64,000 nt of DNA from Alphaproteobacteria bacterium HGW-Alphaproteobacteria-1 (GTDB lineage: Bacteria > Pseudomonadota > Alphaproteobacteria > Rhodobacterales > Rhodobacteraceae). Both the position numbers and the translations under genes were made by a program. The notes below the pieces were generated by a model. That model worked only from the letters and a program-made list of their open reading frames with translations, did no database searches and was not told the origin of the DNA. The stretch spans positions 1-64,000 of the forward strand of contig PHEQ01000010.1 of the NCBI GenBank assembly GCA_002842985.1. Reading direction: 5' to 3'. Positions 1 through 64,000 of the stretch are shown here, in pieces (position 1 is the first letter of the stretch; each line of letters starts with the position of its first letter).

Positions 1-1
1 T

Positions 2-103
2 GAACTGATCGCGCCGATCGCCATGGAAGACGGCCTGCGCTTCGCCATCCGCGAAGGCGGCCGCACCGTCGGCGCAGGCGTCGTGTCGAAGATCCTCGTG
101 TAA
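2..103 (+). CDS. tuf: Elongation factor Tu, C-terminal end (partial)
   Basis: Only the last 33 residues and the stop codon are inside the window; the gene begins upstream. The visible residues, including [19 protein letters not shown] and the ending VVSKILV, are the conserved end of domain 3 of EF-Tu. EF-Tu delivers aminoacyl-tRNA to the ribosome as a GTP complex. Its place directly upstream of rpsJ is the usual fusA-tuf-rpsJ order of proteobacteria. The 80 bases up to rpsJ contain a G+C-rich stretch but no clear terminator, so read-through into rpsJ is possible. Confidence 0.95.
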
Positions 104-183
104 CAACTTTCAGGGTTCGAAGAGGGAGGCCGGGCGGTCCGGCCTTCCTCCTATCAACTCCAACGCCGCGAAAGGCTACCCCA

Positions 184-492
184 ATGCAAGGCCAAAACAT
201 TCGCATCCGGCTCAAGGCGTTCGACTACCGCGTTCTGGATGCCAGCACGCAGGAAATCGTCAACACCGCCAAACGGACCGGCGCGCAGGTGCGCGGACCG
301 ATCCCGCTGCCGAACAAGATCGAGAAATACACCGTTCTGCGTGGCCCCCACGTGAACAAGAAATCCCGCGACCAGTTCGAGATCCGCACGCACAAGCGGC
401 TTCTGGACATCGTCGATCCGACCCCGCAGACGGTGGACGCGCTGATGAAGCTCGACCTCGCCGCCGGCGTGGACGTGCAGATTTCGGTTTGA
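184..492 (+). CDS. rpsJ: 30S ribosomal protein S10 (NusE)
   Basis: The 102-residue product begins [19 protein letters not shown] and has the normal length for S10. Recognisable conserved parts are the [19 protein letters not shown] stretch and the following [15 protein letters not shown] loop. S10 is a small-subunit head protein and, with NusB, part of the antitermination complex. It is the first gene of the S10 block here; rplC starts 13 bases after its stop behind an AGGAGG-like site. Confidence 0.98.
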
Positions 493-505
493 GGAGGGCA
501 AGGAC

Positions 506-1348
506 ATGTTGCGCTCTGGTGTGATCGCGAAAAAAGTCGGGATGACCCGGCTATTCATGGAAGACGGCAAGCAGATCCCTGTGACCGTCCTTCAATTGGA
601 CAAGCTTCAGGTGGTGGCACAGCGCACCCCTGAGAAAGACGGCTATTCGGCCGTGCAACTCGGTGCCGGGACCGCCAAGGCCAAGCGCACGACGCAGCCG
701 ATGCGCGGCCATTTCGCCGCCGCCAAGGTCGAGCCCAAGCGCAAGATCGCGGAATTCCGCGTGGCGCCGGAGAACCTCATCGCCGTTGGCGAAGAGATCA
801 CCGCCGATCATTACTTCGCGGGGCAGTTCGTGGACGTGTCGGGCACCTCGATCGGCAAGGGTTTTGCCGGGGCGATGAAGCGCCACAACTTCGGTGGTCT
901 GCGGGCCAGCCACGGTGTGTCGGTCAGCCACCGCTCGCACGGCTCGACGGGTCAGTGTCAGGACCCCGGTAAGGTCTTCAAAGGCAAGAAGATGGCCGGT
1001 CACATGGGGTCGGTGCGTGTCACCACGCAGAACCTCCAGGTTGTGCGCACGGATGCCGACCGGGGCCTGATCATGGTCAAGGGCGCCGTGCCCGGCTCCA
1101 AGGGTGGTTGGGTCACGATCAAGGATGCGGTCAAGAAACCGTTCCCCGAGAACGCGATCCTGCCTGCCGCGCTGAAATCCGCCGCTGAAGAGGCTGCGCG
1201 CGCCGCCGAGGAGGCCGCCGCTCTGGCCGCCGCCGAGGCCGAGGCCGAAGCCAAACGTCTGGCCGAGGAAGCCGCCGCTGCCGAGGAGGCCGCACTGAAG
1301 GAGGCCGAGGCCGCAATCGAGGCCGAGAAGAAGGAAGGCGAGGAATGA
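506..1348 (+). CDS. rplC: 50S ribosomal protein L3 with long Ala/Glu-rich tail
   Basis: Residues 1 to about 221 are a standard bacterial L3, starting [20 protein letters not shown] and containing the [19 protein letters not shown] loop that reaches toward the peptidyl transferase centre, with the glutamine that PrmB methylates in other bacteria. Residues about 222-280 form an extension made almost only of Ala and Glu with a few Lys and Arg, predicted to be a charged helix or coiled coil. Usual L3 proteins are about 205-240 residues, so 280 is long. The last codons overlap rplD by 4 bases (ATGA), so the two are translationally coupled. Confidence 0.98.
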
Positions 1349-1962
1349 AACTCGACGTGATCACACTGGACGGCGGCAAGGCCGGCTCGGTCGATCTGGG
1401 CGAAGACATCTTCGGCCTGGAACCGCGCGCGGACATCCTGCACCGTGTCGTCCGCTGGCAGCGCAACAAGGCGCAGGCCGGCACGCACAAGGTCAAGACC
1501 CGGTCCGAGACCAGCTATTCGACCAAGAAGATCTATCGCCAGAAGGGCACCGGTGGCGCACGCCACGGCGACCGCAACGCGCCGATCTTCCGCAAGGGCG
1601 GCATCTACAAGGGCCCGACCCCGCGCAGCCATGCGCATGAGTTGCCCAAGAAGGTGCGCGCGCTTGGTCTGAAGCACGCACTGTCGGCCAAGGCCCGCGC
1701 AGGCGAGCTTGTGGTGATCGACATGGCCGCAGGCGATGGCAAGACCAAGACCCTTGCCAAGCAGATCAAGGATCTGGGCTGGAAGCGTGCGCTCATCATC
1801 GACGGCGCCGCGGTCAATGCCGAATTCGCTCGTGCGGCGGCCAATATCGAGGGGCTCGATGTGCTGCCCTCGATGGGCGCGAATGTCTATGACATCCTCA
1901 AGCGTGACACGCTCGTGCTCACGAAGGCGGGTGTCGAAGCACTGGAGGCTCGGTTGAAATGA
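1345..1962 (+). CDS. rplD: 50S ribosomal protein L4
   Basis: The 205-residue product contains the L4 signature region [19 protein letters not shown] followed by [19 protein letters not shown], the extended loop lining the peptide exit tunnel where macrolide-resistance changes occur in other species. The length is normal. In several bacteria L4 is also the autogenous regulator of the S10 operon; whether that holds here cannot be seen. It overlaps rplC by 4 bases and rplW by 4 bases. Confidence 0.98.
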
Positions 1963-2255
1963 GCGCGAAACCCGAACATTACGACGTGATCCGCAAGCCG
2001 GTCATCACCGAAAAGGCGACCATGGTTTCGGAAAACGGAGCCATCGTCTTTGAGGTGGATATCGCGGCCAACAAGCCGCAGATCAAGGAAGCGGTGGAAT
2101 CGCTCTTTGGCGTCAAGGTGAAGGCGGTCAACACCACCATCACCAAGGGCAAGTCCAAGCGGTTCCGTGGCATGCTTGGCCGCCGCAAGGACGTCAAGAA
2201 GGCCTATGTGACGCTCGAAGAGGGCAACACGATCGACGTGACCACCGGTCTCTGA
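1959..2255 (+). CDS. rplW: 50S ribosomal protein L23
   Basis: The 98-residue product starts [20 protein letters not shown], the typical L23 start, and contains [14 protein letters not shown] (here [19 protein letters not shown]) and [13 protein letters not shown] motifs. L23 sits at the tunnel exit and is the docking site for trigger factor and the signal recognition particle. It is the last ribosomal gene in this window: a strong hairpin terminator follows within 25 bases, whereas rplB would be expected next in a canonical S10 operon. Confidence 0.97.
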
Positions 2256-2277
2256 TCGTCTCCTATGCAATGCCGGA

Positions 2278-2305
2278 AGGCCCCCGCCCGTGCGGGGGCC
2301 TTTTG
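2278..2305 (+). terminator. Rho-independent terminator after rplW
   Basis: GGCCCCCGC pairs perfectly with GCGGGGGCC across a 4-base loop and is followed by TTTT. It lies 23 bases after the rplW stop and closes the ribosomal transcription unit. It may also stop minus-strand transcription of the convergent operon ending at 2317, although the T-run on that side is weak. Confidence 0.85.
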
Positions 2306-2316
2306 CGTGGGCCGGG

Positions 2317-3339
2317 TCACCGAACCACCTTGCCCGCGTGAACCATCTCAGTGCGGCCCTGCGCGCGCACTTCCCAGTCGACGCCCGCGCCATGGATGCG
2401 GAAAACCGCTGTCGCCATCGTGTTCTCGTCGTCGGGATCGTCGGGCGCGGTGCGAAAGATGGGCAGGCCGGGGCCGTCGGTATCGCGCAGGATGGCAAGC
2501 GGGTCGCGCACCTCTTCGGCCAGGAGGGCCGTGCCGCGCGCCTGCCGGTGGGCCGAGGAGCGGGTGATGCTCTGCCCCTCGGGGCCAAGGCGCAGGTGGA
2601 GTGCGTGATTGGCATGGACCTGCGGTTCGTCCACCTCCACCACCGAAACCGCGCCGCCGCCATATTCCACGCTCAGGAGGCGCGTATCGCCCGCCTGTGC
2701 AAAGGCCATGTGGAACCCGCCGCTATCGTTGTTGGCTTTGAAATGCGCGACCGCCTCGTCAAGGGATTGACACCCAAGCGCAGCGCGCCCCAGTGCCATG
2801 CGCGGCACCCCGGCCACGACGCCGCGCAGACGGATATTGTTGACCGCCTGTACCAGCCCCGCCCCGGTTACCGCGAAGGTATGGCCGGGGATAGAGCCGG
2901 GATAGCAGAAGGAGGTAAAGCCGGGCGCGCCCTCGGGCGTCACGTCGGCCAGGAAGACGTGGCCGGCAAGCCCCGGTAGACCGTCCTCGTTATGGGCAAT
3001 GACCGGCTCCGCCCCCGGCAAAAGAACCGTGGTGCAGCCATCGGGCGCGTTCGAGACAAGATCGCCCCGGCAATTCCAGGCAAGCACATGTTCGAAAGGC
3101 AGGGCCAGCCCCTCGGCCAGCCCCTCCATCTCCTCGTGGATGGCCGGAAAGCGCGCGCGCAGTCCCTCGCCCATCCGCGCGACCGCCGCGCGATGCGCGG
3201 GCGCGGTGACCGCCTGCCAATAAGGCGCGCCGAGCAGCACCTGATGCACCGCCGCGCGCCCCGCCTCGCCCAGGGCGCGCCCCACCTCGCGCGGGGTGCC
3301 GCGCGCGGTGATGCGGCCGAGTTCGGGCGCGCCGGTCAC
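2317..3339 (-). CDS. C45-type peptidase / acyl-CoA:6-APA acyltransferase family protein
   Basis: The 340-residue product resembles the acyl-CoA:6-aminopenicillanate acyltransferase (peptidase C45) branch of the Ntn-hydrolases. The sequence DGCTTVLLPG around Cys102, followed by IAHNEDG, matches the catalytic N-terminal nucleophile that is exposed by self-cleavage. Such enzymes hydrolyse or transfer an acyl group on an amide, so an N-acyl amino compound is the likely substrate. It is the last gene of the 12-gene operon and its start overlaps the upstream DUF1611 gene by 4 bases. The substrate cannot be read from the sequence; a plain amidase role is the main alternative. Confidence 0.8.
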   Translation of the reverse strand: MTGAPELGRITARGTPREVGRALGEAGRAAVHQVLLGAPYWQAVTAPAHRAAVARMGEGLRARFPAIHEEMEGLAEGLALPFEHVLAWNCRGDLVSNAPDGCTTVLLPGAEPVIAHNEDGLPGLAGHVFLADVTPEGAPGFTSFCYPGSIPGHTFAVTGAGLVQAVNNIRLRGVVAGVPRMALGRAALGCQSLDEAVAHFKANNDSGGFHMAFAQAGDTRLLSVEYGGGAVSVVEVDEPQVHANHALHLRLGPEGQSITRSSAHRQARGTALLAEEVRDPLAILRDTDGPGLPIFRTAPDDPDDENTMATAVFRIHGAGVDWEVRAQGRTEMVHAGKVVR

Positions 3340-4370
3340 GCCAGCACGGCCTCGGCCAGCCGTGCCGCGCCATTGCGCACCGGGTCGGCCGTGGGCAGGC
3401 CCGTCTCATTCTCGACAGCCCGAAGCGCGGCCTCGGCCTCGGTCGCAGTCAGCCGCGCTGTGTTGAGCGCGATGCCCACCACCCGCGCGGGCGTAAGCGC
3501 GCCCGCGGCCCGCGCCACCGCCTCGTTGAGCGCGATCACCTCGGGCAGGGGAGGCACGCGCACTTCGTCGAGCGTGTCGAGGGCCGTCATCCCCGCGCGG
3601 TGACACAGGATCATCCGGTTGCAGCAACTGCCGCGCATCAGCGGCAGCGTCGCCGTGCTGCCCGGATGCAGGAGCGAGCCTTGGCCCTCGATCACCAGCA
3701 CCTCATGCGCGGCGGCCTCGAGCACCATGCGTTCAACCATGCCGCCCGCGTGATCGACGCGCACCGCATCAAGCGGGATGCCCCGCCCGGTGATGGCGAT
3801 GCCGGTCTGCCCGGTGGCGAGAAAGGCCGCGTCGCGCCCCATCTCCTGCAAGCTGCGGGTGAGTTCGAGCCCGGCGGTCATCTTGCCGATGGCCATGTCG
3901 GTGCCGACCATCAGCACGCGGATATTGTCGAGCTTTGCCGCTCGCGCCATGGCGATGGGGGGCATGTCGCCCTGCGGCACGCGCAGGTCCCAGACCCATT
4001 GACCGGGCCTCAGATTGCCGCCGAGGACCGGCTCTAGCCGGTCATGCATGCCATTGACGATGCTGAGGCCGTCCGCCACGGCCTGTTGCAGGATCGCCAT
4101 CCATTCAGGTGGCACGCGCCCCCCCGAGGGGGCTGTGCCGAGAACCAGCACCTGCGCACCAAGCGCCTCGGCCTCAGCCAATGTGGCCACCACCGGCACG
4201 TCGCTGTCGAGCGGGCAGAGATCGCGCACGCGGCGGCCCGCCTGCGTGCTGTCGATCACGGCGGCAACGGGGTTCTTGCCATAGCGCAGGATGCCCTCGG
4301 CCATCTTGGCGTTGAGCTGGCCCATCGTGGCCTCGGCATAAAGCGCAATGGGTTGGGATGGATCAAGCAT
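3336..4370 (-). CDS. DUF1611 family protein, DgcN-like (paralogue 1)
   Basis: The 344-residue product belongs to the DUF1611 family. It has a P-loop-like segment VGTDMAIGKMTAG, then LATGQTGIAI and VIEGQGSLLHPG. In marine D-glutamate users a DUF1611 protein (DgcN) is reported to N-acetylate D-Glu before a racemase (DgcA) acts. The start was placed at MLDPSQPIALYAEATMGQ, which overlaps the racemase gene by 8 bases; the open frame extends 23 codons further upstream but that part is not family-like. A second, clearly diverged copy lies at 27922-28923. Whether this copy handles D-Glu or another amino compound is open. Confidence 0.82.
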   Translation of the reverse strand: MLDPSQPIALYAEATMGQLNAKMAEGILRYGKNPVAAVIDSTQAGRRVRDLCPLDSDVPVVATLAEAEALGAQVLVLGTAPSGGRVPPEWMAILQQAVADGLSIVNGMHDRLEPVLGGNLRPGQWVWDLRVPQGDMPPIAMARAAKLDNIRVLMVGTDMAIGKMTAGLELTRSLQEMGRDAAFLATGQTGIAITGRGIPLDAVRVDHAGGMVERMVLEAAAHEVLVIEGQGSLLHPGSTATLPLMRGSCCNRMILCHRAGMTALDTLDEVRVPPLPEVIALNEAVARAAGALTPARVVGIALNTARLTATEAEAALRAVENETGLPTADPVRNGAARLAEAVLA

Positions 4371-5397
4371 GGCGCAGGGCTCCTCCGTGGCCGGGGCGGT
4401 CTTCGGGCAGGGTGACGCCGTCCACGAAGGGCGCGCCATTGCCGGGATCCGGGTCGAGATTGAGATGGGAATCGAGGTCGATATAGTCGAACAGCGCCGA
4501 GAGCGACGCGCCGGCGGCGATGGAAACCGAGCTTTCGCCCATGCAGCCGATCATCGTCTTGAGACCAAAGGCGCGGGCGGTGGCGACGATGCGCAGCGCC
4601 TCGGTGATGCCGCCGCATTTCATCAGCTTGAGGTTCACCCCGTCCACCGCATCGGCATAGGCGGGAATATCGCTCGAAAACCGGCAGGATTCGTCCACGA
4701 ATATCGGCAAGGCGCGGTCCTTGAAGAGGGCAGGCAGTTGATCCTCGGCCCCGCGCACCAGCGGTTGCTCGACATATTCCACGCCGCGCGCGGCGAGCCA
4801 GTCCATCATGTGGCGTGCATCGCCCAGCGACCAGCCGCCATTGGCATCGACCCGAAGCGCCGCGCCGCTGCTCTTCGCGGCCTCCAGCACGGCGGCAAAC
4901 ATCGCCTTGTCGGCATCGATCCCCTCGGGGCTGCCCAGCTTGATCTTGAGCGCGCGCGCACCCTGTGCGAGCAGGAGCGGCACCCGGTCGCGCACCACTT
5001 CTGGCGGGTTGATCCCGACGGTGAGCGACGAGACCACGCCGCGCCGGGGAAGCCCGAGCAGCCGGTAAAGCGGCATCCCGGCCTCCTTGGCGCGCAGGTC
5101 CCACAGCGCCATGTCAAGGGCGGCCAGTGCGCATGGCGCCACGCCCGCCGCCTGCGCGGCCTGCCATGTCTCATGAATCGAGCCGGGCAGGCCATCCGAG
5201 CAGAACGCTTCGAGTTGTGCCTGCCCCTCGGCCACGTTCGCCGCGCCCTCGCTTGCGCCAGGGGCCATCTCGCCCCAGCCGGTATGCGCGCCCTCTGTCA
5301 CGGATACAAAGAGGTTCTCGCCCCCCGTGATCTCACCCCGAGAGATGCGCAGCGGGAACCGCTTTTTCAGATAGAGCGTTTGATAGGCGATCTTCAT
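4363..5397 (-). CDS. Enolase-superfamily racemase/epimerase, DgcA-like (paralogue 1)
   Basis: The 344-residue product has the muconate-lactonising-enzyme fold signatures: a KIK catalytic lysine motif at residues 151-153, metal ligands in VDANGGW (Asp184), YVEQPL (Glu210) and FVDES (Asp235), and the second base in LKLMKCGG (about Lys260). This arrangement is that of dipeptide epimerases and N-acetyl amino-acid racemases, which move a proton at C-alpha. It is coupled to the DUF1611 gene downstream (8-base overlap) and the HDAC-like gene upstream (4-base overlap). N-acetyl-D-Glu, an L-Ala-D/L-Glu type dipeptide, or a related N-acyl amino acid are all possible substrates. Confidence 0.85.
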   Translation of the reverse strand: MKIAYQTLYLKKRFPLRISRGEITGGENLFVSVTEGAHTGWGEMAPGASEGAANVAEGQAQLEAFCSDGLPGSIHETWQAAQAAGVAPCALAALDMALWDLRAKEAGMPLYRLLGLPRRGVVSSLTVGINPPEVVRDRVPLLLAQGARALKIKLGSPEGIDADKAMFAAVLEAAKSSGAALRVDANGGWSLGDARHMMDWLAARGVEYVEQPLVRGAEDQLPALFKDRALPIFVDESCRFSSDIPAYADAVDGVNLKLMKCGGITEALRIVATARAFGLKTMIGCMGESSVSIAAGASLSALFDYIDLDSHLNLDPDPGNGAPFVDGVTLPEDRPGHGGALRHA

Positions 5398-6422
5398 TGC
5401 GCACCTTCCATGATGCCGGTGAGAAAACTGGTGAGGTTGCCCCCAAGCGCGTCCGAGACATAGCCGCCCTCCTGCACCAGCAGAAGCGGCAGGCCAAGTC
5501 CCGCGATGGTGGCGGCGATGGTGCGGAAACCGGATGTGGTGACGCGCAGGCCCTGGAACGGGTCGTCCTCGTGGGCATCAAGGCCAAGCGCCACGATGAC
5601 CACATCCGCGCCGAAATCCGCGATCCGGTCGAGGGCCGTGGCAAGGGCGCGGTTGTAGCCCGCATCATCGGTGCCGCGCGGCAGCGGCAGGTTGAGGTTC
5701 GCGCCCAGCCCAGCCCCTGTCCCGCGCTCCTGCGCATGGCCCCAGAAGAACGGGTAAAAGCGCAGCGGATCGGCATGGATCGAGACGGTGAGCACGTCGC
5801 CGCGCGCATAGAATATCCCCTGCGTGCCGTTGCCGTGATGCACGTCCACATCAAGGATCGCGGGGCGCAGCCCGCGCGCGCGCAAGGCTTCGGCGGCAAT
5901 CGCCGCGTTATTCAGAAAGCAGAACCCCCCCGCCAGATCGGCGAAGGCATGATGCCCCGGCGGGCGGCAGAGCGCGTAGGCCGCGCGCGCGCCACCGGCC
6001 ACCGCCGCCGCACCCGAAAGGGCGGTCTGCGCCGACCAATAGGCGGCCTGCCATGTCTCGGCGGAGATGGGGCAGGCGGTATCGGCCTGATGATAGCCCG
6101 CCTGTCCCACGGCAGAGCGCGGATAACTGTCGGTGCGGTTGGCGGGGTGGATATTGGGGATCACCTCATCGCCCGCCCCCTCGATCCGCCGCCAGCGGGC
6201 GTGGATCGTGCGCAGGAAGGTGAGGTATTCGGCGGAATGAATGGCCGCGATCGGCCCCTGTCCGTGATCCTCGGGGGCCTCGAACCGCAGGCCCGCCGCC
6301 TCGCCCCCATTGCGCAGGATATCCACGCGCGCGGGCACTTCGGGGTTGGGCAGGACGCGCCCGTTGGCCATGAAATGGCGCGGGTCATGGGCCGATTGGC
6401 GGGGATCGAGAAAGGCTTTCAT
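5394..6422 (-). CDS. Class II histone deacetylase-like amidohydrolase
   Basis: The 342-residue product is a member of the HDAC/acetylpolyamine amidohydrolase family. The active-site pair PPGHHA (His157, His158), the zinc motif DVDVHHGNGTQ (Asp193 and His195) and the later GLDAHEDDP are all present, so the enzyme should be active. Bacterial relatives remove acetyl groups from acetylated polyamines or other N-acetylated amines. The start MKAFLDPRQS was chosen because it overlaps the GNAT gene stop by 4 bases; the longer frame is not family-like. Its position beside an acetyltransferase and a racemase suggests it removes an acetyl group from a pathway intermediate. Confidence 0.88.
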   Translation of the reverse strand: MKAFLDPRQSAHDPRHFMANGRVLPNPEVPARVDILRNGGEAAGLRFEAPEDHGQGPIAAIHSAEYLTFLRTIHARWRRIEGAGDEVIPNIHPANRTDSYPRSAVGQAGYHQADTACPISAETWQAAYWSAQTALSGAAAVAGGARAAYALCRPPGHHAFADLAGGFCFLNNAAIAAEALRARGLRPAILDVDVHHGNGTQGIFYARGDVLTVSIHADPLRFYPFFWGHAQERGTGAGLGANLNLPLPRGTDDAGYNRALATALDRIADFGADVVIVALGLDAHEDDPFQGLRVTTSGFRTIAATIAGLGLPLLLVQEGGYVSDALGGNLTSFLTGIMEGAQ

Positions 6423-6892
6423 GGCTGCTCCATCAAGCGGGTCAGGGCCGTGCCGGACAAAAGCGCGTTGCGATCCGCCTCGCGGATGGCAAAGCCCAGC
6501 CGGTCGTAAAAGGCGCGCGCGCGAGTGTTGTCCTGATATACGGTGAGGCGCAGCGCGACGGACTGCCAGCGCGCCGCGCCCTCTCGTGCCGCAGCGGCCA
6601 GAAGACGGCGGCCAAGCCCGGTACCGCGCGCGTCCCTGCACACCCAAAGGTCCGACACGAATGTAACCGCGCCGCCAAGCGAGGTGCTGAGCGTGGGTTG
6701 GGCCAGCACCGCGCCGTCCTCCCCGGCGAGGAGGGCAAAGGCGCGGGGCGCGGGACCGAAGAGCGCCGCGTCGAGCGTGGCCGCCTCCATGCGAAAGGGA
6801 TCATCAAGATCGCGCGCGAGCGCCTGCAAGGCGTGCATCAGCGCGGGCATGTCCTCGGGGTTTGCCACCCGGACCACGTCAGAAGCGCACAT
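6419..6892 (-). CDS. GNAT family N-acetyltransferase
   Basis: The 157-residue product has the GNAT acetyl-CoA-binding segment VCRDARGTGLGRRLL (the R/Q-x-x-G-x-G/A loop) and the C-terminal NTRARAFYDRLGF motif. It overlaps the beta-keto acid cleavage gene upstream by 14 bases and the HDAC-like gene downstream by 4 bases. An acetyltransferase and a deacetylase side by side point to temporary protection of an amino group during catabolism, though self-protection or detoxification is also possible. Confidence 0.88.
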   Translation of the reverse strand: MCASDVVRVANPEDMPALMHALQALARDLDDPFRMEAATLDAALFGPAPRAFALLAGEDGAVLAQPTLSTSLGGAVTFVSDLWVCRDARGTGLGRRLLAAAAREGAARWQSVALRLTVYQDNTRARAFYDRLGFAIREADRNALLSGTALTRLMEQP

Positions 6893-7805
6893 GATCCGCC
6901 CCTTTCAACCCCAGCATCGCGCGCGCCTCGGCGGGGGTGGCCACCTCGCGGCCCAAAGCCTCGACAATGCCCCGCGCCTTTTCCACCTGTTCGGCGTTGG
7001 AGCGCGCCAATTGCCCGCGCGCGATCATCAGGCTGTCCTCCAGCCCCACGCGCACATGCCCGCCCATCCCCGCCGCCATCGCTGCCATGGGCATCTGGTG
7101 CCGCCCGGCGGCGAGCACGGAAAAAAGGTAATCCTCGCCGAAATACCGATCCGCCAGCCGCTTCATGTGAGTGAGGTTCTCGGGGAGTGCCTCCATCCCC
7201 CCCAGCACGCCGAAGACAAACTGGAGAAAGACCGGCGCGCGCACCAGCCCGCGATCCATGAAATGGCGCAGCATGGTCAGGTGGCCGGTATCGTAGCATT
7301 CGAACTCGAAACGCGCGCCGCGTTCCTCGCCCATGCGGCGCAAAACGGCCTCGATATCGCGCGGCGTGTTCTTGAAGACCAGATCGTCCGATCCTTCAAG
7401 AAACGGCCTTTCCCAGTCGAAGCGCCAGTCGCTGATCCGCGCGGCCATCGGGTAGAGCGCGAAATTCATCGTGCCCATGTTGAGCGAGCACATTTCCGGC
7501 GCGGCGGCCAGCGGCCCTTCAAGGCGCTCGTCAAGACTCATGACCGCGCTGCCGCCGGTGGTGAGGTTGATGATCGCATCGGAGCGGCGGGCAATCTCGG
7601 GCAAAAAGGCCATGTAATGCGCGGCGCGCGCCGAAGGGCGGCCCGTCTCGGGATCGCGCGCGTGCAGATGCAGGATCGCCGCCCCCGCCTTGGCCGCCGC
7701 CACCGCCTGATCTGCGATATCCTGTGCCTGACAGGGCAGGTAGGGCGACATCGAGGGGGTGTGGATCGAGCCGGTGACGGCGCAGGTCAGTATGATCTTG
7801 GACAT
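6879..7805 (-). CDS. Beta-keto acid cleavage enzyme (BKACE, DUF849)
   Basis: The 308-residue product starts MSKIILTCAVTGSIHTPS and carries HLHARDP with His46 and His48, the zinc ligands of the 3-keto-5-aminohexanoate cleavage enzyme (Kce) family at the same positions. These enzymes condense a beta-keto acid with acetyl-CoA and release acetoacetate plus a new CoA ester. This fixes the logic of the operon: some step, probably the transamination next door, must yield a beta-keto acid. The start was placed 11 codons inside the open frame at the conserved N-terminus. The aminotransferase stop lies just upstream with 1 base between. Confidence 0.92.
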   Translation of the reverse strand: MSKIILTCAVTGSIHTPSMSPYLPCQAQDIADQAVAAAKAGAAILHLHARDPETGRPSARAAHYMAFLPEIARRSDAIINLTTGGSAVMSLDERLEGPLAAAPEMCSLNMGTMNFALYPMAARISDWRFDWERPFLEGSDDLVFKNTPRDIEAVLRRMGEERGARFEFECYDTGHLTMLRHFMDRGLVRAPVFLQFVFGVLGGMEALPENLTHMKRLADRYFGEDYLFSVLAAGRHQMPMAAMAAGMGGHVRVGLEDSLMIARGQLARSNAEQVEKARGIVEALGREVATPAEARAMLGLKGADHVRF

Positions 7806-7806
7806 G

Positions 7807-9141
7807 TCACAGCCCGCATTCGGCGGTGAACCGGTCAAGCGCGCGCCCGAGCTTCTCCATGATCTCGTCCACTTGTGCCTCGGTCACGATCATCGGCGGG
7901 GCGACGATGAAATGATCGCCCTCATGCCCGCCTCGCGAGCGGCGCGCATAGATGATCAGCCCCTCGTCATAGGCGGCCTCGGTCAGCCGGTCATAGGCGT
8001 CGAGGGGCTTGGGCAGCGGCGCGCGGCTCTGGCGGTCCGAGACCAGCTCGAAGGCCTGCAAGAGGCCCATGCCGCGCACGTCGCCGATGATGTCGTGGCG
8101 CTGCATCAGCGCCTTCAGCCGCAGATGAAGAAGATCCCCCATGGCCACGGCATTCTTCATCATGCCTTGCCGCTCGATCTCGTCGATCACGGCAAGCCCT
8201 GCCGCGCAGGCCAGAGGATTGCCGGCATAGGTAAAGCCGTGCGGATAGCTGCCATGGTCGAGCACCGCCTCGACGATGGTATCGCGCGCGATGAGCGCGC
8301 CAAGCGGCATGTAGCCAGAGCCGAAGCCTTTGGAAATCGTGATCATGTCGGGCACCACGCCCCAGTGATCGGCGGCCAGAAAGCGCCCCGTGCGCCCGCC
8401 CCCCGATATCACCTCGTCATGGATCAGCAGAATGCCGTAGCGGTCACATATCTCGCGGATGCGCGGCATGTAGCCCGCAGGCGGCACCAGCGCCCCGGTC
8501 GAGGCACCGCCGATCGGCTCCACGATGAAGGCGAGCACGGTTTCGGGGCCTTCCTCAAGGATCTGGCGTTCCAGCATGTCGGCGTAATGCTGCCCCGTCG
8601 CGGGGTCATCGAGCGGCAGGCCATCAAGCCAGGCGCGCGGCGCGGGGATTTTCGGCATCTGCGCCATCATCGGCGCGTAGGGGGCCGTCATCGGCGCATA
8701 GCCCGTGACCGAGAGCGCACCAAGCGTGCAGCCGTGATAGGCCGGAAAGCGCGAGATCACCTTCCATCTTTGCGCCTCTCCAATGGCAAGGGCATGGCTG
8801 CGCGCGAGTTTCAGCGCGGATTCCACCGCCTCGGACCCGCCCGACACGAAGAACACCCGCCCCAGTCCCTCGGGCGCGATGCCTGCCAGCCGGTCGGCCA
8901 GTCGTTCCGCCGGTTCGGTCTCGAAATGGAGGCGATAGCCGAAGGTCGCCACCTCCATCTGGGCGCGCATCGCCTCAAGCACCGCCGGGTTGGAGTGGCC
9001 GATATTGCACACCATCGCGCCGGACGAGCCGTCAAGCCAGCGCCGCCCGTCCACCGCGTCGATATAGACGCCGGTCGCGCGGGCGAGTTTCGGCCTGCGC
9101 CGTCGCGAGCCGTAGAAGAGCCGCGATGTATCCTGCATCAT
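7807..9141 (-). CDS. Class III (omega) aminotransferase
   Basis: The 444-residue product is a fold-type I PLP enzyme of class III. It contains the cofactor region VSGGSEAVESALKLAR, the Asp of LIHDEVISGGGRTGRF, and the Schiff-base lysine in ITISKGFGSGYMPLGA. Members act on omega-amines or beta-amino acids with pyruvate or 2-oxoglutarate as acceptor. The ATG overlaps the livF stop by 4 bases; a second ATG follows directly. Together with the BKACE gene downstream, a beta-amino acid substrate giving a beta-keto acid is attractive. A diverged second member is at 16794-18116. Confidence 0.9.
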   Translation of the reverse strand: MMQDTSRLFYGSRRRRPKLARATGVYIDAVDGRRWLDGSSGAMVCNIGHSNPAVLEAMRAQMEVATFGYRLHFETEPAERLADRLAGIAPEGLGRVFFVSGGSEAVESALKLARSHALAIGEAQRWKVISRFPAYHGCTLGALSVTGYAPMTAPYAPMMAQMPKIPAPRAWLDGLPLDDPATGQHYADMLERQILEEGPETVLAFIVEPIGGASTGALVPPAGYMPRIREICDRYGILLIHDEVISGGGRTGRFLAADHWGVVPDMITISKGFGSGYMPLGALIARDTIVEAVLDHGSYPHGFTYAGNPLACAAGLAVIDEIERQGMMKNAVAMGDLLHLRLKALMQRHDIIGDVRGMGLLQAFELVSDRQSRAPLPKPLDAYDRLTEAAYDEGLIIYARRSRGGHEGDHFIVAPPMIVTEAQVDEIMEKLGRALDRFTAECGL

Positions 9142-9851
9142 GCTACCCAGAACGCCTTTTCCAGATCGGTGAAATCGCCAGATGGCCCCTCGTATTTGTT
9201 GCGGCCCAGTTCCAGCACATAGACGTAATCCGCGATCTTGAGGGCGTGGCGGATTTCCTGATCGACCAGCAGGATTGTCAGTCCCTCGTCGCGCAGGTCC
9301 GTGAGCATGTCATAGACCTCTTGCGCCAGAAGCTTCGACAGCCCCGCCGTCGGCTCATCGACCAGAAGCATCTTCGGCTCTGCCATCAGCGTGCGGCCGA
9401 TTTCCACCATGCGTTGCTGACCGCCCGACAATTCGCCGGTGGCCTGTTTGCGCTTGTCGCGCAGCGCCGGGAATCGCTCGTAATTGGCCTCGATCTTGCG
9501 GCGGATCTGCGCGCGGTCGCGCCGGAAGGTCCATCCGCCAAGCTCCAGGTTTTCCTCCACGGTCATGTCCTTGAACACGCCCGGCTGCTGCGGGATGTAG
9601 GCCAGCCCCTCGTTGATGCGGCGATGGGTGGGGATGTCGATGATGTTCTTGCCCTCAAGCAGAACCTCGCCCTGAAACGGCCGCAGAAATCCGAACGCGG
9701 CCTTGAGTGCCGTGGATTTGCCCACGCCGTTCGCGCCCAGAATGGTGGTGATCTGCCCGCGCCGCGCGGTGATGTGCAGATCGCTGAGGATGTTGAGATC
9801 GCGGTAATAGCCGACCGAGAGATCGCGCAGTTCCAGAACCGCCTCGGTCAT
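9138..9851 (-). CDS. livF: Branched-chain-type amino acid ABC transporter ATPase LivF
   Basis: The 237-residue ATPase has Walker A GANGVGKST, the ABC signature LSGGQQRMVEIGR and Walker B LLVDEPTAGLS. Length and the YIPQQPGVFKDMTVEENL stretch are typical of LivF. It is the second ATPase of a HAAT-family importer and sits on the cytoplasmic face. The start overlaps livG by 4 bases. The family name says branched-chain amino acids, but many members carry other amino acids, amides or urea, and the attached enzymes argue for another substrate. Confidence 0.93.
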   Translation of the reverse strand: MTEAVLELRDLSVGYYRDLNILSDLHITARRGQITTILGANGVGKSTALKAAFGFLRPFQGEVLLEGKNIIDIPTHRRINEGLAYIPQQPGVFKDMTVEENLELGGWTFRRDRAQIRRKIEANYERFPALRDKRKQATGELSGGQQRMVEIGRTLMAEPKMLLVDEPTAGLSKLLAQEVYDMLTDLRDEGLTILLVDQEIRHALKIADYVYVLELGRNKYEGPSGDFTDLEKAFWVA

Positions 9852-10585
9852 GCCGCGTCCTCCTCGTCGTCGCGGCCGAGATAGGCCTCGATCACGGCGG
9901 GGTCGTTCTTGACGTCCTCGGGGCTGCCATCGGCAATCAATTCGCCGAAGTTCAGCACGATGAGCCGTTCGGAGAGCGCAAAGATCGCGTCCATCTGGTG
10001 CGAGATGAGGATGATCGCCTTGCCCTCGGATTTCATCCGCCGGATATAGGCATAGATCACCTCCATCAGCTTGGGATGCACGCCCGCGAAAGGCTCATCG
10101 AGGATGATCACATCGGGGTCGAGCATCAGCAGGCGACCCAGTTCCAGCAGTTTCTGCTGCCCGCCCGAGAGAGCGCGCGCGTATTCGTTGCGCAGATGGT
10201 CGATGGTGAGGAATTCCAGCACCTCGGTGGCCCGCTCGGTCAGCGCGCGCCCCTGTGACATATGGCCAAGCGCCAGAGCGGGGACATAGAGGTTTTCCAG
10301 CACCGTCATGCGCCGGAAACTGCGCGTCACCTGAAACGTGCGCCCGAGGCCTGCACGGGCCACCTCGTAGGGCTGCAACTGGTCGATGCGCCGCCCGTTG
10401 AGATAGACCGTGCCCGATGACGGCTTGATCGCGCCGTCAAGGATATTGGTCAGCGTCGTCTTGCCCGCGCCATTGGGGCCAAGCACGCCGATCAACTCCG
10501 GCCCGTTCACCTCCAGATTGACGCCCTTGAGGACGTGCAGCCCGCCAAAGCTCTTGTGCAGGTTGGTGACCTTGAGATGGATCAT
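9848..10585 (-). CDS. livG: Branched-chain-type amino acid ABC transporter ATPase LivG
   Basis: The 245-residue ATPase starts MIHLKVTNLHKSFGGLHVLK, with Walker A GPNGAGKTT, signature LSGGQQKLLELGR and Walker B IILDEPFAGVHP. The longer open frame upstream runs through livM in another frame and is not used. The start overlaps livM by 4 bases and the stop overlaps livF by 4 bases. It partners LivF under the LivH/LivM permease. Confidence 0.93.
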   Translation of the reverse strand: MIHLKVTNLHKSFGGLHVLKGVNLEVNGPELIGVLGPNGAGKTTLTNILDGAIKPSSGTVYLNGRRIDQLQPYEVARAGLGRTFQVTRSFRRMTVLENLYVPALALGHMSQGRALTERATEVLEFLTIDHLRNEYARALSGGQQKLLELGRLLMLDPDVIILDEPFAGVHPKLMEVIYAYIRRMKSEGKAIILISHQMDAIFALSERLIVLNFGELIADGSPEDVKNDPAVIEAYLGRDDEEDAA

Positions 10586-11784
10586 GGCTGCGTCTCCCCG
10601 GTCTTGGCGGTGCGTTTGGCGATGGTTTCCTCGGCCACGCCCGCGCGGGCGAAATAGTCGATGAGCGGCGCGATGAGGCCGTTGCGGAAAAACCGCAGCA
10701 CCACCATCAGCAGCACCCCGAAGAACACCAGCCGCCATGTTGTCATGTCCACCGTCACCCCGCCGATGGAGAAGCTTGTGCGCATCAACTCGAGCATGAC
10801 CTGAAGGAAGATCGCGCCGAGGGCGGCGGCGACGAAATTTTCCACCCCGCCGATCACGGCCATCGCCACGACAAGTGACATTTGCAGCAGGAACAGCATG
10901 TTGGGCGTGACGATCTGGATGTAATGCGCCTGCACAGCGCCCGCCGCCGCGGCCATGGCCGTGGTGATGGTAAAGACAAACACCTTGTAGCGCGTGGTGT
11001 TGACGCCCAAGGCGGCGGCGGCATCGGCATCTTCGCGCAGCGCCCGCACGAAGAGGCCAAAGCGCGAGCGGGCGAGCCATGTGAGGATCAAAAGGCAAGC
11101 AAGCAGCAGGAAGAACATGGCGTAATAGGGCGGTATCTTGTCGGTGCGGGTGAACTCGGTGCCAAGGATAGTGACCCCGTCATTGAAGAGCGCGGGCAGC
11201 ACCATGCCCGCCTGACCGCGCGTGATGTCGATCTCGGCCGAGATCACCGCCTTGATGATTTCCGAGAAGCCCAGCGTGAAGAGCGCAAGATAGGCCGCGC
11301 GCAGCCGCAGCACCAGCAGCCCCACCAGCAGGCCCGAAAGCCCGCCTGCCACCGTGCCCAGCACGATCCCCAGCAGAACCGGCATCCGCCAGACCTTCAC
11401 GCTGTCGCCCCAGCCTGAGATGGCCTGTTCCAGACAGTCCTGTGTCAGCGTGGTCGAGGTCACGCCGATCGCGTTCTTGATCACCAGCCAGTTGCCGAAG
11501 AACGCGTATTCCGTGCAAAGCCCCGTGGGCTCAGCGGTCAGGTAGAAGTAATGGCTGAACAGTGCGGCGCCATAGGCGCCGATCCCCATGAAGGCCATGT
11601 GGCCAAAGCTGAACTGTCCGGCATAGCCCGCCAGCATCGACCAGCTTGACGCGAGGATCGCGTAGAAAAAGCCGGTGATGAGGACATGCATCACATAATC
11701 GTAATTGCCGCCCGTATAGACAAGCGGGAAGGCCGCGAAGAAAAGCACAAGGCAAAGACCGGCAATATTGGGAACCTGTCGCAT
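10582..11784 (-). CDS. livM: Branched-chain-type amino acid ABC transporter permease LivM
   Basis: The 400-residue membrane protein has about ten hydrophobic segments and the cytoplasmic coupling motif RALREDADAAAALGVNTTRYK that contacts the ATPase. The segment QFSFGHMAFMGIGAYGAAL is typical of LivM. A loop after the second segments (about residues 95-125) is longer than usual and contains two cysteines (Cys in GLCTEY and in QDCLEQA). One base separates its start from the livH stop. Confidence 0.92.
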   Translation of the reverse strand: MRQVPNIAGLCLVLFFAAFPLVYTGGNYDYVMHVLITGFFYAILASSWSMLAGYAGQFSFGHMAFMGIGAYGAALFSHYFYLTAEPTGLCTEYAFFGNWLVIKNAIGVTSTTLTQDCLEQAISGWGDSVKVWRMPVLLGIVLGTVAGGLSGLLVGLLVLRLRAAYLALFTLGFSEIIKAVISAEIDITRGQAGMVLPALFNDGVTILGTEFTRTDKIPPYYAMFFLLLACLLILTWLARSRFGLFVRALREDADAAAALGVNTTRYKVFVFTITTAMAAAAGAVQAHYIQIVTPNMLFLLQMSLVVAMAVIGGVENFVAAALGAIFLQVMLELMRTSFSIGGVTVDMTTWRLVFFGVLLMVVLRFFRNGLIAPLIDYFARAGVAEETIAKRTAKTGETQP

Positions 11785-11785
11785 C

Positions 11786-13057
11786 TCAGCCCCCCTGCCC
11801 GTGCATACCCGACGAGAACCGCCGCCCGAATAGCCCCGTAGGCCGCAGCAGAAGCGTCAGCGTCAGCACGATCATGCCATAGGCGGGAATATAGGACGCA
11901 GCCTTTTGCGCGTCGGGAATGCAGCCCGTTCCCGCCGCCTCCACCAGCCCCACCATGATGCCGCCGACAAAGGCACCGGGCAGCGAGCCGAGGCCCCCCA
12001 GAACGACGATGACGAAAGAGCGCATCGCCGGAATGGCCCCCACCTGCGGCAGCCAGGAAAACGCCTGCACCAGCAGCGCGCCCGCCAGTGCAGCGATCAT
12101 GCCGCCCAGGGCAAAGGCCAGCATGTTCATGCGGTTCGGGTCGATGCCCGCGATGGCGGCGGCCTCGCGGTCCTGACTGACCGCGCGCAGCGCCTTGCCG
12201 GTCCAGGTCCGGTGCAGCAGGTAAAGCAGCGCCAGCAGCACCAGAATGCAGGTCACGGCGGCGGTAAACCGGGGATTGGAGATCGAAACCGTATCGAACA
12301 GCGTGAGATTGCCCCGGCTGGTGGCGATCACGGGCGTCTCGGCCCCGGCAGGCCATTCGAAGCGCGGGAAATCGATGAACCGTTGCACCTTGACCGGGCT
12401 TGCCCCGTGGATTGCCTGCACGAAATATTGCAGGGTGAAGGCCAGTCCGAAGGTGGCGAGGATGCCGTATTCCACGGGGCGGTCGATCTTGCCGGTATAC
12501 ATCGGCGTCAGCATCGCGCGCTCGAAGATGGCCCCGATGCAGAAGGCGATGAAACAGGCCCCGAGCACCCCCATGAGCGGCCCCGCATCGGGAAACCAGA
12601 CCACGGTTATGTAATAGACCAGCATCCCGCCGATCATGTAGAACTCGCCATGGGCAAAGCTAACCACGCCGAGGATCGAGAAGATCAACGTCAGGCCAAG
12701 CGCCATGAACCCGTAGATGATGCCGATGATGATGCCGTTGGTGATCTGGCTGGCGCGGAAGGCGCCATTGGCGACGCAGTTGTTTTCCGGATCGGCAAAG
12801 GAAAAGGCCGCAGCGATCAGCACCACCGCCAGAAGCGCCAGCGCCGTGGTCAGGCGCGCGCTGAGCGCGGGCGTGCGCAGCCACAAAAGGCCCACACCCA
12901 CAGGCCCGAGTGCCGCGCCCGCCATCGCGCCCGCAAACGGCACGTTGGAGGTGTCGAGATCGCGCGCGAGATAGCGACGACGCAAGAGCACCGCGCCCAG
13001 CACGCCCCAACCGATCATCCACAGGATGACGGTCCAGAAGATTTCGGGTGTCTGCAC
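11786..13057 (-). CDS. livH: Branched-chain-type amino acid ABC transporter permease LivH, long form
   Basis: The 423-residue membrane protein has the LivH core from about residue 100 (ITNGIIIGIIYGFMALGL, then GVVSFAHGEFYM) and the EAA-like loop AVSQDREAAAIAGIDPNRMN. Ordinary LivH proteins are near 300 residues. The extra N-terminal 90 residues include two or three hydrophobic segments separated by an RRRYLARDL linker. A good ribosome site (CGGAGGAC) precedes the chosen ATG, so the extension is probably translated. A hairpin lies between livK and this gene. Confidence 0.9.
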   Translation of the reverse strand: MQTPEIFWTVILWMIGWGVLGAVLLRRRYLARDLDTSNVPFAGAMAGAALGPVGVGLLWLRTPALSARLTTALALLAVVLIAAAFSFADPENNCVANGAFRASQITNGIIIGIIYGFMALGLTLIFSILGVVSFAHGEFYMIGGMLVYYITVVWFPDAGPLMGVLGACFIAFCIGAIFERAMLTPMYTGKIDRPVEYGILATFGLAFTLQYFVQAIHGASPVKVQRFIDFPRFEWPAGAETPVIATSRGNLTLFDTVSISNPRFTAAVTCILVLLALLYLLHRTWTGKALRAVSQDREAAAIAGIDPNRMNMLAFALGGMIAALAGALLVQAFSWLPQVGAIPAMRSFVIVVLGGLGSLPGAFVGGIMVGLVEAAGTGCIPDAQKAASYIPAYGMIVLTLTLLLRPTGLFGRRFSSGMHGQGG

Positions 13058-13102
13058 GGATCAGTCCTCCGTTGGCACGGTCGGCGCTTCAAGCGGAACG
13101 GT

Positions 13103-13127
13103 CGGGCCGGGAGGCGTTCCCGGCCCG
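13103..13127 (-). terminator. Hairpin between livK and livH (attenuator-like)
   Basis: GGGCCGGGA and TCCCGGCCC form a perfect 9-pair stem, 10 pairs with the flanking C-G, around a 5-base loop. There is no T-run, so it is more likely a partial terminator or a 3'-end stabiliser that keeps livK transcripts in excess over the membrane genes than a full stop. Confidence 0.6.
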
Positions 13128-13133
13128 GATCGC

Positions 13134-14378
13134 TTACCGGTTGACCCAGATCGGCTCTGCGGTCTTGTAGGCCTCGGGATAGACGATCGCCGCATCGGTC
13201 GAGGCCTGCCCCTGTTTCTGGAACTGGATGATGGTGATGGCCGGGTCGGGCCACTGGTGCCACCATTCATCGCCCTTGCCGTCTGCGGACGGGTCACGCT
13301 TCAACCCGTAGTCGAAATAGATCCGCCCCAGTGTGCCCTCGTGGCTGATTTTCTCCAGCGCGGTGACGATGGCATCGCCATCGGTGCTGCCCGCCTCCTC
13401 GATCGCCTGCGCCAGAACGGCGATGGAATCATAGGCCTCCATCGCGTAGCTTTCCACGTCCGACTTGCCGGTCTTGGCCTTGTAGGCGGCGGCAAAGGCG
13501 CGGCCCTTGTCGGTGAACTGGCTCTCGGGCACGCCGATGCGCTGGACAAAGGCGTATTGCCCGTCCGGCACGTTGGTCCAGTAGGTGCCCGATTCAAGCG
13601 CGTCCTGCCCGGTCTGGAACGGCAGGTCCATCGGGCCGATCCCGGCATCCGCCGCCTGCTGGGTAAAGTTGAAGGCCGCCTCGCCGGTCACCAGGGTGAT
13701 GATCATGTCGGGGGTTTCCGCCTTGATCCGCTCGACGATGCCCGCGTAATCCTGCGTGCCGATATCGACCGAAAAGATCGTCGCGGCGACGCCGTTGGCC
13801 TCAAGCCCCTTGGCCGTCTCCTGGCTGGCGGGGATGCCGTAATCGGTGTTTTCGGTCAGGATCGCCACTTTCTTGATGTCCGGCAGGGTCAGCGCGAACT
13901 GCCAGTTGATGTTCGAGGTCCAGGAGGACAGCGGCGCGATGCGGAAGATGTATTTATGCTTGTCGCCGGTGATGGTGTCGTTCCATGTCTCGGCAAAGAC
14001 CACCGGCACGCCGCGCGCATCGGCCACTTCCTTGGCCGCGACGCCCACCGAACTGTGATAGCCGCCGCCGATGGCCACAACGTTGTCCTGGGTGATCAGG
14101 CGCTCGGTCACGGCGGTGGCGCGCTCGGGCAGGCCCTCGCTATCGGCAAGCACCACCTCGATGGGGCAGCCCAGAACGCCACCCGCCGCGTTGATATCGG
14201 CCTGCGCGAGCATCATGGCGTCGCGCATCGCCTCGCCGCCGACCACGGTGCCGGGGGCCGAAAGCGGCGCAAGCGCGCCGATCTTGATCGGGCAGTCCTG
14301 CGCCATCGCCGCTCCGGCCGAAAGCGCGATCGTCGCCGCCGACAGCATGAGGCCGCGCCGTGTCAGAATGCTGGTCAT
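13134..14378 (-). CDS. livK: Periplasmic amino-acid-binding protein LivK-type
   Basis: The 414-residue product starts with a signal peptide (MTSILTRRGLMLSAATIAL, cleavage near AMA-QD), then a Leu/Ile/Val-binding-type fold: PIKIGALAPLSAPGTVVGG, the ADINAAGGVLG hinge motif, and VAAKEVADARGVPVVFAE. It captures the substrate in the periplasm for LivHMGF. A ribosome site (GGGAGA) lies upstream of the ATG. It is the first gene of the operon and is divergent from the GlxA-type regulator, so the operon promoter should lie within 14379-14523. Confidence 0.93.
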   Translation of the reverse strand: MTSILTRRGLMLSAATIALSAGAAMAQDCPIKIGALAPLSAPGTVVGGEAMRDAMMLAQADINAAGGVLGCPIEVVLADSEGLPERATAVTERLITQDNVVAIGGGYHSSVGVAAKEVADARGVPVVFAETWNDTITGDKHKYIFRIAPLSSWTSNINWQFALTLPDIKKVAILTENTDYGIPASQETAKGLEANGVAATIFSVDIGTQDYAGIVERIKAETPDMIITLVTGEAAFNFTQQAADAGIGPMDLPFQTGQDALESGTYWTNVPDGQYAFVQRIGVPESQFTDKGRAFAAAYKAKTGKSDVESYAMEAYDSIAVLAQAIEEAGSTDGDAIVTALEKISHEGTLGRIYFDYGLKRDPSADGKGDEWWHQWPDPAITIIQFQKQGQASTDAAIVYPEAYKTAEPIWVNR

Positions 14379-14523
14379 CTCAAGTCTCCCTGTCTGGTCC
14401 GGTGTTGGTCCCGGAATTGGGGCGCATCACGCGCCTGTGACGACACGTTGCGGCAGTTGCCGAGGCCCTGTCTTTCGTTTATCCGTCATTTTCATCTGAA
14501 AACAGACATAAGGATGCGTTCGG
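14379..14523. promoter_or_regulatory. Divergent promoter region between livK and glxA-type regulator
   Basis: This 145-base gap must hold the promoters of both the minus-strand catabolic operon and the plus-strand regulator. I see a short direct repeat (GGTCCGG and GGTCCCGG near 14396-14414) and an A/T-richer block at 14470-14510, but no clear -35/-10 pair. AraC-type regulators usually bind two direct half-sites, so the repeat is the first place to look. Confidence 0.45.
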
Positions 14524-15543
14524 GTGCACCCGCGCAGCAAGGCGAAGCCGGATGTGCCGCAATTCGAGGCACTGACGCCGGGTACCGAGACGGCTCTTTC
14601 GGTGGGGGTTCTTCTCTGGCCCAGCTTTCCGATGATGTCGCTGGCGGGGCTGGTCGAGAGCCTGCGCCATGCAGGCGATCACGGCGACGATTCGCAGCCG
14701 CGCTATGCGCGTTGGCAGATCGTCGGTGCGCCCGGCTCCGCGATACGGTCAAGCTGCGGGATTCCGGTGCCCGCGACCTCGGATTACGTCCATCCCGGCC
14801 GGTTCGATCATCTCTTTGTCATCGGTGGCCTCTTGCGCGACATGGAGAGCGCGCCGCCGCGCCACCGCGATTACCTGCACGCTGCGCGGCGGGCAGGCGT
14901 GCCGCTGGTGGGAGTCTGCACGGGCAGTTTCGTGCTGGCGCGGGAGGGGTTTCTCGATGGCCGCCCGGTCTGCGTCCACCCCTATCATCAGGGCGATTTC
15001 GAAGCGGCCTTTCCCGGCCACCGCTTTGTCACCAACCGCGATTTTGCGGCGGCGGGCGATGTGACGACGGTGCTGGGAGGCGTGTCGATCCTGCCGCTGA
15101 TGAAACGGCTTATCGGCGCGCATCTGGGTCCTGATCGCGCCGCCAAGGTCGAGCATCAGATGACCTTGCCCACGCCCGAGGCCGCGCCGATGCAGCGCGA
15201 GGGGCCAGAGCGGGGCGCGATCACCGATCCGCGCATTCAGCGCGCGCTTGTCATCCTGGACGCCGAGGCGAGCCGGACCCCCTCCATCGCAGCACTGGCG
15301 CGCACGCTCGGCCTGAGCGAACGGCATTTCCTGCGACTCTTCAAGGCGCAGGTCGGTATGGCCCCAAAGGCGTATCTGCTGGAAACCAAGCTGCGCGCGG
15401 CGGTCTGGATGCTGCGCAACACCGCGCGCTCGATCACCTCGGTGGCCTATGCCGCAGGGTTCGCCAGCGGCGCGAACCTTGCCGATCACTGCCGCAGGCG
15501 GCTTGGGCGAACGCCCGGCGCGATCCGGCGGGGATCGGGGTAG
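14524..15543 (+). CDS. GlxA family transcriptional regulator (DJ-1/PfpI + AraC HTH)
   Basis: The 339-residue product has an N-terminal DJ-1/PfpI-like domain (about residues 20-200, with LVGVCTGSFVLA) and a C-terminal AraC-type double helix-turn-helix (ALARTLGLSERHFLRLFK, then ITSVAYAAGFASGANLADHC). The family includes regulators of carnitine, glycine betaine and arginine catabolism. It starts with GTG and is transcribed away from livK, so it is the obvious candidate regulator of the operon, probably an activator responding to the imported compound. The Cys in the DJ-1 domain is in a normal place, but these domains usually only sense ligand. Confidence 0.9.
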   Translation: MHPRSKAKPDVPQFEALTPGTETALSVGVLLWPSFPMMSLAGLVESLRHAGDHGDDSQPRYARWQIVGAPGSAIRSSCGIPVPATSDYVHPGRFDHLFVIGGLLRDMESAPPRHRDYLHAARRAGVPLVGVCTGSFVLAREGFLDGRPVCVHPYHQGDFEAAFPGHRFVTNRDFAAAGDVTTVLGGVSILPLMKRLIGAHLGPDRAAKVEHQMTLPTPEAAPMQREGPERGAITDPRIQRALVILDAEASRTPSIAALARTLGLSERHFLRLFKAQVGMAPKAYLLETKLRAAVWMLRNTARSITSVAYAAGFASGANLADHCRRRLGRTPGAIRRGSG

Positions 15544-15659
15544 GTGCGTCAGGCGTGTCCCGCGCGTGTCGTCCGTCCGTTTCTCGTGATCACCGCTCGG
15601 CTTTTTACGCGAACAGGCCTACACAGGCGATACGTTTCAGAAAAGGAGCTAAGGCGGGC

Positions 15660-16637
15660 ATGACGAGATCGAGGGATCACGGCGGCAATCTCGATACGGC
15701 GCGGCAGCGCTTTGGCGGGGCCATGGCCGAGTGGCTCGACCTCTCGACGGGGATAAACCCGGTGTCCTATCCGATGCCCGACCTGCCCGCGCGCGCATGG
15801 ACCGCCCTGCCGACGCGGGACGACATGGCGGCGCTCAGCGCCGCGGCGGCGGCCTGTTACGGGACGCGCGCCGAGGTGGTGCCGCTGGCGGGTGCGCAGG
15901 GGGCGATTCAGGCGGTGCCGTATCTTGACGCGCGTGGGGTCGCGCGGGTGCTGGGGCCGACCTATAACGAACACGCCGCTGCGCTGCGTGGTGCGGGTTG
16001 GACGGTGCAAGAGGTCAGCGCGCCCGAGGCCCTGGCCGGGGCCGATCTGGCGGTGGTGGTCAATCCCAACAATCCTTGCGGGCGGCGGCACGCGCCCGAC
16101 GCGCTTCGGGCGCTGGCGGAGAATGTCGGGTGTCTCGTGGTGGATGAGAGCTTTGCCGACCCGGAGCCAGACCTGTCGCTGGCGCCCTTGCTCCATCGCG
16201 CGGTAAACGTGATCTTGCTGCGGTCCTTTGGCAAGTTCTACGGGCTGGCGGGGCTGCGGCTGGGCTTTGCGCTGTGTGACGGGGCGCTGGCCGGGCGGCT
16301 GCGCGAGATGGCGGGGCCATGGCCCGTTTCCGGCCCGGCGATTGCGGCGGGGCGGATGGCGCTGGGTGATGCCGACTGGCAGGCGGCGACGTGCGCGCGG
16401 CTCAGGCGCGATGCGGCGCGGCTCGATGCGATGGCGGCGGCGGCAGGCTGGCAGCTCATTGGCGGCACGCCGCTCTTTCGCAGCTATCACGTGGCGGATG
16501 CGACGGCGGCGCAGGAGAGCCTTGCCCGCGCCCGGATATGGAGCCGGATTTTCCCCTGGTCCGCGACATGGATCAGGCTTGGCCTGCCGGGGACGGAGGC
16601 GGATTGGACGCGGCTGGAGGCGGCGCTTGGGGGGTAG
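15660..16637 (+). CDS. cobC: Threonine-phosphate decarboxylase (cobalamin biosynthesis)
   Basis: The 325-residue product is a fold-type I PLP enzyme of the CobC (CobD in Salmonella) group. The start HGGNLDTARQRFG, followed by WLDLSTGINP, VVNPNNPCGR and the Schiff-base lysine in LRSFGKFYGLAGLRLGF, is diagnostic. It makes (R)-1-aminopropan-2-ol phosphate for the cobinamide linker. The ATG is preceded by AAGGAG; the open frame runs 35 codons further upstream without homology. No other cobalamin gene is nearby and no cobalamin riboswitch is visible before it, so it stands apart from its pathway. Confidence 0.92.
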   Translation: MTRSRDHGGNLDTARQRFGGAMAEWLDLSTGINPVSYPMPDLPARAWTALPTRDDMAALSAAAAACYGTRAEVVPLAGAQGAIQAVPYLDARGVARVLGPTYNEHAAALRGAGWTVQEVSAPEALAGADLAVVVNPNNPCGRRHAPDALRALAENVGCLVVDESFADPEPDLSLAPLLHRAVNVILLRSFGKFYGLAGLRLGFALCDGALAGRLREMAGPWPVSGPAIAAGRMALGDADWQAATCARLRRDAARLDAMAAAAGWQLIGGTPLFRSYHVADATAAQESLARARIWSRIFPWSATWIRLGLPGTEADWTRLEAALGG

Positions 16638-16666
16638 GCGACAGGTCTCGCGTGTCTTTAGCCGTC

Positions 16667-16725
16667 ATCCCCGTGAAAACGGGGATCTCCCTCTGACGGC
16701 AGACCCTCGGGTCAGGCCCGAGGGT
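16667..16725. repeat. Double palindromic intergenic repeat, copy 1
   Basis: Two inverted repeats sit between the convergent genes cobC and the aminotransferase: ATCCCCGT/ACGGGGAT at 16667-16686 and ACCCTCGGG/CCCGAGGGT at 16703-16725 with loop TCAGG. The second belongs to the same family as elements at 30215, 32378, 32425 and 32463. It could act as a bidirectional terminator for the two genes. Confidence 0.8.
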
Positions 16726-16793
16726 GACGGGTTTCTGTTTTGCGGGTCGCGGGGAGCGTCACGGAGCGGCGACCATCAGCCGGGGCAGGGGCG

Positions 16794-18116
16794 TCATGGC
16801 AGGACTTTGCGCAGCGCGGTGCCGAGTTTGTCGACCAACTCCTCGATCTGGGCGTCGTCGATGATGAAGGGCGGCGCAAGCAGGACGTGATCGCCCTGCC
16901 GCCCGTCGATGGTGCCGCCCATCGGATAGCAGATAAGACCGGCCTCGAAGGCGGCGGCTTTGAGCAATTTGTTGATGGCGCGCTCGGGGGCGAACGGGGT
17001 CTTGGTGGCGCGGTCCTCGACGATCTCGAGCCCGCGGAACATGCCGCGCCCGCGAATGTCGCCGATATGGGGATGCTGGCCGAACGCCTCGTGAAGGGCC
17101 GCGTTCAGGCGCTCGCCCATTTTTGCCGCGCGCGCGGTCAGGCCGCCGTCAGTGAGTTTTCCCACCACCACATCGGCGGCGGCGCAGGCGATGGGATGGC
17201 CGATATAGGTATGGCCATGCTGGAAAAATCCCGTGCCCCCTTCGATGGCGGCATAGATCGCGCCCGAGCAGAGCATCGCGCCGATCGGCTGATAGCCCGC
17301 GCCGAGGCCCTTGGCGATGGTGACGATATCGGGGCGCACGCCGTCCTGTTCGCAGGCAAAAAGCGTGCCGGTGCGACCCATGCCGCACATCACCTCATCG
17401 AGGATCAGCAGGATGCCGTGACGGTCGCAGATTTCGCGGATGCGCTTGAAATAACCGGGCACGGCGGGCACGGCCCCAAGGGTTGCGCCGACGACCGGCT
17501 CGGCCACGAAGGCGATGACGTTTTCCGGGCCGACGCGGTGCAGTTCCGCCTCAAGCTCGTCCGCCACGCGCAGCCCGTACTCCTCGGGCGATTCGCCGTC
17601 CGCGCGCCCGCGATATTCGTAACAGGGCGCGATATGCGAGCTCTCGACCATCAGCGGCGCGAACGGCTCTCGCCGCCACAGGTTGCCCCCCGTGCCGAGC
17701 GCGCCCAATGTATTGCCGTGATAGCTCTGCTTGCGGGCGATGAAGCGCGTGCGGCTGGCCTCGCCCTTTTCAAGGAAATACTGGCGGGCGAGCTTGAGCG
17801 CGGCCTCCACCGCCTCGGACCCGCCGGAGACGAAATAGACCCGTTCGATCCCTTGCGGAGCATGGGCGATGAGCCGGTCGGCGAGACGCTCGGCCGGCTC
17901 GGATGTGAAGAATCCGGTATGGGCAAAGGCGATCCGGTCGGCCTGATCCTTGATCGCCTGCGTCACCTCGGGGTCGGAATGCCCAAGACACGACACCGCC
18001 GCCCCGCCCGAGCCATCGAGATACCGCTTGCCGGTGGCGTCGATGATATAGGCCCCCTCGCCGCGCGTGGCGACGGGCGGGCGGGCGCGGGTGTGGCGGG
18101 GAAAGACATGGGTCAT
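16794..18116 (-). CDS. Class III aminotransferase, second copy
   Basis: The 440-residue product is a class III PLP aminotransferase with VSGGSEAVEAALKLAR, LILDEVMCGMGRTGTL and the lysine in VTIAKGLGAGYQPIGA. It resembles the aminotransferase at 7807-9141 in layout but has a different C-terminal half (GFFQHGHTYIGHP). The start at MTHVFPRHTRARPP lies 23 bases from a hairpin-prone segment and diverges from an RpiR-type regulator. A role in the catabolism of the compound imported by the TAXI-TRAP system at 19.1-22.8 kb is likely from context; the substrate is unknown. Confidence 0.9.
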   Translation of the reverse strand: MTHVFPRHTRARPPVATRGEGAYIIDATGKRYLDGSGGAAVSCLGHSDPEVTQAIKDQADRIAFAHTGFFTSEPAERLADRLIAHAPQGIERVYFVSGGSEAVEAALKLARQYFLEKGEASRTRFIARKQSYHGNTLGALGTGGNLWRREPFAPLMVESSHIAPCYEYRGRADGESPEEYGLRVADELEAELHRVGPENVIAFVAEPVVGATLGAVPAVPGYFKRIREICDRHGILLILDEVMCGMGRTGTLFACEQDGVRPDIVTIAKGLGAGYQPIGAMLCSGAIYAAIEGGTGFFQHGHTYIGHPIACAAADVVVGKLTDGGLTARAAKMGERLNAALHEAFGQHPHIGDIRGRGMFRGLEIVEDRATKTPFAPERAINKLLKAAAFEAGLICYPMGGTIDGRQGDHVLLAPPFIIDDAQIEELVDKLGTALRKVLP

Positions 18117-18144
18117 GGCGGCATCCTTTGATCGGCGGCGCCAG

Positions 18145-18201
18145 TGAAACAAATGAATCAAGTGTTGACAATAGATGAAACGAATGGAACGACTTGTTTC
18201 A
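18145..18201. promoter_or_regulatory. Candidate operator/promoter for the aminotransferase and RpiR-type regulator
   Basis: An inverted repeat with TGAAACAA at 18145-18152 and CTTGTTTCA at 18193-18201 brackets a consensus-like -35 hexamer TTGACA at 18165-18170. A third GATGAAACGA copy lies at 18174-18183. The repeated TGAAAC half-site is what a dimeric RpiR-type regulator would bind. No good -10 hexamer could be placed. If transcription of the regulator begins near 18195, its upstream ATG codons at 18175 and 18184 would be outside the message. Confidence 0.5.
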
Positions 18202-19086
18202 ATGAACATCCGGGGGGAAAATCCGGCGGCGTCGTTCGAAGAGCGCATTGCCCGCAATTTCGACGGCCTCAGCGACAAGCTGCGGCAGGCGGCGGAATAT
18301 GTTGCGGCAAACCCGGTGGACATCGCCACGCGGTCGCTGCGCGCGGTGGCGCAGGAGAGCGGTCTTGCGCCGGCGACCTTCTCGCGGCTGGCGCGGGCGC
18401 TCGATTTCGAGAGCTTCGAGGCTCTGCGCGAGGCGATGCGCGCCAAGATCGGGCGCCGCGTCAACAGTTTCGCCGATCGAGCGGAGCGGCTTCAGTCGGC
18501 GCATGAGGCGGGACGGACCGGGTTTTTCGAGGCGCATGTCAGTGCCTGCCAGAACAATCTCCAGACCTTGTTGCGCGATGTCGACATGGATTTGCTGGAG
18601 CGCGCGGTCGCGCGGCTCCATGCGGCGCGCAATGTGGTTCTGTTCGGGGCGCTCGGCTCGACCGGGGTTGTGGAATACCTTTCCTATATGGCGAATTTCT
18701 GCGCGGGCAACTGGTCAATGGCGGGGCGCATGGGGGCCTCTCTCGGGGCGTCGCTCACCGGGCTGGACGGCCGGGACGCGCTGGTGATCGTGACCAAGCC
18801 ACCCTATGCCAGCCGCACCATCGAGGCCGCGCATATGGGCGCGGCGCAGGGCGCCTATGTTATCGTGATCACCGACAGCCCGGCCTGTCCCGCGCTCGGG
18901 CAGGCCTCGGCGGGATTCGTTCTGCCCACCGACAGCCCGCATTTCTATTCGTCCTACGTCACCACCCTTGCCTTTACGGAGGTGCTGGTGGGGATGCTGG
19001 TCGGGCGCGCAGGCAGCGTGGCCCGTGCCCGTATCGCGCAGGTTGAACAGAGCAGCCGCCGTCTCGGAGAGGTCTGGGACGGCTAA
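18202..19086 (+). CDS. MurR/RpiR family transcriptional regulator
   Basis: The product has an N-terminal HTH_6 domain (FEERIARNFDGLSDKLRQAA to ATFSRLARALDFESFEALRE) and a C-terminal SIS sugar-isomerase-like domain (FGALGSTGVVEYLSY, DALVIVTKPPYASRTIEAAH, YVIVITDSPACP). RpiR-type proteins usually repress catabolic genes and sense phosphosugars, but some control amino-compound pathways. ATG codons exist at 18175, 18184 and 18202 with no clear ribosome site; 18202 was chosen because the operator and -35 hexamer overlap the earlier ones, giving 294 residues. It probably controls both the divergent aminotransferase and the TRAP genes downstream. Confidence 0.87.
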   Translation: MNIRGENPAASFEERIARNFDGLSDKLRQAAEYVAANPVDIATRSLRAVAQESGLAPATFSRLARALDFESFEALREAMRAKIGRRVNSFADRAERLQSAHEAGRTGFFEAHVSACQNNLQTLLRDVDMDLLERAVARLHAARNVVLFGALGSTGVVEYLSYMANFCAGNWSMAGRMGASLGASLTGLDGRDALVIVTKPPYASRTIEAAHMGAAQGAYVIVITDSPACPALGQASAGFVLPTDSPHFYSSYVTTLAFTEVLVGMLVGRAGSVARARIAQVEQSSRRLGEVWDG

Positions 19087-19119
19087 ATCTACCGCAACGA
19101 CATCAATCAAAGGGAGACT

Positions 19120-20094
19120 ATGATGTTCGACAGGTTCAAGTTCACGATGACCGGCGCGGCGCTTGTCGCGCTTATGGCCCCCGCTGCCATGGCCGAGGAG
19201 TTCATCACCATCGGCACCGGCGGCGTCACCGGGGTCTATTACCCAACCGGCGGCGCGATCTGCCGTCTGGTCAACCAGGGCCGCAAGGAGCATGGCATCC
19301 GTTGCTCGGTCGAATCGACCGGCGGCTCGGTTTACAACCTCAAGACCATCCGCGCGGGCGAGCTGGAATTCGGCGTCGTGCAATCGGACTGGCAGTATCA
19401 TTCCTTCCACGGCACCTCGGACAATTTCGCCGCCGATGGCCCGTTCGAGGAGCTGCGCGCGGTGTTCTCGATCCATCCCGAGCCGTTCACCGTGGTCGCG
19501 CGCGCCGACAGCGGCATCAAGACCTTTGACGACCTCAAGGGCAAGCGGGTGAACCTTGGCAATCCCGGCTCGGGCGCGCGCGGCACCTTCGAGGTGGTGA
19601 TGGAGAAGATGGGCTGGAGTGCGAGCGATTTCGCGCTGGCCGCCGAGCTGCGCCCCGCCGAACAGAGCCAGGCGCTCTGCGACAACCAGATCGACGCGAT
19701 GGTGTTCACCGTGGGCCACCCTTCGGGCACCATTCAGGAGGCAACCACCGCCTGTGACAGCGTGCTTGTGGACGTGACCGGCCCGGCGATCGACGCCCTC
19801 ATCGCCGAGAACGCCTATTACCGCGCCGCGACCGTGCCGGGCGGCATGTACCGCGGCACCGACGAGGACGTGAAGACCTTCGGCGTGGGCGCGACCTTCG
19901 TGACCTCGGCCAATGTCTCGGACGAGGCGGTCTATACGGTGGTCGCGGCGGTGTTCGACAATTTCGACGATTTCCGCGGTCTGCACCCGTCCTTCGCCAA
20001 TCTTGACGCCAAGGAAATGGCAAGCGCGGGTCTGTCGGCCCCGTTGCACCCCGGTGCCGCAAGATATTTCAAGGAAAAGGGCCTGATCGACTGA
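19120..20094 (+). CDS. TAXI family TRAP transporter solute-binding protein
   Basis: The 324-residue product has a signal peptide ending near PAAMA-EE and the TAXI start FITIGTGGVTGVYYPTGGA. Further family marks are VESTGGSVYNLKTIRAGELE and GKRVNLGNPGSGARGTFEVV. TAXI proteins bind small organic anions or amino acids in the periplasm for Na+- or H+-driven uptake. An AAAGGGAG site precedes the ATG; a second ATG follows at once. A hairpin separates it from the permease gene. Confidence 0.93.
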   Translation: MMFDRFKFTMTGAALVALMAPAAMAEEFITIGTGGVTGVYYPTGGAICRLVNQGRKEHGIRCSVESTGGSVYNLKTIRAGELEFGVVQSDWQYHSFHGTSDNFAADGPFEELRAVFSIHPEPFTVVARADSGIKTFDDLKGKRVNLGNPGSGARGTFEVVMEKMGWSASDFALAAELRPAEQSQALCDNQIDAMVFTVGHPSGTIQEATTACDSVLVDVTGPAIDALIAENAYYRAATVPGGMYRGTDEDVKTFGVGATFVTSANVSDEAVYTVVAAVFDNFDDFRGLHPSFANLDAKEMASAGLSAPLHPGAARYFKEKGLID

Positions 20095-20110
20095 TCGGCG
20101 ATTGTTCCCG

Positions 20111-20134
20111 GCAGGGGCGGCGCGCCGCCCCTGC
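20111..20134 (+). terminator. Hairpin between TAXI binding protein and TRAP permease
   Basis: GCAGGGGCGGC pairs with GCCGCCCCTGC across a minimal GC loop, followed by TGTTTGCGTTT. It is probably a partial terminator that raises the ratio of binding protein to permease, the same arrangement as after livK and ugpB. Confidence 0.65.
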
Positions 20135-20217
20135 TGTTTGCGTTTGGGAAAATGACCCCAATCGCCTAACGTTGACAGACCGCGGAGCAAACGCGGCGTG
20201 ACAGGGAGAGTGTGACG

Positions 20218-22845
20218 ATGACCAGCGAGACAAATGGCAAAGGCCCGCTGAGCGAGGCCGAACTGCAGGAACTGGTCTCTTCCAGCGATGGCGGCGCACG
20301 CAATCCGGCGGGTTCGATGGGGCTTTTTCTGGCGGCCGTGGCGGTGATCTGGTCGCTGTTCCAGATCGCGCTCGCGTCGCCCATAGCCAATTCCCTGCTG
20401 CCCGGCTCGGTGCTGAACAATTCGCGGCAATTCCATCTGGCTTTCGCCATCTTCCTTGCATTCATGGCCTACCCGATGTTCCGCAGCAGTCCGCGGTCCT
20501 ACATCCCGGCCTATGACTGGGTGCTGGCGCTGGGTGGCACGTTCATCGCGCTCTATGGATATTTTTTCTACGACAAGATCGTGCGCAGTGGCGGGCTGGC
20601 CGATGACACCGACAAATGGGTGTCGCTGGTGGGCCTTCTGATCCTGTTCGAAGGTGCACGGCGCGCGCTCGGGCCGGCCATGGCGCTCATCGCCACGATT
20701 TTCCTTGCCTATGTGTTCTTCGGTGCCTCCGAATGGGTGCCCGAGGTGATCCGCTGGAAGGGCGCGAGCCTGCAAAAGGCGATGAGCCATATGTGGATCA
20801 CCGGCGAGGGGGTGTTCGGCATCGCGCTGGGCGTCTCGACACGGTTCGTCTTTCTCTTCGTGCTGTTTGGCGCGCTTCTCGACAAGGCGGGTGCGGGGAA
20901 TTACTTCATCAAGATGGCGTTCGGCGCGCTGGGCCACCTGCGTGGCGGCCCCGCCAAGGCCGCCGTTGTCGGGTCCGCCGCAACCGGCCTCATCTCCGGC
21001 TCGTCCATCGCCAACGTGGTGACCACCGGCACCTTCACGATCCCGCTGATGAAGCGGGTGGGCTTCACGTCCGAAAAGGCGGGTGCGGTCGAGGTGGCAA
21101 GCTCTGTAAACGGGCAGATCATGCCGCCGGTCATGGGGGCTGCGGCCTTTCTGATGGTGGAATATGTGGGGATTTCCTATGTCGAGGTGATTACCCACGC
21201 GTTCCTGCCCGCCACGATCAGCTATATCGCGCTGGTCTATATCGTGCACCTGGAGGCGGTGAAGCTGAACATGCCGACGATCGGTGACCGGGTGGTGAGC
21301 CTGGGGCGCACGGTCGGGGGGATGTTCGCGTTTTTCGTGGGCTTTGCGGCGCTTTGCTACGGGGTGCAATTCCCGATCGGCTGGGTCGTGGCGGCGGTGC
21401 CGGGAGGATCGGCGCTGATCCTGTCCGGACTATTGTTCCTGTCCTACCTCGCGCTTTTGTGGCTGGCGTCGAAGGTGCCGGATCTGGAGCCCGACGATCC
21501 CAATGCCGAGGAGGTGAAGCTGCCGGATGTGGGCGAGATCTACAAGGCGGGGCTTTACTATCTGCTGCCCATCGTCGTGCTGGTCTATTTCCTGATGATC
21601 GAGCAGAAATCGCCCGGTCTCTCGGCATTCTGGGCCTCGGCGCTGCTGTTCGTGATCCTGCTCACGCAGCGACCGCTCAAGGCGCTTTTCCGGGGCGAGA
21701 GCGAGATGGCCAACGCGTTCCGCGCGGGTGTCATCGACCTTGTGACCGGCCTGATCGCGGGCGCGCGCAACATGATCGGGATCGGCCTTGCCACGGCAAC
21801 GGCCGGCGTGATCGTGGGCACGGTGACGCTGACCGGTGTCGGGCAGGTCATGGCCGATCTGGTGGAGTTCCTTTCGGGTGGCAACCTCGTGCTCATGCTG
21901 ATCATGGTGGCGCTTCTGAGCCTTGTTCTGGGCATGGGCCTGCCGACGACGGCCAACTATATCGTGGTCTCTTCGCTCATGGCGGGGGTGGTGGTGCAGC
22001 TTGGCGCGCAATCGGGGCTGATCGTGCCGTTGATCGCTGTGCATCTTTTCGTGTTCTACTTCGGGATCATGGCGGATGTGACGCCGCCGGTGGGGCTGGC
22101 GAGTTTCGCGGCCTCGGCGGTGTCGGGGGGCGATGCAATCAAGACCGGCTTTATCGCGTTCTTCTATAGCCTGCGGACCGTGGCGCTGCCCTTCGTGTTC
22201 ATCTTCAACACCAATCTGTTGCTGATTGATGTGACGCTCTTTCAGGGAATCATCACCTTCATCGTGGCCACGATCGCGATCCTTGTGTTCACGGCCGGCA
22301 CGATGGGCTGGTTTCTTACCAAGAACCGCATCTATGAGAGCGTGGCCCTGGTGCTCGTGGCCTTTGTGCTATTCCGTCCCGATTATTTCATGAACCGGAT
22401 TCAGCCACCTTTCGAGATCGTGGAGCCTGCGCGCCTTGAGCAGGCGCTCGATGCCGCCCATGCGGGTCAGGACCTGCGGATTGTGGTAGCGGGACCGGAT
22501 TTCATGAACGGGCAGCCGAAGGAGACGACGCTGGTCCTGTCGGTGACGAGCGATGCCGATGGCGCGACCCTCTTGCAGGAATTCGGGCTGGTGCTTGTCC
22601 CCGAGGGCGACCGCGTGCTTCTTGAAGAGCCGCCATTCAGTTCGCCCTTTGCCGAGACGATGCAGGGGTATGATTTCTATGGTGACGAGCCGGTGGTCAT
22701 CGCCTCGGTCAAGGCGCCGGTCGATCAGTGGCCACAGGAGTTGATGTTCATTCCGGCCTTGGTGCTGCTGGCGCTCATCGCGCTGTTGCAACGCGCGCGG
22801 CTGGGTCGGGAAGAGACGGAATTGAAGAAAGGAGCCACGGCATGA
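20218..22845 (+). CDS. TRAP transporter fused permease (DctQM) with C-terminal extension
   Basis: The 875-residue protein fuses the small 4-helix TRAP subunit (about residues 30-200) to the large DctM subunit (about 200-700), as usual in TAXI systems. The motifs GSAATGLISGSSIANVVTTG and VLGMGLPTTANYIVVSSL are the two substrate-site repeats. Residues about 725-850 form a soluble segment of the DUF3394 type ending in a last membrane helix. The ATG at 20218 has AGGGAGAG at the right distance; the in-frame GTG 6 bases before it is too close. The stop overlaps the usp gene by 4 bases. Confidence 0.92.
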   Translation: MTSETNGKGPLSEAELQELVSSSDGGARNPAGSMGLFLAAVAVIWSLFQIALASPIANSLLPGSVLNNSRQFHLAFAIFLAFMAYPMFRSSPRSYIPAYDWVLALGGTFIALYGYFFYDKIVRSGGLADDTDKWVSLVGLLILFEGARRALGPAMALIATIFLAYVFFGASEWVPEVIRWKGASLQKAMSHMWITGEGVFGIALGVSTRFVFLFVLFGALLDKAGAGNYFIKMAFGALGHLRGGPAKAAVVGSAATGLISGSSIANVVTTGTFTIPLMKRVGFTSEKAGAVEVASSVNGQIMPPVMGAAAFLMVEYVGISYVEVITHAFLPATISYIALVYIVHLEAVKLNMPTIGDRVVSLGRTVGGMFAFFVGFAALCYGVQFPIGWVVAAVPGGSALILSGLLFLSYLALLWLASKVPDLEPDDPNAEEVKLPDVGEIYKAGLYYLLPIVVLVYFLMIEQKSPGLSAFWASALLFVILLTQRPLKALFRGESEMANAFRAGVIDLVTGLIAGARNMIGIGLATATAGVIVGTVTLTGVGQVMADLVEFLSGGNLVLMLIMVALLSLVLGMGLPTTANYIVVSSLMAGVVVQLGAQSGLIVPLIAVHLFVFYFGIMADVTPPVGLASFAASAVSGGDAIKTGFIAFFYSLRTVALPFVFIFNTNLLLIDVTLFQGIITFIVATIAILVFTAGTMGWFLTKNRIYESVALVLVAFVLFRPDYFMNRIQPPFEIVEPARLEQALDAAHAGQDLRIVVAGPDFMNGQPKETTLVLSVTSDADGATLLQEFGLVLVPEGDRVLLEEPPFSSPFAETMQGYDFYGDEPVVIASVKAPVDQWPQELMFIPALVLLALIALLQRARLGREETELKKGATA

Positions 22846-23273
22846 GCGGTCCTGTCCTTTGTGCCCTCGATGTCAGCAACCCGCATCGGGATGACGAGGT
22901 TCTGCGCCGCGCGGCGCAGATCGCCGCGCTTGACGGCGCACAGCTTGATGTGATCACCGTCGTGCCCGATTACGGCATGAGCGTGGTGGGAAGCTTCTTT
23001 GGCAGTGGCCATCACGATACGCTGGAGGCCGAAGCCCGGCGGCTTCTCAATGTGCTGGTGATCGAGGTTCTGGGGGAAGAGGTCAACAAGACCGTGCGCC
23101 ATCTCGTGAGCACCGGCAACGCCTATGACGAGATCCTGCGCGCGGCCAAGGCCGATGGCGCGGCGCTCATTGTCATCGGCGCGCACAAGCCCGATTTCAG
23201 CGATTACCTGCTTGGCCCCAATGCGGCGCGGGTGGTGCGGCACGCCAAGTGCTCGGTCATGGTTGTGCGGTAA
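22842..23273 (+). CDS. Universal stress protein (UspA family), TRAP-associated
   Basis: The 143-residue product starts MSGPVLCALDVSNPHRDDEV and ends with the ATP-loop-like IVIGAHKPDFSDYLLGPNA and CSVMVVR. UspA proteins next to TRAP genes are known, for example TeaD, which binds ATP and modulates ectoine uptake by TeaABC. The 4-base ATGA overlap with the permease gene supports the same kind of function. It ends 11 bases before the convergent hemN. Confidence 0.88.
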   Translation: MSGPVLCALDVSNPHRDDEVLRRAAQIAALDGAQLDVITVVPDYGMSVVGSFFGSGHHDTLEAEARRLLNVLVIEVLGEEVNKTVRHLVSTGNAYDEILRAAKADGAALIVIGAHKPDFSDYLLGPNAARVVRHAKCSVMVVR

Positions 23274-23284
23274 CGACGCGCACC

Positions 23285-24640
23285 TCAGATCGCCGAGGAA
23301 TGGCCCTCGGCGTTCATCTCGTAGGCGTCGAGCTTGCGGGCGATCATCCGGGTAAGCGGGCGTGCGTCAGGCGGAATGGCGAGGCCGCCCGCGTCGAGCC
23401 GCAGATGTCCGGCAAAGGCGCGGTCCACCTCCGAGAGCATCGTGTGAAGCGCCTCGGGGGTGATGGCGAAATCGCGGGTGATCTCGGCGGCATCCACGCG
23501 GAAATCGCACATCAGCGCCTCGATCAACCGCGCGCGCAGCCGGTCATCCTCGGAAAAGGCATGGCCCCGGCTGGTGGAGAACCGACCGTCGCGAATCGCT
23601 GCCGTATGCGCGCCGGTGGCGGATGCGTTCTGTGCGTAGCCTTGCGGAAAGCGCGAGATGGACGAGGCACCAAGCCCGATCAGCACCTCGGCGGTGTCGT
23701 CGGTATAGCCCTGGAAGTTACGCCGCAGATGCCCGGCGCGCTGTGCCACGCTCAGCCCGTCTGCGGGGGTGGCGAAATGGTCGATGCCGATCTCGTCATA
23801 GCCGTCCCAGAGAAACAGCCGCCGCGCGGTCTCGAACAGGGCAAGGCGCTCTTGCGGGGTGGGCAGGGCATCCGACGGGATAAGTTGCTGGCGTTTGGCC
23901 ATCCACGGCACATGCGCATAGCCATAAAGTGCCACGCGGTCGGGGTTGAGCGACAGTAGTTTCTGCACGCTCTCGGTGATGCGCGCGCGGCTTTGATGCG
24001 GCAGGCCGTAAAGGATATCGGCGTTGAGGCTCTGCACCCCTCGCGCACGAATCTCCTCCGCCGCCTGCCGGGTGATGTCATAGCCCTGAATCCGGCCGAT
24101 GGTCTTCTGGATCTCGTCGTCGAAATCCTGCACCCCGATCGAGGCGCGGTTCATTCCCGCCGCCGCCAGCGCATCAAGCCGCGGCCCGTCGATCTCTCCG
24201 GGGTCGATCTCGACCGAGAACTCGGTCGTCTCGGTAAAGGGCGCGATCTCGCGAATCGCGCCGACAAGATCGGTCATCATCGCAGGTGACAAGAGCGTGG
24301 GCGTGCCGCCGCCCCAATGCAGCCGCGAAAGACGCACGCCCGCAGGCAGGGTGCGGCCCAGCATGGCGATCTCGGTCTTGAGTGTCTCCAGATAGGCTAA
24401 CACGGGCGCATCCGATTGCGTGCCCTGCGTCCGGCAGGCGCAAAACCAGCAGAGCCTGCGGCAGAACGGGACATGCACGTAGAGCGAGATTTGCGCGCCC
24501 TCCGGTATCGCCCTGATCCAGTTGATAAAATCTGCCTCCCCGACCGCCCGGTTGAAATGCGGGGCCGTCGGGTAGCTTGTGTAGCGCGGCACCTTGGCAT
24601 CAAAAAGACCCAGACTGCCCAGTTTGGTTTGCGTATCCAT
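23285..24640 (-). CDS. hemN: Oxygen-independent coproporphyrinogen III oxidase
   Basis: The 451-residue radical-SAM enzyme has the cluster motif CRRLCWFC (C-x3-C-x2-C) in HVPFCRRLCWFCACRTQ, then LHWGGGTPTLL and the HemN-type NADILYGLPHQS. It decarboxylates two propionates of coproporphyrinogen III without oxygen, which supplies haem under low oxygen. The start MDTQTKLGSLGLFDAKVPRY is the family start. It is divergent from fnrL, with an FNR-type box 34 bases upstream of its start, so anaerobic activation by FnrL is expected. Confidence 0.94.
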   Translation of the reverse strand: MDTQTKLGSLGLFDAKVPRYTSYPTAPHFNRAVGEADFINWIRAIPEGAQISLYVHVPFCRRLCWFCACRTQGTQSDAPVLAYLETLKTEIAMLGRTLPAGVRLSRLHWGGGTPTLLSPAMMTDLVGAIREIAPFTETTEFSVEIDPGEIDGPRLDALAAAGMNRASIGVQDFDDEIQKTIGRIQGYDITRQAAEEIRARGVQSLNADILYGLPHQSRARITESVQKLLSLNPDRVALYGYAHVPWMAKRQQLIPSDALPTPQERLALFETARRLFLWDGYDEIGIDHFATPADGLSVAQRAGHLRRNFQGYTDDTAEVLIGLGASSISRFPQGYAQNASATGAHTAAIRDGRFSTSRGHAFSEDDRLRARLIEALMCDFRVDAAEITRDFAITPEALHTMLSEVDRAFAGHLRLDAGGLAIPPDARPLTRMIARKLDAYEMNAEGHSSAI

Positions 24641-24674
24641 CCCACAAGGATTACGTTTGAAACATCTTAAGTCC

Positions 24675-24688
24675 TTGACCCAGATCAA
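24675..24688. promoter_or_regulatory. FNR/FnrL-type box between hemN and fnrL
   Basis: TTGACCCAGATCAA matches the FNR consensus TTGAT-N4-ATCAA at nine of ten specified bases. It lies 35 bases upstream of the hemN ATG and only 9 bases before the fnrL GTG. The likely effects are activation of hemN and repression of fnrL by its own product, by roadblock at the start region. Confidence 0.85.
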
Positions 24689-24697
24689 GCCGGGAAC

Positions 24698-25456
24698 GTG
24701 ACATTGGCAACGATTGGAAAAATTGCGGACACGCACGTGCAGGAATGCGCGGATTGCCCGATCCGGCATCGGGCCGTCTGTGCGCGTTGCGAACCGGACG
24801 AGCTCGATCGGCTCGACTCGATCAAGTATTACCGCAGCTTCGAGGCCGGGCAGACCGTGATCTGGTCGGGCGACGCGATGGATTTCGTGGCCTCGGTGGT
24901 GTCCGGCATCGCCACGCTGACCCAGACCATGGAGGATGGACGCACGCAGATGGTGGGCCTTCTGCTGCCGTCGGATTTCGTGGGCCGTCCGGGGCGGTCG
25001 CGCGCCGCCTATGACGTGGTGGCCACGACCGATATCGTCATGTGCTGTTTCCGCCGCAAGCCGTTCGAAGACATGATGGTGCGCACGCCCCATATCGCGC
25101 AACGCCTCCTTGAGATGACGCTCGACGAGCTGGATGCCGCGCGCGAGTGGATGCTGGTGCTTGGCCGCAAGACCGCGCGGGAAAAGATTGCCTCGCTCCT
25201 GGCGATCATCGGGCGGCGCGATGCGGCGCTGTATCTGAGTGGCAAGGCGGGGCCGCTCACCTTCGATCTGCCGCTCACGCGCGAGGCGATGGCCGATTAC
25301 CTTGGCCTCACGCTCGAGACGGTCAGCAGACAGGTCTCCGCGCTGAAAAAGGACGGGGTGATCGTGCTTGAAGGCAAACGCCGCGTCATCGTGCCCGACA
25401 TGAATCGCCTGCTGGAAGAGGCGGGCGACGACAGCGATGGCGGGATGCTGTCCTGA
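24698..25456 (+). CDS. fnrL: Crp/Fnr family oxygen-sensing regulator FnrL
   Basis: The 252-residue product has the N-terminal cysteine motif CADCPIRHRAVCARC (Cys17, Cys20, Cys28 or Cys31) and Cys116/117 in VMCCF, which would hold a [4Fe-4S] cluster. A cyclic-nucleotide-like domain and a C-terminal Crp helix-turn-helix (YLGLTLETVSRQVSALKKDG) follow. The recognition helix ETVSRQ is the FNR type that reads TTGAT. The GTG start gives the family N-terminus; no ribosome site is evident, and the FNR box is almost directly before it. It is the master regulator of low-oxygen genes such as hemN. Confidence 0.94.
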   Translation: MTLATIGKIADTHVQECADCPIRHRAVCARCEPDELDRLDSIKYYRSFEAGQTVIWSGDAMDFVASVVSGIATLTQTMEDGRTQMVGLLLPSDFVGRPGRSRAAYDVVATTDIVMCCFRRKPFEDMMVRTPHIAQRLLEMTLDELDAAREWMLVLGRKTAREKIASLLAIIGRRDAALYLSGKAGPLTFDLPLTREAMADYLGLTLETVSRQVSALKKDGVIVLEGKRRVIVPDMNRLLEEAGDDSDGGMLS

Positions 25457-25561
25457 GCGCCGCGTTCTGACAGGTTTGTGATCGGCAATCCCGCGCGGGG
25501 CTGTTTTGTCGGCATAACGCTGGCGTTACACTCTGCCACGATCAGGAAGCGGAGACGGACC

Positions 25562-26047
25562 ATGGCGAAATCCACCAAACGCCGCGTGCGCAAAGCGACA
25601 GCGCAACCTGCGGCCGATACGCCCCTGTCGCGCCGCGCGCTCTTGTCACGGGCGGGATATGGCGCGGCCGGGGTTCTGGTCCTGGGCGGGGCCGGGCTTT
25701 GGGGGGTGCGTCATGTGCAGGCGGTTCAGGCCGAGCATGATCTGGACCGGATCGGGCAGGGCGTGCCCGCCATCGTGCAGGTCCACGATCCGCAATGCCC
25801 GATCTGCAACGCGCTTCAGGCAGAGACGCGCAAGGCGCTGCACGGTTTGGGGGAGGGGCAGGAGGTGCTTTACCTCGTCGCCAATATCCGCACCCCCGAG
25901 GGCACCGGCTTTGCCACTCAATACGGCGTGCCGCATGTGACTCTGCTGCTGTTTGACGGATCGGGGAACCTTCAGGAGACGTTGCGCGGCCCGCACGAGG
26001 CCGAGGCGCTGCGCCCGGCCTTCGCCCGGCTGGCGCGCCACGGCTGA
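25562..26047 (+). CDS. Membrane-anchored thioredoxin-like protein
   Basis: The 161-residue product has a basic N-terminus (MAKSTKRRVRKATAQ), one membrane helix (about residues 35-50) and a thioredoxin-like domain with a CPIC motif in VHDPQCPICNALQ. The order CPIC after a beta-strand and the later cis-Pro segment YGVPHVTLLLFD fit a periplasmic thiol oxidoreductase of unknown partner. The upstream part of the open frame is not needed, because GGAG lies before the ATG at 25562. It ends 6 bases before the convergent transaminase gene. Confidence 0.78.
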   Translation: MAKSTKRRVRKATAQPAADTPLSRRALLSRAGYGAAGVLVLGGAGLWGVRHVQAVQAEHDLDRIGQGVPAIVQVHDPQCPICNALQAETRKALHGLGEGQEVLYLVANIRTPEGTGFATQYGVPHVTLLLFDGSGNLQETLRGPHEAEALRPAFARLARHG

Positions 26048-26053
26048 GCACGC

Positions 26054-26914
26054 TCAGAGCGCCGTCTTGCGGCTCTCCTCCAGATAGATTTCTCGCAACC
26101 GGGTCGCCACCGGCCCCGGCGTGCCCGAGCCAAGCGCCGTGCCGTCGATCTCCACCACCGGCAGGACAAAGGCACTGGCGGAGGTCACGAACGCCTCATC
26201 CGCCGTCTTCGCCTCGTCGATGGTAAAGGCGCGTTCCTCCACCTGCATCTGCGCCTCTTGCGCAAAGCGCAGCACGGCGGCACGGGTGATGCCGTGCAGG
26301 ATGTCGTTCGAGAGCTGCCGGGTGATGATCCGGCCGCCCTTGACTATGTAGGCATTGTTGCTGGTGCCCTCGGTCACATGCCCGTCCTCGATCATCCACG
26401 CATCATCGGCACCGGCCTTCTTTGCCATCATCTTGCCCATGGAGGGATAGAGAAGCTGCACCGTCTTGATGTCGCGCCGGCCCCAGCGGATATCCTCGAT
26501 GCCGATCACCTTGATGCCACGCTTCGCTACCGGGTTGTCGGCAAGGCCCGGCTTCGACTGGGTGAAGAGCACCAGCGTGGGTTCGGTCGTCTCCGGGTCG
26601 GGGAAGACAAAATCGCGGTCGCCGTCGCTGCCGCGCGTGACCTGAAGATAGATCAGCCCGTCGGTGATGGCGTTGCGGCGCACCAGCTCGCGGTGGATCT
26701 CCAGAAGATCGTCGAAACCCCCCGGTTTTCTCATGTCGAGTTCACGCAAGGAGCGTTCCAGCCGCGCGACATGGCCGGGGAAATCGATCAGCTTGCCGCC
26801 CAGAACGCTGGTCACCTCATAGACGCCATCGGCCATCAGGAATCCGCGATCAAAGATCGACACGGTGGCTTCGGTCTCGGGCAGGTAGTCTCCGTTCACA
26901 TAGACGGTGCGCAT
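26054..26914 (-). CDS. dat: D-amino-acid transaminase
   Basis: The 286-residue fold-type IV PLP enzyme starts MRTVYVNGDYLPETEATVSI and has FDRGFLMADGVYEV, the Schiff-base lysine in RRDIKTVQLL, and EGTSNNAYIVKGG. D-amino-acid transaminases exchange D-amino acids with 2-oxo acids, commonly D-Ala plus 2-oxoglutarate giving pyruvate and D-Glu. The gene begins 4 bases after the stop of the racemase gene. Together they form a D-Glu/D-amino-acid module. A branched-chain aminotransferase is the alternative, but the N-terminus and length favour the D-specific type. Confidence 0.88.
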   Translation of the reverse strand: MRTVYVNGDYLPETEATVSIFDRGFLMADGVYEVTSVLGGKLIDFPGHVARLERSLRELDMRKPGGFDDLLEIHRELVRRNAITDGLIYLQVTRGSDGDRDFVFPDPETTEPTLVLFTQSKPGLADNPVAKRGIKVIGIEDIRWGRRDIKTVQLLYPSMGKMMAKKAGADDAWMIEDGHVTEGTSNNAYIVKGGRIITRQLSNDILHGITRAAVLRFAQEAQMQVEERAFTIDEAKTADEAFVTSASAFVLPVVEIDGTALGSGTPGPVATRLREIYLEESRKTAL

Positions 26915-26918
26915 GGTC

Positions 26919-27884
26919 TTATCCCCACAGGGCCGCCTCGGGCGGGTGCACCCCGGCGGCGTCATATCTCAAAGCGTGGTCCCGGTCTTCGGCCAGAAGC
27001 AGCGGGCCGTCAAGGTCCGTCACCATCGCGCCCTGTGCCACCAGGGTCGCGGGCGCCATGGCCAGCGAGCTTCCCACCATGCAGCCCACCATCACGCCAA
27101 AGCCCTGCGCGCGCGCCGCCTCGCGCAGGGCCAGCGCCTCGGTCAGCCCGCCGGTCTTGTCGAGCTTGATGTTGACCACGTCATACTTGCCGCGCAGCCC
27201 CGACAGGCTGGCGCGGTCGTGACAGCTCTCGTCGGCACAAAGCGGCACCGGGCGCGCCAACCCGACAAGCGCGTCATCCTCGCCTGCGGGCAGCGGCTGT
27301 TCCACCAGCGCCACGCCAAGGCGCACCAGATGCGGGGCCAGATCGGCATAGACCGCAGCACTCCAGCCCTCATTGGCATCGACGATGATCCGCGATTGCG
27401 CCGCGCCGCGCCGCACCGCCTCCAGCCGGGCCATGTCGTCGGGCGTGCCCAGCTTGATCTTGAGAAGCGGGCGATGTGCATGTTTTGCCGCCTGCGCCTG
27501 CATGGCCTCCGCGCTGTCGAGCGAGAGCGTATAGGCCGTGATCTCCGGCCCCGGCGCGGGCAGCCCCGCCAGTTCCCAGACGCGCCGCCCGGTCTGCTTG
27601 GCCGCAAGATCCCACAATGCGCAATCCACCGCGTTGCGCGCCGCGCCGGGCGGTAGCAGGCCTTGCAGCGTGGCGCGGTCAAACCCCTCGGGCAAGCCCT
27701 CGATCTGTGCCGCCACACTGTCCAGCGTCTCGCCGTAGCGGGCATAGGGCACGCATTCGCCGCGCCCGGTCGCATCCCCCTCGCAGACCGTCACCGTCAG
27801 CACCTGCGCCTCGGTCCGCGAGCCGCGACTGATGGTAAAGACCTGCGCCAGCCGAAAGCTCTCGCGCGTTACCGTGATCTGCAC
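26919..27884 (-). CDS. dgcA: N-acetyl-D-Glu racemase DgcA / dipeptide epimerase (paralogue 2)
   Basis: The 321-residue enolase-superfamily enzyme has KIK at residues 142-144, metal ligands in IIVDANEGW, LVEQPLP and CADESC, and the second base lysine in VNIKLDKTGG. The GTG start has a G-rich ribosome site 5 bases before it; the longer frame runs into the DUF1611 gene. The family includes L-Ala-D/L-Glu epimerase and the N-acetyl-glutamate racemase DgcA. Its neighbours, a DUF1611 gene 37 bases upstream and a D-amino-acid transaminase downstream, fit the DgcN-DgcA route for D-Glu use. Muropeptide recycling is the alternative. Confidence 0.85.
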   Translation of the reverse strand: MQITVTRESFRLAQVFTISRGSRTEAQVLTVTVCEGDATGRGECVPYARYGETLDSVAAQIEGLPEGFDRATLQGLLPPGAARNAVDCALWDLAAKQTGRRVWELAGLPAPGPEITAYTLSLDSAEAMQAQAAKHAHRPLLKIKLGTPDDMARLEAVRRGAAQSRIIVDANEGWSAAVYADLAPHLVRLGVALVEQPLPAGEDDALVGLARPVPLCADESCHDRASLSGLRGKYDVVNIKLDKTGGLTEALALREAARAQGFGVMVGCMVGSSLAMAPATLVAQGAMVTDLDGPLLLAEDRDHALRYDAAGVHPPEAALWG

Positions 27885-27921
27885 GCCGCCCCCCGTTTCA
27901 CTGTTCCAAAAATACTCACTC

Positions 27922-28923
27922 TCAGATCGCCGCCAGCGCCGCCACCAGTTTTTGCGCGCCAAAGCGGTAGGGGTCGGTGGCGGGCAGGCCCGTCTCGGTC
28001 TCCACGCCATCCAGATAGGCGCGCGCCTCCGCCTCCGTCATGTGCTGCGTGTTGATCGAGACGCCCACGACCGCGCAGGCCGGGTTGGCGATGCGGGCGA
28101 GCGGCAGAGCGGTGTCGCGCAACTCCGCCAGCGAGCGCAGCGCATGGCCCGGCAGGCCGCGCATATGCGTCCGCGTCGGCTCGTGGCACAGGATCAGCGC
28201 ATCGGGCTGCCCGCCATGGATGAGCGCCAGCGTCACCCCCGAATAGGAGATGTGGAACAGGCTGCCCTGCCCCTCGATCAGGTCCCAGTGGTCGGGATCA
28301 TTGTCGGGCGTGAGCCATTCGATCGACCCGGCCATGAAATCGGCCACCACCGCGTCGAGCGGCACGCCGTCGCCGGTGATGAGAATGCCGGTCTGCCCGG
28401 TCGCGCGGAAGGTGGCCTTCAGGCCCGCCGCGCGCATGTCCCGTTCCATCGCCATGGCGGTATACATCTTGCCGACCGAGCAATCGGTGCCCACGGCAAG
28501 GCAGCGCTTGCCGCTCCGCTTGACGCCGTTGGCGATGGGATAGGCCACCTCCGGCACGCGCACGTCATGGAGCGCGCGCCCCGTCGCCTCGGCCACTGCC
28601 CTCAGGTCAGGCTCGTCGCGCAAGAGATTGTGCAGCCCCGAAGCAAGGTCGAACCCCTCTTCCAGCGCCATGACCAGCGCCTTTTTCCAGGCCGGGCTGA
28701 TGACGCCGCCGCGATTGGCCACGCCCACCACCACGGTCCGCACGCCCGCCGCCCTGGCCTCGGCCAGCGTCATGTCGGGCAGACCGAGATCGGCACCGCA
28801 GCCCGGCAGGCGCAATTGTCCAAGGGCGTTCTCGGGCCGCCAGTCGCGGATGCCGATGGCCACCTTGGCGGCAAGCATGTCCGGCGCATCGCCGAGGAAA
28901 AGGAGATAGGGCGTTTCGATCAT
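27922..28923 (-). CDS. dgcN: DUF1611 protein, DgcN-type N-acetyltransferase (paralogue 2)
   Basis: The 333-residue product has the DUF1611 pattern AVGTDCSVGKMYTAMAMERD, RATGQTGILITGDGVPLDAV, LIEGQGSLFH. Compared with the copy at 3336-4370 the P-loop-like, GQTG and EGQGS blocks are conserved but the N-terminal 130 residues differ strongly. The ATG at 28923 has GGAAGG upstream. As first gene of dgcN-dgcA-dat it would acetylate D-Glu so that DgcA can racemise it. The enzymatic role rests on reported DgcN work in a marine Pseudoalteromonas; it is not provable from sequence. Confidence 0.83.
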   Translation of the reverse strand: MIETPYLLFLGDAPDMLAAKVAIGIRDWRPENALGQLRLPGCGADLGLPDMTLAEARAAGVRTVVVGVANRGGVISPAWKKALVMALEEGFDLASGLHNLLRDEPDLRAVAEATGRALHDVRVPEVAYPIANGVKRSGKRCLAVGTDCSVGKMYTAMAMERDMRAAGLKATFRATGQTGILITGDGVPLDAVVADFMAGSIEWLTPDNDPDHWDLIEGQGSLFHISYSGVTLALIHGGQPDALILCHEPTRTHMRGLPGHALRSLAELRDTALPLARIANPACAVVGVSINTQHMTEAEARAYLDGVETETGLPATDPYRFGAQKLVAALAAI

Positions 28924-29076
28924 CGCGGGGGCCTTCCTGTCCTGCGTCCGTGGCAAAGATGACTCAGAGCTTGCGGCATGTCCTGCCTGATTCAGGCGCT
29001 GGCGGCGATTTCATGCATGATCCTTCGCGATTTTGGTCATTTGCGCGAATATTGTGCGATCCGTTCGGAGGCCGGT

Positions 29077-29091
29077 TGCCGCAGTGCGGCA
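29077..29091. promoter_or_regulatory. Perfect palindrome upstream of mcl1
   Basis: TGCCGCAGTGCGGCA is a 15-base perfect inverted repeat (7+1+7) located 76 bases before the mcl1 start and within the divergent gap to dgcN. It has no T-run, so an operator is more likely than a terminator. The protein that binds it is unknown. Confidence 0.5.
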
Positions 29092-29167
29092 GATGCGGCT
29101 TGCGAAACGGGGTGCGATTGCATACCCAATCCGCGATGACATTTCCCAACCCGAAGGAACCCCCGAG

Positions 29168-30127
29168 ATGAGCTTTCGCCTGCAACCGCCCGCGCCCGCC
29201 CGCCCCAACCGCTGCCAATTGTTCGGACCCGGCTCCAACCCAAAACTGTTCGAGAAAATGGCTGCTTCCGAGGCGGATGTGATCAATATCGACCTCGAGG
29301 ATTCAGTCGCGCCCAGTGACAAGGACATCGCGCGCCAGAACACCATCGAGGCGATCAACACGGTCGATTGGGGCAACAAGTATCTCTCGGTCCGCATCAA
29401 CAGCCTCGATTCCCCGTTCTGGTATCGCGATGTGGTGGACCTTCTGGAACAGGCGGGCGAGCGGCTCGACCAGATCATGATCCCCAAGGTCGGCTGCGGC
29501 GCGGATATCTACGCCGTTGATGCGCTCGTCACCGCCATCGAGTCCGCCAGGGGCCGCGCCAAGCGGATCAGTTTCGAGGTGATCATCGAATCCGCGGCCG
29601 GGATCGCCCATGTCGAGGAGATCGCCGCCGCCTCGCCCCGGCTTCAGGCCATGAGCCTCGGGGCGGCCGATTTCGCCGCCTCCATGGGGATGCAGACCAC
29701 CGGCATCGGCGGCACGCAGGAGGATTACTATATGCTGCGCGAGGGGCAGCGCTATTGGTCCGATCCCTGGCATTGGGCGCAGACCGCCATCGTCGCCGCG
29801 TGCCGCACGCACGGTCTTTTGCCGGTCGATGGCCCCTTTGGCGATTTCTCGGATGACGAGGGCTTTCGCGCGCAGGCGCGGCGCTCGGCCACGCTTGGCA
29901 TGGTTGGCAAATGGGCGATCCACCCCAGGCAGATCGCGCTTGCCAACGAGGTGTTCACCCCCTCCGAGGCCGCCGTGCAAGAGGCGCGCGAGATCCTGAC
30001 CGCGATGGAAGAGGCCAAGGCGCGCGGCGAGGGGGCCACCACCTACAAGGGCCGTCTGGTCGATATCGCGTCGATCAAGCAGGCCGAAGTGGTCGTGAAA
30101 CAGGCCGAGATGATCGCCGCGCGCTGA
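29168..30127 (+). CDS. mcl1: L-malyl-CoA/beta-methylmalyl-CoA lyase
   Basis: The 319-residue product matches Mcl1 of Rhodobacter in length and start (MSFRLQPPAPARPNRCQLFGPG). Family marks are DVINIDLEDSVAPSDKD, FEVIIESAAGIAHVEEI, MSLGAADFAASMGM and KWAIHPRQIALANEVF. It cleaves beta-methylmalyl-CoA to propionyl-CoA and glyoxylate in the ethylmalonyl-CoA pathway. AAGGA lies before the ATG. The pathway's key enzyme, ccr, is 5 kb downstream on the other strand. Confidence 0.93.
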   Translation: MSFRLQPPAPARPNRCQLFGPGSNPKLFEKMAASEADVINIDLEDSVAPSDKDIARQNTIEAINTVDWGNKYLSVRINSLDSPFWYRDVVDLLEQAGERLDQIMIPKVGCGADIYAVDALVTAIESARGRAKRISFEVIIESAAGIAHVEEIAAASPRLQAMSLGAADFAASMGMQTTGIGGTQEDYYMLREGQRYWSDPWHWAQTAIVAACRTHGLLPVDGPFGDFSDDEGFRAQARRSATLGMVGKWAIHPRQIALANEVFTPSEAAVQEAREILTAMEEAKARGEGATTYKGRLVDIASIKQAEVVVKQAEMIAAR

Positions 30128-30176
30128 ACCACGCCACAAGGCCCCCGTGTCGCGCGGGTCCCCGCCCACGCCCGTC

Positions 30177-30237
30177 ATCCTCCGGCTTGACCGGAGGATC
30201 TCGTGTGGCCGGAGACCCTCGGATCAAGTCCGAGGGT
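30177..30237. repeat. Double palindromic intergenic repeat, copy 2
   Basis: ATCCTCCGG/CCGGAGGAT at 30177-30199 (loop CTTGA) is followed by ACCCTCGGA/TCCGAGGGT at 30215-30237 (loop TCAAG). A weaker third copy at about 30256-30275 is imperfect. The 23-base second unit is identical to those at 32425 and 32463. The element lies after mcl1 and before the methyltransferase remnant. Confidence 0.8.
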
Positions 30238-30296
30238 GACGGGGAGAGGGAGACACGCGGGTCAGGCCAGAGGGTGACGGAGAGAAGGGCGCGGTC

Positions 30297-30575
30297 TCAC
30301 AGATCGAGCGCGCCCTGTGCCCGCGTGTCGGTCTCGCGCGCGGCGCGCTTGTAGGGGTTGCCGTGGCGCAGCGGCGTGTTGACGGCGCGGGGGCCTTTTT
30401 CCATCGCCTCTTGCACGGTGATGATTTGCAGGCGCGGGATGGGATCGAACCCGTCCACCTGAAAGGTGCCCGCGCCGCGCGCCCAGTCGAGCATCGGTTT
30501 GGTCGGTGGTGTCAGGGTCAGGAAAACGCCGATCTGCGCCTTCTGTTCGGTCACGGTGGCGTCGAGAGGCGGGGA
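30297..30575 (-). pseudogene. DNA methyltransferase, C-terminal remnant
   Basis: The frame reads about 92 residues, with IGVFLTLTPPTKPMLDWA, IPRLQIITVQEAMEKG and a short basic end. This is the C-terminal end of Mod-type site-specific DNA-adenine methyltransferases found in Rhodobacteraceae. The catalytic domain is missing; upstream the frame is closed at 30576-30578 by the TAA that also ends the PIN gene. The matching N-terminal piece is at 31907-32200, so some 350-450 residues were replaced by foreign DNA. A GTG at 30554 could start a short peptide, but I regard it as non-functional. Confidence 0.72.
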
Positions 30576-31109
30576 TTAGAGTTCAAGGGCACCTTGCGGA
30601 TCTTCCGGCGGAAGATCCAGTTCTACCGTTCGAAATGCCACTAGGCCAGCGCGCCTGGCATAGTTATACACATCAAGGTCATCAGCGTAGACAGTATGTG
30701 CGCCTTCGGCTTTGGCAATCGCGACGATTTGTCGGTCGAACTTGATTTTTGTCTTGCTCACATCCGGGTTGGCTGCGTCAATCCGGTGTCCTCCGCGAAG
30801 GATTGCGTCCCGCATCGAGAGCGCGCACTCGATTGCCGCTTTCTGGTCAAAATGCGCGATGCGAAAAACGGACTGTTCGTTCAGTTGGTCCAGATAAGAT
30901 TGCATCGCGTCACCTGCGTGAACAAGCACCTCGCTCAAGACCGGCGTGGGGATCACGATCTTTTTCTTGTCGGCTGTCAGGTTTGTGATCAGGTGCTGGA
31001 TCCTCTCCGCCGCCTTTTCCACACTTTCACCCGTGACCGGATCGTCGGGCACCTTAGCGTTTGGATCAAGAACAAGGAGCAGAACCGAGGTGTCGAAAAC
31101 AACCATCAA
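30576..31109 (-). CDS. PIN-domain protein (probable ribonuclease, toxin-like)
   Basis: The 177-residue product has the PIN acidic set: Asp6 in VVFDTSVLLL, Glu in TPVLSEVLVHAG, Asp in KFDRQIVAIAKAEG and Asp in VYADDLDVYNYA. VapC toxins and rRNA/tRNA-cutting PIN nucleases have this arrangement, but at about 130 residues they are shorter. The insert at residues 17-45 (PVTGESVEKAAERIQ) is unusual. The start overlaps the upstream gene by 4 bases, so both are made together. No small VapB/AbrB-type antitoxin is seen; the 249-residue partner may serve that role. Both genes fill the gap of a broken methyltransferase gene. Confidence 0.82.
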   Translation of the reverse strand: MMVVFDTSVLLLVLDPNAKVPDDPVTGESVEKAAERIQHLITNLTADKKKIVIPTPVLSEVLVHAGDAMQSYLDQLNEQSVFRIAHFDQKAAIECALSMRDAILRGGHRIDAANPDVSKTKIKFDRQIVAIAKAEGAHTVYADDLDVYNYARRAGLVAFRTVELDLPPEDPQGALEL

Positions 31110-31855
31110 TGCAATCCGTCACCATTGTCGCGCAGCGCCCTAAGAGCACCGATCGGGTCATCCATGCTCTTCCACTCGCTACCCTCAACCCCTCGCATCT
31201 GGTCGATGACATCTTTCAAGCTGTCCGACTTTAGCACCTTGAAATCCTGCCGGACCTTGAACGATTTGAGAACCCAGTTCCCTTGTTCATCGCGTAGCCA
31301 CCGTCCCGTGCCGAACAAGCGCACTGGCTCATACATATGCTTGGCCAGACGGCGTGCAGTTTCCCGATTGGTTTGTATTCCGGTGTATTTGAGATTGCCG
31401 TTTTGCAATTGAATATGCACGGTTTCATCTGCGCCGCCCACGCTTATCAACACACCATCAAGCGAGCCTTCCTGATTGAAAGGGCCGTAAGTTGTTGGCT
31501 TTGGTTTGGTTACCCCGGGAAATAAAATAACTTTGACCGCCTCGTCATTCCCTTCATAAATGAACCCGGTAGCGTTGTCTCCTGCGAGCAGATCGTCGAT
31601 CTCCATCTTGGCCTTCATGGCGGCAGGCGCGCCTTCCCCCTGCCTGACCAAAGCAAGCTGTTTAGCCACCTTCGGCACGGCCTCGTGATCTATTCTCGAA
31701 ACAAGCTGAGTGCTGCCTTCCCTGAGCGTGTCAAAATGCACGTCGGTCTCGTGCCCAAGCATTTCCGCCAAGTTTTGCATATACCGCGCCAGTCGCGCCA
31801 TCGGGATGGTCCCGGGCGTGTAAGCGTCGATATACAGAGTATAAGTCTTGGTCAT
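31106..31855 (-). CDS. Conserved protein of unknown function, partner of the PIN gene
   Basis: I do not recognise a family. The 249-residue product starts MTKTYTLYIDAYTPGTIPMA, has no signal peptide and no membrane segment, and is mixed alpha/beta with a segment resembling a regular repeated fold (RLARYMQNLAEMLG, HFDTLREGSTQLVSRI). It ends 4 bases inside the PIN start. Local G+C is low: I counted 29 and 25 G or C in the 60-base lines at 31381 and 31501, against roughly two thirds around it, which suggests transfer. An antitoxin, a target-recognition or a sensor role are all possible. Confidence 0.7.
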   Translation of the reverse strand: MTKTYTLYIDAYTPGTIPMARLARYMQNLAEMLGHETDVHFDTLREGSTQLVSRIDHEAVPKVAKQLALVRQGEGAPAAMKAKMEIDDLLAGDNATGFIYEGNDEAVKVILFPGVTKPKPTTYGPFNQEGSLDGVLISVGGADETVHIQLQNGNLKYTGIQTNRETARRLAKHMYEPVRLFGTGRWLRDEQGNWVLKSFKVRQDFKVLKSDSLKDVIDQMRGVEGSEWKSMDDPIGALRALRDNGDGLH

Positions 31856-31906
31856 TACCGTGCCGCCAATATGCCAAACCCTAGATGAGTCAGATCAGTC
31901 AATCTA

Positions 31907-32200
31907 TCAGGACTTGCCCAGAAAGCCCACCATCGCATCCAGCATCTTCGCCGCGTCCTGATACGGGCTGTCGCGCAATTCGATCAATGCCTTGCCCGAC
32001 ACCATGTCATCCCAGTGCCATGTGTCGTCAAAGGCCGCGATCTGCGCGCCGGAAACCTGCCCGCTTTCGTCCTTGAAGAGGTGCGAATAGGTGGCGTTGG
32101 AGTTGAACGGCGGGTCGAGATAGATGAGATCCACGGACTCGGTTGCGATGGATTCGCGCAGCACGGTCAGGTTGTCGCCGTAATAAAGATGATTGCCCAT
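31907..32200 (-). pseudogene. DNA methyltransferase, N-terminal remnant
   Basis: The 97-residue frame starts MGNHLYYGDNLTVLRESI and includes the catalytic motif IV as YLDPPFNSNATYSHLF. It ends with LDAMVGFLGKS and a TGA, exactly where intact relatives, as I recall them, continue with a conserved NDMMAYL helix. The cofactor-binding FxGxG region normally lies in the missing C-terminal half. With the C-terminal piece at 30297-30575 it marks the edges of a replaced methyltransferase gene. The piece keeps a start codon and may be translated, but cannot be active. Confidence 0.75.
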
Positions 32201-32605
32201 GACTGCCGCCCCTGCCCGCCTTGCCCCGCCATCATAGGCGCGGTCTGGTTAAGGCAGAGTGTAGGCGCGGCGGCGGGCGGCTGTCCATGGGGTCTGGTCC
32301 GCCCGTCACCCTGTGCTCCCGTCATCCCGCGCGCCCGTCATCCTCTGGCTTGACCGGAGGATCTCGTGTGGTCGGAGACCCTCGGGTCAAGCCCGAGGGT
32401 GACGGGGGAGAGGGGAGAGGGGAGACCCTCGGATCAAGTCCGAGGGTGACGGGGAGAGGCAGACCCTCGGATCAAGTCCGAGGGTGACGGGGAGAGGCAG
32501 ACCCCCCCGCCGCCCATTTCGCCGCAGTGCAGCATTGGCAGGTGACATTCCCCCGCCCACCCCCTATAAGGCGCGCAAATCCAACCCGACACACAGGACT
32601 GCCCC
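32201..32605. other. Gene-free stretch with intergenic repeats upstream of ppaC
   Basis: These 405 bases hold no convincing gene. They contain the start region of the methyltransferase remnant, one double palindrome and two further tandem palindromes (see 32340-32485), and about 110 bases of possible promoter before ppaC. A/T-richer bases near 32560-32600 (CCCTATAAGG) could be a -10 region for ppaC. Confidence 0.6.
32340..32485. repeat. Palindromic intergenic repeat, copy 3, with three tandem units
   Basis: An ATCCTCTGG/CCGGAGGAT stem (32340-32362, one mismatch) is followed by three 23-base palindromes: 32378-32400 (ACCCTCGGG...), 32425-32447 and 32463-32485 (both ACCCTCGGA/TCCGAGGGT, loop TCAAG). 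Each is followed by GACGGGG(G)AGAGG. Starts are 47 and 38 bases apart. The identical last two indicate recent local duplication. Confidence 0.85.
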
Positions 32606-33526
32606 ATGAGCACGCTCGTCTTTGGCCACAAATCCCCCGACACCGATTCCACCGGCTCGCCCATCCTCTGGGCCTGGTATCTCAACGAGATCAAGGGCCA
32701 GAGCGCCGAGGCCGTTCTGCTGGGCGAACCCAATACCGAGGCCGCGTTCCTTCTGAACAAATGGGACCTGCCCAAGCCGCGCATCATTGCGGATGTCGAG
32801 GACGGCCAGTCCTGCGTCGTGGTCGATACCAACAACCCGGCGGAACTGCCCGCCAATATCAACGGCGCGGATGTGCGCGCGATCATCGACCATCACAAGC
32901 TGGTCGGCGGGCTGGAAACCAAAGGCCCCATCGACATCACCATCCGCCCGCTGGCCTGCACCGCGACGGTCATGCTTGACCTGATGGGCAACGATGCCGC
33001 GCAGATGCCCGACTGGGCCAAGGCCACCGCACTGACCTGCATCCTGTCGGACACGCTGGAATTCCGCTCGCCCACCACCACCGCGCATGACCGTGCCGTG
33101 GCCGAGCGTCTGGCCGCCGATCTCGGGCTGTCGATCCCCGATTACGCCGCCGAGATGTTCGCGGCCAAATCCGACGTGTCGGCCTTTTCCGACGCCGAAC
33201 TGCTGCGCATGGATTCCAAGGAATACGCGGTCGGCGGCAAGAAATTCCGAGTCAGCGTGCTGGAGACCACGGCACCCGCCATCGTGCTTGACCGCAAGGC
33301 CAGCCTGATGGACAGCATGACGACCGTGGCCGCAGAGGATGGTGTCGATCAGGTGCTGCTGTTCGTGGTGGACATCCTGAATGAGGAGGCGACGCTTCTG
33401 GTTCCCAACGATCTGGTGAAGGCGCTGGCCGAGAAAAGCTTTGGCGCGTCCGTGTCGGGCGATGCGGTCGTTCTGCCCGGGATCATGTCCCGCAAGAAGC
33501 AGATCATCCCCAATCTGGCGCTCTGA
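32606..33526 (+). CDS. ppaC: Manganese-dependent inorganic pyrophosphatase (family II)
   Basis: The 306-residue product has the DHH-phosphoesterase pattern: GHKSPDTDS near the start, VVDTNNPAE, the name-giving IIDHHKLVGG, and the C-terminal substrate loop SRKKQIIP. It hydrolyses pyrophosphate to drive biosynthesis. Length is typical (about 305-310). There is no CBS-domain insert, so it is the unregulated type. Confidence 0.95.
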   Translation: MSTLVFGHKSPDTDSTGSPILWAWYLNEIKGQSAEAVLLGEPNTEAAFLLNKWDLPKPRIIADVEDGQSCVVVDTNNPAELPANINGADVRAIIDHHKLVGGLETKGPIDITIRPLACTATVMLDLMGNDAAQMPDWAKATALTCILSDTLEFRSPTTTAHDRAVAERLAADLGLSIPDYAAEMFAAKSDVSAFSDAELLRMDSKEYAVGGKKFRVSVLETTAPAIVLDRKASLMDSMTTVAAEDGVDQVLLFVVDILNEEATLLVPNDLVKALAEKSFGASVSGDAVVLPGIMSRKKQIIPNLAL

Positions 33527-33543
33527 GGTCGGAACGATCCAAG

Positions 33544-33577
33544 AAAAAAGGCCCGCGGGGACACCGTCCGCGGGCCT
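33544..33577. terminator. Terminator between ppaC and ccr
   Basis: GGCCCGCGG pairs with CCGCGGGCC over a 9-base loop. On the minus strand it is followed by six T residues, a good terminator for ccr; on the plus strand the run is only TT, so it serves ppaC less well. Confidence 0.8.
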
Positions 33578-33598
33578 TGTCGTGTCCGGCGGGGATGC

Positions 33599-34888
33599 TC
33601 AGCCCCGTCCGGCTTCGATCACGTCCTCGACCGTGCGCAGCCCGGTGCGCGGGGCCTGAACCAGCACCGCCATGTTGCCCGGCTTGTGCTCGTTGCGCAT
33701 CATCTTGGTATGCGCCTGCGGGATCTGGTCCCAGGAAAAGACCTCGGACATGCAGGGATCAAGGCGGCGCTCCACCATCAGCTTGTTGGCCGCCGATGCC
33801 TGCTTGAGATGGGCGAAATGGCTGCCCTGAAGGCGCTTCTGGTGCATCCACATGTAACGCACGTCAAAGGTGCAGTTGAAGCCGGAAGTGCCCGCGCAGA
33901 TCACCACCATACCGCCCTTCTTGCACACCAGCGACGAGACCGGGAACGTCGCCTCGCCCGGATGCTCGAACACCATGTCGACATTCACCCCCTTGCCGGT
34001 GATGTCCCAGATTGCCTTGCCGAACTTGCGCGCCTCTTTCAGCCACGCGTTGTATTCCGGGCTATTGACCTTGGGCAGTTGACCCCAGCAATTGAATTCC
34101 TTGCGGTTGATCACGCCCTTCGCGCCCTGATCCATCACGAATTGCCGCTTGCTCTCGTCGCTGATCACGCCGATGGCGTTGGCCCCGGCAGTATTCGCCA
34201 ACTGGATCGCGTAAGAGCCAAGCCCCCCCGATGCCCCCCAGACCAGCACGTTCTGCCCCGGCTTGAGGTCATGCGGCGCGTGGCCAAATAGCATCCGGTA
34301 GGCGGTGGCCAGCGTCAGCGTGTAGCAGGCACTTTCCTCCCATGTCAGGTGTTTGGGGCGCGGCATGAGTTGCTGCGCCTGCACGCGCGTAAACTGCGCG
34401 AAAGAGCCATCGCCGGTCTCATAGCCCCAGATGCGCTGCGAGGGCGAGAACATCGGATCGCCGCCGTTGCATTCCTCGTCGTCGCCATCGTCCTGGTTGC
34501 AATGGATCACCACCTCGTCGCCGACCTTCCAGCGCGTGACCTTCTCGCCCACCTTCCAGACGATGCCGGACGCATCCGATCCGGCGATGTGATAGTCCTG
34601 CCTGTGCACGTCAAACGGGCTGATCGGCTGGCCAAGACCGGCCCAGACCCCGTTGTAGTTGACGCCTGCCGCCATCACGAGGACGAGAACCTCCTGGCTG
34701 TCGATCTCCCAGGTTTCGACCACTTCCCGCTGAAACGACACCTCCGGCTCGCCGTGCCGTTCCCGCCGGATCGCCCAGGCATACATCTGCTTCGGCACAT
34801 GGCCGAGCGGGGGCATTTCGCCGATTTCATAAAGGTCCTTTTCGGGCGCGTCATATGGCGCGATGCCGGTATTGGTGTCCAAGGCCAT
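33599..34888 (-). CDS. ccrA: Crotonyl-CoA carboxylase/reductase
   Basis: The 429-residue product is a medium-chain dehydrogenase/reductase with the Ccr-specific long form: GVWAGLGQPISPFDVH, the NADPH loop VLVWGASGGLGSYAIQLA, and FEHPGEATFPVSSLVCKKGG. It reductively carboxylates crotonyl-CoA to ethylmalonyl-CoA, the signature step of acetyl-CoA assimilation in Rhodobacter-like bacteria that lack isocitrate lyase. It is transcribed alone here; the mutase and epimerase genes are not in the window. An A/T-rich segment before it carries a TATTGCAATA palindrome. Confidence 0.95.
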   Translation of the reverse strand: MALDTNTGIAPYDAPEKDLYEIGEMPPLGHVPKQMYAWAIRRERHGEPEVSFQREVVETWEIDSQEVLVLVMAAGVNYNGVWAGLGQPISPFDVHRQDYHIAGSDASGIVWKVGEKVTRWKVGDEVVIHCNQDDGDDEECNGGDPMFSPSQRIWGYETGDGSFAQFTRVQAQQLMPRPKHLTWEESACYTLTLATAYRMLFGHAPHDLKPGQNVLVWGASGGLGSYAIQLANTAGANAIGVISDESKRQFVMDQGAKGVINRKEFNCWGQLPKVNSPEYNAWLKEARKFGKAIWDITGKGVNVDMVFEHPGEATFPVSSLVCKKGGMVVICAGTSGFNCTFDVRYMWMHQKRLQGSHFAHLKQASAANKLMVERRLDPCMSEVFSWDQIPQAHTKMMRNEHKPGNMAVLVQAPRTGLRTVEDVIEAGRG

Positions 34889-34973
34889 GCTCCGTCTCCT
34901 GTTCGCTATGCCGCGATGCAGAATCGCGGCGCTCTGGTCATCGGGATACTGGCGCTTTGGTAATATTGCAATA

Positions 34974-34983
34974 GCTACGTGGC
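34974..34983. promoter_or_regulatory. TATTGCAATA palindrome in the ccr upstream region
   Basis: A 10-base perfect palindrome lies 86 bases upstream of the ccr start in an A/T-rich stretch that also contains GGCAATTTTTG. TTGCAA-type sites are reported targets of short-chain fatty acid regulators (RamB/ScfR-like) in related pathways, so this is a candidate operator. No promoter hexamers could be placed with confidence. Confidence 0.4.
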
Positions 34984-35021
34984 AATTTTTGTAATTTTAT
35001 GACCCAGCGGGCGCAGAAAAA

Positions 35022-36351
35022 TCAGTTGTTTCGTGCCGCGTCTGCAAAAAGATGGGCGATGGATCGGGCGTAATAGGCCACCATGTCCTCTTGCCCCGCG
35101 ACAACCCGGATCTGCCCCCCGTCGGCTTGCACCATGCCGCGTTTGCGCAGCACCTGTAATCCGAACCGCGCCGCATAGCCCAGGTCGTCGCGCGGCAGGT
35201 GGATATGCGCCTCTGGCAGGGCCGCGATCATCGCGGCGACGTGCGTCTCCAGTGACTCCCGGTCAAGCGTGCCGCCCGCCTCCGTCAACGCCCGCGCTAC
35301 CAACGGCACCGGCAGCACCGGAACCACCGCGCCGATCCGCGCCGAGAGTGCGCGCGCCAGCCCGCGCACCTCGCTCATCGGTTCGCTGCGTTGAAACTCC
35401 CGGAGCGAGAGCGGCGCGCCGAAACTGACCGCCGCATAGCCATGGCGATGAAAGCGCCCGCGCACCCGCAGCCAGACCTGCCCCAGAACAAAGCCCGCGA
35501 TGACCGAGATCCGCGCCGGAAAGCGCCGCCCACCCGCTTTCCCGGCCGCCACCAGCAGCCGATCCTCGAACACCCTGTCGTAATTGATCGCTGCGCTCCT
35601 CGACAATATACTTGAGAAGGCCAAGCTTGAGCGGCTGCAAGCCGCCGTCAAGGCTGAGGCCACCCTCGGGAAACATTGCCTGTGTCACGCCGCCGTCGGT
35701 GGCCATGCCGACATAGCGCGCCAGCACCCGGCGGTAGAGATCCCCGCGCGAGCGGCGGCGGATGAAATAGGCCCCCATCGCCCGGATCATGCGGCTGAGC
35801 GGCCAGACCCGCGCCCATTCCCCCACCGCGTAGGACAGCGCCGAGCGCTCCGCCGCCAGCCATGTCACCAGAACATAATCCATGTTGGAGCGGTGGTTCA
35901 TGACGAAAACGACCGTCGCCTCGGGGTCGATGCTGCGAAACGACGCCTCGTCGAAATGCCCGAGCCGGACGCGGTAGAGCGATTGGCTCAACATCTTCGC
36001 CACACGGATGGCAAAGCCGAAATAGAGGCTTGCGCTGAAACTCGGGACGATCTCGCGGGCGTAGCGGCGGGCGCGCTCGAAGGCGACGCTCTCGGGAATG
36101 GCCTCGGCGCGGGCATGCTCGGTCACGGCGCGCAACACGGCCGGATCGTAGATCAGCCTCTGGATCATGTCATATCGCCGTGCGAGCTTGAACGGCTCGA
36201 TGGGCCGTTCCAGCCGGGTATTGAGCCGCGCCACCGCCCGCTCCAGCCTGCGGCGAAAGAACCAGCGCACCGAGGGAAACAGGAAATGCGAGGCAAAGGT
36301 GACGGCGGCGAACGCTACCAGCACGAGAGTGCGTCGGCAGAGAGATGGCAT
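35022..36351 (-). pseudogene. plsB: Glycerol-3-phosphate acyltransferase-like gene, frameshifted
   Basis: Two frames together make one PlsB-like acyltransferase. The N-terminal frame (from MPSLCRRTLVLVAF at 36351) has the catalytic HX4D box in MNHRSNMDYVL and the glycerol-phosphate motif MFPEGGLSLDGG, and stays in family until LLKYIVEE near 35600. The C-terminal frame picks up at AINYDRVFEDRLLVAAGKAG and runs to the stop at 35022. The switch skips one base, and the residues normally between these blocks (about a dozen, ending in a FVPV-type strand) are absent. A deletion not divisible by three is the simplest cause; a sequencing or assembly error is the alternative. The start overlaps the ABC gene stop by 37 bases. 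Confidence 0.75.
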
Positions 36352-38369
36352 TTCACCTGATGCCCCGGGGCCAACTCGCGAATGGCGGGCACCTCGCGCT
36401 CGCATAATCCCCCCGGCACCTCCGGTTTCCACCGGCAGCGCGTCTGGAAGGGGCAGCCGGGCGGCGGGTTCATCGCCGAGGGCACGTCGCCCTCGAGCAC
36501 GATATGGGTCTTCTTTACCCGCGTGTCCGCAATCGGCACCGCCGACAGGAGCGCCTCGGTATAGGGGTGATAGGGCGGGGCAAAAACCTGATCGGTGGTG
36601 CCCAGTTCGACCACATGGCCCAGATACATCACCATCACCCGGTCGCTCAGATAGCGCACGATGCTCAGATCATGGGAGATGAACAGCAGTGTTGTCTTCT
36701 GCTTGCGCTGGATCTCCATGAGCAGATCGGTGACGGCTGCCTGCACACTCACATCCAGCGCCGAAACAGGCTCATCCGCCACCACGATCCGCGCGCCGCC
36801 GGCGAAGGCGCGCGCGATTCCCACCCGCTGCTTCTGCCCACCCGAGAGCTGGCGCGGCATCCGCCCGGCAAACTCGCGTGGCAGCTTGACCAGATCGAGA
36901 AGCCGCAGCATCTCGTCGCGCCGCTCCCGGTCCGTGGCACCAATGCCGAACACCTCCAGGGCGCGGATGATCTGGCGGCCCACGGTCATGGACGGGTTGA
37001 GCGTGTCGAACGGGTTCTGGAATACCATCTGGATATCGGCGACCGTTTGCGTATCGCGCCTCTCGATGGGGGTCTGTTCTATGTTGCGGTTGTCGAGCAG
37101 GATCGCGCCATCCGTCGCCGTCTCCAGCCCCATCAGCATCTTGGCCAGCGTGGATTTTCCACAGCCCGACTCGCCCACGATCGCCAGCGTCTCGCTCTCT
37201 CGCGCCTCGAAACTCAGGCTTTCATTGGCCTTGACCACCTTGGTCGCGCCACCACCTCCGAACAGCGCATTGGCCGCCACCTCGTAGTATTTCCGCAGGT
37301 TCTCGATCCGCAGCACGACCTTGCCAGGCGGGGTGGCCTCGACCGTCCCGGTCTTCTGAAGCGGCGCGGTCCAGTCGATTTCGGCCACGCGCAAGCAGCG
37401 GGTGAAATGGCGGTCACTGCCCTCGATCCGCGCCATGGCAATATCGCCCGCGTCGCATTGGCCTGCGCGGAAATAATCGCAGCGCGGCCCGAAATTGCAG
37501 CCCGTGGGTCGTTCATGCGGCAGCGGGAAATTGCCCGGAATGGCCTTCAATGGTTGCGCGTTCTTGTCCGTCCCCGGCAGCGGGATGGACCGGAACAGCG
37601 CCTGCGTGTATGGGTGTTGCATCCGATCGAACACATCGCGCACGCTGCCTGTCTCGACCGCCTCGCCGGAATACATCACGCAGATGCGGTCGCAGGTCTC
37701 CAGCACGAGGCCCAGGTTATGCGAGATGAACAGCATCGAGGTGCCGTATTTGCGGCCCAGATCCTTGACCAGATCGACAACCGCCGCCTCGACCGTCACG
37801 TCGAGCGCGGTGGTGGGCTCATCGAGAATGAGCAGCGACGGCTTGGACATCAGGGCCATGGCAATCACGATGCGCTGTTGCTGGCCCCCGGAGAGTTGAT
37901 GCGGATAGCTGTCCAGGATGCGTTCGGGATCGGGCAGCTTGACATCGCCCACCACCTCCAGCGCGCGCGCGCGCGCCTCTGTCCGCGAAATGCCTTCGTG
38001 GATCATCGGCACTTCCATGAGTTGCCGCCCGACCCGCATCGCCGGATTGAGCGACGCCATCGGCTCCTGATAGATCATCGCGATCTCGCGTCCCCGGATG
38101 GCGCGCAATTCCGCCGCGCTCATCGTGCCCAGATCGCGCCCCTTGAAGCGCACCGTGCCGCCGACAATGCGCCCGTTCACCCCGAGATCGCGCATCACCC
38201 CCAGCGCCACGGTGGATTTGCCACAGCCCGACTCGCCCACCAGTCCCACCGCCTCGCCGGGGCGCACCGTCACGGAGAAATCCATCACCGCCGGGATCTC
38301 GTGCAACCGGGTGAAGAACGAGATCGACAGGTTCTCGATCTCGAGGATCGGTGCGTCATGCTCGGCCAT
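36315..38369 (-). CDS. Oligopeptide-type ABC transporter, fused tandem ATPase (DppD-DppF)
   Basis: The 684-residue protein contains two ABC domains: the first with GESGCGKSTVALG, LSGGQQQRIVIAMA and LLILDEPTTALDVT, the second with [27 protein letters not shown] and VVADEPVSALDVS. Each is followed by the cysteine-containing oligopeptide-type C-terminal motif (GCNFGPRCDYF and GCPFQTRCRWK). It drives import by the DppB/DppC-type permeases directly upstream (29-base gap). The start MAEHDAPILEIENL was chosen because the longer frame runs through the permease gene. Confidence 0.93.
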   Translation of the reverse strand: MAEHDAPILEIENLSISFFTRLHEIPAVMDFSVTVRPGEAVGLVGESGCGKSTVALGVMRDLGVNGRIVGGTVRFKGRDLGTMSAAELRAIRGREIAMIYQEPMASLNPAMRVGRQLMEVPMIHEGISRTEARARALEVVGDVKLPDPERILDSYPHQLSGGQQQRIVIAMALMSKPSLLILDEPTTALDVTVEAAVVDLVKDLGRKYGTSMLFISHNLGLVLETCDRICVMYSGEAVETGSVRDVFDRMQHPYTQALFRSIPLPGTDKNAQPLKAIPGNFPLPHERPTGCNFGPRCDYFRAGQCDAGDIAMARIEGSDRHFTRCLRVAEIDWTAPLQKTGTVEATPPGKVVLRIENLRKYYEVAANALFGGGGATKVVKANESLSFEARESETLAIVGESGCGKSTLAKMLMGLETATDGAILLDNRNIEQTPIERRDTQTVADIQMVFQNPFDTLNPSMTVGRQIIRALEVFGIGATDRERRDEMLRLLDLVKLPREFAGRMPRQLSGGQKQRVGIARAFAGGARIVVADEPVSALDVSVQAAVTDLLMEIQRKQKTTLLFISHDLSIVRYLSDRVMVMYLGHVVELGTTDQVFAPPYHPYTEALLSAVPIADTRVKKTHIVLEGDVPSAMNPPPGCPFQTRCRWKPEVPGGLCEREVPAIRELAPGHQVKCHLSADALSCW

Positions 38370-38398
38370 GCCCGTCTCCTTCACTGTTCCACAAATAC

Positions 38399-39583
38399 TC
38401 AATCCCGCAGGCTCTCTTCCCGCAGACCGTCGGCCAGCAGGTTCAGCCCCAGAACGAGGCTGAGAAGGGCTATGGCGGGTGGCAGGGCGGGGTGCAGATA
38501 CATCGACAGAAGCTTGCGCCCCTCGTTGATGGTGCTTCCCCAGTCCGGGCTCTCGGGGCTGAGGCCGAGCCCGAAAAAGCCCAACGTGCCCAGCAGGATT
38601 GTCGTATACCCGATGCGCAGGCAGAAATCCACGATCAGCGGCCCGCGCACATTGGGCAGGATCTCCCACAGCATGATATACCACGTCCCCTCGCCCCGCG
38701 TCTGCGCGGCGGCGACGTAATCGCGTGTCTTGATGTCCATGGTCAGCCCCCGCACGATGCGGAACACCGTCGGTGCGTTGACAAAGACCACGGCGACGAA
38801 CACCACCAGAAGGTTGGGCGGAAAGCTCACGATCCCCAGCGGATCGGCGTTCCAGGCGATGCCAAGATAAAGCCAGGTGCCCACCAGCAGCGTGATGCCC
38901 ACATAAAGATTGCGCGTCGCGGGCTGGGTGTGAAAGCGCGAGTTCCACAGCAGAACGAGAAAGATGATGGGAAAGACAAAGAGCACAGCCGCCATATAGA
39001 CCGGAATCCCGGTCTGGATGATTTCCGGCGTGACCAGCAGGTAGAAGAGCAGGATCACCGGAAAGGCAAGGATGAGATTTGCCAGAAACGACAGGACCGT
39101 ATCCAGCCGCCCGCCGTGATACCCGGCGGGCAGGCCAAGCGTGATCCCCACCATGAAGGCGAAAAGGCTGGCAAAAGGCGCGATCTTGATCACCTCCCAG
39201 GCCCCCACCACCATGCGGCTGAACACGTCGCGCCCCAGATTGTCGCCGCCCAGCAGGTAATAGGGATAGGCATTCGGGTCAGGCGTGCCCATCATCTGGG
39301 TGAAGGGCGTGCCCGGTCCCTTGTTCTTCATCGAGGCCGACTGGTCGAGCACGTCATGGGTGAGGATCAGATCGAACGCGCCCGCGAAGATCCCGGTATA
39401 GGTCCAGAACATGACAAGGCCGAAACCGACCATGCCGATGGGGCTGTCAAAGAGCTTGCCATAGAGCCCCAGCCGCCGCTTGAACGTGATCGACAGCGCG
39501 AATGTGGCAATCAGCGCGATCCAGACGGGCGCAAGCTGCGCGGCGATGCGCAGGAAGATATCGGTCCAGCTCAGCGGGTCCAT
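38399..39583 (-). CDS. Oligopeptide-type ABC transporter permease (DppC/OppC)
   Basis: The 394-residue membrane protein has the DppC C-terminal coupling loop YVAAAQTRGEGTWYIMLWEILPN and GTLGFFGLGLSPESPDWGS, a conserved family end. The central region has two extra hydrophobic segments (about residues 175-225) compared with the usual 290-300 residues, so the protein is a long form. It is separated from the dppB-type gene by 148 bases that hold palindromic repeats. Confidence 0.9.
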   Translation of the reverse strand: MDPLSWTDIFLRIAAQLAPVWIALIATFALSITFKRRLGLYGKLFDSPIGMVGFGLVMFWTYTGIFAGAFDLILTHDVLDQSASMKNKGPGTPFTQMMGTPDPNAYPYYLLGGDNLGRDVFSRMVVGAWEVIKIAPFASLFAFMVGITLGLPAGYHGGRLDTVLSFLANLILAFPVILLFYLLVTPEIIQTGIPVYMAAVLFVFPIIFLVLLWNSRFHTQPATRNLYVGITLLVGTWLYLGIAWNADPLGIVSFPPNLLVVFVAVVFVNAPTVFRIVRGLTMDIKTRDYVAAAQTRGEGTWYIMLWEILPNVRGPLIVDFCLRIGYTTILLGTLGFFGLGLSPESPDWGSTINEGRKLLSMYLHPALPPAIALLSLVLGLNLLADGLREESLRD

Positions 39584-39631
39584 GGCGGTGCCCTTCGTGT
39601 CCTGACCGGCCCTGCCCACCGCCCCACCATC

Positions 39632-39706
39632 ATGCCCCGGCTCGACCGGGGCATCTCCGGGTCAAGCCCGAACGGTACGGCAGATTGCCCGGTCAGGCCG
39701 GGCAAT
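39632..39706. repeat. Palindromic repeat pair inside the peptide transporter operon
   Basis: ATGCCCCGG/CCGGGGCAT at 39632-39654 and ATTGCCCGG/CCGGGCAAT at 39684-39706 lie between the two permease genes. They belong to the same type of element as those at 16667, 30177 and 32340 but differ in sequence. They would form strong hairpins in the operon transcript and may reduce expression of the downstream genes. Confidence 0.75.
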
Positions 39707-39731
39707 GGCGGGCGCTGGTGAACGCGGCCCC

Positions 39732-40775
39732 TCATGATACGCTGATCCGGGGATTGAGATAGACATAACCGATATCGGAAATGAGCTGCGTCACCAGCAC
39801 CACCACGACCGACACGACCGAGACCGCCAGCAGCAACTCGATGTCGTTGTTGCTCGCCGCCTGCACCAGCGTCCAGCCGAAGCCCTTGTAGTTGAACAGC
39901 GTCTCGACGATCACCACCCCGTTCAAAAGCCACGGGAATTGCAGCATGATCACCGTGAAGGGTGCAATGAGCGCGTTGCGCAGCGCATGTTTCAGCACGA
40001 TATTGGGGAAACTCACCCCCTTGAGCCGCGCGGTGCGGATGTATTGCGCGGTCATCACCTCGGCCATGGAGGCGCGGGTCATGCGCGCGATATAGCCCAT
40101 GCCATAAAGCGCGATGGTCAGCACCGGCAGAAAGAAGTTCTCGAATGTCGGCTTGTCCACCGCGCCCGTCGCCGTGCCCTTGAACCATTGCAGCCCGACG
40201 GCGGAGCTTGCGAAAACGGCGATGAACAGCACGCCGGAGACATATTCCGGTGTTGCCGTCGTGGTGATGGCAAAGGTCGAAAGCGTGCGGTCGGTGCGCG
40301 AGCCTTCGCGCATCCCCGCCAGGACGCCCAGCATCAGCGCCGATGGCACCATCAGCACCATCACCCAAAGCATGAGCCAACCCGTGAGCGCCAGCTTTTC
40401 GCCGGTGATCACGCCCACATCCTTGCGGAACACGGTCGAAAAACCCCAGTCGCCCTGAAGAATACCGCAAAAGCGCGGCGCCTCCTCGGGGGGCTGCCCC
40501 GGTTCGATGCAGCGCCCGCGCGTCGCGCCCTCCTCCTCGATCACCCAGCCGGGCCAGACCCCGATCCATCGCCCGTATTTCACCAGCATCGGATCAAGAT
40601 AGCCGTTGCGCCCGAGGTAGCTTTCGACCTCCGCATCGGTCATGCGGAAATTGCCCTGCGTCTTGGCCAGCTTTTCGAGGTTGGGATAAAGATTGGTGAG
40701 GAAGAAAACGATAAAGGTCAGGCAAATCGCCGTCAGGACCATGACGCCGACGCGGCGCAGGATGAACGTGACCAT
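39732..40775 (-). CDS. Oligopeptide-type ABC transporter permease (DppB/OppB)
   Basis: The 347-residue membrane protein starts MVTFILRRVGVMVLTAICLT, typical of DppB, and has the coupling loop YIRTARLKGVSFPNIVLKHA and ALRNALIAPFT. A periplasmic loop of about 100 residues after the first helix includes two cysteines (RGRCIEP and RFCGIL). It is the first gene of the transporter operon; no substrate-binding protein gene precedes it, since ald lies directly upstream. Confidence 0.9.
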   Translation of the reverse strand: MVTFILRRVGVMVLTAICLTFIVFFLTNLYPNLEKLAKTQGNFRMTDAEVESYLGRNGYLDPMLVKYGRWIGVWPGWVIEEEGATRGRCIEPGQPPEEAPRFCGILQGDWGFSTVFRKDVGVITGEKLALTGWLMLWVMVLMVPSALMLGVLAGMREGSRTDRTLSTFAITTTATPEYVSGVLFIAVFASSAVGLQWFKGTATGAVDKPTFENFFLPVLTIALYGMGYIARMTRASMAEVMTAQYIRTARLKGVSFPNIVLKHALRNALIAPFTVIMLQFPWLLNGVVIVETLFNYKGFGWTLVQAASNNDIELLLAVSVVSVVVVLVTQLISDIGYVYLNPRISVS

Positions 40776-40867
40776 TTCTCGCCCCCTGTTGGCGTTTTCA
40801 GGTCACGCTAGGCGAGAGGGGCGGCCCGGTCCAGCAAGTTTTACGACATGGGCGGCCCGAAAACGAC

Positions 40868-40891
40868 CCCCGGCCCTGTGACAGGCCGGGG
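40868..40891 (-). terminator. Terminator after ald
   Basis: CCCCGGCC and GGCCGGGG form an 8-pair stem with an 8-base loop, 9 bases after the ald stop on the minus strand, followed by GTCGTTTT. It separates ald from the peptide transporter genes. Confidence 0.7.
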
Positions 40892-40899
40892 AAAGATGC

Positions 40900-42012
40900 T
40901 CAGACGAGCGATTTGGGATCGACGGTCGCGATGCCCAGTGCCTCGCCCACGGCGGCATAGGTCAACTGGCCCGCGTGAACGTTGAGCCCGTTGAGCAGAT
41001 GCGGATCGTCGGCGCAGGCCTGTTTCCAACCCTTGTCGGCCAGCGCCAGCATGAAGGGCATGGTCGCGTTGCCCAGTGCCAGCGTCGAGGTGCGCGCCAC
41101 GGCGCCGGGCATATTGGCCACACAGTAATGCATGATCCCGTCCACCTCGTAGATCGGATCCTGATGCGTGGTGGCCTTCGAGGTCTCGAAGCACCCGCCC
41201 TGGTCGATGGCCACATCGACCAGCACCGCGCCGGGCTTCATGCTGGCGAACTGGTCACGGCGCACCAGTTTGGGCGCGGCGGCTCCGGGAATGAGCACGG
41301 CACCAATCACCATATCGGCCTGTGGCAGCAGTTCCTCCAGCAGCCCGGCCGAGGAATAGCCGGTCTTGAAACTACCGCCGAAGACATCGTCGAGATAGCG
41401 CAGGCGTGGCAGCGAGCGGTCGAGCACGGTCACATCCGCGCCCATGCCCGCCGCGATCTTGGCCGCGTGGGTGCCGACCACCCCGCCGCCGATCACGATG
41501 ACGCGGGCCGGGCCCACACCGGGCACGCCGCCCATCAGCACACCGCGCCCGCCATTGGCCTTTTGCAGGGTCCATGCCCCCACTTGCGGGGCCAGACGGC
41601 CGGCAACCTCGGACATCGGCGCCAGCAGCGGCAGGCCGCCCGCGCGATCCGTCACCGTCTCATAGGCGATGGCGGTGCAACCCGATGCCAGCAGGTCGCG
41701 CGTCTGCGCCTCGTCAGGGGCCAGATGCAGATAGGTAAAGAGCAGCTGCCCCTCGCGCAGCATCTTGCGCTCGACCGCTTGCGGTTCCTTGACCTTGACG
41801 ATCATGTCGGCCTCGGCGAACACCTCTGCGGCGGTGGTGATGATGCGGGCGCCCGCCGCCTCATAGGCGGCGTCGTCAAAGCCCGCGCCAAGGCCCGCGC
41901 CGGTCTCGACAATGACGTCATGGCCGTGGCTCACCGCTTCCTTGGCGGCAATCGGCGTGATACCCACGCGGAATTCCTGCGGCTTGATTTCTTTCGGGCA
42001 ACCGATCTTCAT
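40900..42012 (-). CDS. ald: Alanine dehydrogenase
   Basis: The 370-residue product starts MKIGCPKEIKPQEFRVGITP and has the substrate lysine/histidine region LLFTYLHLAPD and the NAD+-binding loop VIGGGVVGTHAAKIAAGMGADV. It interconverts L-alanine and pyruvate plus ammonium, linking amino-group catabolism to carbon metabolism. It is divergent from an Lrp/AsnC-type regulator, the usual arrangement for ald in this group, so induction by alanine through that regulator is likely. Confidence 0.95.
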   Translation of the reverse strand: MKIGCPKEIKPQEFRVGITPIAAKEAVSHGHDVIVETGAGLGAGFDDAAYEAAGARIITTAAEVFAEADMIVKVKEPQAVERKMLREGQLLFTYLHLAPDEAQTRDLLASGCTAIAYETVTDRAGGLPLLAPMSEVAGRLAPQVGAWTLQKANGGRGVLMGGVPGVGPARVIVIGGGVVGTHAAKIAAGMGADVTVLDRSLPRLRYLDDVFGGSFKTGYSSAGLLEELLPQADMVIGAVLIPGAAAPKLVRRDQFASMKPGAVLVDVAIDQGGCFETSKATTHQDPIYEVDGIMHYCVANMPGAVARTSTLALGNATMPFMLALADKGWKQACADDPHLLNGLNVHAGQLTYAAVGEALGIATVDPKSLV

Positions 42013-42149
42013 TTGGGTCTCCTCCCCTTTCCATTGCGGCCAGAATGCCGCAGATCGTGCGCAAGGTAATTGATATTTTCCTCGCCAGACGATGAAACTT
42101 GTGAATTATATTCCGCTTGGGCCGCTATTAATCGAAAAGTCTTGCGCGC

Positions 42150-42614
42150 ATGTTCCTCGATCCAACTGACCGCCGTATCCTGCAGGTGCTTCAGCGGCGC
42201 GGGCGCATTTCCAATGCGGACCTTGCCGAAGAGGTCAATCTCTCTGCCTCGGCTTGTCACCGCCGGGTGCAGCGGCTCGAGGCAGAGGGCTATATCAAGG
42301 GCTATGTCGCCCTGCTTGACGCGCGCAAGCTGCGTGTGCCCGCGGTGATCTTCGTCGAGATCACGCTCACCACCCAGGCCGATGACGTGCTTGACGCCTT
42401 TGAGAAGGCCGTGGCCCGCGTGCCGGATGTGCTCGAATGTCACCTGACGGCGGGGGCGGCGGATTATGTGCTCAAGGTCGTGGCCCATGATACCGAGGAT
42501 TTCGCGCGCATCCATCGTCAACACCTGGCGCGGCTGCCCGGCGTCGCCAAGATGCAGTCGAGTTTTGCACTTCGCACGGTGTTTTCCACCACCGCCTTGC
42601 CGATCGACACATGA
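42150..42614 (+). CDS. Lrp/AsnC family transcriptional regulator (probable ald regulator)
   Basis: The 154-residue product has an N-terminal winged helix (DRRILQVLQRRGRISNADLA, then SASACHRRVQRLEAEGYI) and a C-terminal RAM ligand domain (VPDVLECHLTAGAADYVLKV). Transcribed divergently from ald, so it is most likely an AldR-type alanine-responsive regulator. The 137-base gap is A/T rich at 42065-42140 (AATTGATATTTTC, GAATTATATTCC), which is where both promoters and binding sites are expected. Confidence 0.88.
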   Translation: MFLDPTDRRILQVLQRRGRISNADLAEEVNLSASACHRRVQRLEAEGYIKGYVALLDARKLRVPAVIFVEITLTTQADDVLDAFEKAVARVPDVLECHLTAGAADYVLKVVAHDTEDFARIHRQHLARLPGVAKMQSSFALRTVFSTTALPIDT

Positions 42615-42618
42615 AAAA

Positions 42619-42642
42619 ACCCGCTCCGGTGACGGAGCGGGT
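42619..42642. terminator. Hairpin after the Lrp-type gene
   Basis: ACCCGCTCC pairs with GGAGCGGGT over a 6-base loop just 5 bases after the stop codon. The run of six A before the stem gives a T-run only on the minus strand. It probably still ends the regulator transcript. Confidence 0.65.
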
Positions 42643-42753
42643 CAGGTGTCTGTTGCCGTGAGTGGTATTTCACTTCTTGAATATGTCGTGCGCGCCGGAT
42701 GAGGTCCACCTATCCCTGCGCATAGGGTGGTGTATGTCGCGCGCTTGCCAGAT

Positions 42754-42810
42754 GCGCGATTGTGTTCTTATCATTGTTGCAAAGCGCGCGACTTTGTTCT
42801 TATTGTTGTT
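42754..42810. promoter_or_regulatory. Tandem direct repeats upstream of ugpB
   Basis: Two similar blocks start at 42754 (GCGCGATTGTGTTCTTATC, then ATTGTTGC) and 42786 (GCGCGACTTTGTTCTTATT, then GTTGTT), exactly 32 bases apart, which is close to three helical turns. The shared core is TGTTCTTAT-N(2-3)-TTGTT. This is the only A/T-rich part of the 297-base gap before ugpB, and such phased repeats look like two binding sites of one regulator, for example a DeoR/GlpR or PhoB-like protein. A PhoB box proper is not evident. Confidence 0.5.
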
Positions 42811-42911
42811 ACAGTGACCGTTTACGCAACTTGCCGCCGCAGTCATCTCTGACCGGCGGGCAAAAACCATACGAATGTCTTGCCACCACATCACTCGAAA
42901 GGGACCGGAGC

Positions 42912-44234
42912 ATGAACAAACATCTTCTTGGAGCGTGCCTTGCCGCCACCACGGCGCTTGCGCCCGTCGGGGCCAGGGCCGAGATCACCATCGACTGGTG
43001 GCACGCCATGGGTGGGGAACTTGGGGAAATTCTTGAAAGCATTGCTGCAGGTTTCAACGAGACCCAGTCCGAGTATCGCGTCGTGCCGAGCTTTCGCGGC
43101 ACCTATACCGAGACGATGACCGGTGCGATTGCCGCGTTCCGCGCGGGCGAGCAGCCCCATATCGTGCAGGTGTTCGAGGTTGGCACCGGCACCATGATGG
43201 CCGCCAAGGGCGCGATCTATCCGATCCATCAACTCATGGCCGAGAAGGGCGTGCCGTTCGATCCCTCGGCCTATCTGCCGGCGGTTGTGGGCTACTACAC
43301 CGATCCGAACGGAAACATGCTGTCCTTCCCGTTCAACAGCTCGACCCCGATCATGTATTACAACAAGGACGCCTTCGCGGCAGCCGGGCTTGACCCCGAA
43401 GCGCCGCCGCGCACCTGGGCCGAGATGGAATCGGCCTCGCTGAAGATTGTCGAATCGGGAGCGGCGCCTTGCGGGTTCACCACCTCCTGGCCAAGCTGGG
43501 TAATGCTGGAGAACTTCAGCGCCTGGCACAATATTCCGCTTGGCACGAAGGAAAACGGCTTTGGCGGGTTTGACACCGAATTCGTTTTCGACAACGAAAC
43601 TGTCGCCCGCCACTGGGACAACCTCAAGGCGTGGCAGGACGCGGGCGCTTTCCGCTGGGGCGGTCCCGGCTCCGGCCCCGACGCATTCCCGGCCTTCTAC
43701 GCGGGCGAATGCGCGATGGTCTTCGGCTCCTCGGCCAGCCGCGCGGGCGTGCTGCGCAATGCCGAGTTCAACGTGGGTTACGGGATGCAGCCCTATTATG
43801 ACGATGTGGCGGGCGCGCCGCAAAACTCGATCATCGGCGGCGCAACGCTGTGGGTGCTCACGGGCAAGCCTGACGCGGACTACGAAGGCGTCGCGCGGTT
43901 CTTCGAATATCTGTCGCAGCCCGAGGTGCAGGCCTCGTGGCACCAGCAGACCGGCTATCTGCCGATCACCCAGGCGGCGTTCGATCTGACGCGCGAGCAG
44001 GGCTATTATGACGCCAACCCTGGTGCCGATATCTCGATCCGGCAGATGACGCTCAACGCGCCGACGGAAAACTCCAAGGGGTTGCGGTTTGGCAGCTTCG
44101 TGCAGATCCGCGACATCATCTCGGAAGAAATGGAGGCGCTGATGGCCGGCTCCAAGACCGGCGTGCAGGCAAGCGCGGACGCGGTGCGCCGCGGCAATGA
44201 GCTCTTGCGCCAGTTCGAAGCGCAGGCGCGCTAA
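42912..44234 (+). CDS. ugpB: Glycerol-3-phosphate ABC transporter binding protein UgpB
   Basis: The 440-residue product has a signal peptide (MNKHLLGACLAATTALAPVG, cut near ARA-EI) and the UgpB pattern ITIDWWHAMGGELGEILE, SFRGTYTETMTGAIAAFRAG, GTGTMMAAKGAIYPI and the sugar-phosphate contact region FPFNSSTPIMYYNKDAF. It binds sn-glycerol-3-phosphate or glycerophosphodiesters in the periplasm. GGACCGGAG precedes the ATG; the 50 codons upstream in frame are not part of the gene. Confidence 0.94.
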   Translation: MNKHLLGACLAATTALAPVGARAEITIDWWHAMGGELGEILESIAAGFNETQSEYRVVPSFRGTYTETMTGAIAAFRAGEQPHIVQVFEVGTGTMMAAKGAIYPIHQLMAEKGVPFDPSAYLPAVVGYYTDPNGNMLSFPFNSSTPIMYYNKDAFAAAGLDPEAPPRTWAEMESASLKIVESGAAPCGFTTSWPSWVMLENFSAWHNIPLGTKENGFGGFDTEFVFDNETVARHWDNLKAWQDAGAFRWGGPGSGPDAFPAFYAGECAMVFGSSASRAGVLRNAEFNVGYGMQPYYDDVAGAPQNSIIGGATLWVLTGKPDADYEGVARFFEYLSQPEVQASWHQQTGYLPITQAAFDLTREQGYYDANPGADISIRQMTLNAPTENSKGLRFGSFVQIRDIISEEMEALMAGSKTGVQASADAVRRGNELLRQFEAQAR

Positions 44235-44250
44235 GCCAACCCACCCTGCT

Positions 44251-44277
44251 GCGCCCCCGGATCCTTTTCGGGGGCGC
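44251..44277 (+). terminator. Hairpin between ugpB and ugpA
   Basis: GCGCCCCCG and CGGGGGCGC form a perfect 9-pair stem with a T-containing 9-base loop, followed by GCTTCTTCC. It is likely to lower transcription of the membrane genes relative to ugpB. Confidence 0.65.
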
Positions 44278-44306
44278 GCTTCTTCCGCTCAACGGGACGC
44301 GCGCCG

Positions 44307-45191
44307 ATGCAGACCAAACGCATGACCTTCCCGAGCTCGTGGCTGCCCTATGCCCTGCTGGCGCCGCAGGTCATCGTCACGCTGATTTTCTTCATCTGGC
44401 CCGCCAGCCAGGCGCTTTATCAATCCTTTCTGCGGCAGGATATTTTCGGTCTGCGCACCGAATTCGTCTGGTTCGACAATTTCGAGCGGCTGCTGGCCGA
44501 TCCGCTCTATCTCAACTCGCTCAAGGTCACGGCGGTGTTCAGCGTCGGCACCACGGTTCTGTCGATGTCGCTGGCCCTTCTCTTCGCAGTGATGGTCAAC
44601 CGCATGATCCGCTCGCGCGATGGCTATACCACCTTCCTTGTCTGGCCCTATGCGGTTGCCCCGGCCATTGCGGGGGTGCTGTGGTGGTTCATCTTCAATC
44701 CCGCCATCGGGATTGCGCCCTATGTCTTGCAGGGTCTCGGCTATGACTGGAATCACCGTTCCAGCAGCACCGATGCCATGCTGCTTGTCATCATCGCCGC
44801 CGCATGGAAGCAGATCAGCTACAATTTCCTGTTCTTCCTGGCCGGGCTTCAATCCATTCCCCAATCGCTGCTAGAGGCGGCGGCGATTGACGGGGCAAGC
44901 CGCACCAAGCGGTTCTGGACCATCGTGTTCCCGCTTCTGTCGCCGGTCACGTTCTTTCTGATGGTCGTCAACGTGGTCTATGCCATGTTCGACACGTTCG
45001 GCGTGATCCATGCCACCACCGAGGGGGGCCCGGCGCAGGCCACCAACATCCTTGTCTACAAGGTCTATCGCGACGGGTTCGTGAACCTCAATCTTGGCTC
45101 TTCGGCCGCGCAATCGGTGATTCTCATGGCCATCGTCGTGGTGCTCACCGTCATCCAGTTCCGCTTTATCGAGCGGCGCGTGAATTACTGA
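44307..45191 (+). CDS. ugpA: Glycerol-3-phosphate ABC transporter permease UgpA
   Basis: The 294-residue membrane protein has six segments and the EAA loop [20 protein letters not shown]. The start [20 protein letters not shown] is typical of MalF/UgpA permeases. It pairs with UgpE. Confidence 0.93.
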
Positions 45192-45203
45192 AAGGGGGCT
45201 GCG

Positions 45204-46052
45204 ATGGTCGACAACAACCGCCTTGGCGATCTGCTCGCCCATCTTGTCCTCATCCTCGGGGTCGCGGTGGTGGTGTTTCCCGTCTATGTGGCGGTCATCG
45301 CCTCGACCCATCCGCCCGGCACGTTTGTGCGCGGGGTCATGCCGCTCTTGCCCGGTCCTAACGCGCTTGAGAATTACAAGACCGTGATCCTGGAGGGGCG
45401 CTCGCGCGCGGGCACACCGCCCATCGGCGGGATGCTGTGGAACAGTTTCGTCATGGCCATGGCCATCACCATCGGCAAGCTGTCGATCTCGCTCCTGTCG
45501 GCCTTTGCCATTGTCTACTTCCGATTTCCGTTCCGCATCTTCTTTTTCTGGTTGATTTTCCTGACGCTGATGCTGCCGGTGGAGGTGCGCATCGTGCCGA
45601 CCTTTCAGGTGGTGGCCGATCTGGGGATGCTCAACAGTTTCGCGGGCCTGTCGATCCCGCTCATCGCCAGCGCCACGGCGACGTTTCTCTTCCGGCAGTT
45701 TTTCATGACCGTGCCGGAGGAATTGATGGAAGCGGCTCGCGTGGACGGCGCGGGGCCGATGAAATTCTTCCGCGATATCCTCGTGCCGTTGTCGATCACC
45801 AATATCGCGGCGCTGTTCGTGATCATGTTCATCTATGGCTGGAACCAGTATCTTTGGCCGCTGCTGATCACCACGGACCCGGCATATTACACCATCGTCA
45901 TGGGGATTCAGCGAATGGTGACGGGCGGGGACAGCGAACCGCTCTGGCATCTGGTGATGGCAACGGTGGTCCTTGCCGCGCTGCCGCCCATCCTTGTGAT
46001 CCTGTTCATGCAGCGCCTCTTCGTGAAGGGGCTGACCGAGACGGAGAAATAA
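45204..46052 (+). CDS. ugpE: Glycerol-3-phosphate ABC transporter permease UgpE
   Basis: The 282-residue MalG-type permease has the EAA loop EAARVDGAGPMKFFRDILVP and PVEVRIVPTFQVVADLGMLN. Twelve bases separate it from ugpA, and AAGGGGG is the ribosome site. The MYG-type end NQYLWPLLITTDPAYYTIVM is characteristic of UgpE. Confidence 0.93.
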   Translation: MVDNNRLGDLLAHLVLILGVAVVVFPVYVAVIASTHPPGTFVRGVMPLLPGPNALENYKTVILEGRSRAGTPPIGGMLWNSFVMAMAITIGKLSISLLSAFAIVYFRFPFRIFFFWLIFLTLMLPVEVRIVPTFQVVADLGMLNSFAGLSIPLIASATATFLFRQFFMTVPEELMEAARVDGAGPMKFFRDILVPLSITNIAALFVIMFIYGWNQYLWPLLITTDPAYYTIVMGIQRMVTGGDSEPLWHLVMATVVLAALPPILVILFMQRLFVKGLTETEK

Positions 46053-46055
46053 TAC

Positions 46056-47105
46056 ATGGCCTCGATTACCATGGACAACCTCGGCAAGGTCTATGCAGGC
46101 GATGTGCGCGCCGTGACCGGGGTAAGCATCGACATCGCCGATGGCGAGATGATCGTGTTGGTCGGTCCCTCGGGTTGTGGCAAGTCCACGCTTCTGCGCA
46201 TGGTCGCGGGGCTGGAGACGATCACCGAGGGCACGTTGCGCATCGGCGACCGTGTGGTGAACCGGCTGGAACCGGCAGAGCGCGATATCGCCATGGTGTT
46301 CCAGAACTATGCGCTTTACCCGCATATGACCGTTTACAACAACCTGGCCTACGGGTTGAAGAACCGGCGCATGGCGCGCGCCGAGATCGACCGCCGCGTG
46401 ACCGAAGCGGCCGAGATGTTGCAGATCGGCGCGTTTCTGGACCGCAAGCCACGGCAGCTTTCGGGCGGGCAGCGGCAGCGCGTGGCCATGGGCCGGGCGC
46501 TGGTGCGCGAACCGGCGGCGTTTCTGTTCGACGAGCCGCTCTCGAATCTCGATGCCAAGCTCCGGGTTCAGATGCGGGTGGAGATCCGGCAGTTGCAGAA
46601 ACGGCTTGCCACCACCTCGCTCTATGTCACCCATGACCAGCTTGAGGCGCTGACGCTGGCCGATCGGCTGGTGGTGCTCAATGGCGGGCGGATCGAGCAG
46701 ATCGGCACCCCGATGGAGGTCTATGCGCGGCCCGCCACCACCTTTGTCGCGGGGTTCATCGGCTCTCCGGCGATGAACATGCTGCCCGCCGACTGGCTGC
46801 GCGGCGTCGTGGCGGCGGATGCGCTCTCGCACCTGCCGACCGGGGCGGACCTGATCGGGCTGCGTCCCGAGGACATGTCGCTTGCGCCCGCAAGCGACGG
46901 GGGCCTCACGCTTGAGGCGCGGCTGATGCTGCTGGAACCGGCGGGCGCGGAAAGCCACCTGCATGTGAAATTCGACGGGATGGACGAGATGTTCGTGGTG
47001 CGCCTGCCGCATGTGCCGCAGGTCGATGAGGGGTCGCGGTTGGCGTTCAGCCTTGCGCGCGAGGCGCTGCATCCGTTCGACGCGAAAACCGGCCTGCGGC
47101 TTTGA
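46056..47105 (+). CDS. ugpC: Glycerol-3-phosphate ABC transporter ATPase UgpC
   Basis: The 349-residue ATPase has [42 protein letters not shown] and a C-terminal TOBE/regulatory domain ([13 protein letters not shown]). It starts 3 bases after ugpE and energises UgpAE. No ugpQ follows, but a glycerophosphodiesterase is found at 59528-60295. The stop is 9 bases before the convergent rmuC. Confidence 0.94.
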
Positions 47106-47114
47106 CGGTGTGCC

Positions 47115-48290
47115 CTATTGTGCCTTCTGATCAGCCAGCGGCGGCAGGGCGGGCTCGGTCTCGGGGGCCAGTTCCTCGAAATCGAAATTGTCCAGACGCC
47201 GTGCGCGCCTGCCCGCCTTGTCGGCTGAAATCTTGATGTCCGAGATGTCCTTGGCCGCCTGATGGAAATGCCGGTCGAGGTTCTCGACGCGGTTGCCCAG
47301 CCGGTCTACATCGGCAAAGAGAAGCCCCAGTTCGCGCCGGATCGCACCCGCCTGTTCGCGCATCCGTGCGTCCTTGAGGATCGCGCGCATGGTGTTCAAT
47401 GTCGCCATGCAGGTGGTGGGCGAGACGATCCAGACGCGGGCGGCAAAGCCGTCGCGGACCACCTCGGGGAAATTGGCGTGCAGTTCCGCATAGACCGACT
47501 CGGAGGGCAGGAACATCAGCGCGCCATCGGCGGTCTCACCCTCGAGAATGTATTTCTCGGAAATGTCCTTGATATGCTTGCGCACGGAGGTGCGCAGAAA
47601 ACGGGCGGCCGCAACCAGTTCGGTTTCGGTCGTGGCGCGGCGCAGGGCCTCATAGGCCTCCAGCGGGAACTTGCTGTCGATGCAAATCGGCCCCGGCGGG
47701 TTGGGCAGGTGAATGAGGCAATCGGCGCGGCGGCCATTCGAGAGCGTCGCCTGAAGCGTGTAGCTGTCCGAGGGCAGCGCCTTGGTCACGATATCGGTGA
47801 GCTGGATCTCGCCAAAGGCCCCGCGCGTCTGCTTGTTGCTGAGGATGTCCTGCAATGACAGCACATCGCCCGAGAGCTTGGTAATATTGTCCTGCGCCTT
47901 GTCGATGGTTTGCAGGCGCTGTTGCAACTCGCCAAGGCTCTGCGCGGTGCGGCGGGCCGAACCTTGCAGGTTCTCGGTCATCTGGTTGCCCACCTCGGCA
48001 AGGCGCTTTTCCATCAGTTGCAGCATATGCGACTGGCTCGCGGCTTGCGCCTCCGCAACATGGGTAAGCCCGCCGGCAAGCTGGTGCTGCCCGTCCGAGA
48101 GCCCCTGCACGCGCGCGCCAAGCTGTATCATCTGCTGCGCCAGCGGCTCTGCCAGACGGGCCGAGCGGGTGGCGGCGCGCAAGGCAGCGATGAGCAACAC
48201 GAGGATCAGCAGCAGAACACCCGCCCCGATCAGCCCCGCAAGCGTCATCGGGTCGGCGGTGTCAAAGGCATAGGGACCGATCTGGATCAT
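47115..48290 (-). CDS. rmuC: DNA recombination protein RmuC
   Basis: The 391-residue product has an N-terminal membrane anchor (about residues 16-38), a long coiled coil (about 40-135) and the RmuC nuclease-like domain with [28 protein letters not shown] and the [11 protein letters not shown] motif. RmuC limits inversions and other rearrangements in Escherichia coli. The start [15 protein letters not shown] overlaps the mutL stop by 4 bases; the earlier in-frame start lies inside mutL. Confidence 0.9.
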
Positions 48291-50119
48291 GTGCGCCCGA
48301 ACAATCGCTCGATATCCGACAGGCGCAATTCCACATAGGTGGGGCGGCCGTGGTTGCACTGGCCGGATTTCGGCGTGCGCTCCATCTCGCGCAAAAGCGC
48401 GTTCATTTCCTCGCCCGACATGCGGCGGCCGGAGCGGACCGAGCCGTGACAGGCCATGCGCGAGAGCACCGCGTCGATGCGTGCGCGCAGCGTGCCGCTG
48501 GCACCCGCATCGCGCAGCTCATCGAGGATATCGCGCACGAGTGCGGCGGCATCGACCGGGCCAAGCAGCGTCGGGGTTTCGCGCACGGCAAGGCTTCCCG
48601 GGCCGAAGGACTCGATCACAAGGCCGAGCGTGGCGAGGTCCCCGGCATGGTCCATCAAGGTTGCGCAATCGGTCTCGGGCAGGTCCACGATCTCGGGGAT
48701 CAGCAGAGCCTGCGCGGCGATGCCGCCCTCTGCCTGTGCCTTGAGCCGCTCGTAGACAAGGCGTTCGTGCGCGGCATGCTGATCGACGATGACCATGCCG
48801 GTCTCGGTCTGGGCGACGATGTAATTCTCGTGGATCTGCGCGCGGGCGGCACCAAGGGGCAGGGCGGTGGCTTGGGTCTCGTCGGCCTCTTGCGGAGCCG
48901 TTTCCACCCGTCCGCTCCAGCTATGGGCCATTTCGGCAAAGCCGGGGGCCTGCGCCTGATAGGCAATGTTGCGCGCCTGTGGCGAGGGGCGGTCCATCTG
49001 GTAGGGTCGTGCATGGTCCGGCGTGCGGAACGCGCCAAGCGTGGCACCTGCGACCGTCGAGGACGCCCGATGCCCCTCCCCGGCCAGCGCGTGCCGCAGC
49101 GCCGAGACGATCAGCCCGCGCGCCAGTCCCGGATCGCGGAACCGCACCTCGGATTTGGCCGGGTGGACGTTCACATCCACAAGATGCGGATCGCAGTCGA
49201 TGAAGAGCGCCGCCGCCGGGTGCCGGTCCCGCGCGAGCACATCCTGATAGGCGGCGCGCAGCGCGCCCATCAGCATCCGGTCGCGCACGGGCCGCCCGTT
49301 GACGAAAAGATATTGCGCCACCGCCGCCCCGCGCGAATAGGTCGGCAGCGCGGCGAGGCCGGAGAGACGCAGCCCTTCGCGGGTGGCGTCGATCCTGAGC
49401 GCGTTGTCGGTGAACTCGCGCCCTATGATCCGCGCGAGCCGCTCCGACAGCGCGTCAAACAGATCGCCTGTCTCGGCCTCGGCGCGGAACATCACGCGCC
49501 CCTCGCCGCCGCCCGAAACATCGCGCAGCGTCACGGCCACGCGGGGTGCTGCCATGGCAAGGCGCTTGACGGTATCGGCAATCGCCTGTGTCTCGGCGCG
49601 GTCCGAGCGCAGGAACTTGAGCCGCGCGGGCGTGGCGTAGAAGAGATCGCGCAGCGTGACGGTGGTGCCGGGGCCGCGCGCCGCCGGTTTCACCGCGCCC
49701 ACCTGCCCACCCGCGACTGTGATCTCGGCCCCGTCCTGCCCCGGCGCGCGTGCCGTGATCGTCAGCCGCCCGACCGCGCCGAGCGAGGGCAGCGCCTCGC
49801 CACGAAAGCCGAAGGAGTGGATATCGAGCAGGTCGCTGCCGTCGATCTTGGACGTGGCGTGGCGGGCAAGCGCGAGGGTCAGGTCCTCGGGCGTGATGCC
49901 GCAGCCATCGTCGGCGACCCGGATCAGCGTCTTGCCGCCATCGGCAATGGCCACGTCGACGCGGGTGGCGCCCGCGTCGAGCGCGTTTTCCATCAGTTCC
50001 TTGACCGCAGAGGCTGGACGCTCAACCACCTCGCCCGCCGCGATGCGATTGATCGCGGCCTCGTCAAGCTGCCGGATACGGGGCAGAGCGGCGCTTATCT
50101 TGGGGGCGGGCGTGTTCAT
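48287..50119 (-). CDS. mutL: DNA mismatch repair protein MutL
   Basis: The 610-residue product has the GHKL ATPase motifs [26 protein letters not shown] and GFRGEALPS, and a C-terminal dimerisation domain with the endonuclease-associated [11 protein letters not shown] and ACHGSVRSG. The metal-binding DQHA-x2-E-x4-E motif and the ACHGSVR and CNHGRPT motifs suggest an active nuclease of the type found in bacteria without MutH. The ATG at 50119 gives the family start; the frame upstream runs through the terminator. Confidence 0.95.
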
Positions 50120-50175
50120 GCCACAAAACTTAGCATGAAGCCGTGCGATTCTGAAAGCGTCCCGGTGAAGAAAAA

Positions 50176-50197
50176 CCCCGGGCGCGGACGCCCGGGG
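50176..50197 (-). terminator. Terminator after amtB
   Basis: CCCCGGGCG and CGCCCGGGG form a perfect 9-pair stem with a 4-base loop, followed on the minus strand by TTTTTC. It lies 40 bases past the amtB stop. Confidence 0.85.
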
Positions 50198-50236
50198 CAA
50201 GCTCTCTGAGGGATGATCGGGAGGAGGAGAGAGGGA

Positions 50237-51571
50237 TCAGCCCTTGGAGAATTCCGGATAGGCCTCCATGCCCAGTTCGGCCATGTCGAGGCCGTTGATT
50301 TCCTCTTCCTCGCCGACGCGGATACCCATGGTCATCTTGAGGATGGACCACACCACCAAGGAGGCGACGAAGACAAACCCGCCGATCGCCGCGATACCAA
50401 CGATCTGCGTGCCAAAGCTGGCCTCGCTGTTGTAGAACGGAACGGCGAGCGTGCCCCAGATACCGGCAATCAGGTGCACCGGGATCGCGCCGACCACATC
50501 GTCGATCTTCATCCGGTCGAGCATCGGCACGGTAATGACCACGATCACGCCGCCCACGGCGCCGATCCAGAGCGCGCCGAAGAGCGAAGGCGCCAGCGGC
50601 TCTGCGGTGATCGATACCAGACCGGCTAGCGCGCCGTTGAGCACCATGGTCAGGTCGGGCTTTTTATACATCACCTGCGTGAGGATCAGCGCGGTCACGG
50701 CCCCGGCAGCCGCGGCCATGTTGGTGTTGGCGAAGATACGGCTCACGTCCGTCACATCGCTCACCGTGCCCATGGCAAGCTGCGAGCCGCCGTTGAAGCC
50801 GAACCAACCCAGCCACAGGATGAAAGTGCCGAGGGTCGCCAACGCAAGGTTCGAGCCGGGGATCGGGATCACGCGGCCGTCCTTGGCGTATTTGCCGATG
50901 CGCGGCCCGAGGATGAGCGCGCCCGCCAGGGCGGCGAACCCGCCTGCCGCGTGCACAAGGGTCGAGCCTGCGAAATCGGCAAAGCCCATCTCCGAGAGCC
51001 AGCCGCCGCCCCACTGCCAGGACGCCTCGATCGGGTAGAGCACACCGGTCAGCACGACGACAAAGAGCAGGAAGGGCCACAGCTTGATGCGCTCGGCCAG
51101 CGTGCCCGAGACGATCGAGGCGGTGGTGGCGCAGAACATCAACTGAAAGAAGAAGTCCGAGCCGACCGAGGCATAATCGAGCGAGGCCGCCGCCGCCTCG
51201 AGCCCCACCGGTTCCAGTGAGGTGATCGAGAACCACGGCCCCATCCAGCCCGCGATCCACCATCCATCGCCGGGATACATCAGGTTGAACCCGATCAGCC
51301 AATACATGATCGCGGCGATGGAAAAGAGCGCGATATTCTTGGTCAACTGCATGGTCACGTTCTTGGAGCGCACGAGGCCTGCCTCGAGCATGGCAAAGCC
51401 GGCCGCCATCCAGAACACCAGAAAGCCGCCGATGAGAAACAGCAGCGTTGTAAAGATATAGGGGTTGATGTCGGGTGCGGCCTCGACCGCCTCGACCGCC
51501 TCTTGCGCCAGCCCAAGGTGGGGCAGAAGTGCCACCAATGCGGCGATGCCAAGTGTCTTTTTCAGGGTCAT
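50237..51571 (-). CDS. amtB: Ammonium transporter
   Basis: The 444-residue membrane protein has a signal-like first segment (MTLKKTLGIAALVALLPHLG) and about eleven helices. Family marks are GFAMLEAGLVRSKNV, the conserved DFAGSTLVHAAGG with the first pore histidine, FGFNGGSQLA and GAIPVHLIAGIWGT with the second. It passes ammonium and is blocked by GlnK when nitrogen is plentiful. It lies 25 bases after glnK in one operon. Confidence 0.95.
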   Translation of the reverse strand: MTLKKTLGIAALVALLPHLGLAQEAVEAVEAAPDINPYIFTTLLFLIGGFLVFWMAAGFAMLEAGLVRSKNVTMQLTKNIALFSIAAIMYWLIGFNLMYPGDGWWIAGWMGPWFSITSLEPVGLEAAAASLDYASVGSDFFFQLMFCATTASIVSGTLAERIKLWPFLLFVVVLTGVLYPIEASWQWGGGWLSEMGFADFAGSTLVHAAGGFAALAGALILGPRIGKYAKDGRVIPIPGSNLALATLGTFILWLGWFGFNGGSQLAMGTVSDVTDVSRIFANTNMAAAAGAVTALILTQVMYKKPDLTMVLNGALAGLVSITAEPLAPSLFGALWIGAVGGVIVVITVPMLDRMKIDDVVGAIPVHLIAGIWGTLAVPFYNSEASFGTQIVGIAAIGGFVFVASLVVWSILKMTMGIRVGEEEEINGLDMAELGMEAYPEFSKG

Positions 51572-51596
51572 GTCCTTGTCCTTTCCCTCGCGCAAC

Positions 51597-51935
51597 TCAG
51601 AGCGCGTCGTCATTGGTTTCGCCCGTGCGCACACGCAGGGCCTGTTCGAGATCGAGCACGAAGATCTTGCCGTCGCCGATCTTGCCGGTGCGCGCGGCAC
51701 GGGCGATGGTCTCGACCACCTGATCGGCGAGCGGGTCGGTCACGGCCACTTCCAGCTTGACCTTGGGCACGAAGTTCACGGCGTATTCGGCCCCGCGATA
51801 GATCTCGGTATGACCCGACTGCGCGCCGAAGCCCTTGATCTCGGTGACCATCATGCCGCGCACACCGATGCCGGTGAGTGCCTCGCGGACCTCCTCGAGC
51901 TTGAATGGTTTGATCGTTGCGATGATGAGTTTCAC
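51597..51935 (-). CDS. glnK: Nitrogen regulatory PII protein GlnK
   Basis: The 112-residue product is a complete PII protein with the T-loop EIYRGAEYAV whose Tyr51 is uridylylated in low nitrogen, and the B- and C-loop motifs ARTGKIGDGKIFV and VRTGE. It starts with GTG (KLIIATIKPFKLEEVREAL); the longer frame adds a non-homologous stretch. Pairing with amtB shows it is the GlnK type that controls the ammonium channel. The 253-base gap before the divergent penicillin-binding protein gene probably contains an NtrC-regulated promoter, although I could not identify a GGC-N10-GC site with confidence. Confidence 0.94.
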   Translation of the reverse strand: MKLIIATIKPFKLEEVREALTGIGVRGMMVTEIKGFGAQSGHTEIYRGAEYAVNFVPKVKLEVAVTDPLADQVVETIARAARTGKIGDGKIFVLDLEQALRVRTGETNDDAL

Positions 51936-52188
51936 GTCTTCCCCTTTCCCTTGGGCGCGCTTGATCCGTGCGCTTTGCAGATGCAGCAAAGTCGGCGCGG
52001 GGCTTTTGGGGAAGGGAAAGCCGGCGCGTGCGGGCGTGTTTTCCGGTCTTGCTGCGTAAAGAATGGGCAGAAGTGATGTTATGATTTGAAATTGTGCAAC
52101 AATGGAACGCGACTGTGCGATGCCGGGTCTCTACATCCGGCGCATGGCGCGGTAGAGTAAGCCATCATCGACAAGGCCGGGCAGGGCA

Positions 52189-54318
52189 ATGGGCACGACA
52201 GGACGACGCAAACCGCCACTCGTGGCGCCGAAACGCACAAGGGCGGCCAAGCCCGCCCCGCGCAAGGCGCCCGCCCGCAAGCCGCGCCGCGCGGCACGGT
52301 CGCGAAACCCGATCGTGCGGTTTTTCGGGGCGATCCTGCGCTTTGTCTGGCGGATCGTCTGGGGCATCGGCTGGCGGGTGACAGCGGTTCTCGTTCTCGT
52401 GACGGGCCTGGCCGTGGCCTATCTCTACACCGGGCTGCCGGAGTATCAGACGCTGATCGACGGGCGCGCGCGGGGTTCGGTCACGATCCTCGACCGCGAG
52501 GGTGACGTGTTCGCCTGGCGCGGCGATCAATTCGGGGGGGTTGTGACGGCGGATACCGTCAGCCCGCACCTCAAGAACGCGGTCATTGCCACCGAGGATC
52601 GCCGCTTTTACCTGCATCCCGGCATCGACCCCATCGGCATTGCCAGCGCCATCCGCATCAACCTGCGCGAGGGGCGCGGGCCGCTTTCCGGGAATGGCGG
52701 CTCGACGATCACGCAGCAGACCGCGAAACTCTTGTGTTTCGGGCAGGAATACGACGCATCGGAATGGGAGAGCGAGGCTGCCTATGTGGCCTATTGCCGG
52801 CAAAGCTCGCTTCTGCGCAAGGGGCGCGAGGCGCTATATGCGCTGGCGATGGAGGCGAAATATTCCAAGGACCAGATCCTCACGATCTATCTCAATCGCG
52901 CCTATCTGGGCGGCGGGGCCTACGGGGCAGAGGCGGCGGCACAGCGCTATTTCGGCAAGTCGGCGGCGACTCTGACGCCCGCCGAAGGGGCGATGATCGC
53001 GGGGCTTCTGACCGCGCCCTCCACGCTTGCGCCAACGGCCAATCTGGAACGCTCTCAGAACCGCGCGCGGGTGGTGGTCCGTCTGATGCGCGATCAGGGC
53101 TATCTCAGCGACAGTGATGCCGCGGTGGCGCTGGCCGCCCCGGCCGAGCTTTCAGAAGCGGCAGAGCGGCGCGCGGGCGGGTATTTCGCCGATTGGGTGA
53201 TGGCCTCGGGGCCGGAATTCCTGACCCGCGACACGACCGAGGATGTGGTGATCCGCACAACGCTTGATCAGCGGCTTCAACACGCGGCGGAAGAGGCGCT
53301 GCGCGTGGTTTTCGACGAAAAGGTAAGCGAAGGCTCCAAGGCACAGGCGGCGATCGTGGTGATGGACGCCGATGGCGCCGTGCGCGCCATGGTCGGCGGC
53401 CGCGCGACCAAGGTCGTCGGGGCCTTCAACCGTGCCACGCAGGCGCGGCGGCAGACCGGCTCGGCCTTCAAGCCCTTTGTGTATGCGACCGCGCTGGAAT
53501 TGGGCTTCAGCTATGATTCGGAGGTGATAGACGAACCTTATTGTCTGAATATCCCCGGCTCTGGCCGTTGGTGCCCCGAGAACTATACCCGCGATTTCAA
53601 GGGCCGGGTGAATCTCACGCAGGCGCTGGCGCAATCGCTCAACATTCCGGCGGTGAAGATTTCCGAAAGCGTCGGGCGCGATCTGGTGCGCAAGGTGGCC
53701 AGCGACTTCGGCATCGAGAGCGATCTGGCCGACGGGCCCGCGCTGGCGCTCGGAGCCTCGGAAAGCACACTGATCGAGATGACCGGCGCCTATGCGGGCA
53801 TTCTCAACGGCGGCTCTTCGGTGACCCCCTACGGCCTGACCGAGTTGCGGCTGATGGGCGAGGACGCCCCGCTGATGAGCCGTCAGAGCGGGATCGGAGA
53901 GCGGGTCATCCGCGAAGGTGCGGCGCGCGAACTGACCTACATGATGAGCCGGGTGATCGAAAACGGCACCGGAGGGCGGGCAAAGCTGCCGGGGCGCGAG
54001 GCGGCGGGCAAGACCGGCACCACGCAGGCGGCGCGCGATGCGTGGTTCCTGGGCTTTACCGCCGATTACGTGGCGGGCGTCTGGATGGGCTACGACGACA
54101 ACACGCCGCTCAAGGGCGTGACGGGCGGCGGCCTTCCGGCCGAAATCTGGCGCGAGACGATGTTGCGTGTGCATGAGGGGTTGGAGCCGCGCCCCCTGCC
54201 GATGCTGCGCCCTGCCCCCCGGCCTGCGCCGGCACCCGCACCTGTCCCGCAGCATCGCGCGCCGGTGGCAAGCGGCAACCCGATCGAGAACATTCTGCGC
54301 AGTATCTTCGGGAATTGA
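52189..54318 (+). CDS. Class A penicillin-binding protein (PBP1A-type)
   Basis: The 709-residue product has a long basic cytoplasmic tail (residues 1-60, rich in Pro, Ala, Lys and Arg), one membrane helix, a GT51 transglycosylase domain (IATEDRRFYLHPGIDP, GGSTITQQTAKLL) and a transpeptidase domain with TGSAFKPF (catalytic Ser), QSLNIPA and KTGTTQ. It ends in a Pro-rich segment (about residues 665-695). It polymerises and cross-links peptidoglycan in the periplasm. The cysteine-rich insert at about residues 183-205 in the GT domain is an extra compared with PBP1A of Escherichia coli. Confidence 0.93.
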   Translation: MGTTGRRKPPLVAPKRTRAAKPAPRKAPARKPRRAARSRNPIVRFFGAILRFVWRIVWGIGWRVTAVLVLVTGLAVAYLYTGLPEYQTLIDGRARGSVTILDREGDVFAWRGDQFGGVVTADTVSPHLKNAVIATEDRRFYLHPGIDPIGIASAIRINLREGRGPLSGNGGSTITQQTAKLLCFGQEYDASEWESEAAYVAYCRQSSLLRKGREALYALAMEAKYSKDQILTIYLNRAYLGGGAYGAEAAAQRYFGKSAATLTPAEGAMIAGLLTAPSTLAPTANLERSQNRARVVVRLMRDQGYLSDSDAAVALAAPAELSEAAERRAGGYFADWVMASGPEFLTRDTTEDVVIRTTLDQRLQHAAEEALRVVFDEKVSEGSKAQAAIVVMDADGAVRAMVGGRATKVVGAFNRATQARRQTGSAFKPFVYATALELGFSYDSEVIDEPYCLNIPGSGRWCPENYTRDFKGRVNLTQALAQSLNIPAVKISESVGRDLVRKVASDFGIESDLADGPALALGASESTLIEMTGAYAGILNGGSSVTPYGLTELRLMGEDAPLMSRQSGIGERVIREGAARELTYMMSRVIENGTGGRAKLPGREAAGKTGTTQAARDAWFLGFTADYVAGVWMGYDDNTPLKGVTGGGLPAEIWRETMLRVHEGLEPRPLPMLRPAPRPAPAPAPVPQHRAPVASGNPIENILRSIFGN

Positions 54319-54345
54319 AAACGGCACCCGCCGGGGTGCCGTTTT
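54318..54345. terminator. Bidirectional terminator after the PBP gene
   Basis: ACGGCACC pairs with GGTGCCGT over a 6-base loop, followed by TTTT on the plus strand and TTT on the minus strand. It serves the convergent PBP and mlaC genes. Confidence 0.85.
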
Positions 54346-54364
54346 TGCCGTGATCTCATTGCGC

Positions 54365-54970
54365 TCAGCCAGCGCGCTTGATGTCCTCGATCAGCGCGTT
54401 GATATCGCCGTTTCGGCGGTCGAGCATGGCGCCGATCTCGGTGCGCTCGCTCAGCCGCAGGCTGATGCCCTCGATGATCATGTCGAAAAACAGGTCCTTG
54501 CCCGAGCGGTCGGACACCAGAAAGCTGACTTCGAAGGGCGATTCGCCACGCAGATAGGCCATCGACCTGACCTCATGCCAGGATTTGACCTGCCGCACGC
54601 CTTGCACCTCGATGCGCCCGCCGATGAACTCGTTGAACCGCTTGCCGTATTTGCGTGCGACATAGCCGCGGAAGGCGTCGGTGAAGGCGCGCATCTGTGC
54701 CGCGGAGGCACGATTGGCGTCCGCCCCGAGTGTCGAGCGGGCGATGATGTTGACATCGGCGTAACGGCTGAAGATGCGTTCGAAATCCGACACCATCTGC
54801 GACAGGGGTTTGCCCGTGGCAATCACGCCGTTGATATCGGACACCACCTGATCGATGAGGGCGCGCGCGCGCCCCTCGGTCAGGGCGAAAGCAGGCAGCG
54901 CGACGCCGCTCAGGCCGAGCGCGGCGGTGCCGGTCACAAGCAGGCGTCGACGGGTAAAATCATTCATCAT
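54365..54970 (-). CDS. mlaC: Phospholipid-binding protein MlaC family
   Basis: The 201-residue product has a twin-Arg-like leader (NDFTRRRLLVTGTAALGL) and the MlaC/Ttg2D fold with FERIFSRYADVNIIARSTLG and AFRGYVARKYGKRFNEFIGG. MlaC shuttles phospholipid from the outer-membrane MlaA to the inner-membrane Mla complex. It overlaps mlaA by 11 bases. MlaFED are not in the window. Confidence 0.88.
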   Translation of the reverse strand: MMNDFTRRRLLVTGTAALGLSGVALPAFALTEGRARALIDQVVSDINGVIATGKPLSQMVSDFERIFSRYADVNIIARSTLGADANRASAAQMRAFTDAFRGYVARKYGKRFNEFIGGRIEVQGVRQVKSWHEVRSMAYLRGESPFEVSFLVSDRSGKDLFFDMIIEGISLRLSERTEIGAMLDRRNGDINALIEDIKRAG

Positions 54971-55772
54971 ACGGGTCCTCTACAAGGGCGGACGCAGGCG
55001 CACCGCCCGCTCCGTCATAGGGATCAGTATAGGTATCGCCGCCGGTGCCGCCAAGTTTGAACCGGCGATTTTGCAGGAAGATCGACCGTGACAATGCGTA
55101 ACTATCTGCGCTTTCATAGAGAATCTGGTCGATCGTATCGGAGAATTTATCGCGCCGTGACAGGCCCGAGGCAACGCCTGCCGCCGTCCCGGCGAGGTTC
55201 TCGGGAGAGTCGATCACATAAGTGAGCGGGTTGGTGAACAGATCGACGAACATCCCGAATGTGTCGCGCGCGGTCGACGGGCCAATCAGGGGCAGTTCGA
55301 TATAGGCCCCTTCACGCGCCCCCCAGACATGCAGCGTATGGCCGAAATCCGTGTTGGAGGGTGCGGCCATCCCCATCTCGCTTGCCGGATCGAAGAAGCC
55401 GCCAAGCCCGACGGTGGTGTTGACGACAAAGCGCGCCGTGTCCCGGAAGGCCGCGCGCATGTTGAGTTGCAGCACGTTGTTCACGACATCGGCGGGCAGC
55501 GAAAGGTTTTCGGCAAAGCGGATGATCACCGTCTCGATATCGTCGGGCACGGCGGCGGCGTAGGCATGCGCAACGGGCCGCAGCAGCGAGCGGTCGAACC
55601 CGCGGTTGAACTCGTGCATGCGCCGGTTCTCGGCCTCATGCGGGTCGAAAAAGTCGCGGCTGGCCGCGTCGGGCGTGGCGCAGGCGGCGACAAGCATGAG
55701 GCAAAGCAGCGACAGCACCCCGGCAAACCGGCGCGGAAAAGGGAATGTCAATGTCGGCAAAATCATATCCAC
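54960..55772 (-). CDS. mlaA: Outer-membrane lipid asymmetry lipoprotein MlaA (VacJ)
   Basis: The 270-residue product has a lipoprotein signal with lipobox LVAAC and the MlaA core NRGFDRSLLRPVAHAYAA, LNMRAAFRDTARFVVNTTVG and SNTDFGHTLHVWG. It removes misplaced phospholipid from the outer leaflet. The C-terminal 40 residues (GDTYTDPYDGAGGAP) are acidic and of low complexity. A second ATG 6 bases downstream could also be used. Confidence 0.9.
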   Translation of the reverse strand: MDMILPTLTFPFPRRFAGVLSLLCLMLVAACATPDAASRDFFDPHEAENRRMHEFNRGFDRSLLRPVAHAYAAAVPDDIETVIIRFAENLSLPADVVNNVLQLNMRAAFRDTARFVVNTTVGLGGFFDPASEMGMAAPSNTDFGHTLHVWGAREGAYIELPLIGPSTARDTFGMFVDLFTNPLTYVIDSPENLAGTAAGVASGLSRRDKFSDTIDQILYESADSYALSRSIFLQNRRFKLGGTGGDTYTDPYDGAGGAPASALVEDPYDE

Positions 55773-55822
55773 AGGCTCTGAGTCATCATTGGTGCTACAT
55801 ATCCGAATCTTGGTTCAAACCC

Positions 55823-55834
55823 AGTATCGATACT
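55823..55834. promoter_or_regulatory. Palindrome AGTATCGATACT before the type I secretion genes
   Basis: A 12-base perfect palindrome lies in the 170-base divergent gap between mlaA and the type I secretion ATPase, 109 bases before the ATG at 55943. The gap is A/T-richer than its surroundings, so it may be an operator for one or both genes. Confidence 0.45.
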
Positions 55835-55942
55835 ACATCCTTCACATTCCTGTGGCAGAATGGCGACAGGCAACGTATGCAAGGACAACAAAAATTCGTG
55901 TCTTTACGGTCAGTGAGCCAGACTAGAACAAGATGAGCAGAA

Positions 55943-57691
55943 ATGCGACTTGAGAAATCGAGGATCGAGGCCGGGCGCGCGGAATTGCGCGGCGTGCGTC
56001 GCCAGAGCCGCGGGCTCTACTGGTTCGTGGCTGTTTTCAGCGTCTTCGCCAACCTGCTGATGCTGACCGGGCCGATCTACATGTTGCAGGTCTATGACCG
56101 CGTGCTCTCGAGCCGGTCGGTGGAGACGCTGATCGCGCTCTCGGTTCTTGTGGTGTTCCTGTACGCGGTCATGGGCGTACTCGATTTCGCGCGCGGTCGG
56201 ATCATGGCGCGGGTTGGCGCGCGGTTTCAGGCGGCGCTTGACCGGCGGGTGTTCGATGCGGTGATCCGCAAGTCGGCACTGACCCCGGATCCGCGCACGG
56301 CGGGCGGTTTGCGCGATCTGGAATCGGTCCAGCGCCTGATGAGCGCGCCGGTGCTTCTTGCGCTTTTCGATATGCCCTGGGCCCCGGTCTTCATCGCCGC
56401 GATCTGGGTGTTTCATCCCTGGCTAGGGATGCTTGCCATTCTTGGCGGCGCGCTGCTGATCATGGTGACGATGATCAATCAGGCGGTCACGCGGCGTCCC
56501 TCGGAACGCGCGGGCATGGCCGGGATGCAGTCCGAAGCCGAATCGGACCGGCTCCGGCTCGAGGCCGAGATGGTGCAGGCCATGGGAATGCGCGACGCCG
56601 CCTTTGACCGCTGGCAGAAGATCCGCGATGTGGGATTGCGCGAACAGGTCCGCGCCGCCGATCTGGGCGGCACTTTCGCGAGCGGGTCCAAGGCGTTCCG
56701 GCTTCTCTTGCAATCGGCGATGCTGGGGGTGGGGGCGTTTCTGGTGCTGCGCGGCGAGCTGACACCGGGGGCCATGATCGCGGGCTCGATCCTTCTGGGA
56801 CGCGCGCTTGCCCCGATCGAGATGGCCATCGGCCAATGGCCGCTGGTGCAGCGCGCGATGCAGGGCTGGGACAATCTGGCAGAGTTGCTGGGCGAGGTCC
56901 CGCCCGAGGCCCCGCGCACCGCGCTGCCGCGCCCGAAGGCGGTGCTGGAGGTCAAGCAGATCACCATGCTGCCGCCGGGCGAGAGCGTGCCGGTGCTGCG
57001 CGGCGTCAGTTTCAAGGTCGCACCCGGTCAGGCGCTTGGCATCATCGGCCCGTCAGGGGCCGGCAAATCGACGCTGGCGCGCGCGCTTACCGGCGTCTGG
57101 CGGCCTGCGGCGGGCGCGATCCGGCTTGACGGTGCGGCACTCGATCAATACGCGCCGTCGGTTCTGGGCGGGCTGATCGGCTATCTGCCGCAGCGGGTTC
57201 AGCTTTTCGACGGCACCATTGCCGAGAACATCGCGCGGCTTGCCTCCGCGCCCGACGATGCCGAGGTGGTCAAGGCCGCGAAGCGCGCCGATGCCCATGA
57301 GATGATCCTCAAGCTTCCCGATGGCTATGACACCCGCGTGAGCGCGGCGAGCGGGCGGCTCTCGGGCGGCGAGATGCAGCGGATCGGGCTGGCGCGGGCG
57401 ATGTATGGCGATCCGGTGATCCTTGTGCTCGACGAGCCGAACGCCAACCTCGACAATGCCGGGAGCGAGGCGGTCAACCGCGCGATTCGCGGCTTCAAGT
57501 CCTCGGGGCGCGCGGTGGTGGTGGTGGCACACCGCCCGGCGGTGATCCGCGAATGCGACCTGCTCTTGATGCTGGAACAGGGTCAGGCCCGCGCCTTTGG
57601 CCCGCGTGACGAGGTGCTCAAGAGCGTGGTCAAGAACCACGAGACGCTGGCCGAGGCCGAGGGCGCGCGCGCGCAGGGGGGAATGCAATGA
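55943..57691 (+). CDS. Type I secretion ABC transporter (PrtD/AprD family)
   Basis: The 582-residue product fuses a membrane domain with the PrtD-type start [20 protein letters not shown] and an ATPase with [27 protein letters not shown] and [12 protein letters not shown]. There is no C39 peptidase domain, so the substrate would carry an uncleaved C-terminal signal, as RTX-type proteins do. The 4-base overlap with the adaptor gene downstream shows coupling. No RTX substrate or TolC gene is in the window. Confidence 0.93.
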
Positions 57692-58989
57692 GTGCGCCCG
57701 CAGCCTGGTCGGCGCGCGGCCCGCTGGTGGCGGGGCTCATCGGTCTTGTCGTGCTGCTGGGTGGTTTTGGCACCTGGGCGGCGCTGGCGCAGATTTCCGG
57801 CGCGGTGATTGCCTCGGGGCGCATCGAGGTGGACCAGAACCGGCAGGTGGTGCAGCATCCCGATGGCGGTGTCGTGGCCGAGATCGTTGTCAAGGAAGGC
57901 GACCGGATCGCGGAGGGGCAACCGCTCTTGCGGCTTGATCCGGCGGAACTTGCGTCGCGGCGCGCCATTGTCGAGACGCAGGTGGCCGAACTGATGTCGC
58001 GTCGCGCGCGGCTTGAGGCAGAGCGCGACGGGCGCGACACGCTCCGCTTTGATCCGTTGCTTCTGGAGTTGACGGCTGTAAACGAGGATGCGGCCTCGCT
58101 CATGCGCGGTCAGGAGATGCTCATGTCCGCCCGCGCCGAGACCATCGCCGCGCGCATCGAGCAGCTTGGCAAGCGGCGCGAGCAGACCATCGATCAGATC
58201 GCCGGGATCGAGGCGCAGCAGGTGGCGCTTGACCGGCAGTCGGATCTGATCGCCCGCGAGCTTGCCGATCAGCAAACGCTGCTGGATCGCGGGTTGGCGC
58301 AGGCGTCGCGGGTGCTGGCGCTGCAACGCGAGGCGGCGCGGCTTGACGGGACCATGGGCGAGCTGACCTCGCAAAAGGCGCAGGCCGAGGGGCGCATCAC
58401 CGAGCTTGATCTTGAAATTCTGCGGCTGAAAACCGACCGGCGCGAGGAGGCGATCACCACCTTGCGGGATCTGCAGGTGCGCGAGCTTGAACTGCGCGAA
58501 CAGCGCCGTGCGCTGCTCGACCAGATGGAGCGGCTGGAGATCACCGCGCCGGTATCGGGCATTGTCTACGATCTTCAGGTCTTTGCCCGCCGTTCGGTGA
58601 TCCGTCCCGCAGAGCCGCTGCTCTACATCATTCCGCAGGACCGCCCGCTTGTCATCAACGCGCAGGTGGATACGATCCATATAGACAAGCTCACGCTCGG
58701 TCAGGAGGTGACTTTGCGGTTTTCCGCGCTGGATCAGCGCACCACGCCGGAACTTTTTGGCGAGGTGGTGCAGATCTCCGCTGACGCCTTCGAGGATCAG
58801 GCGACGCGCGTGCCCTATTACCGGGCCGAGATCGTCCTCAAGGAGGGCCAGATGGCGCGGCTGCCCGAAGGTGTGACGCTGGTGCCGGGGATGCCGGTGG
58901 AGGCGTTCATCCGCACCGAGGACCGCACCCCTATCGCCTATCTGGTCAAGCCCTTCACCGATTACCTTGCCAAGGCGTTCCGCGAGTGA
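57688..58989 (+). CDS. HlyD family periplasmic adaptor for type I secretion
   Basis: The 433-residue product has an N-terminal membrane helix ([20 protein letters not shown]), a lipoyl half with [20 protein letters not shown], a long coiled coil (about residues 95-290) and the family end [20 protein letters not shown]. It links the ABC protein to a TolC-type outer channel. Confidence 0.92.
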
Positions 58990-59027
58990 GGGGGCTTTTC
59001 TTTGCCCGCCCGCGCCGCTAGCGTGCG

Positions 59028-59053
59028 ACCGGACAGCCCACACCGGACAGCCC
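59028..59053. repeat. Short direct repeat upstream of the RidA gene
   Basis: ACCGGACAGCCC occurs twice, at 59028-59039 and 59042-59053, separated by two bases, directly before the AGGAGA ribosome site of the RidA-family gene. It may be a binding site or a simple local duplication. Confidence 0.5.
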
Positions 59054-59069
59054 CACAGGAGACAGCGAC

Positions 59070-59531
59070 ATGAGCCAGTTCGAGAATAAGCTTGCCGAGA
59101 TGGGCGTGACCTTGCCCGCCGCGCCTGCGCCCGCCGCCAATTACGTGCCTTTCGTGCAGGTGGGGGACATGCTCTATGTCTCGGGTCAGGTCGCCAAGGA
59201 TGGCGACACCCTGATGACCGGCAAGCTTGGCGCCGACATGGATGTAACGGGCGGCGCGGCGGCTGCGCGGACCTGCGCGATTGCGCTTCTGGCACAGGTC
59301 AAGGCGGCCTGCGGTGGCGATCTGGACCGGCTGGTGCGGGTGGTGCGGCTCACGGGCTTTGTCAACTCGACCGCCGATTTCACCCAGCAACCGGCGGTGA
59401 TCAACGGCGCGTCGGATTTCCTGGGCGAGGCGCTGGGCGAAGCGGGCAAGCACGCGCGCGCCGCCGTCTCCGCCGCGTCGCTGCCTTTTGGTGTCGCGGT
59501 CGAGATCGACGGGATCTTCCAGATCAAATGA
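59070..59531 (+). CDS. RidA/YjgF family deaminase
   Basis: The 153-residue product belongs to the RidA/YjgF family (long form): VQVGDMLYVSGQVAKDGDTL, then AAARTCAIALLAQVKAACGG and LPFGVAVEIDGIFQ. Archetypal RidA uses an Arg in an R-x-T-V-type motif to hydrolyse reactive enamine/imine products of PLP enzymes; I see no clear equivalent here, so activity is less certain. Fits the window rich in PLP enzymes. Overlaps the next gene by 4 bases. Confidence 0.85.
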   Translation: MSQFENKLAEMGVTLPAAPAPAANYVPFVQVGDMLYVSGQVAKDGDTLMTGKLGADMDVTGGAAAARTCAIALLAQVKAACGGDLDRLVRVVRLTGFVNSTADFTQQPAVINGASDFLGEALGEAGKHARAAVSAASLPFGVAVEIDGIFQIK

Positions 59532-60295
59532 GCGCGCTGCCCGAGGCGTTCAGACGCCTGCCGATCGCGCATCGCGCGCTGCATGATGTGACGGCGGGCC
59601 GGCCCGAGAATTCGCGCGCCGCGATCCGCGCCGCCATCGCGGCGGGCTACGGCATCGAGATCGATCTGCAACCGAGCCGCGATGGCCGCGCCATGGTGTT
59701 TCACGATTACGATCTGGGCCGCCTCACGTCCGAGACCGGGCCGGTGCGTGGACGCGATGCCGCAGAGCTGGCGCAAATCCCGCTCAGGGGCGCTGACGAG
59801 GGTATTCCCGACCTGCCCGAGGTGCTGGCGCTGGTGGCGGGCCGCGTGCCGCTCCTGATCGAGTTGAAGGACCAGCACGGCCAGATGGGCGTGACCGATG
59901 GCGTGCTCGAAGCGTCCACCGCAGAGGCGCTCAAGGGCTATGCTGGACCGGTCGCGCTCATGTCCTTCAACCCCGAGATGGTGGTGGCGATGGCCGCGCT
60001 CTCCCCCGATCTGCCGCGCGGCATCGTGACCTGCGCCTATACGCCCGACGACTGGCCGCTCTTGCGCGAGGAGACACGCGCGCGACTGCGCTGCATTCCC
60101 GATTACGACCGGGCGGGCGCGAGCTTTGTCAGCCATGACGTGACCGATCTTGCCAATCCTCGCCTTGCCGAATTGCGCGCGCAGGGCGCCGCGATCCTGT
60201 GCTGGACCGTGCGCAGCCGCGAGGTCGAGGCGCGCGCGCGACAGGTGGCGGACAATATCACGTTCGAGCGGTATCTGGCGGACATCCCCGCTTGA
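59528..60295 (+). CDS. Glycerophosphodiester phosphodiesterase
   Basis: The 255-residue product has the GDPD motifs IAHRALHDVTAGRPENSRAA, GIEIDLQPSRDGRAMVFHDY (the Glu-x-Asp metal pair and the catalytic His) and LIELKDQ. It releases glycerol-3-phosphate from glycerophosphodiesters. Lack of a signal peptide places it in the cytoplasm, as for UgpQ, so it may serve the ugp importer at 42.9-47.1 kb although it is not linked to it. Confidence 0.9.
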   Translation: MSALPEAFRRLPIAHRALHDVTAGRPENSRAAIRAAIAAGYGIEIDLQPSRDGRAMVFHDYDLGRLTSETGPVRGRDAAELAQIPLRGADEGIPDLPEVLALVAGRVPLLIELKDQHGQMGVTDGVLEASTAEALKGYAGPVALMSFNPEMVVAMAALSPDLPRGIVTCAYTPDDWPLLREETRARLRCIPDYDRAGASFVSHDVTDLANPRLAELRAQGAAILCWTVRSREVEARARQVADNITFERYLADIPA

Positions 60296-60330
60296 TCCAG
60301 AGCGCCCGCGCGCCAGATAGGACAGTCGGC

Positions 60331-61518
60331 ATGACCGACACCGCGATCACCATCACGCTCCATGACCGCATCGCCGAGATCGGCGAGGGCGACTGGGATG
60401 CCTGTGCCTGCCCCGAGGCGGGCAGCGGCGCGCGCCCCGAGGATCCGTTCACCACCTACCGGTTCCTCTCGGCGCTGGAGGATAGCGGCTCGGTCGGGCG
60501 CGGCACCGGCTGGCAACCGCAATACATGCGCGCCGAGGCCGGCGGCACGGTGATCGCCGTGGCCCCGCTCTATGTCAAATCCCACAGCCAGGGCGAATAT
60601 ATCTTCGATCATAGCTGGGCCCATGCCTATGAACGCGCGGGCGGGCGCTACTACCCCAAGCTGCAAGGCGCGGTGCCGTTCACGCCGGTGACGGGGCGGC
60701 GGCTGCTGACCCGACCGGGGGCCGAGGCGGCGGGGCGCGCGGCGCTCTTGCAGGGGGCGCGGGAGGTGGCCGAGCGGCATGGGGTCTCCTCGGTGCATCT
60801 GACGTTCTGCACGGGCCAAGAGGTGGCGGCGGGCGAGGTGGCGGGCTATCTCGCGCGCCGCACGCAGCAATATCATTGGCAGAATCGCGGCTATGCCGGG
60901 TTCGACGATTTCCTTGGTGATCTGTCGTCGCGCAAGCGCAAGGCCATTCGCAAGGAACGCGCCCGCGCCAATGCCTTTGGCGGTGAGATCGTGGCGCTGA
61001 CCGGTGACGCCATCCGCCCCGAACATTGGCAGGCGGTCTGGACCTTCTATCAGGACACCGGCGCGCGCAAATGGGGCACGCCCTATCTCACCCGCGCCTT
61101 CTTCGATCTCGCCCACGAGCGGCTGCGCGATGACATCCTGCTTATCCTCGCGCTGCGCGGCGGCCGCCCCGTGGCGGGGGCGATGAACCTCATCGGCGCC
61201 TCGGCGCTTTATGGCCGTTACTGGGGTTGCGTCGAGGATCACCCCTGTCTTCACTTCGAGTTGTGCTATTACCGCGCCATCGAGTTTGCCATTGAAACCG
61301 GGCTGCAAAGGGTCGAGGCTGGGGCGCAGGGCGAGCACAAGCTGGCACGCGGCTACCTGCCCCGGCCCGTTCATTCGCTGCACTGGCTGCGCGATCCGGG
61401 CTTTGCCGAGGCGGTGGCGCAGTATCTCGAGGCCGAGCGCGCCGCGGTGGATGAGGAAATCGACATATTGACCGGCTATGGCCCGTTTCGCAGGACCGTC
61501 ATGGAGGATCACGAATGA
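60331..61518 (+). CDS. GNAT family protein, DUF482 (peptidogalycan biosynthesis-like)
   Basis: The 395-residue product is a DUF482 family member: [40 protein letters not shown](T), [20 protein letters not shown] and [15 protein letters not shown]. The family has a double GNAT-like fold and resembles FemAB-type transferases, but no activity is established. The ATG at 60331 has no strong ribosome site; the frame upstream overlaps the GDPD gene and is not family-like. It overlaps the phhB gene by 4 bases. Confidence 0.85.
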
Positions 61519-61811
61519 CCGAGAAACTCAGCGACACCGCGCGCAAGACCACCCTCGCGCCGCTTCTGGAAAACGGCTGGGCCATGGTCGAGGGGCGCGA
61601 TGCCATCACCAAGACCTATCAATTCGCCGATTTCGTCGAAGCCATGGGCTTCATGACGCGCGCGGCGCTCTGGGCAGAGAAATGGAACCATCATCCCGAG
61701 TGGTTCAACGTCTACGAGACCGTGGAGGTGACGCTCGCCACCCATGACGTGGGGGGGCTGAGCGCGCTTGACGTGAAGCTTGCGCGCAAGATGGACGGGC
61801 TCGCGGGCTGA
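61515..61811 (+). CDS. phhB: 4a-hydroxytetrahydrobiopterin dehydratase
   Basis: The 98-residue product has the pterin carbinolamine dehydratase signature [39 protein letters not shown] and [12 protein letters not shown]. It regenerates the pterin cofactor of phenylalanine hydroxylase, although no phhA is visible here. Length is normal (about 95-105). Confidence 0.93.
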
Positions 61812-61863
61812 GCCGTCGGATCTGAGTATTTGCGGAACGATGAACGACGGTGAAAGGGCTCGG

Positions 61864-62772
61864 ATGCGCGTGATCTTCATGGGGACGCCGGATTTTTCGG
61901 TGCCGGTGCTCGATGCGCTGGTCGCGGCAGGGCATGAGGTGGCGGCGGTTTACTGCCAGCCGCCGCGCCCCGCCGGCCGAGGCAAGAAGGATCGTCCCGG
62001 CCCGGTGCACGCGCGCGCCGCGGCGCTGGGCTTGCCGGTGCGCCACCCGGTGAGCCTCAAGGACGCAGAGGCGCAGGCGCAATTTGCCGCGCTTGGGGCC
62101 GATGTGGCGGTGGTGGTGGCCTATGGGCTCATTCTGCCACAGGCGGTCCTCGACGCGCCGCGCCTGGGATGTCTCAACATCCACGCCTCGCTTTTGCCGC
62201 GCTGGCGGGGGGCGGCGCCCGTTCACCGCGCGATCATGGCGGGCGATGCCGAAACCGGGGTTTGCATCATGCAGATGGAGGCGGGGCTCGATACCGGGCC
62301 GGTTCTGCTGCGCGAGGCGGTGGAGATCGGGGCGCAGGAGACGACCGGGCAGCTGCACGACCGGCTGTCGATGTTGGGGGCGCAGCTCATTGTCGAGGCG
62401 CTGGCGCGGCTGCCGGATCTGGTGCCGGAGCCGCAACCCGAGGAGGGCGCCACCTATGCCGCCAAGATCGACAAGGCCGAGGCGCGGATCGACTGGACGC
62501 GCCCCGCCGCGGAGGTGGATCGGCGCATCCGGGGCCTGGCGCCCTTTCCCGGCGCGTGGTTCGAGGTTGCCGGCGAGCGGGTCAAGGTGCTTGCCTCCTC
62601 TCGCGCGCAGGGGCATGGCGCGCCGGGACAGGTGCTTGATGCCGCCCCCACCGTGGCCTGCGGCACCGGCGCGGTGCGGCTTTTGCGCTTGCAACGGGCG
62701 GGGCGTGCGGCGCAGGATGCGCCCGAGTTCCTGCGCGGCATGACGCTCGTGCCGGGCACGCGGTTGGGGTGA
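61864..62772 (+). CDS. fmt: Methionyl-tRNA formyltransferase
   Basis: The 302-residue product has the formyltransferase motifs [50 protein letters not shown] and a C-terminal domain with [15 protein letters not shown]. It formylates initiator Met-tRNA with 10-formyl-THF. The usual partner def (peptide deformylase) is not adjacent, which is uncommon. The start MRVIFM is standard. Confidence 0.96.
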
Positions 62773-62776
62773 GACG

Positions 62777-63019
62777 ATGTTCCTGCAACTTTTCGGCACG
62801 GTGGTGATCGCGGGCATCGTCGGCTACGTGAGCGAAAAGAGCGGGTTCACCCGCAACGGGTATCTGCCGTCGATCATCATCTGCGTGGGGGGCGCCTTTC
62901 TGTTCTATTTCGTCCGGATCATGTTCGGCATCCGCTTCGGTGCGCCGGGGGTGGATGCGATCCTGTCATCGGTCGGCGCGCTGATCATCGTGCCGACCCA
63001 TTGGCGCAACCGGAGGTAA
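62777..63019 (+). CDS. Small membrane protein, GlsB/YeaQ-like
   Basis: The 80-residue product has two or three hydrophobic segments (FLQLFGTVVIAGIVGYVSE, SIIICVGGAFLFYFVRIMFG, VDAILSSVGALIIV). It fits the transglycosylase-associated/GlsB-like family of tiny inner-membrane proteins only loosely. It starts 4 bases after fmt and is followed directly by a second similar gene. Function unknown. Confidence 0.7.
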   Translation: MFLQLFGTVVIAGIVGYVSEKSGFTRNGYLPSIIICVGGAFLFYFVRIMFGIRFGAPGVDAILSSVGALIIVPTHWRNRR

Positions 63020-63024
63020 CGGGC

Positions 63025-63264
63025 ATGGGCATCATCGGGCTTCTGATCGTGGGTATCGCGGCGGGGTTTCTTGCCACCCGGCTGATGGGGGTGGAGATGG
63101 GGGTGGTGCCCACTGCTCTCATCGGCATCGCAGGCGCGCTCATCGGGGCGGTGGTGATCCGCATGGTGCTGATGATCACCGGGCTTCTGGGCGGGCTGAT
63201 CGGCGCGGTGCTGGGTGCGATGCTGCTGGTTTATCTGTGGAAACTGGTGGGCGAGCGGCGCTAG
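63025..63264 (+). CDS. Small GlsB/YeaQ/YmgE-type membrane protein
   Basis: The 79-residue product is glycine-rich and almost wholly hydrophobic: MGIIGLLIVGIAAGFLATRL, GVVPTALIGIAGALIGAVVI and LIGAVLGAMLLVYLWKLVGE. The GxxxG-like spacing and length match the GlsB/YeaQ/YmgE stress-response membrane proteins. A strong CGGAGG ribosome site lies before the ATG at 63025, which rules out the longer frame from 63001. It is coupled to the preceding small gene (5 bases between). Confidence 0.75.
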   Translation: MGIIGLLIVGIAAGFLATRLMGVEMGVVPTALIGIAGALIGAVVIRMVLMITGLLGGLIGAVLGAMLLVYLWKLVGERR

Positions 63265-63350
63265 GGCGGCAGTCGGGTGCGCGGTCGCGTGATCAACAGG
63301 CCCCCTCGCGCAACGCGCGCGACAGGGACTGCCGTCAGGCGCGCGGCCGG

Positions 63351-63611
63351 TCAGGCCATGCCGAGTGCCTGCTTGTACATTTCCAGCACCGCCTCTTCCT
63401 CGGCAATATCGTCCTTGTCGCGCTTGCGCAGCGCGATGACCTTGCGCATCACCTTGGTGTCATAGCCGCGCCCCTTGGCCTCGGCCATCACTTCCTTTTG
63501 CTGGTCGGCGATGTCCTTTTTCTCGGCTTCCAGCCGCTCGAAGCGCTCGATGAACTGGCGCAGTTCCTCGGCGGTCACACTGTAGCTGGTGTCTGATGTC
63601 ATGTCGTTCAT
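63351..63611 (-). CDS. UPF0335/DUF2312 family protein
   Basis: The 86-residue product begins MNDMTSDTSYSVTAEELRQF and has the family core FIERFERLEAEKKDIADQQK, then EVMAEAKGRGYDTKVMRKVI. It is a short helical protein common in alphaproteobacteria with no known function; a coiled coil over residues 20-45 is likely. The frame upstream of this ATG is not family-like. Confidence 0.9.
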   Translation of the reverse strand: MNDMTSDTSYSVTAEELRQFIERFERLEAEKKDIADQQKEVMAEAKGRGYDTKVMRKVIALRKRDKDDIAEEEAVLEMYKQALGMA

Positions 63612-63740
63612 GGGGGCCTCCGCTCGGGTCAGGGGGTAGACGTAGCCGCGCCGCGCCGCGCGCGCAAGGCTCAAGCGGCGCTTGCGCGGCGGGGCGCTTT
63701 GGCCTAGGCGACGGGCGGCGCAAGTGGAAGGAGAGCCGTC

Positions 63741-63956
63741 ATGGAAATGCTGGTCTGGGCCGGAGCGCTCGTGTCGCTGGCCGGTCTTGCGGGGCTGGTC
63801 TGGTGCATCCTCAAGGTCTGGCGCGCGCGCCGGGCGGGGCTTTCGGACGCGGAATTGCGCGCCGCGGTGCGGGCGGTGGTGCCGCTCAACATGGGGGCGC
63901 TGTTCTTGTCGGTGATCGGGCTGATGATGGTGGTTCTCGGGATCATGCTGGGCTGA
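63741..63956 (+). CDS. Small two-helix membrane protein
   Basis: The 71-residue product has two membrane helices (residues 4-27 and 46-70) joined by a basic cytoplasmic linker (VWRARRAGLSDAELRAAVRA). AAGGAGAG precedes the ATG. I do not recognise the family; similar tiny proteins are common in Rhodobacteraceae. Confidence 0.7.
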   Translation: MEMLVWAGALVSLAGLAGLVWCILKVWRARRAGLSDAELRAAVRAVVPLNMGALFLSVIGLMMVVLGIMLG

Positions 63957-64000
63957 TTTCCGCAGCCCTGCGCCCGAAATAACCCAGCCCCTCCTTGATC

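Follow-up and report, generated by a model that had tools for sequence, protein, structure and literature searches.

An alphaproteobacterial operon that may break down an acetyl-shielded beta-amino acid

Which amino compound is consumed by an operon that couples the genes for an importer to those for seven enzymes, and do these enzymes all act on one molecule? We addressed this question for Alphaproteobacteria bacterium HGW-Alphaproteobacteria-1, which is close to Roseovarius, in a window of 64,000 nucleotides (the whole stretch of DNA that was analysed; contig PHEQ01000010.1). Our best explanation, to which we assign a probability of about 40%, is that the operon imports and breaks down an amino compound via a beta-keto acid; beta,omega-diamino acids, for example beta-lysine in free or N-acetylated form, are likely substrates. 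Throughout, activities and substrates are predictions from protein family and gene order.

Anatomy of the operon

The span 2317..15543 holds twelve minus-strand genes, arranged head to tail and all with open frames, and one gene on the opposite strand. Pfam and NCBIfam searches provided the family assignments of livK, of the regulator and of all seven enzymes. The first gene, livK (13134..14378; Peripla_BP_6, 193.8 bits), encodes the periplasmic binding protein of a LIV/HAAT-type ABC importer. It is followed by open reading frames for two permeases, livH (11786..13057) and livM (10582..11784), and two ATPases, livG (9848..10585, read from the ATG at 10585) and livF (9138..9851), which were named solely from sequence and from matching genes at other loci; their counterparts in Roseovarius autotrophicus SHN287 (locus L034) are 97, 94, 96 and 99% identical, respectively. 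The enzyme genes begin with AT3, a class III aminotransferase and the predicted beta-keto acid maker (7807..9141; Aminotran_3, 325.9 bits), and BKACE (6879..7805; PF05853, 364.6 bits against a threshold of 24.8, over positions 1-274 of the 274 in the profile), for which a TTG at 7838 is likewise open. Next come a GNAT N-acetyltransferase (6419..6892; Acetyltransf_1, 50.8 bits) and an HDAC-like deacetylase of the acetylpolyamine-amidohydrolase group (5394..6422; Hist_deacetyl, 235.4 bits when the longer open frame 5394-6647 is used). The last three genes encode a DgcA-like racemase/epimerase of the enolase superfamily (4363..5397; MR_MLE_C, 120.9 bits), a DgcN-like DUF1611 protein, predicted to be a D-amino-acid N-acetyltransferase (3336..4370; DUF1611, 228.5 bits; DUF1611_N, 83.5 bits), and a C45-family autoproteolytic acyltransferase/hydrolase (2317..3339; NF040521, 240.7 against a cut-off of 85). 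The divergent plus-strand gene (14524..15543) encodes a GlxA-type regulator with a DJ-1/PfpI domain (32.7 bits) and an AraC-type HTH (HTH_18, 73.4 bits), which scores 115.5 against the GbdR model, under its cut-off of 480.

The genes are tightly joined. After a computed gap of 76 bases between livK and livH, a single base separates livH from livM, and overlaps of 4 bases each link livM-livG, livG-livF and livF-AT3. AT3 and BKACE are 1 base apart, counting BKACE from its ATG at 7805, and the BKACE-GNAT overlap is 14 bases; overlaps of 4 bases follow at GNAT-HDAC and HDAC-DgcA, of 8 bases at DgcA-DUF1611 and of 4 bases at DUF1611-C45. Open frames, computed joins and family matches thus bear out the original prediction of twelve one-strand genes, joined in this way, with a GlxA-type regulator diverging from them.

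A conserved core with interchangeable importers

Since the gene caller of our script is crude in high-GC DNA, where some genes were missed or misplaced, loci were compared by tblastn with identity thresholds. R. autotrophicus SHN287 has the identical order of twelve genes, with 83-99% protein identity, and other alphaproteobacterial families retain much of the enzyme set. Among 198 family genomes examined, 28 have an orthologous BKACE, and in 25 of these the HDAC-like gene lies at most 3.5 kb away from it. AT3 adjoins BKACE in 38 of the 69 loci retrieved through HDAC or BKACE matches; where more than 4.2 kb of downstream sequence was available (31 of the 38), we found HDAC in 28, GNAT in 23 and DauA, a relative of D-arginine dehydrogenase, in 15. 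Likewise, AT3 and BKACE are adjacent in 16 of 80 loci found with DUF1611, and all 16 carry GNAT, HDAC and DgcA. In another set of 20 loci, BKACE is more distant and lacks an adjoining AT3 in nine; none of the nine has an HDAC at 50% or above.

The core itself varies. AT3 is absent at 6 of 20 family BKACE loci, where no class III aminotransferase was found at useful similarity; this rules out AT3 and BKACE as a constant pair. HDAC is still present in five of the six (L233, L236, L240, L241 and L242). L243 consists only of LIV-AT3-BKACE-DgcA-DUF1611, with neither GNAT nor HDAC, while L179 and L228 have no HDAC and L180 has an M20 deacylase in its place. In favour of an acyl-CoA product, a scan of 159 sequences with three thioesterases as queries detected relatives at most 8 kb from BKACE in 7 of them. 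The conserved core is AT3-BKACE-(GNAT)-HDAC, in which GNAT is optional and AT3 not constant.

A chance grouping of unrelated genes in a densely packed genome has virtually no probability: apart from the variable gene content, we found nothing in its favour, and the translational overlaps and the conserved linkage speak against it, the linkage already refuting it. A single tightly coupled unit had been proposed, and both the recurrence of the gene order in R. autotrophicus and the BKACE-HDAC linkage across the family uphold this.

The importers are exchanged. Homologous loci have Pot-type or amino-acid-type importers in place of the LIV importer found here; those of Pot type occur in many loci and weakly match putrescine/spermidine-binding proteins. 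This excludes a strict link of the enzymes to the LIV importer, and the expectation that enzymes and transporter would be conserved together was not borne out. The C45 gene is found only with LIV importers in the loci scanned: relatives occur in four LIV loci (L034, L047, L053 and L055) and in none of the other 31. Of the co-occurrence proposed as a check for BKACE, HDAC-like, racemase and C45 genes, the BKACE-HDAC part stands; the racemase is exchangeable, and C45 keeps to the LIV importer in these loci.

A predicted route through a beta-keto acid

In our preferred reading, GNAT would acetylate the distal amine, or else import would deliver a compound that is already acetylated. The acetyl group would prevent ring closure of the keto acid formed later, and the acetylated diamino compound would be neutral. 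AT3 would then transfer the beta-amino group onto an acceptor keto acid, giving a beta-keto acid, which BKACE would convert with acetyl-CoA to acetoacetate and an acyl-CoA. The HDAC-like enzyme would take the acetyl group off, and the free acid may be released by a thioesterase, as encoded near some other cores, or perhaps by C45 here. An acetoacetate CoA-transferase of SCOT/PcaI type is present in the genome. That the aminotransferase yields a beta-keto acid for BKACE to cleave is what the families best predict, in line with the original prediction, and the GNAT and HDAC-like genes likewise argue for an acetyl group that is added and removed.

This scheme resembles an aerobic L-beta-lysine pathway that the Barker group reportedly described in a Pseudomonas (EC 2.6.1.65, EC 3.5.1.51), and that is apparently known only through enzymology of the 1970s and 1980s. 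Its acetyltransferase, transaminase, acetyl-CoA cleavage of 3-keto-6-acetamidohexanoate and deacetylase correspond one to one to GNAT, AT3, BKACE and HDAC, so that all four enzyme families of that route occur in one operon; unlike the operon, the pathway has no D-alpha-amino-acid step. We know of no genes assigned to it. A literature search for beta-lysine breakdown genes yielded no relevant paper, and a description of the operon's gene set was not found in the literature searched. Given the match to four enzyme types, the earlier statement that no described pathway has this enzyme set was too strong. Beta-lysine would need an outside source, because lysine 2,3-aminomutase (TIGR03820) has no match in this genome, which rules out a home-made supply; among 30 genomes, none had a match over the cut-off and four matches were sub-threshold.

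BKACE passes NF053538, '3,5-dioxohexanoate:acetyl-CoA acetone transferase' (489.5 against 430), and scores 371 bits with BKACE15 of P. denitrificans (8RIO/8RIP), which ranks third behind the uncharacterised 3E02 and 3E49. Placed by this model and by its closeness to BKACE15 among the groups described in PMC4922564, it groups with enzymes predicted to act on neutral substrates; the subgroup matched carries the name of 3,5-dioxohexanoate, not of an acetamido acid. Kce, which cleaves 3-keto-5-aminohexanoate in lysine fermentation, shares the enzyme family and reaction type (PMC4922564), but the Kce subfamily cut-off of 382 is not reached by the BKACE of the window (245.5). AT3 remains without a named function, since its best NCBIfam model, PRK07483, gives 443.7, under the cut-off of 485; no GABA transaminase was found above cut-off, and GNAT passed no NCBIfam cut-off.

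In the carnitine route, too, a beta-keto acid, dehydrocarnitine, is split by BKACE, and the SAR11 gene island contains an acyl-CoA thioesterase gene (PMC12482172, PMC12421898). There, however, the keto acid comes from a dehydrogenase and not a transaminase, the substrate is charged, and there is no acetyl step. A carnitine dehydrogenase was looked for beside BKACE, and the operon has no dehydrogenase gene.

The nearest solved relatives of the HDAC-like enzyme are acetylpolyamine amidohydrolases (3MEN, 334 bits; 9GKZ, 303; 3Q9B, 272). Together with the Pot-type importers of many loci, this would fit a polyamine route, with the HDAC-like enzyme as acetylpolyamine amidohydrolase, GNAT as polyamine acetyltransferase and AT3 as polyamine transaminase. 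We consider this very improbable and reject it as the whole story: it leaves unexplained BKACE, which constantly accompanies HDAC in the family; Pot is replaced by LIV and amino-acid importers; and E106 and E117 of 3Q9B, which we take to bind the polyamine, align with V105 and A116 here, so that the acidic pair is absent. LivK is closest to the amino-acid-binding proteins 3IP5 and 3IPC (87 and 85 bits) among solved structures, and neither it nor the Pot binding protein gave a hint of its ligand in this comparison.

An exchangeable D-amino-acid module

Behind the core lie D-amino-acid genes that differ between operons: DgcA and DUF1611 here, and elsewhere, in the same position, the DauA relative (304 bits against D-arginine dehydrogenase, 3NYC), which is absent here and which RidA accompanies about half the time. 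In Parasedimentitalea marina, an amidohydrolase and an alanine racemase follow AT3-BKACE-HDAC on a plasmid; a plasmid search with DgcA returned only relatives below 60%. DgcA occurs in none of the 15 DauA loci retrieved through HDAC or BKACE matches, and DauA in none of the 16 DgcA loci found with DUF1611. We propose that DUF1611 and DgcA form a separate module that would convert a substrate-linked D-amino acid to its L-form as the N-acetyl derivative, a role that the D-arginine-dehydrogenase relative or alanine racemase would take in other operons. The D-amino-acid step anticipated by the original prediction is indeed attached, with DgcA-DUF1611 as one of three exchangeable solutions and not as a fixed member. 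The single unit holds; a linear order in which all enzymes act on one compound would be a further assumption.

The pair has a known counterpart in DgcN-DgcA, which racemise D-glutamate and related acidic D-amino acids (PMC12363236). N-acetylation followed by racemisation would work alike in both, with the individual roles of DgcN and DgcA taken from NCBIfam names. The operon proteins nevertheless score under the equivalog cut-offs (DUF1611 protein, 229.2 of 480 for NF041892; DgcA-like, 191.3 of 400 for NF042940), whereas a second pair in the window (26919-28956), serving as control, lies above both (DgcN, 542.2; DgcA, 509.8). This rules out the known D-glutamate pathway for the operon pair. 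D-glutamate is already served by the true pair, which stands with a D-amino-acid transaminase at 26054-28956.

The DauA relatives keep a residue that presumably favours basic D-amino acids; the operon DgcA keeps the ISRG arginine, a residue that presumably favours acidic side chains and that the true DgcA of the window has as well. Read as substrate predictors, the two do not agree on one substrate. Conceivably, the distal part of the substrate is a D-alpha-amino acid, as in a 2,5-diamino dioic acid or a comparable compound, so that BKACE would release acetoacetate and a D-glutamate-type acyl-CoA, to be acetylated by DUF1611 and inverted by DgcA, or oxidised by DauA. While this would explain both the D-amino-acid enzyme behind BKACE and the kept arginine, it is improbable, as BKACE falls among enzymes for neutral substrates and we know of no abundant natural compound of this type.

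It is rather unlikely, though several observations fit it, that a single promoter and importer serve two independent functions without a common intermediate: AT3-BKACE-GNAT-HDAC would degrade a beta-amino acid, and DUF1611-DgcA, DauA or a racemase would rescue D-amino acids in general. The halves form separate operons in five genomes: where the pair has no adjoining BKACE, the core lies elsewhere in 5 of 11 genomes tested, and the other six have no close BKACE (four with a 53-58% relative and no AT3 in view, two with none). DgcA-DUF1611 relatives also occur within other pathways, such as downstream of the ald-xsc-pta genes of some Gammaproteobacteria, and the window has its true DgcN-DgcA pair besides. 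Against this, three unrelated solutions occupy one position behind the core, and pair and core have recombined, which suggests a common substrate. In the core tree, Pot operons with DgcA join Pot operons without it (0.998), and LIV operons stand apart (1.0); in the DgcA-DUF1611 tree, by contrast, the Pot copies are nested among the LIV copies (0.997). This disagreement suggests that Pot operons acquired the pair from LIV operons.

Within the acetyl-shielded beta-amino acid reading, it is possible, if tentative, that the operon contains the missing genes for aerobic beta-lysine breakdown in the form of a mobile module. Alphaproteobacteria would freely join this module to importers of three kinds and to three D-amino-acid enzyme sets that are unrelated to one another, including a new, non-canonical DUF1611-DgcA pair moved as a unit, and the acetyl group would serve as ring shield and as handle for inversion.

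If the preferred reading is true, it would provide testable genes for a breakdown route apparently known only from early enzymology, and would point to widespread use of beta-amino compounds, such as the salt protectant N-epsilon-acetyl-beta-lysine, by marine, soda-lake and root bacteria. It would also divide the DUF1611 and DgcA families into a D-glutamate branch and a second branch in a different setting, both present in one window. Because unrelated D-amino-acid enzymes replace each other behind a single gene set, nature has in effect run an experiment on the shape of the substrate.

The operon and its surroundings

The twelve minus-strand genes at 2317–14378 encode LivKHMGF, a class III aminotransferase (AT3), a beta-keto acid cleavage enzyme (BKACE), a GNAT protein, an HDAC-like deacetylase (HDAC), DgcA, DUF1611 and C45. 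As originally predicted, they form an operon: the genes and their families were confirmed (livH, livM, livG and livF by sequence and by matches in other loci only), the joins are tight and the enzyme set is widespread. At ten of the 11 joins, neighbouring genes overlap by 4, 8 or 14 bases or lie 1 base apart, the sole exception being the widest, a 76-base gap between livK and livH. Gene order is identical in Roseovarius autotrophicus SHN287 (L034; L-numbers denote homologous loci fetched from other genomes), including the ribosomal protein genes adjoining C45. C45, the last gene, ends 61 bases from the convergent rplW (ribosomal protein L23; region 184–2317), a layout that L034 shares. Since rplB was not spotted in the window's gene lists, which were read by eye only, the S10 ribosomal operon seems to be interrupted beside C45.

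About 10.5 kb beyond the operon's regulator (14524–15543), the minus strand at 26054–28956 carries a second pair of the DUF1611-DgcA type, a true DgcN-DgcA pair (542 bits against 480 and 510 against 400), and after it a D-amino-acid transaminase gene (PRK06680, 371 against 320). The window therefore holds two DUF1611-DgcA branches, and D-glutamate is already served by these genes. The region 16794–22845 encodes another class III aminotransferase (762 bits to the PRK07483 model, versus 485), a TAXI-type TRAP transporter (TIGR02122, 355 bits; TIGR02123, 631 bits) and a divergent regulator judged by eye to be RpiR-like.

Distribution of the enzyme set

Among 198 Rhodobacteraceae genomes searched with DUF1611, 152 gave a match at E <= 1e-30; orthologs (56–81% identity) occur in eight genomes besides the window's own, and many genomes hold clearly separate copies of about 40% identity, one of them inside the window. 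BKACE orthologs (at least 68%) are present in 28 of the 198, with HDAC at most 3.5 kb away in 25, and six of the nine genomes with a DUF1611 ortholog also have one of BKACE (five of eight without the window's genome; Fisher p = 0.0014, uncorrected for kinship).

AT3 adjoins BKACE in 16 of 80 named loci fetched with DUF1611 as query, and all 16 contain GNAT, HDAC, DgcA and DUF1611. The others are cut by contig ends, hold a partial set (L036, L037, L041, L044, L056), the DgcA-DUF1611 pair alone (Rhodobacteraceae, Gammaproteobacteria, Verrucomicrobiota, Armatimonadota and others) or DUF1611 without partners (some cyanobacteria and gammaproteobacteria). A further 69 loci were fetched starting from HDAC or BKACE, nine of them from genomes chosen for holding the pair without adjoining BKACE. 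AT3 and BKACE are adjacent in 38, of which 31 have more than 4.2 kb downstream; these contain HDAC (28/31), GNAT (23/31), DauA, a relative of D-arginine dehydrogenase (15/31), RidA (8/31, always next to DauA) and an M20 deacylase (3/31). Literature searches listed no paper on this set, a cassette that is widespread and apparently undescribed.

Within the family, BKACE and HDAC are the more constant pair: of 20 BKACE loci fetched, 14 contain AT3 and 17 HDAC, and five of the six without AT3 (L230, L233, L236, L240, L241, L242) retain HDAC. L241 also keeps GNAT, DauA and RidA. Such loci weaken the view of AT3 as an obligatory step; the transaminase gene may lie outside the locus, or the keto acid may arise by another route in some versions. 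L240 and L242 carry BKACE-GNAT-HDAC near genes that, by eye, look like those for peptide-importer parts and a membrane dipeptidase.

Exchange of importers and D-amino-acid steps

The conserved unit is the enzymes rather than the importer. The LIV importer accompanies the full set in the window, L034, L047, L050, L052, L053 and L061, and a set without GNAT and HDAC in L243. Pot-type importers are found in eight of the 16 DUF1611-found AT3-BKACE loci and in 20 of the 31 found via HDAC or BKACE. PAAT-type (amino-acid) importers occur in L183 (SBP_bac_3), L215 (binding protein 172 bits to a lysine/arginine/ornithine model, below the cut-off of 256) and L216 (by eye), and on Shinella, Roseateles and Parasedimentitalea plasmids.

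The D-amino-acid step is exchanged as well. In many operons without DgcA, HDAC is followed by the DauA relative (304 and 301 bits to 3NYC), joined by RidA in eight of 15 DauA loci; in Parasedimentitalea marina, AT3-BKACE-HDAC precedes an amidohydrolase and an alanine racemase. DgcA is present in none of the 15 DauA loci and DauA in none of the 16 DgcA loci. This exclusion counts as a pattern rather than a test, because the loci are related, 16 of the 31 HDAC- or BKACE-found loci have neither gene, and the sample was selected: the 16 DgcA loci had been found via DUF1611, five known DgcA-bearing family genomes were omitted when fetching later loci, and the DgcA-bearing L243 was dropped for too little flanking room.

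In a FastTree tree of AT3, BKACE and HDAC (32 rows), the seven LIV operons form a single clade (support 1.0), and nine DgcA-bearing Pot-group operons, one with its importer out of view, group with the DgcA-less Pot operons L176 and L177 (0.998). In the DgcA-DUF1611 tree (39 rows), 14 Pot-group copies (six without PotD in view), L041 and L046 group with the window, L034, L047 and L053 (0.997), and the LIV copies L050, L052 and L061 fall outside. Read most simply, the trees point to transfer of the pair from a LIV operon of the window's type into a Pot operon; a core swapped beneath it would give the same picture.

In eleven genomes whose pair lacks an adjoining BKACE, that gene was sought elsewhere. 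Five have AT3-BKACE-GNAT-HDAC as a separate operon elsewhere (L215–L219; HDAC is cut by the contig end in L217, and L218 is closely related to L219), four have a BKACE of only 53–58% with AT3 out of view (upstream side cut in L221), and the two gammaproteobacteria have none at E <= 1e-60. In L058 and L059, DgcA-DUF1611 lies opposite a LIV operon that encodes an oxidase of weak similarity to L-pipecolate oxidase AmaA (133 bits of 600) and, in L059, also an AT3 relative (43%); the BKACE of these genomes, at just 58% identity, is located elsewhere. In five gammaproteobacterial loci (L063, L066, L068, L080, L082), the DgcA-DUF1611 branch follows genes for alanine dehydrogenase and sulfoacetaldehyde acetyltransferase, both of which were verified in L063, and one that looks like pta by eye. 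This taurine-type sulfonate setting hints at another D-amino acid or a sulfonate analogue there.

Proposed chemistry and substrate

BKACE enzymes convert a beta-keto acid and acetyl-CoA into acetoacetate and a new acyl-CoA. A transaminase preceding BKACE would make a beta-amino acid the natural substrate, and GNAT and HDAC would respectively add and remove an acetyl group shielding a second amine. The beta-lysine pathway of Pseudomonas comprises N6-acetylation, transamination, acetyl-CoA cleavage, and deacetylation with thioester hydrolysis, the same steps as proposed for GNAT, AT3, BKACE and HDAC. The chemistry of the original prediction is right in outline; its single linear pathway is hypothetical. 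The closest characterized BKACE found uses neutral C5–C6 keto acids (PMC11961710).

Thioesterase genes lie within 8 kb of BKACE in seven of 159 sequences scanned (L161, L182, L183, L187, L245, L247, L252) with three queries drawn from three of these same loci, in agreement with an acyl-CoA product. The Arctic SAR11 carnitine island likewise has both BKACE and an acyl-CoA thioesterase (PMC12421898). That the compound is at times encountered as an amide is suggested by C45 in the window and by assorted amide hydrolases close to other cores: M20 in L187, a dimethylformamidase-like protein in L183, M24 in L181 and DUF1028 in L152, a locus that has AT3 and HDAC and lacks BKACE. In L181, L182, L183, L233 and L246, the gene for a large protein resembling dimethylformamidase (DMFA2_C; in L183, 233 bits) lies about 3–5 kb before or beside BKACE, immediately before AT3 in L183 and L246.

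Beta-lysine as substrate leaves the D-amino-acid step unexplained, and the sequence hints conflict: in alignments, the DauA relative retains the glutamate associated with binding of basic side chains, whereas DgcA retains the arginine associated with acidic ones. Lysine 2,3-aminomutase had no match in the window's genome, so the substrate would be imported. The genome also encodes a SCOT/PcaI-type CoA-transferase; of its eight matches to class III aminotransferases, none passes the cut-off for GABA-transaminase.
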